Positions 1 through 39,445 of a DNA stretch of 39,445 nucleotides are shown in pieces. The stretch is from the NCBI GenBank assembly GCA_900320855.1, contig ONTV01000031.1:1-39445 (forward strand). Direction: 5' to 3'. The notes under the pieces were generated by a model, which saw only the letters and a list, made by a program, of their open reading frames with translations, was not told where the DNA came from and did no database searches. A program made the position numbers and the translations under genes. The first letter of the stretch is position 1. Every line of letters starts with the position of its first letter. The DNA comes from an uncultured Lentisphaerota bacterium. Its GTDB lineage: Bacteria; Verrucomicrobiota; Kiritimatiellia; RFP12; UBA1067.

Positions 1-25
1 ATTTTTCCTGTCGCGGCGCGGCGTG

Positions 26-54
26 TTGACACGCTCGCGCGAATATGGTTTAAT
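26..54 (+). promoter_or_regulatory. Promoter of the lactonase-fold gene
   Basis: A perfect -35 TTGACA (26-31) lies 17 bp upstream of TTTAAT (49-54), which carries an extended TGG at 46-48. Transcription would begin near 61, leaving a leader of about 8 nt before ATG 69. Confidence 0.7.
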
Positions 55-68
55 CCACCGACAAACAC

Positions 69-1172
69 ATGAACTCGGCATTTCTCATGGCATCGATCCT
101 CAATTGCTACGTCGGCTGCAACACGGGCTCGCCCGATCTGCAGGCCCTCCATGTCCTTTCGTGCGACACGGAGACGGGGCTGGCGAAAATCGTCCAGTCC
201 GTGAAGGGCATCCAGGGCACGACCTACTTCCAGCAGAGTCCCGACGGACGATGGCTCTACTCCGCCATCGGCGAGAAGCGCGACGCGAAGAGCGTCGGCA
301 CCGTCGTGCGCTTCCCGATTGGCCCGGACGGGCGGCTCGGCGAGGTGGAGCGTCTCGCCGAACTGCCGTGCGAGGCGCCGTGCCACGTCTCGCTGTCGCC
401 GGACGGGTCGCGCGTCTTCGCGGCGGCCTATCTCTCCGCGACGGTCGTCTCGCTCAAGGCGGACGGCTCGGACCTGAAGAGCTACGTCTTCCCGGACGAT
501 CACGTCGGCCCGAACCGCCTGCGCCAGAAGAAGGCCTATGCGCACTTCACGTTCCTGACGCCGGACGCCTCGCGGCTCGGCGCCATTGACCTCGGCTGCG
601 ACCGCATCCGCTTCTTCGACCCCGTGACGCTTCAGGTCGATCCGTCGCTCGAAATCACGTGCAATCCCGGCGACGGCCCGCGCCATGCCGTCTGGTCGAA
701 GGACGGGCGCTTCCTTTTCGTTCTCCACGAACTGGGCTCCAGCGTTGCGTCCTACGCCTTTGACGGGCGTTCGTTCACGAAGGTCGGCCAGTGGTCGATG
801 CTGCCGACGACGTTCAACCGCTGGGCGGCGGACGGTGAGACGCTGACGACGAAGGCGGCGGCGATCAAGCTGACGGCGGACGGCGCGGTTCTGCTGGCGT
901 CGAATCGCGGGCACGACTCGATTGCGCTCTTTTCGGTCGATGCCGCGACGGGGCGGCTTGCGTGCCGCAACGTCGCGAAGCTGACCGGGCAGTTCCCGCG
1001 CGACTTCGCGTTCCTGCCTGGCGAGCGGTTCGTGGTCGTCGGGCACAAGATGTCCGACGAGATCCAGGTCTACCGTTTCGACCGTGACGCCTCTGCGCTT
1101 GCGCCCGTGGGCGCGCCGATTCCCTGCTGGCGGCCGCTCTGCTTCGCGTTTGCCCGTCCGGCGGCGCGCTGA
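69..1172 (+). CDS. Lactonase-family beta-propeller protein (6-phosphogluconolactonase Pgl-like)
   Basis: The 367-residue protein resembles the seven-bladed propeller lactonases (YbhE/Pgl-type). Recurrent blade motifs are visible, such as SPDGRWLYSA near residue 57, SLSPDGSRVFAAAY near 115, and GPRHAVWSKDGRFLFVLHE near 205. Family members hydrolyse 6-phosphogluconolactone or related sugar lactones in the cytosol. No signal peptide is seen. ATG 69 is used here, but the in-frame ATG at 87 is equally possible because neither has a convincing ribosome-binding site. It has its own promoter and is separated from the next gene by another promoter, so it is probably monocistronic. The exact lactone cannot be deduced; propellers of this fold also include non-lactonase proteins. 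Confidence 0.75.
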   Translation: MNSAFLMASILNCYVGCNTGSPDLQALHVLSCDTETGLAKIVQSVKGIQGTTYFQQSPDGRWLYSAIGEKRDAKSVGTVVRFPIGPDGRLGEVERLAELPCEAPCHVSLSPDGSRVFAAAYLSATVVSLKADGSDLKSYVFPDDHVGPNRLRQKKAYAHFTFLTPDASRLGAIDLGCDRIRFFDPVTLQVDPSLEITCNPGDGPRHAVWSKDGRFLFVLHELGSSVASYAFDGRSFTKVGQWSMLPTTFNRWAADGETLTTKAAAIKLTADGAVLLASNRGHDSIALFSVDAATGRLACRNVAKLTGQFPRDFAFLPGERFVVVGHKMSDEIQVYRFDRDASALAPVGAPIPCWRPLCFAFARPAAR

Positions 1173-1195
1173 CCCTTCCGCTCGTGTCCGTTTCG

Positions 1196-1204
1196 TGGTA
1201 TAAT
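1196..1204 (+). promoter_or_regulatory. Extended -10 promoter, leaderless type
   Basis: TGGTATAAT ends 8 nt before ATG 1213, with no obvious -35. Initiation 6-8 nt downstream would fall at or next to the start codon, and no Shine-Dalgarno fits in between. Confidence 0.7.
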
Positions 1205-1212
1205 TCGTCCCC

Positions 1213-2127
1213 ATGAAAAGATTCTTCAGGTTTCTTTCCCTTGCCGCGCTCCTGTTCGCGGCTGGCTGTCTTTCCGCGCCGTCGTCGCGCGTCGCGATTC
1301 CCGCCGACCGCATCGGCGTCTGCAGCTGGAGCTGGCGGCTGCCGATGAAGGAGGTCGCCCGCGAGATGGCGGAGGCCGATGTGAAGGGCATCCACCTTGC
1401 GCTGGGGCCGTTCATCGCGCCGGACGAGCGGCATGGCGCGGCGGAGGACGCGGCGGCGCTCGCGTTCGTGAAGGAGAAGATCGCGAAGGGCGAGTGGGTT
1501 CTCATGTCCACGATGATCGGAACGGTCGGGGAGGACTACTCGACGCTTGAGACGATCCGCGAGACGGGCGGCATCGTGCCTGACCGCACGTGGGAGGCGA
1601 ACAAGAAGATCGTGACGGCGGGCGCGCGCCTGACGCAGGAGCTCGGCTGCCGGTACATGTCCACGCACGCGGGCTTCCTCGACGAGTCGAATCCGGCCGC
1701 GCTGAAGAAATACGTCCAGCGCGTGACGTGGATGCGTGACGAATGCCGGAAGTACGGCGTCGAGCTGATCCTCGAGTCGGGGCAGGAGACGGCCGAGGAC
1801 CTGGCCGCGTTCATGCCGCGCGTGCCCGGCGTCGGCATCAACTTCGACCCCGCGAATATGATCCTCTATGCGAAGGGGAAGCCGCGCGAGGCGGTGCGCG
1901 TCCTCGCGCCGTGGATCAAGCAAGTCCATGTCAAGGACGCGCGCGAGACGAAGAAGCCGGGAACGTGGGGCACGGAAGTCCCGTGGGGCGAGGGCGAAGT
2001 GGGCGGCGAGGCGTTCCTGGCGGACTTGGAGGCTTTGGGCTACAAGGGCAACTATGTCGTCGAGCGCGAGGCGGGCGACGACCGTCCGGGCGACATCCGG
2101 CGCGCCGTTCGGGCGCTGCGCCGCTAA
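1213..2127 (+). CDS. Sugar phosphate isomerase/epimerase-like TIM-barrel lipoprotein
   Basis: The 304-residue protein begins with a lipoprotein signal peptide (lipobox FAAGC, Cys19), followed by a xylose-isomerase-like (AP endonuclease 2 family) TIM barrel. Recognisable strands are RIGVCSWSW at the start of the barrel, YMSTHAGF mid-protein, ELILESGQE, VGINFDPANMIL and WIKQVHVKDA, with metal-ligand-type Glu, Asp and His at the strand ends. Cytosolic homologues epimerise or isomerise sugars; this one is predicted to be lipid-anchored and periplasmic. The substrate is unknown. It has its own promoter. The downstream ligase gene begins 40 bp after its stop, so read-through is possible. Confidence 0.8.
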   Translation: MKRFFRFLSLAALLFAAGCLSAPSSRVAIPADRIGVCSWSWRLPMKEVAREMAEADVKGIHLALGPFIAPDERHGAAEDAAALAFVKEKIAKGEWVLMSTMIGTVGEDYSTLETIRETGGIVPDRTWEANKKIVTAGARLTQELGCRYMSTHAGFLDESNPAALKKYVQRVTWMRDECRKYGVELILESGQETAEDLAAFMPRVPGVGINFDPANMILYAKGKPREAVRVLAPWIKQVHVKDARETKKPGTWGTEVPWGEGEVGGEAFLADLEALGYKGNYVVEREAGDDRPGDIRRAVRALRR

Positions 2128-2167
2128 GGGCGGCCTTGTAACAGAACAGTAAACGAAGGGTTTTCCT

Positions 2168-3853
2168 ATGACGATTCGCGGTCTGATCGAGAAGTGGGCG
2201 GGCATTCAGCCGAATGCGAAGCTCTTCACCTACAACGAGGACAAGGTCTGGAAGACCCGCTCCTACGCGGCGTCCCTGAAGGGCGTCCGCGAGATTGCCG
2301 AGGGCTACGGCACGCGCTTCGGGCTGAAGCCGCGCGACGAGAACGCGGCGCTGATTCTGGCGAACTCGCCGACCTGGATCGAGTCGTACCTCGCGCAGGT
2401 CGGCACGGGCGTCTCGGTCGTGCCGATCGACCCGAAGCTCCACAACGAGGAGGTCGCCTACATCCTGAAGGACGCCGAGGTGCGCGTCGTGACGACCGGT
2501 CCCGAGCATCTCCGGATGATGATGCAGATCGCGAAGGAGCTTCCCTGCCTTCGGGCCGTCGTCGTCGTCGGGGGCGTCATCAACGCGGGGCAGAAGATCG
2601 ACGGGCGCGTCGAGGTCGTCGGCTATGAGAGCCTGCGCCTCGCGGGCGGCGGCGCGTGGTACGACGCCCACGTCGCCGAGCCGTCGGACATCGCGTCCAT
2701 CATCTACACGTCGGGCACGACGGGCAAGCCCAAGGGCGCGATGCTCACGCACGCGAACTTTATCGCCGACCTCGAAGGGGCCTACAAGCTCTTCGGCACC
2801 GTCACGAACAAGGACTCGTTCTTCGTCGTCCTCCCGCTTTTCCACGCCTTCTCGTTCTCGGCGAACTTCATCGCCTCGATGATGAAGGGCGCGTCGATGT
2901 GCTTCTGCCAATCGCTGCGCACCGTCGGGCAGGACATCCACGACCTCAAGCCGACCGTCATCTGCGCGGTGCCGCTCCTCGCGGAGAAGCTGCACGAGAA
3001 GATCGAGTCGGGGCTCGCGAAGTCGAAGCTCGCGCAGTTCCTCATGAAGATCGGGCTACGCGGGCCGGTCATGCACATGGTGAAGCTGAGACTCGGCGGA
3101 CGCCTGCGTTTCTTCATCACCGGCGGCGCGCCGTGCCCGCGTCCCGTGATGGAATGCTTCAAGCGCATCCACGTGCGCTTCCTCGAAGGCTACGGGCTGA
3201 CGGAATGCTCGCCGATCGTCTCGGTGTGTCCGCCCGAAGTCATCAAGATCGGCACGATCGGCCCGGCGATCGGCGGCATCGAGGTGCGCCTCGCCGATCC
3301 GAACGAGCAGGGCGTCGGCGAGATCCAGGTGAAGGGCCCGATTGTCATGCAGGGCTACTTCCACAATCCGGACGCGACGGCCGAGGCGTTCGAGGACGAC
3401 GGCAAGGGCGGTCTCTGGTTCCGCACGGGCGACCTCGCGTCGATGGACGAGGACGGCTTCATCACGATTCGCGGGCGCAAGAAGGCGCTGATCGTCAACC
3501 GCGAAGGCAAGAACATCTATCCGGAGGAGGTCGAGAACACGATCGCGAAGGAGCCGTGCATCTCGGACGTCGTCGTCGTCGGCTACACGCAGGGGGACGA
3601 TCCGGGCGAGAAGGTCGGCGCGATCATCTATCCGAACGAGGACTGGTTCAAGGATCGCAACGGCGGCACGTTGCCCGCGTGGGAGGACGTCGAGAAGTTC
3701 GCCATCAAGCACGCGCAGGAGCGCTGCGCGGAGCTCGCCGACTACAAGCGCGTGCGCAAGGTCGTCTGCGCGAAGGAGCCGCTCGTGCGCACGTCGATCG
3801 GCAAGGTCAAGCGCGTCGCCTACAAGGGCGCGCTGGACGAGGATGGGAAATAA
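2168..3853 (+). CDS. AMP-dependent synthetase/ligase (long-chain fatty-acid-CoA ligase type)
   Basis: The 561-residue cytosolic enzyme of the ANL superfamily activates a carboxylate with ATP to an acyl-adenylate and then, by family analogy, transfers it to CoA. Motifs in order are the P-loop-like IIYTSGTTGKPKGAMLTH near residue 180, GYGLTECSP near 345, FRTGDLASMDEDGFITIRGRKKALI near 420-440, and GKNIYPEEVEN. The late lysine motif is TSIGKVKR near the C-terminus. The A8/A10 signatures fit FadD15-type acyl-CoA synthetases; the chain length cannot be told. The start is preceded only by a weak purine stretch (CGAAGGG). Its stop codon lies within a 33-bp sequence that recurs exactly at 34457-34489. 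Confidence 0.85.
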   Translation: MTIRGLIEKWAGIQPNAKLFTYNEDKVWKTRSYAASLKGVREIAEGYGTRFGLKPRDENAALILANSPTWIESYLAQVGTGVSVVPIDPKLHNEEVAYILKDAEVRVVTTGPEHLRMMMQIAKELPCLRAVVVVGGVINAGQKIDGRVEVVGYESLRLAGGGAWYDAHVAEPSDIASIIYTSGTTGKPKGAMLTHANFIADLEGAYKLFGTVTNKDSFFVVLPLFHAFSFSANFIASMMKGASMCFCQSLRTVGQDIHDLKPTVICAVPLLAEKLHEKIESGLAKSKLAQFLMKIGLRGPVMHMVKLRLGGRLRFFITGGAPCPRPVMECFKRIHVRFLEGYGLTECSPIVSVCPPEVIKIGTIGPAIGGIEVRLADPNEQGVGEIQVKGPIVMQGYFHNPDATAEAFEDDGKGGLWFRTGDLASMDEDGFITIRGRKKALIVNREGKNIYPEEVENTIAKEPCISDVVVVGYTQGDDPGEKVGAIIYPNEDWFKDRNGGTLPAWEDVEKFAIKHAQERCAELADYKRVRKVVCAKEPLVRTSIGKVKRVAYKGALDEDGK

Positions 3854-3935
3854 TCGAATGGTCGAATGATCGAATGATCGAATGATCGAATGAGCGAGTG
3901 AGCGAATGGGCGAGTGAATGATCGAGTGATTGGAT
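3854..3935 (+). repeat. Degenerate octamer array, GAATGATC family (copy 1)
   Basis: About ten 8-bp units (GAATGGTC, GAATGATC x3, GAATGAGC, GAGTGAGC, GAATGGGC and further decayed copies) fill the whole gap between the acyl-CoA ligase stop and the next gene. The ATG of the next gene (3934) is part of the last unit. The left end, 3845-3877, is identical over 33 bp to 34457-34489. Confidence 0.9.
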
Positions 3936-4920
3936 GAAAGAGAGTAATTTCTACCTCATCTGGCTGGAATGGCCGGAGTCGTGCTTCCGCGCGGACGCGG
4001 AAGCACTTCGGTTTCTGAAGACGCTTGTTCCGGTGGGCAGCTGCCTCGTGCGCGCGCGGAGCGAGGCCGCGTTCCTGAGCCAGCTGCCGCAGGCGACGCA
4101 TGTCGTGACGTGGCACTTCAAGAGAGAGTGGTTTGTCCGCGCGCCGAAGCTGAAGGTGCTGGCGACGCCGGGGGCCGGCCGCGAGCTCGTCGCGCTGGAG
4201 GCGCCGCCCGGCGTGACGCTGCACTTCGGGCGCTTTCACGGCGACATCATGTCCGAGTCGGTCGCGGCGTTCGTCCTCGCCTGGGCGCGCGGCTTCTTCG
4301 CCGTGCGCGACTACGCGGGCTATGGCGGCGCGCAGGCGACCGCCGTTCCGAACTGGCCGCGCGCGGAATTGAGCGACCGCTGCTTCACGGTCGCCGGCAC
4401 GAAGGCCGTGATCGTCGGCTACGGGCGCGTCGGCGGCGCAATCGGGCGGCGGCTGGAGTCGCTGGGCGTGTCCGTCCAGGGCTTCTCGCGGCGCAACCTC
4501 GGCGACCTCGACGCGGCGCTGAAGACGGCGGACTGGCTCGTCCTCGCGTTGCCGAGCGACACGGGGACGGACGGCTTCCTTTCGCGGACGCGGCTTCGGA
4601 AGCTGCCGAAGCGTGCGGTCGTCGTCAATGTCGGGCGCGGCAATGCGGTGGACGAGCCGGCGCTCGTCGAGGCGCTGCGGACGGGGCGGATTGCCGGTGC
4701 GTATCTCGACGTCTTTCTGTCCGAACCCGGCCCGCTGGAGAGGATTATTGGGCGTGGGAAGGTGGGAGCGTGGGAAGGTGGGGACAGGCCCCGAACAATC
4801 CTGGGGACAGACCCCCAGAGGTTGCCGCCGAATTTGATTCGAATGCCGCATGCGTCGGCGTTTTCGCGCGATTATCTGAAGCGTTGCTTTCAGGAGCTGA
4901 AGGATGACGGGTGTCTTTGA
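3934..4920 (+). CDS. D-2-hydroxyacid dehydrogenase family protein, with in-frame repeat insertion
   Basis: The 328-residue NAD(P)-dependent oxidoreductase has a Rossmann signature KAVIVGYGRVGGAIGRRL (around residues 155-172), followed by the family motif VVVNVGRGNAVDEPALVEAL and GAYLDVFLSEPGPLE. The catalytic His is in MPHASAF. It presumably reduces a 2-keto acid or oxidises a D-2-hydroxy acid; the substrate is unknown. Residues about 274-294, between EPGPLE and LPPNLIRMPH, are encoded by an octamer array and two GGGGACAG elements; this is the loop before the catalytic His strand. The chosen ATG lies in the upstream repeat array and has no Shine-Dalgarno, so the start is uncertain. The 3' end overlaps tsaE by 17 nt. 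Confidence 0.8.
   Translation: MKESNFYLIWLEWPESCFRADAEALRFLKTLVPVGSCLVRARSEAAFLSQLPQATHVVTWHFKREWFVRAPKLKVLATPGAGRELVALEAPPGVTLHFGRFHGDIMSESVAAFVLAWARGFFAVRDYAGYGGAQATAVPNWPRAELSDRCFTVAGTKAVIVGYGRVGGAIGRRLESLGVSVQGFSRRNLGDLDAALKTADWLVLALPSDTGTDGFLSRTRLRKLPKRAVVVNVGRGNAVDEPALVEALRTGRIAGAYLDVFLSEPGPLERIIGRGKVGAWEGGDRPRTILGTDPQRLPPNLIRMPHASAFSRDYLKRCFQELKDDGCL
4754..4815 (+). repeat. In-frame octamer array (GTGGGAAG family) plus two GGGGACAGnCCCC elements
   Basis: Four octamers (GTGGGAAG 4754, GTGGGAGC 4762, GTGGGAAG 4770, GTGGGGAC 4778) run into two imperfect palindromes, GGGGACAGGCCCC (4780-4792) and GGGGACAGACCCC (4803-4815). All lie inside the hydroxyacid dehydrogenase gene without breaking the frame. 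The palindromes look like REP-type units, but no transposase gene is nearby. Confidence 0.85.
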
Positions 4921-5347
4921 GGCCAATTCCGTCGAGGAGACGTGGGCGCTTGCGCGGCAGTTTGCGGCCGAGCTGAAGCGGGGTGACGTCGTTTGCCTCG
5001 AAGGCGATCTGGGCGCGGGGAAGACGACGTTCACGCAGGGGCTCGCCGCCGCGCTTGGCGTCGCGGGGCGCGTGACGTCCCCGACCTTCTGCCTGGTGCA
5101 GGAGCATCGGAGAGTGGGAAAGTGGGAAAGTGGGAAGGTGCCACTCCTCCTCGTCCATATGGACCTCTATCGTCTGCGTGGCGAGGACGACGTGCTGGCG
5201 ATCGGATGGGAGGACTATTTGGCCGAAGGCGCGATTCTCGTCGTCGAGTGGCCGGAGCGGGCGGGCTCGCTCATTCCGCCGACGGCGAAGCATGTCGTCT
5301 TCACGCATCTGGACGGACACGAGCGCCGTCGCCTTGAGTTTGCGTAG
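4904..5347 (+). CDS. tsaE: tRNA threonylcarbamoyladenosine biosynthesis ATPase TsaE
   Basis: The 147-residue P-loop ATPase works with TsaB and TsaD to make the universal t6A37 of ANN-decoding tRNAs. Its Walker A is GDLGAGKTTFTQGLA (about residues 32-46); the family motif SPTFCLVQEH follows, then MDLYRLRGEDD and the late VEWPE. It starts inside the end of the dehydrogenase gene (17-nt overlap), suggesting translational coupling. Residues about 67-81, between the VQEH strand and LVHMDLYRL, are extra relative to typical TsaE and are encoded by GTGGGAAA repeats; in known structures this is a loop position. No tsaB or tsaD is in the window. Confidence 0.9.
   Translation: MTGVFEANSVEETWALARQFAAELKRGDVVCLEGDLGAGKTTFTQGLAAALGVAGRVTSPTFCLVQEHRRVGKWESGKVPLLLVHMDLYRLRGEDDVLAIGWEDYLAEGAILVVEWPERAGSLIPPTAKHVVFTHLDGHERRRLEFA
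5114..5137 (+). repeat. In-frame octamer array (GTGGGAAA x3) inside tsaE
   Basis: Three perfect-register octamers (GTGGGAAA, GTGGGAAA, GTGGGAAG) encode a KWESGK-type peptide. The 24 bp keep the frame. The unit is the same as at 4754 and 38111. Confidence 0.9.
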
Positions 5348-5374
5348 TGGGCGCCCACGGGCATTTCCCATTTT

Positions 5375-5383
5375 TGCTATAAT
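5375..5383 (+). promoter_or_regulatory. Extended -10 promoter of the serine-hydrolase gene
   Basis: TGCTATAAT lies 28 bp after the tsaE stop. Transcription would begin near 5390, giving a leader of about 58 nt that contains the 5400-5441 tandem duplication. Confidence 0.7.
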
Positions 5384-5399
5384 ACAGCGATACGATATG

Positions 5400-5441
5400 T
5401 TTCACAGAACAGAAAGGAAGTTTCACAGAACAGAAAGGAAA
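5400..5441 (+). repeat. 21-bp tandem duplication carrying two Shine-Dalgarno-like cores
   Basis: Two adjacent 21-bp copies (5400-5420 and 5421-5441) differ only at the last base. Each contains ACAGAACAG followed by AAAGGAA. The second AAAGGAA is well placed for ATG 5448. A similar ACAGAACAG precedes the ligase gene at about 2143. Confidence 0.9.
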
Positions 5442-5447
5442 AATCGG

Positions 5448-6680
5448 ATGACCATGAAGAAGACACTCCTCCTCTCCGCGTTGGCGGCGGCGCTTGCTGG
5501 CTGCTGCACGGCCAAGGGCCCCAAGGATTCGGGCACGACGTTCGCGCGAGACGCGCTCCAGCCCTACGTGGACTCCGGCGAACTGCCGGGTGCGATCAAC
5601 GTCTTCTACAAGGACGGCGTGCAGGAGACGTGCGCGATCGGCTATGCGGACGTCGCGGCGAAGCGCAAGATCACGCTGGACGACGTCTATATGCAGTGCT
5701 CTCAGACGAAGGGCTTCTGCGGCGTGACGATCGCGAAGCTCGTGGAGGAAGGGAAGATCTCGCTGGACGACCCCGTCTCGAAATACCTCCCCGAATTCAA
5801 GACGCTGTGGATCAAGTCGTCCGAGTCGAACGGCGTGCGGACGCTCGTGAAGGCGAAGAACATCCTCACGGTCCGCATGGTGCTGAACCACACGGGCGGC
5901 TTCCCGTTCGAGATCTGCGCGAAGCAGGGCAACATCAGGGGCGGCGGCTGGTCGGGCGGCGCGCCGCTTCGCCAGACGGCGGCGATCGCGGCGGCCTCGC
6001 CGCTCCTGTTCGAGCCGGGCACGAAGGTGCAGTACTCGAACACGGGCATCGACATCGGCGCGGCGGTCGTCGAGGTCGTGACGGGGATGCACTGGGAGGA
6101 CTACCTCCAGCAGACGGTGCTGGATCCGCTCGGCATGAAGGACACGACGTTCTGGCCGACGGACGAGCAGCTCTCCCACCTCGTCGAGAGCTACACCTGC
6201 CAGAAGGGCCAGCCGGCGAAGTACCTCTACGAGCACGCGATGGAGCAGCGGCCCTACAACGACCGTGGCCGCATCTTCGCCTCGGCGGGTGCGGGCCTCT
6301 GGACGACGGCGAACGACCAGCTCAAGTTCTACAAGATGCTCATGAACCTCGGCGTCGGCGACAACGGCGTGCGGATTCTCAAGGAGGAGACGGTCAAGTC
6401 GATTCTCGCGGTCTCGACGCGCCCGGCGGGGTTCAACGGCTACTCGCTCGGCCTGACCGCGCCGGTGAAGGACGGGGATGCCCAGTGGTTCGGCCACGGC
6501 GGCGCGTGGGGCACGAACTGCATGGTCAACTGGCACCGCAAGGAGCTGAAGCTCTGGGCCGTGCAGCTCGAGGGCTCGCCGCGTCCGTGGGACAAGGCGC
6601 GCGGCGAGGCCGAGAAGAAGTTCTTCCAGTACGTGATCGACAATTCGGGCGTCAACGCCTACACGGGGCGCGTGAAGTAA
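5448..6680 (+). CDS. Serine-hydrolase lipoprotein (beta-lactamase class C/esterase family)
   Basis: The 410-residue protein has a lipoprotein signal peptide (lipobox LAGC near residue 20), then a beta-lactamase-like penicillin-recognising fold. The nucleophile motif SQTK is at Ser85-Lys88, a YSN triad (QYSNTG) lies around residue 195, and HGGAWG serves as the third motif near the C-terminus. It is predicted to be lipid-anchored in the periplasm. Family members are esterases, D-aminopeptidases, DD-peptidases or beta-lactamases; resistance should not be assumed. ATG 5448 (MTMKK) and ATG 5454 (MKK) are both possible; AAAGGAA lies upstream. It has its own promoter after tsaE. Confidence 0.82.
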   Translation: MTMKKTLLLSALAAALAGCCTAKGPKDSGTTFARDALQPYVDSGELPGAINVFYKDGVQETCAIGYADVAAKRKITLDDVYMQCSQTKGFCGVTIAKLVEEGKISLDDPVSKYLPEFKTLWIKSSESNGVRTLVKAKNILTVRMVLNHTGGFPFEICAKQGNIRGGGWSGGAPLRQTAAIAAASPLLFEPGTKVQYSNTGIDIGAAVVEVVTGMHWEDYLQQTVLDPLGMKDTTFWPTDEQLSHLVESYTCQKGQPAKYLYEHAMEQRPYNDRGRIFASAGAGLWTTANDQLKFYKMLMNLGVGDNGVRILKEETVKSILAVSTRPAGFNGYSLGLTAPVKDGDAQWFGHGGAWGTNCMVNWHRKELKLWAVQLEGSPRPWDKARGEAEKKFFQYVIDNSGVNAYTGRVK

Positions 6681-6713
6681 GCGCACGAATCCAGGGAGAG
6701 AAAGAGACAGGCG

Positions 6714-8021
6714 ATGTTTGAGGGAACGGTTTTCGGGCGGCTCGACCAGAAGCTGCAGCAGGCGATCTCGGAGGCGGGCTACGCGAAGCCGACGCCGATT
6801 CAGGCGCAGGCGATCCCGCATCTGCTGGACGGGCGCGACCTGATCGGCATCGCCCAGACGGGCACGGGGAAGACGGCGGCGTTCATGCTGCCGATCCTGA
6901 ACCACCTCGTCAAGGTGCGCCGTCCGCGCCACATCGGCCACCCGCGTGCCCTCATCCTCTCGCCGACGCGCGAGCTCGCCGCGCAGACGGCGGAGAACGT
7001 GCGGAAGTACGCCAAGCACGCGAGCCTGCCGTTCGCGTGCGTCTTCGGCGGCGTCTCGCAGTTCGGCCAGGTCAAGGACGTCAAGAAGGGCGCGGAGATC
7101 GTGATCGCCTGCCCCGGCCGGCTCATCGACCTCATGACGCAGGGCATCCTCTACCTCGACCAGGTGGAGTGCTTCGTCCTTGACGAGGCCGACCGCATGC
7201 TCGACATGGGCTTTCTGCCCGACATCAAGCGCATCATCTCGAAGCTCCCGAAGGCGCGCGAGTCGCTCTTCTTCTCCGCGACGATGTCGCCGGCGATCGC
7301 GAAGCTCGCGGGCGAGCTCGTGACGGATCCGGTGAAGGTCGAGATCTCGCCCGAGACGCCGACCGTCGAGAAGATCAACCAGAAGGTGATGTTCGTCGAG
7401 AAGTCGAACAAGGACTCGCTGCTCATCCACCTCCTGAAGACGCATCCGGAGTGGGCGAAGGTCATCGTCTTCACGAAGATGCGCCATGGGGCGGACCGCA
7501 TCGTCAAGAAGCTCCTGAAGGCGGAGATCCCCTGCGCGGCGATCCACTCCGACAAGACGCAGAACCAGCGCACGCGCGCGCTGGACGGCTTCCGCAAGGG
7601 GCAGGTGCGCGTCCTCGTCGCGACGGACATCGCAAGTCGCGGCATCGACGTGCCCGACGTCGCGTGCGTCATCAACATGGAGCTTCCGCTCGAGACGGAG
7701 AGCTACGTCCATCGCATCGGCCGCACGGCGCGCGCCGGCGAGTCGGGCGCGGCGATTTCGTTCGTGACGGTCGAGGAGCGCGGCCAGCTCAAGGCCGTCG
7801 AGCGCCTCATCAAGAAGACGATTCCCGTCGACCGCGACCATCCCTATCACTCGGACGTCGCCGACCGGAAGACGGGCCATCAGGGCGAGGGGCTTCCCCA
7901 GGCGCCGTGGGTGCATCCCGCGAACCGGAACCGCAACAACCGCAAGCGGCAGGGCCACACGGGCTACCAGGGCCGCCGCCAGCCCGACTTCGGCCAGAAG
8001 AGGCGTCCGCCGGACCGGTAG
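6714..8021 (+). CDS. DEAD-box ATP-dependent RNA helicase (RhlE-like)
   Basis: The 435-residue helicase has all standard motifs: the Q motif (YAKPTPIQAQAIP), AQTGTGKT (I), PTRELAAQ (Ia), DEADRMLDMGF (II), SAT (III), ATDIASRGIDVPDV (V) and HRIGRTARAG (VI). It ends in a short basic tail rich in Arg, Asn, Gln and Lys, typical of RhlE proteins that bind RNA non-specifically. Likely roles are ribosome assembly or mRNA turnover. It follows the hydrolase by 33 bp with a purine-rich Shine-Dalgarno (GGGAGAGAAAGAG). No separate promoter is seen, so it may be cotranscribed. It converges on the minus-strand kinase with only 9 bp between stops and no terminator. Confidence 0.9.
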   Translation: MFEGTVFGRLDQKLQQAISEAGYAKPTPIQAQAIPHLLDGRDLIGIAQTGTGKTAAFMLPILNHLVKVRRPRHIGHPRALILSPTRELAAQTAENVRKYAKHASLPFACVFGGVSQFGQVKDVKKGAEIVIACPGRLIDLMTQGILYLDQVECFVLDEADRMLDMGFLPDIKRIISKLPKARESLFFSATMSPAIAKLAGELVTDPVKVEISPETPTVEKINQKVMFVEKSNKDSLLIHLLKTHPEWAKVIVFTKMRHGADRIVKKLLKAEIPCAAIHSDKTQNQRTRALDGFRKGQVRVLVATDIASRGIDVPDVACVINMELPLETESYVHRIGRTARAGESGAAISFVTVEERGQLKAVERLIKKTIPVDRDHPYHSDVADRKTGHQGEGLPQAPWVHPANRNRNNRKRQGHTGYQGRRQPDFGQKRRPPDR

Positions 8022-8030
8022 TCCCGCCGC

Positions 8031-9068
8031 CTAGTTCGCGTAGTGGCGGACGAGGGTCTCGTAGTCGTCGGCCTGCGCTTCCATCGACTCGACCATCTTG
8101 AACTGCGTGCGGCAGCGCACGAGGTTGTGGTCGTCGTAGGCCGTGCGGAAGTAGGTGTCTCCCGCCAGGTAGTCGGTGAGGAAGCGGATGCCGATCGTGA
8201 GCGTGATGAGCCGCCCTGCAAACGCGAGGTTCGCCTTCTCGGCCTCGGTCAGGAACTTCGCGCCCGCGAGATAGCCCTTGACGAGGGCCTCGAAGTACTC
8301 CTTCTTGGAATAGACCTTCGAGAGGTCTTTCTCGTCTTCGGCGGCAGCGGCGGACGACGTGCGCACCATGTCGCCGAAGTCGTAGAGCGCCGAGCCGGGC
8401 ATCGTCGTGTCGAGGTCGATGACGACGCTCGTGCCGTCCGGCGCGAGCATGACGTTGTTGATCTTCGTGTCGTTGTGCGTGACACGTTCGGGGATCTCGC
8501 CGCTGCGCATCATCGTCACGATCTTCGCGGCCTCTTCGCGACGCCTGTCAATGAACGCGAGCTCGGCGGCGACCTTCGCCTTGCGGCCCTTCACGTCCGC
8601 TGCCGACGCCGCGTCCAGAAGGCGCAGGCGGTCGACCGTGTCATGGAACTTCGGGATGATCTCGCCGAGGCGCGGCGCGGGCAGGTCGGCGAGGTCGTTC
8701 TGGAACTTCGCGAACGCGCCCGCCGCGAGCTCGGCCTGCGCGGGGCTCGTGATGAGATCGACGGACGTGTAGCCCTCGAGGAACGCATAGACGCGCCAGG
8801 GGTTCTCGTAGGCGACCACGTCCAGCGACTTGATGCCCTTCGCCTGGAGGTGGCGCGTCACGCGCAGGATGTTGCTCTTCAGGAGGTCGGGCGGAAAGAT
8901 GTCCGTGTTGACGCGCTGGAGGATGAAGCGCGTGCCGCGCGCCGTCTCGACCTTGAACGTGTCGTTGATGTGCCCCGAGCCGTAGCGCGCGACGTCCGTG
9001 ACGCCGTCGATGCCCATCAGGGCGAGCGCGTCGTGAAGTTCTTCCTGCGAATAGGTGCGGTTTGACAT
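8031..9068 (-). CDS. nahK: N-acetylhexosamine 1-kinase-like phosphotransferase
   Basis: The 345-residue kinase has the aminoglycoside-phosphotransferase fold. It resembles bifidobacterial NahK, which phosphorylates GlcNAc/GalNAc at C1 for lacto-N-biose/mucin sugar salvage. Shared features are GSGHINDTF near the N-terminus, RFILQRVNTDIFP, the catalytic RVTHNDTKINNVM loop, the metal-binding VIDLDTTMPGSALYDFGD, EDEKDLSKV and, near the end, FLTDYLAGDTYF and HNLVRCRTQ. I chose the start at 9068 because AAGGAGG lies just upstream; reading further upstream would run through the promoter. This is the only minus-strand gene in the window, divergent from the antiporter. No LNB phosphorylase or galT/galE partner is nearby, so the pathway is inferred. 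Confidence 0.85.
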   Translation of the reverse strand: MSNRTYSQEELHDALALMGIDGVTDVARYGSGHINDTFKVETARGTRFILQRVNTDIFPPDLLKSNILRVTRHLQAKGIKSLDVVAYENPWRVYAFLEGYTSVDLITSPAQAELAAGAFAKFQNDLADLPAPRLGEIIPKFHDTVDRLRLLDAASAADVKGRKAKVAAELAFIDRRREEAAKIVTMMRSGEIPERVTHNDTKINNVMLAPDGTSVVIDLDTTMPGSALYDFGDMVRTSSAAAAEDEKDLSKVYSKKEYFEALVKGYLAGAKFLTEAEKANLAFAGRLITLTIGIRFLTDYLAGDTYFRTAYDDHNLVRCRTQFKMVESMEAQADDYETLVRHYAN

Positions 9069-9090
9069 GGAATCGTCCTCCTTTGTTTGT

Positions 9091-9115
9091 CGAATTTGAA
9101 TTATAGCAAAATTCG
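9091..9115. promoter_or_regulatory. Dyad over the kinase promoter, possible operator
   Basis: CGAATTT (9091-9097) and AAATTCG (9109-9115) form a perfect 7-bp inverted repeat with an 11-bp spacer. The centre coincides with the kinase -10 box (9100-9105, TATAAT on the minus strand, extended by TGC at 9106-9108). A bound repressor would occlude this promoter and the upstream part of the divergent one. Confidence 0.45.
9100..9108 (-). promoter_or_regulatory. Extended -10 promoter of the nahK-like gene
   Basis: On the minus strand this reads TGCTATAAT, about 31 nt before the start codon, with AAGGAGG in the leader. Its polymerase footprint overlaps that of the divergent antiporter promoter at 9129-9137. 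Confidence 0.7.
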
Positions 9116-9128
9116 CGGCGGCGATTTG

Positions 9129-9137
9129 TGGTATACT
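9129..9137 (+). promoter_or_regulatory. Extended -10 promoter of the antiporter gene, near-leaderless
   Basis: TGGTATACT ends 10 nt before ATG 9148. The two divergent -10 boxes are only 26 bp apart, so both promoters are unlikely to be occupied at once. Confidence 0.7.
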
Positions 9138-9147
9138 ATCCCGCAAT

Positions 9148-11457
9148 ATGAAAAACAAGAAAGTGTTTTTGGTGGCCGCCACAGTCCTGTGTGCGGCGGG
9201 TGTTTTTGCGGCGCATGAGGGCGGTCCCCCGCCCTATCCGAACTTTGGCCTGCCCCGCGTGGAAGAGATGATGTTCCTCGTCCTCCAGATCGGCGTCATC
9301 ATCTTTGCGGCGCGCGTGGGCGGCGCGATCGCGGCCTGCCTGAAGCTGCCGTCGATCCTCGGCGAACTCGCGGCCGGCATCGTGATCGGCCCGTGGGCCC
9401 TGGGCGGGCTTGGCTTTGGCGACGGCCTGTTTGCGGGCGGCCTCTTCCATGGCGCGGAGCTGCGCGCGATCGCGAAGGAGACGGGCCATGCGTTTGACGC
9501 GACGTCGCCCGCGCTCTACGGCATCGCGACGCTGGCCTCGGTCATCCTCCTCTTCCTGTCGGGCCTTGAGACGAACCTCAAGCTCTTTCTCCGCTACTCG
9601 TTCGTCGGCCTCATGGTCGGCCTCGGCGGCGTGATCGTCTCGTTCGTCTTCGGCGACCTCTGCGCGGTCTACCTGCTGCCGGAGTTCTTCGAGCACTTCG
9701 CGTACCTGAAGGGCCTGCCGCTCGCCGAGGCGATGACGAAGGAGGCGCCGCTCTACATGGGCATCATGGCCACGGCGACCTCGGTCGGCATCACGGCGCG
9801 CATCCTCTCCGAGAAGAAGCAGATGGATTCCGAGGAAGGCGTGACGATCATGGCGGGCGCCGTGATCGACGACGTCCTGGGCCTCATCGTGCTGGCGATC
9901 GGCAACGGCATCATCGTCGCGAACCACGCGGTGGCGAAGGCCGGCACGGCCGCTGGGGCGATGGACTGGGGCGCGATTGGCCTCGTCGCGCTCAAGGCGT
10001 TCGGCGTCTGGCTCGGCGCGACAGCGATCGGGCTTCTCGCGGCGCCCTGGATCGCGAAGTTCCTGAAGGCGGCGTTCAAGAACCCGGTCGTCATCGCGAC
10101 GATGGCGTTCGGCCTCGCGCTTGTCCTCGCCGGCTTCTTCGAGTTCATGGGGCTGGCGATGATCATCGGCGCGTACGTGATGGGCCTCGCGCTCTCGCGC
10201 ACGGACCTCAAGCACCCGATTCAGGAGATGCTCACGCCGGTCTACACGTTTCTCGTCCCGGTCTTCTTCTGCTCGATGGGCATGATGGTCGACGTCACGG
10301 CCCTCTGCTCGAAGCCCGTCCTCATCTTCGGCGGCATCTACACGGCGCTCTCCGTCGCGGCGAAGGTGATCGGCTGCATGGTGCCGTCGCTCTGCTGCGG
10401 CTTCAATCTCCTTGGCGGCCTTCGGATCGGCGCGGGCATGATGCCGCGCGGCGAAGTCGCGCTCATCATCGCGGGCCTCGGTCTTTCGAGCGGCTTCCTC
10501 ACGCAGGAGATCTTCGGCATCGGCATCCTGATGACGCTCGTCACGACGGTCGTCGCGCCGCCCGCGCTCGTCGGGCTCTTCGCGCCGAAGGCGAAGGGCG
10601 TGCGGCATCCGAAGCAGAGCCACGACAACTCGCGTCCCGTCGTCTTCGAGCTGCCGACGGCCGACATTGCCGCGCTCATGCTCGACAAGCTCGTCGCCGA
10701 GTTCCGCGACGAGGGCTTCTTCACGTCGCTCCTCTCGAAGGAGGACAGCATCTGGGAGATTGCGATGGACAACCTGGAGCTGTCCGTCCAGCGCGACAAG
10801 AACGTGATCACCGTCTCCTGCACACCCGCCGAGGAGGCGATCGTGATGACGGCGTGGATGGAGGTCGCCTCCGAGATGAACGACCTCGCCCGCCAGATCG
10901 CCAAGCCCATCCGCCGCGAAGACGTCAGCCGGATGCTGAAGGACGGCGACTCGACGGCGTCGGCGAACAAGCGCCACACGGGCGTCGGCCGCCATCTGAA
11001 GGACTTCGTGATGCTGCCGAAGTTCCGGGCCTCTTCGAAGAAGGAGGCGATCGAGAAGCTCATCGCCGAAATCGCGGCGGCGTGTCCGTCGCAGGTCAAG
11101 GACGTCGCCGCCGCGACGGCGGCCGTCCTGCGCCGCGAGGCCTCGATGCCGACTGGGCTTGACCACGGCATCGCCGTGCCGCACGGCCGCTGCGCGGAAG
11201 TGGACGGCATCGTCGGCGCGGTCGCGATCCTCGACAACGCGGGCACGGCGAACGGCTGCATCCCGGACTACGAGACGATCGACAACTCGCCGCTCGCGAT
11301 CATCGTTCTGACGATTGCGAACGACTCGACGCAGACGCCCTACCTGCAGCTGATGAGCTACATCTCGAAGGCGCTGCGCGGCGACTGCGGCTACGAGAAG
11401 CTTGCGCAGTGCACGACGGCGGACGAGATGCGCAAGTTCTTCCGCAGCGTGAAGTGA
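9148..11457 (+). CDS. CPA2-type cation:proton antiporter fused to a PTS EIIA domain
   Basis: The 769-residue membrane protein begins with a hydrophobic leader and has about a dozen transmembrane segments between residues 40 and 480. These contain antiporter motifs such as LPSILGELAAGIVIGPWAL, LFLSGLETNLKLF, TATSVGITARIL and GAVIDDVLGLIVLA with its paired acidic residues. A cytosolic linker follows, and from about residue 615 a PTS EIIA (fructose/mannitol or Ntr type) domain with the phospho-acceptor context GIAVPHGR, His679. Phosphorylation at that His could gate Na+ or K+/H+ exchange by carbon or nitrogen status; that is inference. No EI, HPr or EIIBC gene is in the window. mnmE begins in the last four bases. 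Confidence 0.85.
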   Translation: MKNKKVFLVAATVLCAAGVFAAHEGGPPPYPNFGLPRVEEMMFLVLQIGVIIFAARVGGAIAACLKLPSILGELAAGIVIGPWALGGLGFGDGLFAGGLFHGAELRAIAKETGHAFDATSPALYGIATLASVILLFLSGLETNLKLFLRYSFVGLMVGLGGVIVSFVFGDLCAVYLLPEFFEHFAYLKGLPLAEAMTKEAPLYMGIMATATSVGITARILSEKKQMDSEEGVTIMAGAVIDDVLGLIVLAIGNGIIVANHAVAKAGTAAGAMDWGAIGLVALKAFGVWLGATAIGLLAAPWIAKFLKAAFKNPVVIATMAFGLALVLAGFFEFMGLAMIIGAYVMGLALSRTDLKHPIQEMLTPVYTFLVPVFFCSMGMMVDVTALCSKPVLIFGGIYTALSVAAKVIGCMVPSLCCGFNLLGGLRIGAGMMPRGEVALIIAGLGLSSGFLTQEIFGIGILMTLVTTVVAPPALVGLFAPKAKGVRHPKQSHDNSRPVVFELPTADIAALMLDKLVAEFRDEGFFTSLLSKEDSIWEIAMDNLELSVQRDKNVITVSCTPAEEAIVMTAWMEVASEMNDLARQIAKPIRREDVSRMLKDGDSTASANKRHTGVGRHLKDFVMLPKFRASSKKEAIEKLIAEIAAACPSQVKDVAAATAAVLRREASMPTGLDHGIAVPHGRCAEVDGIVGAVAILDNAGTANGCIPDYETIDNSPLAIIVLTIANDSTQTPYLQLMSYISKALRGDCGYEKLAQCTTADEMRKFFRSVK

Positions 11458-12866
11458 CGCGCGCTTTGACGATAGCTGCCATTGCGACCGCCCCCGGCCC
11501 TGCCGGCGTGGCGGTCGTTCGCGTCTCCGGGCCGGAGGCGTTGGCCATCGCCGCGCGCCTGACCGGCACGCCCGTGACGCGGCGCGGCCTCTATTTTCGC
11601 AAGATCTACGCGGCGGCGGACAAAGGACCGCGGGCGTCCGACAGCGGCGCGGCGCGGGGCGGCGTGATTGATGAGGCGGTCGTGCTTGCGTTCCGGGCGC
11701 CGCAGTCCTATACGGGCGAGGACGTGGTCGAGTTCCAGTGCCACGGCGGCGCGGTCACGCCGCGTCGCATCCTGGAGGCCTGCCTGGCCGCCGGCGCGCG
11801 GCTGGCGCGACGCGGCGAGTTCACGGAGCGCGCGTTCCTGAACGGACGGCTCGACTACGATCAGGCCGAGAGCGTTCTCGACCTCATTCAGGCGAAGACG
11901 GCGCGGGCGGCGGATGCCGCGTTGGATGGCCTGGCCGGACGGCGCACACGGGCGAACCGCGCGCTCTACGACCAGGCGCTCGCGCTTTCGTCCGAGCTTG
12001 AGCATGCGCTCGACATTGACGAGGGCGAGCTGCCGGACTCGTTCTTCGCGGGCATTCGGTCGTCGCTGGCCGCGCTCGCCGCCGCGCTGGACGCGGCGGC
12101 CGTGCGCGTGCGCGAGGGACGGATCCTGCGCGACGGCGCGCGTGTCGTCCTGGCCGGGCCGCCGAACGCGGGCAAGAGTTCGCTCCTGAACGCCCTGTTG
12201 GGCGAGAGCCGCGCGATCGTGAGCGACGTGCCGGGCACGACGCGCGACGCGGTCGAGGCATGGCTCGACCTCGACGGTTGGCCCGTCCGGCTTGTGGACA
12301 CGGCGGGTTTGCGCGCGACGGGCGACGCCATCGAGGCCGAAGGCGTGGCGCGCGCGGAGAAGCTGATCGCCGACGCGGACGTGGTGGTGATGCTCGGAGG
12401 GGGAGAAGGAGTAAGGAGTAAGGAGAAAGGAGTAAGTAGTTCTCCTTGCTCCTTATTAATTTCCGTTCATGCCAAGTGCGACTTGGGGCGCGGCGACGGG
12501 CTGAACGTCTCGGCGAAGACGGGCGAGGGGCTGGTGGAACTCAAGCGGGCGATCGTCGCCGCGCTGGAGACGCGGGCGGCGTCCGCCGCCGCCGAGTCGT
12601 CGTCCGACACGCCCGACGACCGAACGCTTGCCGTCCTGTACGACGCGCGCGCGTGTCTTGCGCCGTTCCTCGACGGGCGGCCTGTCCTGTGCGACGCGCG
12701 CGCGCGCGTCGAGCCTCCTCTGTGCACGGGCGGCCCGGCCCTCGACCTCGTGCTCGCGGGGAACGCCGTGCGCGGCGTCGCCGAGCGGCTGGGCGAACTC
12801 GTCGGCGCGACGTATTCCGCCGACTTGCTCGACAACCTCTTCTCGCGCTTCTGCGTCGGCAAGTGA
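11454..12866 (+). CDS. mnmE: tRNA uridine-5-carboxymethylaminomethyl modification GTPase MnmE (TrmE)
   Basis: The 470-residue GTPase acts with MnmG to make cmnm5U34 in tRNA. It has the N-terminal formyl-THF-binding domain (TIAAIATAPGPAGVAVVRVSG, later QCHGGAVTPRRILE), helical domain, and a G domain with G1 GPPNAGKSSLLN, G3 DTAGLR and the terminal FCVGK Cys motif. GTG 11454 overlaps the antiporter TGA (GTGA) and gives the usual N-terminus; a start at 11409 would add residues the family lacks. The G4 motif, normally NKxD, reads AKCD. It follows directly after a repeat array encoding residues about 319-328. The protein is otherwise full length. Confidence 0.92.
   Translation: MTRALTIAAIATAPGPAGVAVVRVSGPEALAIAARLTGTPVTRRGLYFRKIYAAADKGPRASDSGAARGGVIDEAVVLAFRAPQSYTGEDVVEFQCHGGAVTPRRILEACLAAGARLARRGEFTERAFLNGRLDYDQAESVLDLIQAKTARAADAALDGLAGRRTRANRALYDQALALSSELEHALDIDEGELPDSFFAGIRSSLAALAAALDAAAVRVREGRILRDGARVVLAGPPNAGKSSLLNALLGESRAIVSDVPGTTRDAVEAWLDLDGWPVRLVDTAGLRATGDAIEAEGVARAEKLIADADVVVMLGGGEGVRSKEKGVSSSPCSLLISVHAKCDLGRGDGLNVSAKTGEGLVELKRAIVAALETRAASAAAESSSDTPDDRTLAVLYDARACLAPFLDGRPVLCDARARVEPPLCTGGPALDLVLAGNAVRGVAERLGELVGATYSADLLDNLFSRFCVGK
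12408..12454 (+). repeat. In-frame heptamer array (GGAGTAA family) with hairpin inside mnmE
   Basis: Four heptamers, GGAGTAA (12408), GGAGTAA (12415), GGAGAAA (12422), GGAGTAA (12429), are followed by an inverted echo. AAGGAGTAAG at 12427-12436 can pair with CTTGCTCCTT at 12445-12454. The low GC of this patch contrasts with the flanking mnmE sequence. The same unit recurs at 28474-28494. Confidence 0.88.
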
Positions 12867-12895
12867 CCGGCGCGCGTGGGCCGTTTCTTGTCTTC

Positions 12896-12918
12896 CATAC
12901 AATTATCGATATTGTATG
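12896..12918. promoter_or_regulatory. Palindrome overlapping the pdxS -35, possible operator
   Basis: CATACAAT and ATTGTATG are perfect 8-bp arms separated by TATCGAT. The right arm contains the -35 TTGTAT (12912-12917), so a dimeric regulator here would compete with polymerase. The cognate factor is unknown. Confidence 0.55.
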
Positions 12919-12940
12919 CAGAGCGGCCTTCTGCTAGAAT
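12912..12940 (+). promoter_or_regulatory. pdxST promoter
   Basis: TTGTAT (12912-12917), a 17-bp spacer, and TAGAAT (12935-12940) with the extension TGC at 12932-12934. The leader to ATG 12998 is about 50 nt and contains GGAAGGAG as Shine-Dalgarno. Confidence 0.7.
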
Positions 12941-12997
12941 ACGCGCCGTTGTCCGCCGAAGGGGCGGACGTGACGAAAGGAAGGAGCGACAGAAGAA

Positions 12998-13873
12998 ATG
13001 GCAGAAGACCGGCAGACCCTCAACCGTAACTTGGCGCAGATGCTCAAGGGCGGCGTGATCATGGACGTGACGACGCCCGAGCAGGCGAAGATCGCGCAGG
13101 ACGCGGGCGCGTGCGCCGTCATGGCGCTTGAGCGCATTCCCGCCGACATCCGCGCGGCCGGCGGCGTGAGCCGCATGAGCGATCCGGCGATGATTCGCGG
13201 CATCCAGGAGGCCGTCACGATTCCCGTCATGGCGAAGTGCCGCATCGGCCACGTCGCCGAGGCGCGCATTCTGGAGGCGATCGAGATCGACTACATCGAC
13301 GAGAGCGAAGTCCTCTCGCCGGCCGACGACCTCTACCACATCGACAAGGCGGCCTTCAAGGTGCCGTTCGTCTGCGGCGCGCGCGACCTCGGCGAGGCCC
13401 TCCGCCGCATTGGCGAGGGCGCGACGATGATCCGCACGAAGGGCGAGCCGGGCACGGGTGACGTCGTGCAGGCCGTCCGCCACATGCGCAAGATGCAGGC
13501 CGAGATCCGTCGGATCGCCGCGTTGCGCGAGGACGAGCTCAACGAGGCGGCGAAGGAGCTCGCCGCGCCGCTCGACCTCGTGCGCGAGGTGCATCGCCTC
13601 GGCAAGCTCCCCGTCGTCAACTTCGCGGCGGGCGGCGTCGCGACCCCGGCGGACGCCGCGCTCATGATGGAGCTGGGCGCCGAGGGCGTGTTCGTCGGCT
13701 CCGGCATCTTCAAGAGCGGCGACCCTGCGAAGCGCGCGGCGGCGATCGTCCAGGCCGTCACGAACTGGCAGGACGCCGCCTTGCTCGCGAAGCTGAGCGA
13801 GAACCTCGGCCCGGCGATGGTCGGCATCAACGCCGACGAGATCGAGACGATCATGGAAGAGCGGGGGAAGTGA
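12998..13873 (+). CDS. pdxS: Pyridoxal 5'-phosphate synthase subunit PdxS
   Basis: The 291-residue TIM-barrel synthase joins ribose 5-phosphate, glyceraldehyde 3-phosphate and ammonia into PLP in the DXP-independent route. The two catalytic lysines are in context: Lys80 (MAKCRIGH) and Lys148 ([10 protein letters not shown]). Conserved stretches [31 protein letters not shown] and [10 protein letters not shown] are present. It is full length with a strong Shine-Dalgarno (GGAAGGAG). The pdxT glutaminase starts one base after its stop, as expected for subunits of one complex. The palindrome upstream suggests regulated expression. Confidence 0.97.
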
Positions 13874-13874
13874 G

Positions 13875-14450
13875 ATGCGCGTCGGCGTTCTCGCGGTGCA
13901 GGGCGCGTTCGTCGAACACGAACGCGCCTTTGCGGACGTCGGGGCGGAGACGTTCGAGATTCGCCAGACGCGCGACCTCGCGCGTCCGTTCGATGCCCTC
14001 GTCCTCCCCGGCGGCGAATCGACGACGCAGGGCAAGCTCCTCAAGGACCTCGGGCTCTTCGCGCCGCTGAAGGCGCGGATCGAGGCGGGGCTGCCCGTCT
14101 TTGCGACGTGCGCGGGCCTTATCCTGCTCGCGGAACGGCTCATGGGCGACCCGACCGTCTGGTTCGGCGTCCTGCCCGTGACCGTGCAGCGCAATGCCTA
14201 CGGCCGCCAGCTCGGCAGCTTCGCGGCGATGCGCGCGGGCGGCGCGGGCGGTGGCGAAGGGTTGGACGACCGTGTGCCGATGGCCTTCATCCGCGCGCCG
14301 GCGATCGTCGACGTCGCCCCGGACGTCGAGATCCTGTCCCTGCACGGCGGGCGCCCGACGGCCGTCCGCTGGCGGAACGTCTGGGCCTTCGCCGGACACC
14401 CCGAGCTGACGGACGACCGTCAGGTCTTCGAGGCCTTCTGCCGGCGGTAG
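13875..14450 (+). CDS. pdxT: Pyridoxal 5'-phosphate synthase glutaminase subunit PdxT
   Basis: The 191-residue class I glutamine amidotransferase feeds ammonia to PdxS. The N-terminus MRVGVLAVQGAFVEH is typical, the nucleophile is Cys79 (FATCAGLILLA), PGGEST lies near residue 48, and the His-Glu pair lies in the late GHPELTDD motif. Length is normal. It starts with the TGAGATG junction after pdxS, indicating coupling. The rarA promoter begins directly after its stop. Confidence 0.96.
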   Translation: MRVGVLAVQGAFVEHERAFADVGAETFEIRQTRDLARPFDALVLPGGESTTQGKLLKDLGLFAPLKARIEAGLPVFATCAGLILLAERLMGDPTVWFGVLPVTVQRNAYGRQLGSFAAMRAGGAGGGEGLDDRVPMAFIRAPAIVDVAPDVEILSLHGGRPTAVRWRNVWAFAGHPELTDDRQVFEAFCRR

Positions 14451-14459
14451 CGGCAGTTG

Positions 14460-14468
14460 TGGTATAAT
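14460..14468 (+). promoter_or_regulatory. Extended -10 promoter of rarA, leaderless type
   Basis: TGGTATAAT ends 8 nt before ATG 14477. It begins ten bases after the pdxT stop; no Shine-Dalgarno fits. Confidence 0.72.
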
Positions 14469-14476
14469 ACGGTCCC

Positions 14477-15859
14477 ATGCGGCAGATGTCGTTGATTGAA
14501 GGGGCCTTGGGGGGCGACGCGCCGGCGGCGCCCGAGCCGCTGGCCGCGCGGATGCGTCCGCGCGACCTCTCGGAGTTCGTCGGGCAAGAGCATCTCGTCG
14601 GCGAGGGGAAGATCCTCCGCCAGATGATCGAGCGCGACCAGGTGCCGTCCATGATTCTCTGGGGCCCGCCCGGCGTCGGCAAGACGACGCTCGCGAACGT
14701 GGTCGCGAACCTCACGAAGGCCGAGTTCGTCAACTACTCGGCCGTGACGAGCGGGATCAAGGAAATCAAGGAGATCATGGCGCGCGCCGAATCGGGCCGC
14801 CGCGTCGGCCTCCGCACCGTCCTCTTCGTGGATGAGATCCACCGCTTCAACAAGGCGCAGCAGGACGCGTTCCTGCCTTTCGTCGAGCAGGGCTCGATCG
14901 TCCTCATCGGCGCGACGACGGAGAATCCGAGCTTCGAGGTCAACTCGGCGCTCCTCTCGCGCTGCAAGGTGTTCGTCCTCAAGGGCCTGTCCGAGGCCGA
15001 CCTCGTCAAGCTCCTGCGCCGCGCGCTGACGAGCGCACGCGGCTTCGGCAAGCTGGACGTGCAGGCGAGCGACGGGACGCTCGCGAAGATCGCGGTCTAC
15101 GCGAACGGCGACGCGCGCAACGCGCTCGGCACGCTTGAGACGGCCGTCGCGAACGCGGCGTTCGACGCGGCGGGGCGGCCGACGATCACGGAGGACGTCC
15201 TTGCGCAGGTCGTGAGCCGCAAGGCGCTCCTCTACGACAAGAACGGCGAAGAGCATTACAACGTCATCTCGGCCCTGCACAAGTCGATGCGCAACTCCGA
15301 TCCGGACGCGGCCGTCTACTGGCTCGCGCGGATGCTGGAGGGCGGGGAAGACCCGCTCTACATCGCGCGGCGGTGCGTCCGTTTCGCGAGCGAGGACGTG
15401 GGGCTCGCCGACCCGAACGCGCTTCTCCTGGCGAACGCCGTCTGGGACGCCTGCCACAATCTCGGCGTGCCCGAGTGCGGCGTGCACCTGACGCAGATCG
15501 TCGTCTACCTTGCCCTGGCGCCGAAGTCGAACGCGATGGAGGAGGCGTACAACCGCGCGGCGGCGGACGCGCAGAAGATGATGGCCGAGCCGGTGCCGCT
15601 CCAGATCCGCAACGCGCCGACGCGACTCATGAAGAGCCTCGACTACGGCAAGGGCTATGTCTACGCGCACGACACGGACGAGAAGATTGCGCGGATGAGC
15701 TGCCTGCCGGACGCGCTCGCGGGCCGCCGCTACTACACGCCGGCGGGGCTTGGGCGCGAGGCGAACCTCAAGGCGCGCCTTGCCGCCGTGCGCGACTGGC
15801 GTGAAGGGCGCACGAACGTGCCGCCGTTCGCCTCGCCTGCCTATGCCGCCCGCGCCTGA
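14477..15859 (+). CDS. rarA: Replication-associated recombination protein A (RarA/MgsA AAA+ ATPase)
   Basis: The 460-residue clamp-loader-like AAA+ ATPase acts at stalled forks. The N-terminus has RMRPRDLSEFVGQEHLVGEG. Walker A is GPPGVGKTTLAN (about residues 59-70) and Walker B is LFVDEIHRFNKAQQD; sensor 1 is IGATTENPSFEVN with the arginine finger near LLSRCKVF. The C-terminal tetramerisation region has HYNVISALHKSMRNSDPDAA and RRCVRFASEDVGLADP. It is full length compared with E. coli RarA (447). It is monocistronic by promoter and downstream hairpin. Confidence 0.95.
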   Translation: MRQMSLIEGALGGDAPAAPEPLAARMRPRDLSEFVGQEHLVGEGKILRQMIERDQVPSMILWGPPGVGKTTLANVVANLTKAEFVNYSAVTSGIKEIKEIMARAESGRRVGLRTVLFVDEIHRFNKAQQDAFLPFVEQGSIVLIGATTENPSFEVNSALLSRCKVFVLKGLSEADLVKLLRRALTSARGFGKLDVQASDGTLAKIAVYANGDARNALGTLETAVANAAFDAAGRPTITEDVLAQVVSRKALLYDKNGEEHYNVISALHKSMRNSDPDAAVYWLARMLEGGEDPLYIARRCVRFASEDVGLADPNALLLANAVWDACHNLGVPECGVHLTQIVVYLALAPKSNAMEEAYNRAAADAQKMMAEPVPLQIRNAPTRLMKSLDYGKGYVYAHDTDEKIARMSCLPDALAGRRYYTPAGLGREANLKARLAAVRDWREGRTNVPPFASPAYAARA

Positions 15860-15869
15860 CGGGTCATCG

Positions 15870-15908
15870 GCCTTGCAGCCTCGCGCGACCCCCGCGAGGC
15901 CGCAGGGC
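15870..15908. other. Long GC-rich hairpin after rarA
   Basis: GCCTTGC-A-GCCTCGCG pairs with CGCGAGGC-C-GCAGGGC: 15 pairs including one G-T, one A-C mismatch and a 7-nt loop. It starts ten bases after the rarA stop. There is no following T tract, so it may protect a 3' end or act as a U-independent terminator. Confidence 0.7.
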
Positions 15909-15948
15909 TGTCGTCGCCGCGTGGGCGGTAGGCACACGGACGAATTTA

Positions 15949-15957
15949 TGGTATAAT
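15949..15957 (+). promoter_or_regulatory. Extended -10 promoter of the OstA-like gene, near-leaderless
   Basis: TGGTATAAT ends 10 nt before ATG 15968. No -35 or Shine-Dalgarno is visible. Confidence 0.7.
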
Positions 15958-15967
15958 TCGCGCCTGA

Positions 15968-16531
15968 ATGAAGCTTCGCCTTTTCCTTTCGTTTTCCGCC
16001 TGCATGGCTCTGCGGCTGTTGGCCGCCGAGTCCTTGCTGTCGGCGATGGATGCGGGCGAGGCAGCTCCCGCGAAGCCGGCGGCGACGCGCCTGGCGCGCA
16101 TCACGTCCGACTCGACGTACTACGACCGCAAGGAGGGGATGGCCGTCTTCACGGGGCATGTCCACGTCGACGACGAGCAGTACCAGATGCATGCGGACAA
16201 GGCGTACGTCTTCATGACGACGACGAATACGCTGAAGCGCATCGTCGCGATCGGGAACGTCGCGCTGACGAACGAGATGAAGCGCGCCTACGGGACGAAG
16301 GCGTCGTACTACAAGGGAAGCGGCATGGTCGTCCTCTATGGCGGCGACGGCCAGAATGCGGAGATCGTTGATGCGTCGAAGGGCCAGAACCAGACGCTGC
16401 GCGGCACGAAGATCAAGTTCTGGATCGACTCCGAGCAGGCGGAGGTCCTCGATGCGACGATCGTTGCGCCGGTTTCGGGCGGTGGCTCGACGGGGCTGGG
16501 CGACGTCATTCGCGGGGGGCTGGGGCGCTGA
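15968..16531 (+). CDS. LptA/OstA-like periplasmic protein
   Basis: The 187-residue secreted protein has a signal peptide (cleavage likely after LLAA near residue 19) and an OstA-type beta-jellyroll. The repeats are ITSDSTYYDRKEGMAVFTGHVHVDD, MHADKAYVFM, LKRIVAIGNVALTNEMKRAYGTKASYY, MVVLYGG and LRGTKIKFWIDSEQAEV, the usual pattern of LptA, LptC and LptD N-domains. It probably takes part in lipopolysaccharide transfer across the periplasm. No lptB, lptC or kdsC neighbour is present, which is unusual for lptA, so a divergent OstA paralogue is possible. A separate promoter starts the next gene. Confidence 0.75.
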   Translation: MKLRLFLSFSACMALRLLAAESLLSAMDAGEAAPAKPAATRLARITSDSTYYDRKEGMAVFTGHVHVDDEQYQMHADKAYVFMTTTNTLKRIVAIGNVALTNEMKRAYGTKASYYKGSGMVVLYGGDGQNAEIVDASKGQNQTLRGTKIKFWIDSEQAEVLDATIVAPVSGGGSTGLGDVIRGGLGR

Positions 16532-16545
16532 CGGGCGCGTGACTG

Positions 16546-16575
16546 TTGCAGAGCCGTGCGGCGAAATGCTATAAT
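16546..16575 (+). promoter_or_regulatory. Promoter of the beta-barrel gene
   Basis: TTGCAG (16546-16551), an 18-bp spacer, TATAAT (16570-16575) with TGC at 16567-16569. The A-rich leader of about 55 nt carries TAGGAG in front of ATG 16637. Confidence 0.75.
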
Positions 16576-16636
16576 GTGCGAAATCCTCAAAACAAGAGAT
16601 TCGGACCTCCAACCAAAACAAACCTATAGGAGTTGC

Positions 16637-17557
16637 ATGAAGAAGCTGATGGCCGCTGTGTGCGCGGTGTCGTTGTTGTCCGTTTTCGCTGAAGAAAAGA
16701 AGGGCGAGGCTGAGAAGGTCGAAACCGAGCAGTCGAGTTTCCTCACGGTCTGGGGCTTTGGAAACTACGGGCTCTATTCGGGCTATCAGCTCTATGGGTC
16801 GCTCGTGAACGACAACCCGACGCTTCAGGGCTACATCGACGCGAACGTCAGCATCGGCGACTTTGGCTACATCGGCGTCGGTCTCTGGTCGAATACGGAT
16901 CTGACGCCCCGCCGCCGCGACAACGATCTTGGCCAGGCGTTCAACGAGTACGATCCGAACGTCCACTTCGGGCGCACGTTCTGGTTTGACGAAGACAGGA
17001 CCTGGGGCCTCGACTGGCGTTCGACGGTCGTGTGGTTCTACTATCCGCCGAAGAACTACCATGGAGCGACGCATACCCACACGACATGGGACTTTGACCA
17101 CAGCCTCGCGCTCGTGAACCCCTACGTCGTGCCGTACGTCACGGTCGTGCGCGAATACTCGAAGGGCGCGAACCTCCTGATCTTTGGCCTCAAGAAGACG
17201 GTGGCCGTCGATGACGGGCTTTCGCTGACGCCGTACGTCGAGGGCATCTGGCGCGAGTCGCAGTACAACTGGTGCTTCCCGACGGCGTTCGACAACGAGG
17301 TCGGCGGCATCCGCCACGCCAATTCGGGCATTGCCACGATGAAGCTTGGCCTGGACGCCAACTACCAGATCAGCGAGCACTTCGGGCTCTTCGCGAAGGT
17401 CGCCTACTGCTGCGTCGTCGATCCGGATCTCCGCGACAACTGCGACGCGATCCGCTCGATGCCCTACAGCTGGTACAGCTACGGCTCGCGCAAGGACTTC
17501 GCGTGGGGGTGGCGTCGGCGTGACGTTCAACTTCTAAACGATTTCGTGCTTGGATGA
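16637..17557 (+). CDS. Outer-membrane beta-barrel protein with a frameshifted C-terminus
   Basis: As read, 306 residues: a signal peptide (MKKLMAAVCAVSLLSVFA), then alternating aromatic/polar strands typical of a small outer-membrane barrel (TVWGFGNYGLYSGYQLYGSL, STVVWFYYPPKNYHG, LTPYVEGIWRESQYNW, FGLFAKVAYCCVV). The function is not recognised. The final 14 residues are charged and unlike a barrel end. Removing one G from the G5 run at 17505-17509 gives AWGGVGVTFNF and stop 17535-17537, a textbook final strand ending in Phe as needed for Bam recognition. The sequence is therefore a frameshift mutant, a slippage site or a sequencing error. The ATG is set by TAGGAG; a longer open frame upstream runs through the promoter. 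Confidence 0.75.
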   Translation: MKKLMAAVCAVSLLSVFAEEKKGEAEKVETEQSSFLTVWGFGNYGLYSGYQLYGSLVNDNPTLQGYIDANVSIGDFGYIGVGLWSNTDLTPRRRDNDLGQAFNEYDPNVHFGRTFWFDEDRTWGLDWRSTVVWFYYPPKNYHGATHTHTTWDFDHSLALVNPYVVPYVTVVREYSKGANLLIFGLKKTVAVDDGLSLTPYVEGIWRESQYNWCFPTAFDNEVGGIRHANSGIATMKLGLDANYQISEHFGLFAKVAYCCVVDPDLRDNCDAIRSMPYSWYSYGSRKDFAWGWRRRDVQLLNDFVLG

Positions 17558-17611
17558 AGAGGGCGGGTGCTTTCGCGTTCAGGTGCAAAAAAGAAAACAA
17601 GGAAAGATCAG

Positions 17612-17962
17612 ATGGAAATCTATGTTGGTAACCTCGCGTACGCGACGACCGACGACGGCCTGAAGGCGGCGTTTGCGCCATTCGGCGAAGTTACCGCCGT
17701 TCGCGTTGTCACCGATCGCATGACCGGTCGCAGCAAGGGATTCGGCTTCGTCACGATGCCCGACGCCGCTCAGGCGCAGGCTGCGATTGACGCGCTGAAC
17801 GGACATGAGCTCGACGGGCGCACCGTGCGCGTCAACGAGTCGCAGCCCAAGCCCCGCGAAGAGCGCGAGGGCGGCTTCCGCGGCGGTCGCGGCGGCTTCG
17901 GCGGTGGCCGTGGCGGCTTCCGCGGCGGTGATCGCGGCCCGCGTCGCGAAACCCGCTGGTAA
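17612..17962 (+). CDS. RRM-type RNA-binding protein with Gly/Arg-rich tail
   Basis: The 116-residue protein has a single RNA-recognition motif with RNP2 IYVGNL (residues 3-8) and RNP1 KGFGFVTM (about 43-50). Its tail of RGG/GGF repeats resembles cyanobacterial and PVC cold-inducible glycine-rich RNA-binding proteins. A role in cold response or RNA chaperoning is likely from family knowledge. The A-rich leader includes AAGGAAAG at a suitable distance. No promoter is visible in the 54 bp upstream, so it may be transcribed from the barrel promoter. A strong terminator follows. Confidence 0.92.
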   Translation: MEIYVGNLAYATTDDGLKAAFAPFGEVTAVRVVTDRMTGRSKGFGFVTMPDAAQAQAAIDALNGHELDGRTVRVNESQPKPREEREGGFRGGRGGFGGGRGGFRGGDRGPRRETRW

Positions 17963-17989
17963 TCGAGAGATTGCCATCCAAGCGAAAGG

Positions 17990-18016
17990 GGCACGGCCAG
18001 TCGGCCGTGCCTTTTT
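17990..18016 (+). terminator. Intrinsic terminator after the RRM gene
   Basis: GGCACGGCC (17990-17998), loop AGTC, GGCCGTGCC (18003-18011), then TTTTT: a perfect 9-bp stem with a U tract. Confidence 0.92.
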
Positions 18017-18027
18017 GCCTCGCCGCT

Positions 18028-18056
18028 TTGCAAGGTCGGCGGAAGTCTGCTATACT
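18028..18056 (+). promoter_or_regulatory. Promoter of the GspE/PilB gene
   Basis: TTGCAA (18028-18033), a 17-bp spacer, TATACT (18051-18056) with TGC at 18048-18050. The leader to ATG 18146 would be about 83 nt and GC-rich. Confidence 0.72.
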
Positions 18057-18145
18057 ACGCACAATACGGGCAGGTGCGCTTTGGCGCTGGTCTGGCGGCG
18101 GGTGCCGCCGGGACGCGGAGCGGCACGGCCACCGGGACTAGACAG

Positions 18146-19837
18146 ATGGATCAGATACTGCAGCTTCTCGTTCAGAACGGGTACATCGACGAGGCCGGCG
18201 CGAAGGACCTCCAGGACCTCGCGAAGACCGAGTCGAAGACGACGCGCCAGCTCGTCATCGACCAGGGCATCCTCGACGAGGATTCGCTCCTCGCCGCGAT
18301 GGCCGCCTACCAGGACACGGAGGCGATCGACCTCGGCGCGATGACGATCGACACCGAGGTGACGGAGGCGATCCCCGCCTCGACGGCGCGCATGTACAAC
18401 GTCTTCCCCGTCGCGGCGGACGAGTCGTCCGTCACGCTCGCGACGTTCGACCTCGTCGATCCGCGCATCTCCGACGAGATGCTCTTCACGCTTTCGAAGG
18501 AGGTTCGGTTCGTCTTCGCCCGCGAGAAGGACGTGATGGACCGCATCGCCCAGTACTACGGCGACGCGAACGCCTCGGTGGCCGACATGATCAAGTCGCT
18601 CGGCGAGGGCATGAGCGACGACGAGACGCTGGCGGCGGGCGCGAACGCGAACGACATCGCCTCGATGGAGTCGGCGGCGAACTCGAACGCGATCATCAAG
18701 TTCGTGAACCTCGTCCTCTACCAGGGCGTCGTCGACCACGCCGCCGACATCCACATCGAGCCGTTCGAGGACGACTTCAAGATCCGCTACCGCGTCGACG
18801 GCGCGCTCTACGCGATGAAGGCGCCGGACGTGAAGATGGCCCCGGCGATCATCTCGCGCGTGAAGATCCTCGCGGGCCTCAACATCGCCGAGCGCCGCGT
18901 GCCGCAGGACGGCCGCATCGCGCTCACGGTCGCGGGCCGTCCGGTCGACCTGCGCGTCTCGTGCCTGCCGACGGCGCACGGCGAGTCGGTCGTCATGCGA
19001 ATCCTCGACCAGACGACGACGTCGCTCGACCTCGAGAACGTCGGTCTCCCCGAGGACGTCTACGAGCAGATCACGATGGACATCGAGAAGCCGAACGGCA
19101 TCTTCATCGTGACCGGCCCGACCGGCTCGGGCAAGACGACGACGCTCTACTCCGTCCTCCGCCGCATCAACCAGATCGACACGAAGCTCCTGACGGCCGA
19201 GGAGCCGGTCGAGTACAACGTGGACGGCATCGTGCAGGTGCCGATCGACGCGCGCGCGGGCAACACGTTCGCGAAGGTGCTGCGCGCGTTCCTCCGCCAG
19301 GACCCGGACGTGATGATGATCGGCGAGATCCGCGACCTCGAGACGGCCGAGATCGCCGTTCAGGCGGCGCTGACGGGCCACTTCGTCTTCTCGACGCTGC
19401 ACACGAACGACGCGGCGGGCGCGGTGATGCGACTGGTGGACATGAACGTCGCGCCTTACCTCCTCTCCTCGACGCTGGAGGGCGTCCTCGGCCAGCGACT
19501 CGTCCGCACGTGCTGCAAGGAGTGCAAGCAGCCGTATGAGCCGGACGACGACACGCTTGAGCGCATCGAGATGACGCGCGACCAGATCGGCGGGCGTCCG
19601 TTCTACTACGGCAAGGGCTGCAAGACGTGCAACGGCACGGGCTACAAGGGCCGCAAGGGCGTCTTCGAGTATCTGCGGATGTCGAACCCGCTCCGCGAGC
19701 TCGTGAACAACAAGGCGCCGACCCTGATCATCCGCGAGAAGGCGCGCGAGCTGGGCATGCGCACGATGCGCGAAGACGGCATCCGCTCGATCCTCGACGG
19801 CTACACGACGGTCGACGAAGTCCTGCGCTACACGTGA
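18146..19837 (+). CDS. GspE/PulE/PilB-type secretion or pilus assembly ATPase
   Basis: The 563-residue hexameric ATPase powers type II secretion or type IV pilus extension at the inner membrane. It has an N-terminal MshEN-like domain (residues 1-150), and Walker A GPTGSGKTTTLYS with the Asp box (LTAEEPVEYNVDGIVQVPID) and Walker B region (DPDVMMIGEIRDLETAEIA) in the core. The zinc tetracysteine is CCKECKQPYE...CKTCNGTGYKGR. ATG 18146 starts a normal N-terminus (MDQILQLLVQNGYI); a GTG at 18074 would add 24 unlikely residues. No other gsp/pil core gene is adjacent, so the machine it serves is unknown. uxaA follows after 26 bp. Confidence 0.9.
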   Translation: MDQILQLLVQNGYIDEAGAKDLQDLAKTESKTTRQLVIDQGILDEDSLLAAMAAYQDTEAIDLGAMTIDTEVTEAIPASTARMYNVFPVAADESSVTLATFDLVDPRISDEMLFTLSKEVRFVFAREKDVMDRIAQYYGDANASVADMIKSLGEGMSDDETLAAGANANDIASMESAANSNAIIKFVNLVLYQGVVDHAADIHIEPFEDDFKIRYRVDGALYAMKAPDVKMAPAIISRVKILAGLNIAERRVPQDGRIALTVAGRPVDLRVSCLPTAHGESVVMRILDQTTTSLDLENVGLPEDVYEQITMDIEKPNGIFIVTGPTGSGKTTTLYSVLRRINQIDTKLLTAEEPVEYNVDGIVQVPIDARAGNTFAKVLRAFLRQDPDVMMIGEIRDLETAEIAVQAALTGHFVFSTLHTNDAAGAVMRLVDMNVAPYLLSSTLEGVLGQRLVRTCCKECKQPYEPDDDTLERIEMTRDQIGGRPFYYGKGCKTCNGTGYKGRKGVFEYLRMSNPLRELVNNKAPTLIIREKARELGMRTMREDGIRSILDGYTTVDEVLRYT

Positions 19838-19863
19838 CGCGGCTGCGGAGGGGGATCCCTTTC

Positions 19864-21297
19864 ATGGTCATTCATCCATCGGACAACGTGGAGGTCCGCG
19901 ACGACGGACACAAGTACGCGCGGCGCGACATCGCCGAAGGCGAGAACATCATCAAGTACGGCATGCCCATCGGGCACGCGACGCGGGCGATCGCGAAGGG
20001 CGAGCACGTCCACGTCGACAACGTGAAGACGAACCTCGGCGAAGTCCTCGAATACCGCTACGAGCCGTCGTTCGCCGACGTCCCGCGCGTTCCCGCGCCG
20101 ACGATCCGCGCCTACCGCCGTCCCGACGGGCGCATTGGCATCCGCAACGACCTCTGGGTCATTCCGCTCGTCGGCTGCGTGAACCGCCTTGCGGAACGGC
20201 TGGCCGCGCGCGTCGGTGGCCTCGCCCTCACGCATCCCTACGGTTGTTCGCAGATGGGCGAAGACCACGAGCGGACGGCGAACATGCTCGTGCAGTTCTG
20301 CCACCACCCGAACGCGGGCGGCGTCCTCGTCGTCGCGCTCGGTTGCGAGAACAACACGCTGGAGAGCTTTGCCGCACGTCTCGGCTACGACCCGAAGACC
20401 TTCGACGCCGCCTCCGGAACCTTCCAAACGCCCCAACCCCCAAACTCCCAAACTCCCAAACGCCCAAACATCCAGCCCCCTTTCAACATCCGTTTCCTCC
20501 GTGCGCAGGATCCGGGCGACGAGTTCGAGAAGGGACTGGCGCTGCTGGCGGAGCTGGACGCGGCGCGCCCGAAGACGCGCGAGGCGGTGTCGGCGTCCGA
20601 GCTCGTCGTGGGGCTCAAGTGCGGCGGGTCGGACGGCTTTTCGGGCCTCACGGCGAATCCGCTCGTCGGTCGGTTCTCCGACTGGCTCGCCGCGCGCGGC
20701 GGCTCGACGATCCTCACCGAGGTCCCCGAGATGTTCGGCGCGGAGACGCTGCTCATGAAGCGGTGCCGCACGCGCGACGTCTTCGACAAGTGCGTGAAGA
20801 TGATCAACGACTTCAAGGGCTACTACGCCGCGCACAACCAGGTCTGCTACGAGAACCCCTCGCCCGGCAACAAGGCGGGCGGCATCACGACGCTGGAGGA
20901 CAAGTCGCTCGGCTGCGTGCAGAAGGGCGGCTCGGCCCCGGTCGAGGACGTGCTGGGCTACGGCGAGACCGTGAAGCGCCACGGGCTTTCGCTCCTGACG
21001 GGCCCCGGCAACGACCTCGTCGCCTCCACGGTGCTGGCGGCGGCGGGCTGCCACCTCATCCTCTTCACGACGGGGCGCGGCACGCCGTTCGGCTGCGTCG
21101 TCCCGACGCTCAAGGTCGCGACGAACGACGCGCTCGCGGCGAAGAAGCCGAACTGGATCGACTGGAACGCGATGTCGAATCCCGACGTCGAGGCGTTCGC
21201 GCAGAAGGTGCTGGCGGTCGCGAGCGGCGAGAAGGCGAAGAACGAGGTCTGCGGCGCGCAGGGCATCGCGATCTTCAAGGACGGCGTGACGCTCTGA
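19864..21297 (+). CDS. uxaA: Altronate dehydratase UxaA, with in-frame repeat insertion
   Basis: The 477-residue enzyme dehydrates D-altronate to 2-keto-3-deoxygluconate in galacturonate catabolism. It has an N-terminal SAF domain (about residues 1-80, with IKYGMPIGHATRAI and GEHVHVDNV) and a UxaA catalytic domain with RPDGRIGIRNDLWVIPLVGCVN, HPYGCSQMGEDHERT and LKCGGSDGFSG. The later signatures NPSPGNKAGGITTLEDKS and GCHLILFTTGRGTPFG are also present. Residues about 188-203, rich in Pro, Gln, Thr and Asn, are encoded by CAAACTCC repeats and absent from typical UxaA; they lie in the linker before the FLRAQDPGDEFEKG segment. GGAGGGG precedes the ATG. uxaB follows 65 bp later. Confidence 0.93.
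   Translation: MVIHPSDNVEVRDDGHKYARRDIAEGENIIKYGMPIGHATRAIAKGEHVHVDNVKTNLGEVLEYRYEPSFADVPRVPAPTIRAYRRPDGRIGIRNDLWVIPLVGCVNRLAERLAARVGGLALTHPYGCSQMGEDHERTANMLVQFCHHPNAGGVLVVALGCENNTLESFAARLGYDPKTFDAASGTFQTPQPPNSQTPKRPNIQPPFNIRFLRAQDPGDEFEKGLALLAELDAARPKTREAVSASELVVGLKCGGSDGFSGLTANPLVGRFSDWLAARGGSTILTEVPEMFGAETLLMKRCRTRDVFDKCVKMINDFKGYYAAHNQVCYENPSPGNKAGGITTLEDKSLGCVQKGGSAPVEDVLGYGETVKRHGLSLLTGPGNDLVASTVLAAAGCHLILFTTGRGTPFGCVVPTLKVATNDALAAKKPNWIDWNAMSNPDVEAFAQKVLAVASGEKAKNEVCGAQGIAIFKDGVTL
20425..20472 (-). repeat. In-frame octamer array (GTTTGGGN family, reverse orientation) inside uxaA
   Basis: Six octamers on the + strand: CAAACGCC, CCAACCCC, CAAACTCC, CAAACTCC, CAAACGCC, CAAACATC. The reverse complement (GGAGTTTG, GGCGTTTG) is the family seen at 36314-36353. 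The 48-bp length preserves the reading frame. Confidence 0.88.
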
Positions 21298-21362
21298 CGG
21301 GCACTTCAAAGACTGACAAGAAAGTCAGGAAAAATACTCAAGGGAAAGCGAAGGAGAAGAAA

Positions 21363-22496
21363 ATGGAAACGAAGATTCTGCAGTTCGGGGAAGGGAACTT
21401 CCTGCGGTGCTTCGTCGACTGGATGGTTCAGCGGATGAACGACAAGGCCGGGTTTGACGGCGCCGTTCAGATCATCCAGCCCATCGGCGAGGCGCTGTCG
21501 GTGCCGTCGCAGATCCTGAATGCGCGCGGCGGCAAGTACCACACCTGCCTTCGGGGCATCAGCGGCGGACAGACGGTCGAGGAAATCGAGGAGATCACGT
21601 GCGTGAAGGGCGTCGATCTCGCGGCGAACGTCGAGGCGTACGCGACGGATCCGTCGATTCGCTTTGTCGTCTCCAACACGACGGAGGCCGGCATCCAGTA
21701 CGTGAAGGGCGTGGACACCTTCCCTGCGAAGATCGCGCGTCTCGTGGCGGCGCGTTGCCGCGCGAACCTGCCGGGCCTTGTCTTCCTGCCGTGCGAGCTC
21801 ATCGAGCACAATGGCGACAAGCTGAAGGAGTGCACGAAGAAGTACATCGACGATCCGGCCGTCTTGGCGTGGCTGGAGAAGGAATGCGTCTTCTGCTCGA
21901 CGCTCGTCGATCGCATCGTCGCCGGGCGGCCCGACCCCGCGTCGGCCGAACGCTATGCGCAGCAGCTCGGCGAGAAGGACGACGTGCTGGTCTGCGGCGA
22001 GCCGTTCCACTTCTTCGTCGTCGAGCTGCCCGCCGGCTTTGACCTTGAGGCGGAACTGCCGCTCAAGGCCGCCGGCATCAACGTCGTCTACACGCAGGAC
22101 ATGCAGCCCTACCGCACGCGCAAGGTTCGCTTCCTCAACGCGGCGCACACGACGCTCGTCTATCTCGGCCTTGAACGCGGCTTCACCGAGGTCGCGCAGT
22201 GCCTGGCGGACAAGGATCTCAACGCCTTCCTGCGCCAGGTGATCTTCGAGGAGATCTTCCCGACGGTCGATCTGCCGGAGGCCGAGAAGCGAGACTACGC
22301 CGAATCGGTTCTTGAGCGCTTCGCGAACCCCTTTGCCCATCACCAGCTTTCGTCCATCGCCCTCAACACGGCGGCGAAGTGGAAGGCGCGCTGCCTGCCG
22401 GTCGTGGCGGACTACTACCGTCTCTATGGCAAGATGCCCGAGGGCCTGCTGCTTGGCTACGACGCCATCGCCCGCCATTTCGACGCCGCGAAATAA
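21363..22496 (+). CDS. uxaB: Tagaturonate reductase (UxaB-like, mannitol dehydrogenase family)
   Basis: The 377-residue NAD-dependent polyol dehydrogenase would reduce D-tagaturonate to D-altronate, the step before UxaA. Its N-terminus ILQFGEGNFLRCFVDWM is characteristic. Further motifs are FVVSNTTEAGI, FLPCELIEHNGDKLKECTKKY, CSTLVDRIVAGRP, the catalytic-lysine segment YRTRKVRFLNAAHTTLVYLG, and a helical C-terminus (FANPFAHHQLSSIALNTAAKWKARCLPVV). It is about 100 residues shorter than E. coli UxaB (483), without visible truncation of core motifs. GGAG is well spaced before the ATG. The 65-bp gap from uxaA holds a weak 5-bp hairpin (21313-21328) and no clear promoter. Adjacent fructuronate reductase family members could be confused with it; the uxaA context favours UxaB. 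Confidence 0.88.
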   Translation: METKILQFGEGNFLRCFVDWMVQRMNDKAGFDGAVQIIQPIGEALSVPSQILNARGGKYHTCLRGISGGQTVEEIEEITCVKGVDLAANVEAYATDPSIRFVVSNTTEAGIQYVKGVDTFPAKIARLVAARCRANLPGLVFLPCELIEHNGDKLKECTKKYIDDPAVLAWLEKECVFCSTLVDRIVAGRPDPASAERYAQQLGEKDDVLVCGEPFHFFVVELPAGFDLEAELPLKAAGINVVYTQDMQPYRTRKVRFLNAAHTTLVYLGLERGFTEVAQCLADKDLNAFLRQVIFEEIFPTVDLPEAEKRDYAESVLERFANPFAHHQLSSIALNTAAKWKARCLPVVADYYRLYGKMPEGLLLGYDAIARHFDAAK

Positions 22497-22512
22497 GGCG
22501 AAACGCCCTTAT
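22493..22512 (+). terminator. Weak hairpin overlapping the uxaB stop
   Basis: ATAAGGCG, loop AAA, CGCCCTTAT pair with one bulged C; a short T run (TTTT) follows ten bases later. It may be a weak terminator or a 3'-end stabiliser. Confidence 0.35.
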
Positions 22513-22575
22513 CCCGGATTTTCTGACAGGGCAATGGCAGACAGGCTCCTTGTCCGCCGCTGCGGCGCGGGGAGC

Positions 22576-22594
22576 AGCTCGCTCCGAGCTTTTT
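22576..22594 (+). terminator. Short intrinsic terminator candidate
   Basis: AGCTCG, loop CTC, CGAGCT, then TTTT. It is positioned 80 bp after uxaB and could end the uxaAB transcript. Confidence 0.5.
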
Positions 22595-22631
22595 CGGGCA
22601 CACCACTGTAGCCATTTTGCTTCGCAAAACT

Positions 22632-22685
22632 CGCCTGTCGGCTCGGTGGATACCGCCTGTCGGCTCGGTGGATACCGCCGACAGG
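22632..22685. repeat. Two tandem 22-bp repeats bounded by inverted CCTGTCGG/CCGACAGG
   Basis: The unit CGCCTGTCGGCTCGGTGGAT-AC occurs at 22632-22653 and, identical, at 22654-22675. CCTGTCGG (22634-22641) recurs inverted as CCGACAGG (22678-22685), so the block can fold back on itself. Confidence 0.85.
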
Positions 22686-22914
22686 ACTCCACGAGGTGAA
22701 TGGAGCCTCTGGCCTTCGCTTCCGCATCGGCCCCGCGAGGTGAATCGGCGCGTCGCCGGCCACGTCGGGCCCGAAAAGCTCTGCGCGACTCCTCCCCCGC
22801 GCCTCCCCTGCCCCTTGTGCGGAGGGCTAGCCTCGGCGGCGCCCAGTTCCAAAGTGTCTGCAACCGACCGAGCCGTGCGCGCGGCGCTTCTGGCGCGTCC
22901 CCGAAAATACCCCC

Positions 22915-22944
22915 TTGCGCGCGGGGCGAAAACTATGATATACT
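22915..22944 (+). promoter_or_regulatory. tRNA-Asn promoter
   Basis: TTGCGC (22915-22920), an 18-bp spacer, TATACT (22939-22944) with extension TGA at 22936-22938. Transcription would start about 28 nt before the tRNA. Confidence 0.7.
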
Positions 22945-22978
22945 ACGCTCCATTGAACGCAAGTTCATGAATGAACGT

Positions 22979-23053
22979 TCGGGCGTGGCGCAGTGGTAGC
23001 GCAGTTGACTGTTAATCAATTGGTCGCTGGTTCGAATCCAGCCGCCCGAGCCA
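22979..23053 (+). tRNA. tRNA-Asn (GTT)
   Basis: The cloverleaf is complete: acceptor TCGGGCG/CGCCCGA, D stem GCGC/GCGC with loop AGTGGTA, anticodon stem GTTGA/TCAAT (first pair G-T) with loop CTGTTAA and anticodon GTT at 23011-23013. The T arm is GCTGG-TTCGAAT-CCAGC, discriminator G, and CCA is encoded. GTT reads Asn codons; it is itself a t6A37 substrate of the TsaE pathway. Confidence 0.97.
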
Positions 23054-23069
23054 ATTCAGGATTGCAGGT

Positions 23070-23103
23070 GAGCCTCGCCGAGATGCCGGGGCTCTTGCTT
23101 TTT
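23070..23103 (+). terminator. Terminator after tRNA-Asn
   Basis: GAGCC (23070-23074) pairs with GGCTC (23090-23094), followed by TTGCTTTTT. The stem is short but well placed 17 bp after CCA. Confidence 0.65.
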
Positions 23104-23126
23104 CCGTCAATAATGCGCCGGGGGTG

Positions 23127-23156
23127 TTGGCAGGGGCGCGCATCGTGTGCTATAAT
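23127..23156 (+). promoter_or_regulatory. Promoter of the pyrimidine phosphorylase gene, leaderless type
   Basis: TTGGCA (23127-23132), an 18-bp spacer, TATAAT (23151-23156) with TGC at 23148-23150. ATG 23163 begins 6 nt after the box, so the mRNA should begin at the start codon. Confidence 0.78.
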
Positions 23157-23162
23157 ACGGCC

Positions 23163-24464
23163 ATGACTGCTGCCAAGTTGCTGTTGGACAAGAAACGCGA
23201 GGGTCACGCGCTCGGAAGCGCGGAGATCCGCGAGTTCGTCACGGGCTTCACGCGGGGCGAGATTCCCGACTATCAGATGTCCGCCTTTGCGATGGCCGTC
23301 TGCTGCCGGGGCATGACGCCGCGCGAGACGGCCGACCTCACCGACGCGATGATGCGTTCGGGCGTGACGGTTGACTGGCGGGACGTGCCGTTGCCGACGG
23401 CCGACAAGCACTCGACGGGCGGCGTCGGCGACAAGCTCTCGCTCGTCGTCCAGCCGCTCGCGGCGGCCTGCGGCGTCGCCGTGCCCTCCCTCACGGGGCG
23501 CGGCCTCGGCATCACGGGCGGCACGGCCGACAAGCTCGAGACCATCCCCGGCTACAACGCCGCGCTTTCGCTGGACGCCTTCAAGCGGGTCGTGTCCGAG
23601 GTCGGCGTCTCGATGACCGTGCAGACCGAGGAGATCTGTCCGGCCGACCGCAAGCTCTACGCGCTGCGCGACGTCACGGGGACAGTCGCCTCCATTCCGC
23701 TCATCTGCAGCTCGATTCTCTCGAAGAAGTGGGCCGAGGGCGCGGGCACGCTCGTCTTCGACGTGAAGGTCGGGTCGGGCGCGTTCATGAAGACGCGCGA
23801 GGAGGCGCACGAGCTCGCGACGGCGCTCGTCACGTCCTCGCGGGCGGCGGGGCGCAAGGCTGCCGCGCTCGTCACGGACATGGACGCGCCGCTGGGCTTT
23901 GCCGTCGGGAACGTGAACGAGGTCGCCGAGGCGATCGCGATGCTGAATGGCGAACGCCCGGGCGCCGTCCTCGACCTCTGCGTCGAGGAGGCGGCGCTCA
24001 TGGTCTCGCTTGCGCGGGACTTGCCGCTGGACGAGGCGCGGGCGATGTGCCTGGCGCGCCTCGCGGACGGCGCGGCGTTCGCGAAGTTCGCGCAGATGGT
24101 CGCGGCGCAGGGCGGCGACCTCGACCGCTTCGCGCGCCTTCGGGAGGCGCCGACGTTCAAGTTCCGCATCCAGGCGATGAAGTCGGGCTTCGTGGCGGCG
24201 ATTGACGCGGACCGGGTCGGGCGCGTCGCGCTGGCGCTTGGCGCGGGCCGGGAGCGGGCGGGCGACCGGATCGATCCGCTTGCGGGCGTGACGCTGTCCG
24301 TGCAGGTCGGCGACCGCGTCGCCGTCGGCGCGCCGCTGGCGACGCTGGAGAAGTCCACGGCGCCCGAAGGGCTCGAGAAGGCGGCGGCCGAGCTCTACAA
24401 GGCGTTCCGGGTCGAGCCGGCCGCCCCGGAGCCGAAGCCGCTTGTCATCGAACGGATTGTCTGA
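23163..24464 (+). CDS. Pyrimidine-nucleoside/thymidine phosphorylase
   Basis: The 433-residue phosphorylase cleaves thymidine, deoxyuridine or uridine with phosphate for nucleoside salvage. Family landmarks are KKREGHALGSAEI, PDYQMSAFAMAV, the phosphate-binding KHSTGGVGDKLSLVV, the signature LTGRGLGITGGTADKLE (first Ser replaced by Thr), AEGAGTLVFDVKVGSGAFM, and a C-terminal PYNP domain with GVTLSVQVGDRV. It cannot be assigned firmly to DeoA or Pdp from sequence alone. A start upstream at 23124 would run across the -10 box, so ATG 23163 is used. The GspG-like gene follows after 2 bp and a uridine-kinase-like gene lies further downstream. Confidence 0.92.
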   Translation: MTAAKLLLDKKREGHALGSAEIREFVTGFTRGEIPDYQMSAFAMAVCCRGMTPRETADLTDAMMRSGVTVDWRDVPLPTADKHSTGGVGDKLSLVVQPLAAACGVAVPSLTGRGLGITGGTADKLETIPGYNAALSLDAFKRVVSEVGVSMTVQTEEICPADRKLYALRDVTGTVASIPLICSSILSKKWAEGAGTLVFDVKVGSGAFMKTREEAHELATALVTSSRAAGRKAAALVTDMDAPLGFAVGNVNEVAEAIAMLNGERPGAVLDLCVEEAALMVSLARDLPLDEARAMCLARLADGAAFAKFAQMVAAQGGDLDRFARLREAPTFKFRIQAMKSGFVAAIDADRVGRVALALGAGRERAGDRIDPLAGVTLSVQVGDRVAVGAPLATLEKSTAPEGLEKAAAELYKAFRVEPAAPEPKPLVIERIV

Positions 24465-24466
24465 CC

Positions 24467-25192
24467 ATGGTTGACCTGAACGAGTTGAAGCGGAAGTTCC
24501 CGGCGAAGCGGCGGGCGGACGATGCGGACAGGGCGCCGCTTCACCGCAAGTCGACGAAGGCCGCCGTGAAGGCAATTGCGCGCGAATACGAGCGCAAGCG
24601 GGCCGAATTGACGGGGGGCGCGCCGACGCTGCGGCGCGGGCCGGTCTTCTACGGGGCGGTCGTCCTCGTCCTGGTGCTGGTCGGGGGGCTGGTCCTTTCG
24701 GCGTCGCGTAACGGGATCGGGCTTGGCAAGGCGCGCATCGAGCGCAAGCCCCTGCAGGCGCAGAAGGCGATGCGGGCCCTCTCGGTCGCGCTCGGACGCT
24801 ACAAGTTCCATGTCGGCGCGTATCCGACGACGGCGGAAGGGCTTCACGTGCTGGCGTTCCGGCGTCCGAACGAGATCCGCCGGCTCCGTCGGGCGCATCC
24901 TGGATGGGACGGGCCCTACGTCAACCACATCGTGCCCGACCCGTGGGGAAACGACTACGTCTACGAGACGCGGCCCGAGGGCGGGCCGCCGATTCTCTAC
25001 TCGAAGGGGCCCGATGGCCGGGCCGGCACGACGGACGACGTGCTGCCCGACCAGCTCGCCTTCGAGGAGCCGTTCCGTGACACGACCTGGACGAACGGCT
25101 GGGCGCCGTGCGAGCTGCGCGGCGTCGTCGTCGCGCCGGACGAGGAGACGCGCCGCCGCGTCCAGGACGAGATGCGCCGCTACGACCCGTAG
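24467..25192 (+). CDS. Type II secretion GspG-like protein with atypical N-terminus
   Basis: The 241-residue protein has a basic, probably cytosolic region (residues 1-57), one transmembrane helix (about 59-79, FYGAVVLVLVLVGGLVLSA), and a periplasmic major-pseudopilin domain. GspG hallmarks are ALGRYKFHVGAYPTTAEGLHVL, W-DGPYV, DPWGNDYVYE, and the calcium-site-like YSKGPDGRAGTTDDV. True pseudopilins have a short leader cut by prepilin peptidase at G|FxxxE; that site is missing, so this is a bitopic membrane protein carrying a GspG fold. Its role is unknown. It lies 2 bp after the phosphorylase, implying cotranscription despite no functional link. Confidence 0.8.
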   Translation: MVDLNELKRKFPAKRRADDADRAPLHRKSTKAAVKAIAREYERKRAELTGGAPTLRRGPVFYGAVVLVLVLVGGLVLSASRNGIGLGKARIERKPLQAQKAMRALSVALGRYKFHVGAYPTTAEGLHVLAFRRPNEIRRLRRAHPGWDGPYVNHIVPDPWGNDYVYETRPEGGPPILYSKGPDGRAGTTDDVLPDQLAFEEPFRDTTWTNGWAPCELRGVVVAPDEETRRRVQDEMRRYDP

Positions 25193-25215
25193 GCAGGCGG
25201 AACGGCCTGTCCTTT

Positions 25216-25224
25216 TGGTATAAT
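25216..25224 (+). promoter_or_regulatory. Extended -10 promoter of nadK, near-leaderless
   Basis: TGGTATAAT ends 10 nt before ATG 25235. An ATG at 25223 overlaps the box itself and cannot be the start of this transcript's gene. Confidence 0.72.
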
Positions 25225-25234
25225 GTCGCCTCCC

Positions 25235-26020
25235 ATGAAAGTTCACTTCCACGTCAACGCGGAAAAGCCCGAGGCGGCGGCGCACAAGGGCGCGCTCGTT
25301 GCGGCGGCCGCGCGCCTTGGCCTTGCGGAGGCGGCGGAGGGGCGCGCGGCGGACGTCGTCATCGCGCTGGGCGGCGACGGCACGCTCCTGCGGGCCGTGC
25401 ATGCGCATCCCGGCGTGCCGATCCTCGGCTTCAAGCTCGGCGGGCTTGGCTACCTTTCAAGCGTCGGCGAGCGCGACTTCGGCGCGGCGCTCGCGGCGCT
25501 GGCGGTCGGGCGCTACCGCGTCTCCGAGCGGCGGCTGCTGCAGGTCGCGGGCCATGCCGCGCTCAACGACGTCGTCCTCACGCGCGAGATGAGCGGACAT
25601 TCCGCGCGCCTCGACCTGGAGGCGGACGGCAAGCTCGTCACGCGCTACATGGCCGACGGGCTCATCTTCGCGACGCCGACGGGCTCGACGGCCTATTCGC
25701 TCGCGGCGGGCGGGCCCGTCCTCATGCCGGACTCGCGCAGTTTCGTCGTCACGCCCCTGAATCCGCACGCCCTGGGCGTCCGTCCGCTCGTCGTGAGCGA
25801 CGACGTTGCGTTCACGGTGACGGTGCGGTCGCGCACGGCGGGGAACGCGCTGCGCGTCGGCGTCTATGCGGACGGGGAGAACGTGGGCGCGCTGGGGGCG
25901 GGCGATTGCGTGACGGTTTCGAAAAGCGCGGCGTCGGCGCGGCTCGTGGAGCTGGAGGGCTATGACCCCTACGACGTTCTCGCGCGCAAACTCGGCTGGT
26001 CGGGGAGCAATGTATCATGA
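25235..26020 (+). CDS. nadK: NAD kinase
   Basis: The 261-residue kinase makes NADP from NAD and ATP. It has the GGDG motif (ALGGDGTLLRA, about residues 46-56), GFKLGGLGYLSS, the NAD-binding DGLIFATPTGSTAYSLAAGGP and the late PLNPHALGVRPLV. It is slightly short but complete. It has its own promoter, and the next gene begins in its last four bases (ATGA), indicating coupling. Confidence 0.93.
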   Translation: MKVHFHVNAEKPEAAAHKGALVAAAARLGLAEAAEGRAADVVIALGGDGTLLRAVHAHPGVPILGFKLGGLGYLSSVGERDFGAALAALAVGRYRVSERRLLQVAGHAALNDVVLTREMSGHSARLDLEADGKLVTRYMADGLIFATPTGSTAYSLAAGGPVLMPDSRSFVVTPLNPHALGVRPLVVSDDVAFTVTVRSRTAGNALRVGVYADGENVGALGAGDCVTVSKSAASARLVELEGYDPYDVLARKLGWSGSNVS

Positions 26021-26943
26021 CGTCATTTGAACTGAACGAGGCGATTGCGGACGGCACGATCGCGGAGCTGATCCGCGTCGCCGAGGCGCGGCAGGTGAAG
26101 GCGCTCTCGAAGATCGCCGACATCGTGTGCGGGCGGGCGGGCATCCGGCTCATCCTCGTCGCGGGAGGCTCGGCCGCCGGCAAGACGACGACAGCGACGC
26201 GGCTCTGCACGCAGATCCGCGTGAACGGCCGCGCGGCGTACCATCTCTCGACGGACGACTATTTCGTCGGCGACGCGCGCAATCCGCGCGACGCGAACGG
26301 CGAGCTCGACTACGAGCACGTCGACTGCGTGGACATCCCGGCGCTTGCGGCGGACGTGAACGCGCTCCTGCGGGGCGAGACGGTCGGCGTGCGCAAGTTC
26401 GACTTCGTGCATCATGTGCCGCTCGCGCCCGTGCGCACGGTCTCGCTGCCGAAGGGCGGGTTCGTCGTCCTCGAAGGCATCCACGCGCTCAATCCGCGCC
26501 TCACGCAGGGAATCCCCGACGCGACGAAGTACCGTGTCCTCGTCGAGCCGCGTCCGAGCCTCGACGTCTTCGGCGGCATCGTCCCGAAGCCGAGCGAGGC
26601 GCGCTTTCTGCGGCGGCTCGTGCGCGACAACCAGTTCCGCAAGATGAGCCCGTCCGTGACGGTGCGGCTCTGGCCGAAGGTGCTGGCGGGCGAGGAGAAG
26701 TGGATTCGCCCGTTCTGCGGCAACGCCGACCTGACGTTCGACTCCTATCTCGTCTACGAGCTGGCGGTGCTCAAGCCCTATGCGGGCGGGCTCCTGGAGC
26801 GGGCGCGCCGCGAGCTGGGCGACGTGCGCGAAGTCACGAACATGATCCGGCTCCTTTCCGCCGTCGAATCGACGGGCTCGGCCTACGTGCCGGGCGACTC
26901 GATCATCCGCGAGACGATCGGCGGCAGCCAGCTCGAATACTGA
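26017..26943 (+). CDS. Uridine kinase-like P-loop nucleoside kinase
   Basis: The 308-residue protein belongs to the phosphoribulokinase/uridine kinase family. An N-terminal helical segment of about 40 residues is followed by the P-loop VAGGSAAGKTTTATRL, the substrate region HLSTDDYFVGDARNPRDANGELDYEHVDCVD, KFDFVHH, and FVVLEGIHALNPRL. Homologues in Bacteroidota and related groups often carry extra N-terminal TGS/ThrRS-like domains; here only the kinase core remains. It probably phosphorylates uridine or cytidine, consistent with the nearby pyrimidine phosphorylase. Overlap with nadK and a 2-bp gap to murJ imply one operon. Confidence 0.82.
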   Translation: MTSFELNEAIADGTIAELIRVAEARQVKALSKIADIVCGRAGIRLILVAGGSAAGKTTTATRLCTQIRVNGRAAYHLSTDDYFVGDARNPRDANGELDYEHVDCVDIPALAADVNALLRGETVGVRKFDFVHHVPLAPVRTVSLPKGGFVVLEGIHALNPRLTQGIPDATKYRVLVEPRPSLDVFGGIVPKPSEARFLRRLVRDNQFRKMSPSVTVRLWPKVLAGEEKWIRPFCGNADLTFDSYLVYELAVLKPYAGGLLERARRELGDVREVTNMIRLLSAVESTGSAYVPGDSIIRETIGGSQLEY

Positions 26944-26945
26944 AG

Positions 26946-28364
26946 ATGGCGACGGTCGGAACGGAAGGGGTTGCGGGGAAAGCGGCGGGGACGGCCTTGC
27001 GGGGCGGACGGAGCCGCTTTCGCCTGGGGCGGACGCTCCGCAACGTGTTCACGGTCGGCGGGCTGACGGCGGCGAGCCGCGTCCTCGGCCTTGTGCGCGA
27101 GATGCTGCAGTCGCGCCTCATCGGGGCTGGGGTCGAGCAGAGCGCGTTCACGCTGGCGTTCGCCTTGCCGAACATGGCGCGCAAGCTCTTCGGCGAGGGC
27201 GCGCTCACGGCGGCGTTCGTGCCGGTCTTCAAGGGCGAAGTCGCGGCGGGCGAAGTCGAGTCGGCGCGCCGTCTCGCCCGTGCCGTCCTCACGCTCGTCT
27301 TCCTCATTCTCGGCGCGGTCGTCGCCCTTGCGCTCGTCGGCCTCACGGTCGCGCTCGGCCTTTCGGCGGCGGATGTCGTGTCCCTCTCGCCGCGCGCCGT
27401 CCTCACGCTGAAGCTCGTGCGCATCCTCTTCCCCTACATGATCTTCATCTGCGGGGCGGCGTTCGGCATGGGCGTCCTCAACGCGCTCGGCCGATTCGTC
27501 GAGGGCGCGTTCATGCCAGCGTTCCTGAACGTGGTGTGGATCGCCGCGCTGGGGCTTCTCTGCTTCTTTCCGGGGCTGTCGCTCGCTGCGCGCGTGACGG
27601 TCGTCGGCTGGGCGATTCTCGCGGGCGGCGTCGCGCAGATGGCGTTCCTCTTCCGGTGCATGCGCCGGCGCGGCTACGGGTTCCGGTTCGCGCCGTTCGC
27701 GTCGTTCCGCGACGAGAAGTTCCGGCTCGTCTGGCGCAACACGCTCCTCGGCGCGGTGGGGGCGGGCGCCGTGCAGGCCAACTACCTGCTCGACCAGGTT
27801 CTCGGACAGGTCGCGGCGCCGTGGGCGGCGGGCGTCATCGGCTACGCGGAGCGCCTCATGGACTTGCCGCTCGGCGTCGTCGGCGTCGCGTTCGGCACGG
27901 TGCTGCTGCCGACGTTCGCGGGGCACTTCGCGGCGGGCGACGCGGCGGGCGCGCGGCGGGCCCTGAAGCGCGCCGTCCTGCAGATGACGGCGGTCATGCT
28001 GCCGGCGTCGGTCGTGACGTTCTTCTGCGCGCCGCTCATCGTGCGGCTCGTCTACGAGGGCCACGCCTTCGACGCGACGGCGACGCTGCGCGTCGCGCGG
28101 GCGCTCTCCGTCTACGGGCTCGGCCTTTGCTTCTTCGCGATCCAGAAATGCCTCGCCCCGTTCTTCCAGGCGCAGAAGGACATGAAGACGCCGCTGCGCG
28201 TGACCGTCCAGACGGTCTGCCTCAACGCGACGCTGAACGTCCTCGCGATCGCGCTTTTGCCGATGGACTGGCGGCACGTGGGGCTGGCGGCCTCGACGTC
28301 GTTCTGCGCGCTCGTCGGTTGCGTGCTGCTGGCGCGGCGCCTTCGCGTCCCGTCGGACGGGTGA
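26946..28364 (+). CDS. murJ: Lipid II flippase MurJ (MviN family)
   Basis: The 472-residue polytopic MOP-superfamily transporter moves lipid II across the inner membrane for peptidoglycan synthesis. It has the classical N-terminal motifs GGLTAASRVLGLVREMLQSRLIGAG, FALPNMARKLFGEGALTAAFVPVF, the mid-protein LDQVLGQVAAPWAAGVIGYAERLMDLPLGVVGVAFGTVLLPTF, and AIQKCLAPFFQAQKDMKTPLRV. About 13-14 hydrophobic segments are visible. It has 30 extra N-terminal residues before the first motif, so an internal start is possible; ATG 26946 is 2 bp after the kinase stop. Confidence 0.93.
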   Translation: MATVGTEGVAGKAAGTALRGGRSRFRLGRTLRNVFTVGGLTAASRVLGLVREMLQSRLIGAGVEQSAFTLAFALPNMARKLFGEGALTAAFVPVFKGEVAAGEVESARRLARAVLTLVFLILGAVVALALVGLTVALGLSAADVVSLSPRAVLTLKLVRILFPYMIFICGAAFGMGVLNALGRFVEGAFMPAFLNVVWIAALGLLCFFPGLSLAARVTVVGWAILAGGVAQMAFLFRCMRRRGYGFRFAPFASFRDEKFRLVWRNTLLGAVGAGAVQANYLLDQVLGQVAAPWAAGVIGYAERLMDLPLGVVGVAFGTVLLPTFAGHFAAGDAAGARRALKRAVLQMTAVMLPASVVTFFCAPLIVRLVYEGHAFDATATLRVARALSVYGLGLCFFAIQKCLAPFFQAQKDMKTPLRVTVQTVCLNATLNVLAIALLPMDWRHVGLAASTSFCALVGCVLLARRLRVPSDG

Positions 28365-28381
28365 CGCGCGCGACGGCAATA

Positions 28382-28390
28382 TGCTATAAT
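28382..28390 (+). promoter_or_regulatory. Extended -10 promoter of the GH2 gene
   Basis: TGCTATAAT begins 17 bp after the murJ stop. The leader of about 100 nt contains two CAGCCGTTAA copies (28427-28436 and 28441-28450, period 14) and the GGAGTAA repeat array. Confidence 0.7.
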
Positions 28391-28473
28391 GCGCGAAACC
28401 CAGAATGTCAACAAGTGGCACGAAGACAGCCGTTAAAAGCCAGCCGTTAAGAAACAAATCGCAATCCGTTCAA

Positions 28474-28494
28474 GGAGCAAGTAGCAAGGAGTAA
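28474..28494 (+). repeat. Heptamer array (GGAGTAA family) supplying the GH2 ribosome-binding site
   Basis: GGAGCAA, GTAGCAA, GGAGTAA in register; the last unit (28488-28494) is the Shine-Dalgarno for ATG 28497, though its spacing is short. The same unit lies inside mnmE at 12408-12435. Confidence 0.8.
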
Positions 28495-28496
28495 GT

Positions 28497-30479
28497 ATGG
28501 AAGTTCAATTGTTCTCTCTTCAGCGTGCCATTCGGCCTTTGTCGCTTGTCTTTTGTCGTCTGTCCTCTCCTGTCTCGCGTCTCGCGTCCTCTCGCTTCTC
28601 ACGTCTCTTGTCTCGCGCCCTCCCCCTCTCGGCCGCCCTCTCTCTCTTCGTCTTCGCGCTCGCCGCCCCCGCCAACGCCGCGCCGTCCGCGCCGCTGACG
28701 ACGCCGTGGGGCGAGAAGGTGACGGACGCGAACGCCTGGCGGGAGTACCCGCGCCCGCAGCTCGTGCGCGACGGCTGGACATGCCTGAACGGCGACTGGG
28801 ACTACGCCGTGACGAGCGTCACGAACACGCCGGGGCGCCCGGAGAAATGGGACGGGAAGATCCGCGTGCCGTTCGCGATCGAGTCCGCGCTCTCCGGCGT
28901 CGGGCGGCTCCTCGGGCCGGACGAGTTCCTCTGGTACACGCGCAAGGTCGACTGCCGGAAGCGGCCCGGCGAGCGCATCCTCCTGCACTTCGGCGCGGTC
29001 GACTTCCGCGCGCAGGTCTTCGTCGGCCACCGCGAGGTGACGGACGTGCCGCACGAGGGCGGGAACCTGCCGTTCACGCTCGACGTCACGGACTACGTCG
29101 CGGACGGTGAGAACGAGCTGACGGTCTGCGCGTGGGACCCGACGGAGGACTTCGTCAACTCGCGCGGCAAGCAGAGCTTCGAGCCGAAGGGGTGCTTCTA
29201 CACGCGCGTGTCGGGGATCTGGCAGACGGTGTGGATGGAGAACGTGCCCGAGACGCACGTGGCGGGCTACGCGGTGGCGACGGACATCGACAAGGGCACG
29301 GTCACGCTGCGCTTCGACGTGCGCAGCCCGCGCTTCGCGAAGCCGGAGGTGACGGTCGAGGTCGCCGGGGTGAAGGCGACGACGGCGAACGGCGAGGTGA
29401 CGGTCACGCTGCCGAGACCCGTCCGGCTCTGGAGCCCGGACTCGCCGGAGCTCTACCGCTTCACGGCGGCCTGCGGGGCGGACTCGGTGAGGGGCTACTT
29501 CGGGATGCGCAAAATCGAGAAACGCGCGGACGCGAAGGGCGTGCTGCGGTTCTACCTCAACGACGAGCCGACGTTCCTCCTCGGGACGCTCGACCAGGGG
29601 TGGTGGCCGGACGGGCTCCTGACGCCGCCGTCGGACGAGGCGATGGCGCACGACATCCGGACGCTGAAGGACTGCGGGTACAACATGATGCGCAAGCACA
29701 TCAAGGTCGAGCCGCTGCGGTACTACTATCTGTGCGACACGCTGGGGATCCTCGTCGTCCAGGACCTGCCGAGCGGCAACCACAGCTACCTGTCGCCGCT
29801 GGACGCGAAGACGACGGCGAGGTACTGGCTTCAGCGGCAGGAGCAGAAGGGGCTCATGGACCTTCTGCAGACGTCGCCGTCGGTCGTGATGTGGTGCCCG
29901 TACAACGAGGCCTGGACGCAGCCGGGCGAGTTCCAGACGCACGCGATGCTCGACTTCGTGCGGAACTACGACCCGACGCGGCTCGTGAACGGGCCGAGCG
30001 GCTGCTGGGACTGGGAAGGCGGGTGCATCCTGCCGACGGGGTGGGTCGCGTGGGACAAGCGCATCACGACGGCGCACAAGCCGGCGGGAGTCTGCGAGGC
30101 GGGGGATACGGTTGACGCGCACCTCTATCGCGGGCCGGCGATGTTCCCCGTCAACGACCGGCGCATCTCGTTCCTCGGCGAGTTCGGCGGCCTCGGGCAT
30201 TCCGTCGAGGGCCATCTCTGGAAGAAGACGGCGAAGAACTGGGGCTATGGCGGCAACAAGGACACCGCGACGCGCGAGGGGCTCGAGAAGACGTACGTCG
30301 CGCTCCTCGAAAAGGTCGCGGACCTGGCGGCGCAGGGCCTCGGCGGCGCGGTCTACACGCAGACGACGGACGTGGAGGTCGAGATCAACGGCCTCATGAC
30401 CTATGACCGAAAGGTGATGAAGTTCGATCCGAAGGCCCTTCGCGCCGTGCATCGGAAGGTCCTGGACGCCGTGCGCTGA
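28497..30479 (+). CDS. Glycoside hydrolase family 2 protein (beta-galactosidase/glucuronidase type)
   Basis: The 660-residue secreted hydrolase has an unusual long signal region (residues 1-60), a GH2 sugar-binding jellyroll (about 75-220, WTCLNGDWDYAV, IRVPFAIESALSGVG, FLWYTRKVD), an immunoglobulin-like domain, and a TIM barrel. The acid/base is Glu471 in WCPYNEAW and the nucleophile is Glu562 in FLGEFGG. Exported GH2 enzymes trim beta-linked galactose, mannose or glucuronate from glycans; the sugar is not predictable. The first 40 residues (RLSSPVSRLASSRFSRLLSR) come from a pyrimidine-rich heptamer array before the hydrophobic core LSAALSLFVFALAAPANA. The gene has its own promoter. Confidence 0.88.
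   Translation: MEVQLFSLQRAIRPLSLVFCRLSSPVSRLASSRFSRLLSRALPLSAALSLFVFALAAPANAAPSAPLTTPWGEKVTDANAWREYPRPQLVRDGWTCLNGDWDYAVTSVTNTPGRPEKWDGKIRVPFAIESALSGVGRLLGPDEFLWYTRKVDCRKRPGERILLHFGAVDFRAQVFVGHREVTDVPHEGGNLPFTLDVTDYVADGENELTVCAWDPTEDFVNSRGKQSFEPKGCFYTRVSGIWQTVWMENVPETHVAGYAVATDIDKGTVTLRFDVRSPRFAKPEVTVEVAGVKATTANGEVTVTLPRPVRLWSPDSPELYRFTAACGADSVRGYFGMRKIEKRADAKGVLRFYLNDEPTFLLGTLDQGWWPDGLLTPPSDEAMAHDIRTLKDCGYNMMRKHIKVEPLRYYYLCDTLGILVVQDLPSGNHSYLSPLDAKTTARYWLQRQEQKGLMDLLQTSPSVVMWCPYNEAWTQPGEFQTHAMLDFVRNYDPTRLVNGPSGCWDWEGGCILPTGWVAWDKRITTAHKPAGVCEAGDTVDAHLYRGPAMFPVNDRRISFLGEFGGLGHSVEGHLWKKTAKNWGYGGNKDTATREGLEKTYVALLEKVADLAAQGLGGAVYTQTTDVEVEINGLMTYDRKVMKFDPKALRAVHRKVLDAVR
28537..28616 (+). repeat. 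Pyrimidine heptamer array in the GH2 signal-peptide region
   Basis: CTTTGTC, GCTTGTC, TTTTGTC, GTCTGTC are contiguous heptamers (28537-28564), followed by CTCTCCT, GTCTCGC, GTCTCGC, a less regular part, GTCTCTT and GTCTCGC. The array adds a Ser/Arg-rich n-region to the signal peptide. Confidence 0.75.
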
Positions 30480-30503
30480 CGGACGTGCGCCGCCACGAGA
30501 CAC

Positions 30504-30533
30504 TTGCATTCGACGAGCAGATTGTAGTATAAT
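30504..30533 (+). promoter_or_regulatory. Promoter of the envelope cluster, near-leaderless
   Basis: TTGCAT (30504-30509), an 18-bp spacer, TATAAT (30528-30533). The start ATG 30543 is 9 nt after the box. The extension is TAG rather than TGn. It is the only clear promoter found before 38 kb, so it may drive the whole cluster. Confidence 0.72.
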
Positions 30534-30542
30534 CGCACCATC

Positions 30543-33500
30543 ATGAGACGAGAGGCTTTTTCAATTGTCGCGTTGGCGGCGCTTGCGGCGTCGCCGCTCT
30601 TCGCCGAGGAGGCGGCCGCGCCGGCGGCTGCGGCCCCGAATGAGAACCCCGAGCTTGAGGCCGAGATGAGCTATGTCGAGGCGCTCGTCAACTACGGGTA
30701 TCCCGACCTCGCGGGGCCGCTCATCGAGGCGACGAAGAAGCGGTGGCCCGAGTCCGAGGCGCGCTTCTTCGCGATCGAGATTCGCGGCATGCTCGCGCTC
30801 GGCCAGTTCGACGCGGCGGAGAAGAAGATCGCCTCGCTGCCCGACCGCAAGTCGACGAAGTACTGGGCGGCGCGCCTTGAGATGGCGAACAACTACTTCG
30901 GCCGTGGGCAGAAGCCCGAGTGCATGAAGATCTACGACGAGTTCTTCAAGGTCTTTGCGAAGCCGCCGGCCGAGATCCGCAAGTTCTACCTGGAGGCGTG
31001 CTACGCCTACGGCCAGCTGCTCGCGGGCGACAAGCAGTACGCGAAGGCCGTGCAGCGCTACGAGTCGCTTCTCGCGCAGCTGGAGCCGGGCAGCGACGCC
31101 TGGTGCAACCTCGGCTGCGAGACGGTCGATCTCTATCTGCGCCTGGCGGACCAGCAGACGGATCCGAAGCAGAAGAAGGCGCGCGACGCGAGCCTGAAGG
31201 CGGCCGAGAAGATCGTCGACAAGCTCCTCTGGCAGCTTGAGAAGCCCGTCTACTTCGGGCGCGCGGTCTCGATGAAAGCCCATATCGAGCAGATGAAGGG
31301 CGACATCGAGAAGGCCTCGGCCATCATCGAGGAGTACAAGCCGCAGCTGCAGGAGATCCATGAGCAGATCGTCCAGTTCGACCCGGAGGGCAAGCTGGGC
31401 CTGCTGAAGCAGTCGCCGCTCCCGGAGTGCCTGTTCCTCCAGGCGAAGATGCTGTGGGGCGAGGCGCAGGCCGAGTACAAGAAGCCGAAGCGCGATGACG
31501 AGAAGGTGAAGTCCCTCATGTTCGGCCCGCGCGGCAAGAACGGCAAGCGCCAGATCTCGAAGGGCGCGTTCGCGATGGCGCAGACGGTCTTCCTCGAATA
31601 CGAGGCGTCCTCGTGGGCGCCGCAGGCGGGCGACCTCGCGCAGGCCGTGAGCACGTTCGCGAAGGAGAAGTACAAGGCGAACATCAAGTGCAAGATTACG
31701 CCCGAGCAGATCGCGAAGGCGCGCGCGCGCCAGTTTGCGGACGCGAACGAGAAGTTCCTCGCGCAGGACTACGAGGCCGCGATCGAGGGCTATCTGCAGG
31801 CGCTTGCGAAGTATCCGGAGATCAAGGAGTCCGTGATGGCCGTCGAGAACGTCGCCTCGGCCTACCTGGATCTCATCCTCCAGACGAAGGACGCGAAGAA
31901 GAAAGACGAATACCGGCTGGACGCCGATGCGGTCGAGGGCTATCTCGCCGAGCGTTTCGCGGGGTCGACGGACCGGCTTCTCATGACGGCCGGCGGCGAC
32001 GCGACGGTCCGTCTCGCGGCGAAGGAGTCGCAGTACAAGAATCCGGCGCGCGCCGACCGCCTCTACACGGCGTTCTTCACGAACTACCGGCGTCATGCGA
32101 ACGCGGGCACGCTGGCGGCCGCGCGGGCGGCGGAGTTCCAGAAGGCCGGGCGGTATGACGACGCGATCAAGTACTGGTCGCTGATCGGCGAGTACTACAC
32201 GAACACGACGCACTACGCGACGTCGCTCGCCCAGCTCGCGGCCTGCTGCGGCAAGGTCGGCGACGTGAAGGGCGAGATCGCGAACATGACCAAGTACCTC
32301 GCGGTCGAGACGGTGAAGATCCGCCGCCTCCAGGCCCAGTTCAAGCTGGCGCAGACCTACCAGAAGGATGGCCTCGCGATGCTGGCCAAGGCCGCCGAGG
32401 AGACGGACGCCGCCAAGGTCGAGGCGCTGGAGAAGGAGGGAACTGCGCAGATTGTCCGCGCGATCCAGAACTTCTCGGGCTTCAAGAAGGAGGCGGACGC
32501 GGCGCTCGCCGACCCGACGACGACGAAGGAGGACGCCGCGAGCTACCGCAAGCTGCGCGAGGGCGCGATGTTCATGGTCGGCGTCTGCTGGCGGCGCATG
32601 AACCGTCCGGAGCAGAACCTCGAGGCCTACCGCAAGCGCGCGGCGGCCGGGTACGAGGCCTACGTGAAGGAATATCCCGAAGGGCAGTACGCGAAGCCCT
32701 GCTACGTAGACCTCGGGACGATCTACACGGCGCTCGGCGACATGGCGAAGTCGAAGGCGGCGCTGGACCGCCTGACGGAGAAGTTCCCCGATTCCGACGA
32801 GGCGAAGAACGCGAAGCCGCGCCTGGCGAAGAACCTCATCGAAATGGGCATGAAGCGCGAGGGCGCCGAGATCTACGCCGAGATGCTGCGGACGGACGGC
32901 GCGTACACGGCGAACCAGTTCGTCCAGGCGGGCGAGGCCCTGATTGAGGGCAAAAGCTGGGATCTTGCGAGCCAGGCGTTCGAGAAGGCGATTCGGCTCG
33001 CGGGCACGAATTCGGCGACGACCGTCGCGAAGGCGCGGCTCGGCCTCGCGAAGAGCGCGTGGAAGCAGGGCTCGCTTGCCGAGGCGCGCGACCAGCTCGA
33101 CAAGTTCCTCGAAGACCCGAAGATGTCGCGCATGGCGATTGCCGCCGACGCGAACTTCATGCTCGTCGAGGTCGCGTCCGACCAGGGCCGCACGGAGAAG
33201 GACGCGACGATGCGTGGCAAGTGCTTTGGCGCGGCGATTGGCGCGCTCAAGAAGGTGCGCCAGTACTGGGCGAAGAAGCCGCAGTGGGAGCAGGACCAGC
33301 TCGACCTCCTCTCCGGCGACGTGCTCGTCGATCGCATGAAGGCCGAGGAGGCGATGGGCCTCAAGGAAGAGGCGAAGGAGACGTGCGGGCGCGCGGCCGC
33401 GACCTTCCAGGTCTTCCTCCAGGCGCATGGCGTGACGGACGAGCATCCGCTCGACAAGATGGAGCCGGGCGAGGTCGCGAACCTCGAGCGCGCCTATGCG

Positions 33501-33659
33501 ACGCTCGTGCCGCTCTTTGCGAAGATGGGCGCCACGCAGGCCGACCTTGTCGTGAAGTTCGGGCAGGAGTATCTCGACCTCTTCCCGAACGGCAAGGCGC
33601 GGACGCTTGTCCAGAACTGCATGAACCAGGCCAAGGCGGATCTGCCGGCCCAGAAGTGA
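30543..33659 (+). CDS. Large secreted TPR-repeat protein of the ExbBD-linked cluster
   Basis: The 1038-residue protein has a signal peptide (likely cleavage after SPLFA, residue 21), then almost entirely helical repeats of TPR type. Examples are LEARFFAIEIRGMLALGQFDAAEKKIASLP-like hairpins near 80, FADANEKFLAQDYEAAIEGYLQALAKYPE near 400, and CYVDLGTIYTALGDMAKSKAALDRLTEKFPDSDEAKNAKPRLA near 720. No enzymatic motif is visible. It is predicted to be a periplasmic scaffold. Similar long TPR proteins often precede exbB/exbD in PVC bacteria, which suggests it is the periplasmic partner of the motor; that is inference. The next gene follows 21 bp later. Confidence 0.85.
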   Translation: MRREAFSIVALAALAASPLFAEEAAAPAAAAPNENPELEAEMSYVEALVNYGYPDLAGPLIEATKKRWPESEARFFAIEIRGMLALGQFDAAEKKIASLPDRKSTKYWAARLEMANNYFGRGQKPECMKIYDEFFKVFAKPPAEIRKFYLEACYAYGQLLAGDKQYAKAVQRYESLLAQLEPGSDAWCNLGCETVDLYLRLADQQTDPKQKKARDASLKAAEKIVDKLLWQLEKPVYFGRAVSMKAHIEQMKGDIEKASAIIEEYKPQLQEIHEQIVQFDPEGKLGLLKQSPLPECLFLQAKMLWGEAQAEYKKPKRDDEKVKSLMFGPRGKNGKRQISKGAFAMAQTVFLEYEASSWAPQAGDLAQAVSTFAKEKYKANIKCKITPEQIAKARARQFADANEKFLAQDYEAAIEGYLQALAKYPEIKESVMAVENVASAYLDLILQTKDAKKKDEYRLDADAVEGYLAERFAGSTDRLLMTAGGDATVRLAAKESQYKNPARADRLYTAFFTNYRRHANAGTLAAARAAEFQKAGRYDDAIKYWSLIGEYYTNTTHYATSLAQLAACCGKVGDVKGEIANMTKYLAVETVKIRRLQAQFKLAQTYQKDGLAMLAKAAEETDAAKVEALEKEGTAQIVRAIQNFSGFKKEADAALADPTTTKEDAASYRKLREGAMFMVGVCWRRMNRPEQNLEAYRKRAAAGYEAYVKEYPEGQYAKPCYVDLGTIYTALGDMAKSKAALDRLTEKFPDSDEAKNAKPRLAKNLIEMGMKREGAEIYAEMLRTDGAYTANQFVQAGEALIEGKSWDLASQAFEKAIRLAGTNSATTVAKARLGLAKSAWKQGSLAEARDQLDKFLEDPKMSRMAIAADANFMLVEVASDQGRTEKDATMRGKCFGAAIGALKKVRQYWAKKPQWEQDQLDLLSGDVLVDRMKAEEAMGLKEEAKETCGRAAATFQVFLQAHGVTDEHPLDKMEPGEVANLERAYATLVPLFAKMGATQADLVVKFGQEYLDLFPNGKARTLVQNCMNQAKADLPAQK

Positions 33660-33680
33660 TGATTTGAGAAAGGCAACGGA

Positions 33681-34451
33681 ATGAACAAACTGACGATCAT
33701 GAGTCTGGCGGCCCTTGCGGCGGCGGAGGTCTTCGCCGTGCAGGGTACGCTCAACACCGAAACCGAGTCCCTGACGGGCGACATCAAGTGGCGCGCGCGC
33801 GACAAGCAGTACGTCGTCTCCGTGAAGAAGGGGCAGACGATGGTTGACATGGAGCGCAAGAAAGACGACGTCGTCTCGCTCGACATCCCGAAGCCGCAGG
33901 GCTTCGACAAGGCCGTGCAAATGGTCGAAAGCGGGTCGGGCGCGGCGGCGATCGCGATCCTGCAGAAGATCGTCGACGAGTACGTGATGCTTCAGTGGGA
34001 CAAGCCGGCCGGGCGCTATCTCGCGATGGCGCAGCTCGCGGCGGGGCATGCCCAGAAGGCCAATGACATCTGCACGAAGATCATCGCGTCCGACAAGGAG
34101 GCGGCCTATTCGGGCGATCTCGCGGCGGCCTACTGGCAGTCGCTCCTGAAGCTCGGCAAGAACGACCAGCTGGAGAGCCTCCTGAAGAAGGCCGCGACGT
34201 CCGGCGACCGCACGGCGTCCGCCGCCGCGCTCGTCATGCGCGGCGACATCATCGTCGCGAAGTCGAACGATGCGCCCGACGCGCTCAAGGACGCGTTGCG
34301 CGACGGTTACCTGCGCGTTGTCCTCATGTACCAGGACGAGGCGTGCAAGCGCGAGCGCGGCGAGGCGATGCTCAAGGCCGCGCAGTGCTTCGACAAGCTC
34401 GGCCAGTCCGCGCGCGCCGAGGCTCTCCGCGCCCAGGCGAAGGCGATGTGA
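33681..34451 (+). CDS. Secreted helical-repeat protein of unknown function
   Basis: The 256-residue protein has a signal peptide (MNKLTIMSLAALAAAEVFA, cleavage near residue 19) and a short beta-rich start (VQGTLNTETESLTGDIKWRARDKQYVVSVKKGQ). The remainder is TPR-like helices (YLAMAQLAAGHAQKANDICTKIIASDKE, AEALRAQAKAM at the end). I do not recognise a named family. It lies between the large TPR protein and exbB and is probably cotranscribed; a periplasmic role with them is inferred. The purine-rich GAGAAAGGCAACGGA precedes the ATG. Confidence 0.75.
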   Translation: MNKLTIMSLAALAAAEVFAVQGTLNTETESLTGDIKWRARDKQYVVSVKKGQTMVDMERKKDDVVSLDIPKPQGFDKAVQMVESGSGAAAIAILQKIVDEYVMLQWDKPAGRYLAMAQLAAGHAQKANDICTKIIASDKEAAYSGDLAAAYWQSLLKLGKNDQLESLLKKAATSGDRTASAAALVMRGDIIVAKSNDAPDALKDALRDGYLRVVLMYQDEACKRERGEAMLKAAQCFDKLGQSARAEALRAQAKAM

Positions 34452-34456
34452 GGTGA

Positions 34457-34502
34457 GGGAAATAATCGAATGGTCGAATGATCGAATGAACGGTCGAATG
34501 GC
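34457..34502 (+). repeat. Degenerate octamer array, GAATGATC family (copy 2)
   Basis: 34457-34489 is identical over 33 bp to 3845-3877, starting GGGAAATAATCGAATGG; units then decay. It lies 5 bp after the preceding stop and 34 bp before exbB. Confidence 0.9.
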
Positions 34503-34536
34503 CGAAACTCTTTAAACCCAAAAACAAGATAAAACA

Positions 34537-35361
34537 ATGAACAAGATCAAGAAGTCTCTGCTGGCGATGTCGATTCTCGTTGGAACGTGCGTCGCGCCAA
34601 TGGCCGCGCTCCAGTCGTATGGCCAGGAAATCACCGATGCCGCCGGCAACGCGGTTGACACCAACGCGGCGAAGTCCCAGAGCTCGGGCGGCGGATTCTA
34701 CGAGATCGTCTTCGGTTCGGGCATCGTCGGCATGATCCTGTGGTTTGCGCTCTTCGGCGACGGCGCGCTCGCGATCTACTTCGCCCTTGACTCCGCGATC
34801 CTCATCAAGCCGGACAAACTCATGCCGAAGAAGCTCATGGACGGTGTGCAGGGCGCGATGATGGAGGGCGACGTCGTCAAGGCGATGGAGGTCTGCGACC
34901 AGAACCCGTCCGCGATGGCGTCGATCGTCAAGGCGGCCTTCCAGCACATCGAGGAGGGCTTCGAGGCGATTCAGGAGGCCGTGACGGCGGCGTCCGACCT
35001 CGAGCAGGAGAAGATCCAGCAGCGGCTGAACTGGATTTCGGTCTGCGGCAACCTCGGCCCGTCCCTCGGCCTTCTCGGTACGGTGCAAGGCATGATCCTG
35101 ACGTTCCAGGCGCTCGCCTCCGGCGGCGCCGGCGATGCGGCCGCGCTCGCGAACTCGATCGGCCAGGCTCTCTGGACGACGGCCGGCGGCCTGATCGTGT
35201 CGATCCCCTCGATCACCATCTTCTACTCGCTCCGCAACAAGGCCAACCGCCTCATCCTGAAGATGACCGCGATGACGATGGAGATCCTGAACGGCCTCCG
35301 CAATGTCGCCGTCGATCCGGGCGCCGAGGGCGACGCTCCGGCGGAAGCGGCCCAGGCGTAA
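34537..35361 (+). CDS. exbB: MotA/TolQ/ExbB-family proton-channel protein
   Basis: The 274-residue inner-membrane protein of the ExbB/TolQ family forms, with ExbD/TolR, a proton-driven motor. It has an N-terminal signal-like extension (residues 1-30), TM1 around 55-90 (GIVGMILWFALFGDGALAIYFAL), a cytosolic helical domain (VVKAMEVCDQNPSAMASIVKAAF), and the conserved TM2-TM3 pair NLGPSLGLLGTVQGMILTFQAL and ALWTTAGGLIVSIPSITIFYSL. Whether it serves TonB, Tol or another partner is unclear. It has no good Shine-Dalgarno, only an A-rich leader. The first exbD follows 18 bp later. Confidence 0.92.
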   Translation: MNKIKKSLLAMSILVGTCVAPMAALQSYGQEITDAAGNAVDTNAAKSQSSGGGFYEIVFGSGIVGMILWFALFGDGALAIYFALDSAILIKPDKLMPKKLMDGVQGAMMEGDVVKAMEVCDQNPSAMASIVKAAFQHIEEGFEAIQEAVTAASDLEQEKIQQRLNWISVCGNLGPSLGLLGTVQGMILTFQALASGGAGDAAALANSIGQALWTTAGGLIVSIPSITIFYSLRNKANRLILKMTAMTMEILNGLRNVAVDPGAEGDAPAEAAQA

Positions 35362-35379
35362 GCGAAAGGCCCTCGTTCC

Positions 35380-35880
35380 ATGGCCAGGAAAGCACAGGAG
35401 AATCCGGCCCTCGACATGACGCCGATGATCGACGTCGTCTTCGAGCTGATCATCTTCTTCGTCGTCACGCTGACCGAAGCGCAGCGCAAGGACGAGACGA
35501 TCGAGCTCGAAGACGGTCGGCACGGCATCGTGCTCGTTCCAGAGGAGTTGCCGCCGACGCATCTGCAGATTGACATCGCGAGCCGCGACAAGCGCGGCAA
35601 GCGTCTGCCGCGCGGTCGCATCTCGATGGGCGACCGCGAGATTACGCCGGACGAGATCGGCCGCCGCGTCAAGGAGCGGATGCGCAAGGTCGGGGAGTTT
35701 CCCGTCCTCATCCGTGCCGACTACGACGTGCGCCACGAGGTCGTCGCGCGCGTCATGGACGCCTGCACGGCGAACGGCATCTGGAAGATCTCGTTCATGG
35801 CGACGGCAGAGGACAAGCGCTCGAAGCCGGGGCATCCCGCCCGCAAGCATCTGGACGCGCTCAAGAGAAGGGGGAGGTAA
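35380..35880 (+). CDS. exbD: ExbD/TolR-family protein 1
   Basis: The 166-residue bitopic protein has a short cytosolic N-terminus and the TM helix MIDVVFELIIFFVVT (about residues 16-30), with the proton-path Asp18 in TPMIDVVF. The periplasmic domain is about 130 residues, with VLIRADYDVRHEVVARVMDACTANGIWKISFMA matching the ExbD fold. The basic C-terminal tail (RSKPGHPARKHLDALKRRGR) is longer than usual. It sits 3 bp before a second exbD whose first 30 residues are the same except for residue 5. Confidence 0.92.
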   Translation: MARKAQENPALDMTPMIDVVFELIIFFVVTLTEAQRKDETIELEDGRHGIVLVPEELPPTHLQIDIASRDKRGKRLPRGRISMGDREITPDEIGRRVKERMRKVGEFPVLIRADYDVRHEVVARVMDACTANGIWKISFMATAEDKRSKPGHPARKHLDALKRRGR

Positions 35881-35883
35881 GCC

Positions 35884-36294
35884 ATGGCGCGCAAGCCACA
35901 GGAGAATCCCGCGCTCGACATGACGCCGATGATTGACGTCGTCTTCGAGCTGATCATCTTCTTCGTCGTCACGATCAAGCAGGAGGACACGCTTTCGAAG
36001 CTGAACGCGAACCGTCCCGCGCCCGCGTCCGGGTCATCGTCTTCAAACGAGTCCGACACGACCGTGACAATCGAGATCGGGCGGGGACACGACGCGAACG
36101 GCGTCCTCGTCTACAACAAGCGCGAGGTGCGGCGGTCGGAGCTCGACCAGAACCTGCGCGAGGTCGCCCGCACGTCGACGAAGACCCCCATCATCATCAA
36201 GTGCACGATGGATTCGCCGCACAAGGCGCTTGTCGATGCGCTTGACATCTGCTACAAGAACAACCTGTTCAGCGTCAGCATCTTCTCGATGTGA
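35884..36294 (+). CDS. exbD: ExbD/TolR-family protein 2
   Basis: The 136-residue bitopic protein has an N-terminal 30 residues (TM helix and Asp18) differing from the first ExbD only at residue 5. The periplasmic domain is different: a Ser-rich linker (RPAPASGSSSSNESD), then TVTIEIGRGHDANGVLVYNKREV and PIIIKCTMDSPHKALVDALDICYKNNLFSVSIFSM. Paired ExbDs occur in several gliding or TonB-type motors where they may form heterodimers. It starts 3 bp after the first exbD, indicating coupling; the repeat array at 36299 follows it. Confidence 0.92.
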   Translation: MARKPQENPALDMTPMIDVVFELIIFFVVTIKQEDTLSKLNANRPAPASGSSSSNESDTTVTIEIGRGHDANGVLVYNKREVRRSELDQNLREVARTSTKTPIIIKCTMDSPHKALVDALDICYKNNLFSVSIFSM

Positions 36295-36298
36295 GACG

Positions 36299-36372
36299 GG
36301 TGGGCGTAGGGAAGTTTGGATGTCTGGGCGTTTGGATGTTTGGAAGTCCTGAAAGTTTTGGAGGTTTAGGGC
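36299..36372 (+). repeat. Degenerate octamer array, GTTTGGAT family
   Basis: GTTTGGAT (36314), GTCTGGGC, GTTTGGAT, GTTTGGAA, GTCCTGAA in register, with decayed units on both sides, fill the whole gap between the second exbD and the next gene. GGAGGTTTAGGGC next to the ATG supplies GGAGG. The unit is the reverse of the array in uxaA. Confidence 0.88.
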
Positions 36373-38112
36373 ATGGCTGAAGAGTTTGTCGAAGACGAGT
36401 TGCAGGAGGCCCCGCTGAGCGCGGAGGAACTCTTCGAGCAGCACAAGGCCGAGATTGAGGCGGCATTCGAGGAGAAGGGCTTTTTCCGCCGCATGGCGGA
36501 TATGTTGACGGGTCTCTCGAAGCCGCATTCATCTGCCGAGTTCAAGATCGCGAAGACGGAGCTCCAGCGGCTCATCGCCCCGATCGCGGCGATTACGCTG
36601 CCGGTCCTGGGCGTCGCCGTCCTCATTGTCGTGACGGCCGTCCAGGGACAGATGGACAAGAAGATCGAGGTCGAGGTCGCTCGTGCCCAGGAGGAGGAGA
36701 CCGAGCTCGAGGAGGAGCAGGAACAGGAGGAGATCGTCGAGCAGACGCCGCCCGAGGAGATGGTCGACGTCACGATCGACACGCCGGACGTCACCCCCGT
36801 GGCGGATGTCGTCACGCCGAGCGCGACGCCGACGGCCGAGCCGGTTTCCGTGAAGCCGGCCGCGCAGGATTCCGTCGCCCTCATCAAGTCGCCCGTCACG
36901 ATGAAGTCGATGACGGGTTCGCGGACGCCCGGCTCCATCGGCGCCATGACGCGGGGCGGCAATATGTACGGCGATGCGACGACGGAGGGTGCCGTCCTCA
37001 AGGCCCTGCGGTGGCTCAAGAAGACGCAGCTGCCGAACGGGACCTGGGGCAATGGCGGCAACCCGATCTCGAACGCGGGGCTGGCGATTCTCGCGTTCCT
37101 GGCCCATGGCGAGACGCCGGCCTCGAAGGAGTTCGGACCGACTGTCCAGAAGGCGATGCAGTTCCTGATCGATTCGCTGACGAAGAGGAAGGACAAGACC
37201 GGGCAGGAGGTCGTTTCCTTCAAGGAGACGGACGGCAACGAGTACGCGACGCTGATCGCGACCTACGCCCTTTGCGAAGCCTATGGCATGACGCGCAACC
37301 CGAACACGAAGATCGTGGCCATGCAGACCCTGCAGCGCATCGTCGACAACCAGTCGCCGACGGGCGGCTGGGACTACGGCATGAACCGCAAGTCGACGCG
37401 TGACGACATGTCATACGCGGGCTGGGCGCTTCAGGCGCTGAAGGCCGGCAAGATGGCGGGCATGCACCCAAAGGGGCTGGACGCCTGCATCAAGAAGGCA
37501 ATCAAGTGCCTGAAGACGCGCAACTTCAAGAACGGCGGCTTCAACTACACGGCGGGCGGCGGCCCGACGGGCCTGACGGCGACGGGCTGCCTTGCGATGC
37601 AGCTCCTCGGTTACATGAACGAGAACGAGGTGAAGGCCGCGCTCGACACGATGCGCGCGTGGAAGCCGTCGTTCGAGGGCACGAAGGGGAAGAAGCTCTC
37701 GGAGGCCCTGCCGGCGGCCAATCCCCAGTACTACTGCTACTACGCCGCGCAGTGCAAGTACCAGGCCGGCATGTGCCAGGGCGCAACGCCCGCGAACGTG
37801 AAGGCCTGGCAGGACTGGAACCTCGCGATGAAGGCCCTCTATCCACGCACGATGATCACGCTCCCCGAGAAGATTCCGGGGCTGGACGGCAAGCCGCGCG
37901 CAATCGGGTACTGGAAGTTCAAGGACCAGACGTGCGGCGGCGAGAAGGCGACGACGATGGCGACGTGCCTGGCGGCGCTGCAGATGATGGTTTACTACCG
38001 CTACCTGCCGACCACGCAGACAAAGGCCGCGAAGGCCATCACGTCGGGTGACGAGGACGAAGGCTCGAAGAAGAAGCAGAGCGACGAACTCGACATCGAG
38101 GTAGATATTTGA
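36373..38112 (+). CDS. TonB-like stalk fused to a squalene-cyclase-type alpha/alpha-toroid domain
   Basis: The 579-residue protein has a cytosolic acidic N-terminus (residues 1-66) and one TM helix (about 68-90, IAPIAAITLPVLGVAVLIVVTAV). A charged Glu-rich segment (97-130) is followed by a TonB-like low-complexity linker rich in Thr, Pro and Val (130-200). From about residue 203 a prenyltransferase/squalene-oxidase repeat domain begins (GAVLKALRWLKKTQLPNGTWGNGG, NQSPTGGWDYGM, RNFKNGGFNYTAGGGPTGLTATGCLAMQLLGY, QTCGGEKATTMATCLAALQMMVYY). Topology and position after exbB-exbD-exbD match tonB, but the TonB C-terminal domain is replaced by the toroid. The DxDD motif of cyclases is not seen, so catalysis is doubtful; ligand or glycan binding is more likely. 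It ends in an acidic tail. Confidence 0.85.
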   Translation: MAEEFVEDELQEAPLSAEELFEQHKAEIEAAFEEKGFFRRMADMLTGLSKPHSSAEFKIAKTELQRLIAPIAAITLPVLGVAVLIVVTAVQGQMDKKIEVEVARAQEEETELEEEQEQEEIVEQTPPEEMVDVTIDTPDVTPVADVVTPSATPTAEPVSVKPAAQDSVALIKSPVTMKSMTGSRTPGSIGAMTRGGNMYGDATTEGAVLKALRWLKKTQLPNGTWGNGGNPISNAGLAILAFLAHGETPASKEFGPTVQKAMQFLIDSLTKRKDKTGQEVVSFKETDGNEYATLIATYALCEAYGMTRNPNTKIVAMQTLQRIVDNQSPTGGWDYGMNRKSTRDDMSYAGWALQALKAGKMAGMHPKGLDACIKKAIKCLKTRNFKNGGFNYTAGGGPTGLTATGCLAMQLLGYMNENEVKAALDTMRAWKPSFEGTKGKKLSEALPAANPQYYCYYAAQCKYQAGMCQGATPANVKAWQDWNLAMKALYPRTMITLPEKIPGLDGKPRAIGYWKFKDQTCGGEKATTMATCLAALQMMVYYRYLPTTQTKAAKAITSGDEDEGSKKKQSDELDIEVDI

Positions 38113-38206
38113 GTGGGGAAGTGGGAGAGTGGAACAGTGGGAAAGTGGAATGGTGGGAATGTGGGGAAGTGGGAGAGTGGGAATGTGAGAAAGTGGGAGA
38201 GTGGGA
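38111..38206 (+). repeat. Array of twelve octamers, RAGTGGGA family
   Basis: Twelve contiguous 8-bp units stay in perfect register (GAGTGGGG, AAGTGGGA, GAGTGGAA, CAGTGGGA, AAGTGGAA and so on), starting within the TGA of the toroid gene. A further partial stretch lies at 38222-38237. The unit is the same as in the dehydrogenase (4754) and tsaE (5114) insertions. Confidence 0.93.
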
Positions 38207-38295
38207 GGAAGAGGAGCGAGGCGGGAAAGTGGAAAGGTTTAAAGACAGCGGAAGGTTGGCGGAATGTGACGGACGGGTGTGAGTTGTCCGATGAA

Positions 38296-38387
38296 CATCT
38301 GAGATCTGGAATTTGAGATCCGGAATGAACAGTTGAGGCTTGCCACGAGCATTTGAAATCTGAGATTTGAGATTTGAAATCTTGAAA
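38296..38387 (+). repeat. A/T-rich short-period repeats (GAGATTT/GAAATCT family)
   Basis: Degenerate copies of GAGATCT, TTTGAGATC and GAAATCT lie at 38296-38328 and 38351-38387, interrupted by unrelated sequence. They can pair with one another. The probable TTG start of the permease gene lies in the last unit. Confidence 0.75.
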
Positions 38388-39445
38388 TTTCCTCTTTTCC
38401 TAGCTCTTAAATACCTTAAGCCGAAGCGATCCGTCGCTTCGGTCATCACGCTTGTCTCCATCTTGGGCGTGATGCTGGGCGTCGCGGTCGTCATCATCGT
38501 CCGCAGCGTCATGACGGGCTTCGGCGACATCTGGGAGGAGAAGATCCTCGACTTCAAGCCGCACGTCTCGCTCGTGCCGCAAGTTGGCAACGTCGTTCGC
38601 GGCGAAGAGGCCCTCGCGGCGAAGCTCCGCCAGATCCCGGGCGTGACGTGCGTGACGCCCGAAATCGACACGCGCGTTCTCCTTGCGCACAAGGGGCGTG
38701 TCCTCGCGCCGGTCATCCTCGGCGTGGACGGCGACGACTTCACGCGCGCCTACCGCATCGGCGCGCCGCGTGCCGGCACGTTTGACCTTTCGGGCGACTC
38801 GATCGTCCTCGGCGTCTCGGCGGCGCGGTCGCTCGGCGTCTGGGTGGGCGACGAGGTGACGGTCTACTCGCCGAAGACGCTCGTCGCGACGGACGAGGTG
38901 TTCCTGCCGGTCAAGTGGAGGGTCGTCGGCATCTTCTCCTGCGGACAGCACGAGTACGATTCCGGCTACGTCGTCGCATCGCTCCCGAATGTCCGCGACT
39001 TGATGGGAATGGAGCAGGGCGTCTTCGCGATCCACGTCAAGACGGACTGCCCGACGGACGCGGCGAAGTTCGAGCGGATCGTCTCGGCGGCCGTCGCCGT
39101 CGGCGACGGGAACGGCGCGCGGCTGCGCGCGATCTCCTGGCGGGAGGCCGACCGCGAGATCTTCAACGCGCTGGCCGTCGAGAAGAACATGACGGCGCTG
39201 CTCCTCTCGCTCATCTCGCTCGTCGCCGTCTTCTGCGTCATGAACACGCTGCTTGTGCTGACCGTGCAGAAGACGCCGGAGATCGGGCTCCTGAAGGCGC
39301 TGGGCTTCCGCAAGCGCGAGATCATGAAGGTCTTCCTCGTCCACGGCATGATCCAGTGCGGCGTCGGCATCGTCCTCGGATTGCTGGCCTCGTGGGCCGT
39401 TCTGTCGAACCTCCAGAACATCGTCGAGGGACTGGCGCGAATGGG
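38382..39445 (+). CDS. LolC/LolE-family ABC permease (lipoprotein release), partial at window end
   Basis: The open frame runs off the window; 354 residues are visible. N-terminal motif MKFPLFLALKYLKPKRS (TTG start), TM1 SVITLVSILGVMLGVAVVIIVRSVMTGF, a periplasmic MacB-like domain (VRGEEALAAKLRQIPGVTCVTPEIDTRVLL to about 265) and the FtsX-type TM2 region MTALLLSLISLVAVFCVMNTLLVLTVQKTPEIGLLKALGFRKREI, then TM3. This matches LolC/E, which extracts outer-membrane lipoproteins with LolD. The TTG at 38382, or alternatively TTG 38367, lies in a repeat array with no Shine-Dalgarno; an in-frame stop at 38361 limits the start. It may be cotranscribed with the upstream cluster. Confidence 0.88.
   Translation, partial: MKFPLFLALKYLKPKRSVASVITLVSILGVMLGVAVVIIVRSVMTGFGDIWEEKILDFKPHVSLVPQVGNVVRGEEALAAKLRQIPGVTCVTPEIDTRVLLAHKGRVLAPVILGVDGDDFTRAYRIGAPRAGTFDLSGDSIVLGVSAARSLGVWVGDEVTVYSPKTLVATDEVFLPVKWRVVGIFSCGQHEYDSGYVVASLPNVRDLMGMEQGVFAIHVKTDCPTDAAKFERIVSAAVAVGDGNGARLRAISWREADREIFNALAVEKNMTALLLSLISLVAVFCVMNTLLVLTVQKTPEIGLLKALGFRKREIMKVFLVHGMIQCGVGIVLGLLASWAVLSNLQNIVEGLARM

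Follow-up and report, generated by a model that had tools for sequence, protein, structure and literature searches.

The window, which is the whole stretch of 39,445 nucleotides analysed here, carries six open reading frames on the + strand at positions 30543-38112, separated by gaps of 21, 85, 18, 3, and 78 nt. As listed in Table 1, they encode, in this order, a large TPR protein, a small helical-repeat protein, an ExbB, two ExbDs, and a protein consisting of a transmembrane (TM) helix, a linker, and a toroid. The six same-strand genes named in the preliminary description of this DNA were confirmed in their positions, and their assignments are supported by Pfam/NCBIfam matches and by AlphaFold2 and Foldseek.

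Table 1. Genes and features of the six-gene operon in the window.
Feature	Position	Strand	Basis
Large TPR protein, 1038 aa	30543..33659	+	TPR families (Pfam/NCBIfam); orthologues first in operon, 50 loci
Small TPR-like solenoid protein, 256 aa	33681..34451	+	AlphaFold2 mean pLDDT 74; Foldseek matches are TPR proteins
ExbB/TolQ-type motor ring subunit	34537..35361	+	MotA_ExbB 8e-26; TolQ match 5e-20
ExbB codon 76 (Gly), aligned with E. coli TolQ Ser28	34762..34764	+	Alignment to TolQ
ExbB codon 137 (His), cytoplasmic part	34945..34947	+	Present only in the window's subtype
ExbD/TolR-type stator subunit 1, 166 aa	35380..35880	+	ExbD 1.6e-21; TPMID Asp retained
ExbD/TolR-type stator subunit 2, 136 aa	35884..36294	+	ExbD 3.2e-21; Asp retained
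Putative toroid-headed transducer, 579 aa	36373..38112	+	AlphaFold2, Foldseek, alignments
Conserved cytoplasmic segment GLxxPxxSxEYKxAxxELQRL, window's subtype	36478..36579	+	Alignment
Transmembrane helix, Ala73/Pro77 instead of motif Ser/His	36577..36645	+	Model helix 55-91; alignment columns
Juxtamembrane beta-type motif IEVEV, candidate D-box/motor box for ExbD	36664..36678	+	Pattern; D-box precedent PMC10907165
Disordered linker, Glu-rich then Pro/Thr/Val-rich	36679..36966	+	pLDDT <50, residues 91-198
Alpha/alpha-toroid domain, related to squalene-hopene cyclase C-terminal half	36976..38010	+	2SQC profile match; Foldseek
Conserved C-terminal tail ELDIEVDI, possible beta-strand docking tag	38086..38109	+	Regular expression

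Judged from their sequences, the ExbB and the two ExbDs belong to the ExbB/TolQ-ExbD/TolR motor family, with matches to PF01618 (90.7 bits) and PF02472 (77.1 and 76.1 bits) that all lie above the curated cut-off. The ExbB has a signal peptide and a periplasmic N-terminal extension. Its proton-path residues Thr182 and Thr215 are invariant in the alignment, where they are aligned with the GTV and ATA motifs of TolQ, and both ExbDs contain TPMIDVVF with the transmembrane Asp. The large TPR protein has a signal peptide, as judged by eye, and is predicted to be soluble and periplasmic. The small protein, for which only helical repeats had been claimed, was found to be a TPR-like solenoid with a short N-terminal beta segment in addition to its signal peptide; it is the second gene of the operon in 50 loci, where the labels of both TPR proteins derive from iterated profiles, which can pick up general TPR similarity.

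The last protein was modelled by AlphaFold2 as a TM helix followed by a disordered linker and a helical toroid, with pLDDT values of 70-90 across most of the toroid; this is the layout of TM helix, extended linker, and globular head. Squalene-hopene cyclases occupied ranks 1-4 in the Foldseek search (E ~1e-5), and the toroid domain matched the profile of 2SQC at 3.6e-10. The model, the fold search, and the profile match thus support the toroid C-terminus that had been proposed. By Pfam/NCBIfam, no TonB_C domain was found in the protein, so that a canonical TonB C-terminal domain at its end, which would have spoken against the proposal, was not detected; the only match was to the squalene-cyclase C-domain, and it was weak (5e-4, under Pfam's cut-off). 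The proposed TonB-like N-terminal layout of TM helix and linker holds. The motor-binding Ser-x3-His motif of TonB/TolA is absent from the helix of the window, although relatives carry it. A phi-x-phi-x-phi pattern, for which the D-box provides the precedent of an ExbD-binding strand (PMC10907165), lies at most 38 aa after the TM helix in 30 of 49 operon copies, and an acidic/hydrophobic C-terminal tail pattern was matched by regular expression in 58 of 84 toroid proteins; no shuffled control accompanied either count, so both patterns are suggestions only.

Fifty fetched loci, spread over 25 family-level and 38 genus-level groups of Verrucomicrobiota, have the six-gene order intact. Because the same order recurs over this range, the arrangement is far beyond chance, and the conservation across PVC genomes that the preliminary description had proposed to look for is phylum-wide. 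Of the 162 genomes of the window's order, 150 encode the toroid protein, as do 198 of the 388 genomes of the phylum. A plasmid search gave no match. Canonical TonB- and TolA-like proteins, each with its own ExbB/ExbD, are encoded on other contigs of the same genome, and a separate tonB cotranscribed with the operon, which would have counted against the proposal, was thus not seen. The promoter that had been placed at 30504 was not recovered, as a scan of 30300-38500 with the sigma-70 consensus only gave no sigma-70 promoter.

The TM helix and the ExbB differ together between two parts of the family. Of the 16 operon copies that lack a cytoplasmic extension, 15 have Ser-x3-His, and the sixteenth has Asn in place of His. 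Among toroid proteins, the motif occurs in 26/35 from Verrucomicrobiota without the extension (vs 2.6 expected), in 23/24 from Planctomycetota (vs 1.5 expected), and in 0/56 with the extension, which form the window's clade (Ala73 and Pro77 in the window itself). The cytoplasmic segment is missing wherever the motif is present. Position 76 of ExbB, which is aligned with TolQ in an ungapped TM1 stretch that is nevertheless insignificant taken alone (−1 bit), is Ser in all 16 operons without the extension and Gly, Ala, or Leu in all 33 with it; position 137 is His in these 33 and Asn, Phe, or Gln in the 16 others. TolQ Ser28 is the residue in contact with the Ser-His of the transducer, and in the cryo-EM structure its counterpart contacts TonB His20 (PMC12215075). 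The ExbBs adjoining the canonical TonB and the TolA-like protein in the same genome retain Ser at position 76.

The loss of His and the change at ExbB position 76 map to a single branch (SH-aLRT 97) of the tree built from ExbB. In the first test, in which all His-less sequences were treated as one clade, two changes were needed on the tree (p-AU 0.099); the exception was the protein with Asn for His, and once this protein was regrouped, which was decided after the tree was seen, the subtype formed one side of a single branch. Since a single branch is involved, the motif loss and the ExbB change represent one co-occurrence among other lineage-specific differences and not replicated coevolution. 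The alignments indicate that the window's lineage lost the Ser-His pair together with its Ser partner in ExbB, and the new cytoplasmic segment may have taken the place of the Ser-His grip by docking on ExbB.

The closest precedents for this operon, of which the preliminary description was unaware, are the force transducers with a vWA head (Williams-Jones et al. 2025, PMC12204202), which in PVC bacteria sit in TPR-tolQ-tolR-tolR operons. The order of TPR, tolQ, tolR, tolR, and transducer is also that of the toroid operon in the 50 loci. However, the head is a vWA domain in those systems and an alpha/alpha-toroid here, as Foldseek returns toroids, and Ser-x3-His is kept in many vWA transducers whereas it is lost in the TM helix of the window. 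The vWA paper makes no mention of a toroid or a squalene cyclase, and no toroid-ExbD link was found in the open-access literature, an absence that is weak evidence. With TonB-ExbBD and TolA-TolQR, the toroid system shares the ExbB/ExbD motor with its Asp and Thr residues, the TonB-like layout, the candidate D-box strand, and, in relatives outside the window's clade, Ser-x3-His. It differs from them in having no TonB/TolA C-terminal domain, in having two different ExbDs and two TPR proteins, and, in the window, in having neither Ser-His nor an equivalent of ExbB Ser34/TolQ Ser28.

Taken together, the operon probably encodes a proton-driven motor acting on a toroid-headed bitopic transducer, with the TPR proteins as periplasmic partners. 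The gene content and order, the protein layout, the distribution of the motif, and the ExbB co-change are observations, and from there we infer physical coupling, force transmission, partner binding, and cargo. The motor would be of the 5:2 type, in which an ExbB ring surrounds a pair of ExbD1 and ExbD2, probably a heterodimer, and is driven by protons. It would act on the bitopic force transducer, comprising the TM helix, the candidate ExbD-binding strand, and the extended linker, and the toroid head would bind a partner rather than catalyse a reaction. The two TPR proteins would be periplasmic partners of the transducer, and in the window's lineage the cytoplasmic segment would dock on ExbB in place of the lost Ser-His grip. 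The cargo may be a large envelope-crossing substrate, for example a glycan, that is handled or taken up with energy; we favour glycan uptake as a guess and see no support for lipoprotein handling. Of the preliminary interpretation, the ExbB/ExbD motor operon with a toroid-ended TonB-like protein stands, and the promoter and the hint drawn from a LolC/E neighbour do not.

A narrower form of the toroid-transducer explanation is a glycan-uptake motor functionally like MUL1 of Akkermansia muciniphila, in which the TPR protein would scaffold periplasmic glycan-degrading enzymes and the motor would import large glycans; we regard this form as possible but doubtful. A complete genome of 2,664,102 bases carries ExbB-ExbD-ExbD-TPR-small TPR at ~647 kb, a locus that may be mucin utilisation locus 1 (MUL1) of the A. 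muciniphila type strain. This candidate locus shares with the operon an ExbB/ExbD pair and a large and a small TPR protein, but it has no toroid transducer, its gene order differs, and the TPR proteins are only modestly similar (71 bits). The glycan reading is favoured by a paralogous operon whose head may be PA14-like (E 0.062), as glycan binding is frequent among PA14 domains. Further points in favour of this reading are that MUL1 and MUL2 mediate mucin transport and processing (PMC13174399) and that Amuc_0546 appears in a transporter listing under 'biopolymer' (PMC11480725).

It is unlikely that the toroid is instead an inner-membrane-anchored enzyme, terpene- or glycan-acting, and not a force transducer, with the motor serving the TPR proteins. 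Besides the squalene cyclases, GH76 mannanases and sugar epimerases are among its fold neighbours, and orphan toroid genes without adjacent exbBD occur, which also counts against the transducer explanation; they were seen in each of the 20 regions fetched from Planctomycetota and, as tandem copies, in three genomes of one genus. However, Ser-x3-His, a motif without a known enzyme role, is strongly over-represented in the TM helix. The window protein resembles the C-terminal half of squalene-hopene cyclase (PF13243; PDB 2SQC) in its alpha/alpha-toroid with QW-like repeats, whereas the cyclase is a two-domain protein and the window has a single toroid on a TM-linker arm that does not reach the curated cut-offs. 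In a pattern search, the DXDD acid motif of the cyclase was absent from the window protein, and of the 93 toroid proteins only 6 had it; the terpene cyclase reading was rejected on the absence from the window.

A role in envelope maintenance or in lipoprotein or lipid handling, at which the preliminary description had hinted, is still harder to credit. The gene at 38367-39443, which comes after the toroid gene in the window, matches the LolC/E family at 1e-61, below cut-off, and 11 loci of the window's family have a LolC/E-like gene in the same place. However, ten loci from other families have a MutL-like gene of ~600 aa there, judged from its conserved N-terminus. A LolC/E-like neighbour that is found in one family only, the window's, is a poor guide to function, and the lipoprotein role drawn from it was rejected as lineage-specific. 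A surface motility or adhesion motor is the most improbable reading. The operon plan is shared with vWA transducers for which gliding was proposed (PMC12204202), but that gliding role is itself only a suggestion.

If the coupling of the motor to the toroid-headed transducer is real, the operon would represent an abundant and unstudied energised envelope system of Verrucomicrobiota. Putative toroid transducers with Ser-x3-His are also frequent in Planctomycetota, and both groups are noted for large-polymer uptake. The operon would also amount to an experiment made by nature on the contacts that a 5:2 motor requires: half of the family keeps the contact between Ser-His and the ExbB Ser and the other half lacks it, so that its necessity and its replacement are directly testable. 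More tentatively, and with somewhat less than even confidence, we suggest a PVC motor chassis of TPR, small TPR, ExbB, and two ExbDs that may carry exchangeable heads (toroid, vWA, and possibly PA14-like), and of which the window's lineage would be a naturally rewired form, with the docking segment replacing a Ser-His grip long regarded as essential for motor coupling. One complete genome carries vWA-type operons plus a toroid operon.

The six open reading frames proposed for the operon in the preliminary description all lie at the positions given there. Among their products, Pfam and NCBIfam recognise TPR repeats, an ExbB, a pair of ExbDs and, weakly, a domain resembling squalene cyclase; AlphaFold2 and Foldseek make the small protein a TPR-like solenoid. 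Of 162 genomes in the order, 150 encode the toroid protein, and a profile search of 388 genomes drawn from across the phylum detected it in 198. When the regions around the toroid matches were fetched and annotated with profiles made from the window's proteins, the order TPR, small TPR, ExbB, ExbD, ExbD, toroid was complete in 50 loci, which represent 38 groups at genus level and 25 at family level; the median intergenic gaps are 9 to 52 nt. The gene order suggested for checking is conserved. Toroid genes were also found as orphans and in tandem.

The TM-linker-toroid architecture claimed for the last protein was recovered by AlphaFold2 with an alignment of eight rows, where the TM helix lies within helix 55-91, residues 91-198 form a disordered linker, and a toroid of helices comes after it. 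The pLDDT of the toroid part is mostly 70-90, and confidence in the whole model is moderate (mean 60.8, pTM 0.59). The Foldseek neighbours are alpha/alpha-toroids throughout: squalene-hopene cyclases head the list, and GH76 mannanases, sugar epimerases and C3d come next. A profile search also recovered squalene-hopene cyclase (3.6e-10).

The genome does encode a separate TonB, outside the operon. This canonical TonB, with a clear TonB_C domain, sits on another contig with its own ExbB-ExbD. On a third contig, ExbB-ExbD accompany a proline-rich protein of TolA/TonB-like type for which Pfam gave no family; therefore, the window operon is an additional motor and not the TonB system of the cell. 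Two more ExbB loci with TPR proteins occur in this genome, and no transducer was found adjoining them.

Because of the motor and the layout, force transduction is the most likely role, and the toroid protein is probably a transducer in the general sense. Any target named for the motor would be inferred, and the LolC/E neighbour, taken earlier as a hint of an envelope lipid or lipoprotein role, was judged uninformative. A role in glycan handling is the best guess for the target, with low confidence. The lead comes from a candidate Akkermansia MUL1-like locus, tentatively matched to MUL1, which shares ExbB, two ExbDs and TPR proteins with the window operon but lacks the toroid, and from reports that MUL loci mediate mucin transport (PMC13174399; PMC12418764).

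As regards force transduction, TonB and TolA use a Ser-x3-His motif to bind their motors: structurally, in E. coli, TonB Ser16/His20 touch ExbB Ser34 and Trp38, and TolA His22 touches TolQ Ser28 and Trp32 (PMC12215075). Of the 16 operon copies of the toroid protein that have no cytoplasmic extension, 15 carry the motif and one has Asn for His; the motif also occurs in 26/35 extension-less Verrucomicrobiota proteins against 2.6 from shuffling each TM segment, and in 23/24 Planctomycetota proteins against 1.5 expected. The window's subtype, which carries a conserved cytoplasmic segment (GLxxPxxSxEYKxAxxELQRL) ahead of the TM helix, has it in none of 56; Ala73 and Pro77 stand where TonB and TolA have Ser and His. 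Orphan toroid proteins, some in tandem, from three single-contig genomes of one genus (L118, L119, L120) also lack the canonical motif. In Planctomycetota, toroid matches occur in 136 of 149 genomes and TM-linker-toroid proteins with Ser-x3-His are common; no exbB or exbD lay beside the toroid genes in the fetched regions (L172-L191).

Past the TM helix, a strand-like phi-x-phi-x-phi motif (IEVEV in the window), present in 30/49 operon copies as counted without a shuffled control, is reminiscent of the TonB D-box, which is recruited to ExbD (PMC10907165), and might be a D-box-like element. An alternating acidic/hydrophobic tail at the extreme C-terminus, in 58 of 84 proteins by a pattern count likewise without shuffling, might be a docking tag.

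The ExbBs of 49 operons, 16 without and 33 with the extension, were compared; these classes were set by regular expressions after the sequences had been inspected, and one Asn-for-His sequence switched groups after a first tree. At position 76, all 16 of the former have Ser, and all 33 of the latter have Gly, Ala or Leu; His occupies position 137 in all 33 and in none of the 16. TolQ Ser28 aligns to position 76 in an ungapped stretch that alone scores -1 bit, and in the window's genome Ser is kept there in two other ExbBs, one adjoining the canonical TonB and one the TolA-like protein. A single branch of the tree of ExbBs (SH-aLRT 97) separates the extension subtype from the rest, so the co-change is one evolutionary event. 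It is consistent with direct coupling without proving it. A TonB_C-domain protein in L168, a fetched locus, has a TM helix without Ser-x3-His, and its two adjoining ExbBs have Ala where TolQ has Ser28; this is possibly an independent instance of the same co-change.

The complete genome G236 holds a toroid operon together with operons of the type in which Williams-Jones et al. 2025 (PMC12204202) described vWA-headed force transducers, with the order TPR, tolQ, tolR, tolR, transducer in PVC bacteria. Their heads differ: one gave a weak VWA match (0.0036) and another a possible PA14 match (0.062), and all these non-toroid proteins carry Ser-x3-His. Toroid-operon profiles match the TPR and small proteins of these paralogous operons, to which general TPR similarity contributes. 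Neither toroid nor squalene is mentioned in PMC12204202, and nothing on a toroid combined with ExbB/ExbD was found in open-access papers; therefore, the toroid version is counted as new and its kind as known.

Degenerate tandem repeats with an 8-nt period fill several stretches of the window, mostly intergenic spacers, and three of these spacers fall within or just past the operon. Immediately 5' of the operon, and read in the same direction, lies a gene for a glycoside hydrolase family 2 protein.

Positions of the features in the window, in other parts of its genome and in fetched loci
Sequence	Positions	Feature
Window	28497-30479	Glycoside hydrolase family 2 protein
Window	3849-3929; 4752-4782; 20424-20469; 34461-34506; 36301-36348; 38112-38206	8-nt-period repeats
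L043	136-2331	ExbB locus with TPR protein, window's genome
L046	7476-10150	ExbB locus with TPR protein, window's genome
C144		ExbB-ExbD-TonB, window's genome
C79		ExbB-ExbD and proline-rich protein, window's genome
L158	8696-9844	Other head (vWA-like or possibly PA14-like) in a paralogous TPR-small TPR-ExbB-ExbD-ExbD operon, G236
L159	7034-8146	As for L158
L160	5227-8109; 13498-15843	As for L158
L168	7889-8554	TonB_C-domain protein
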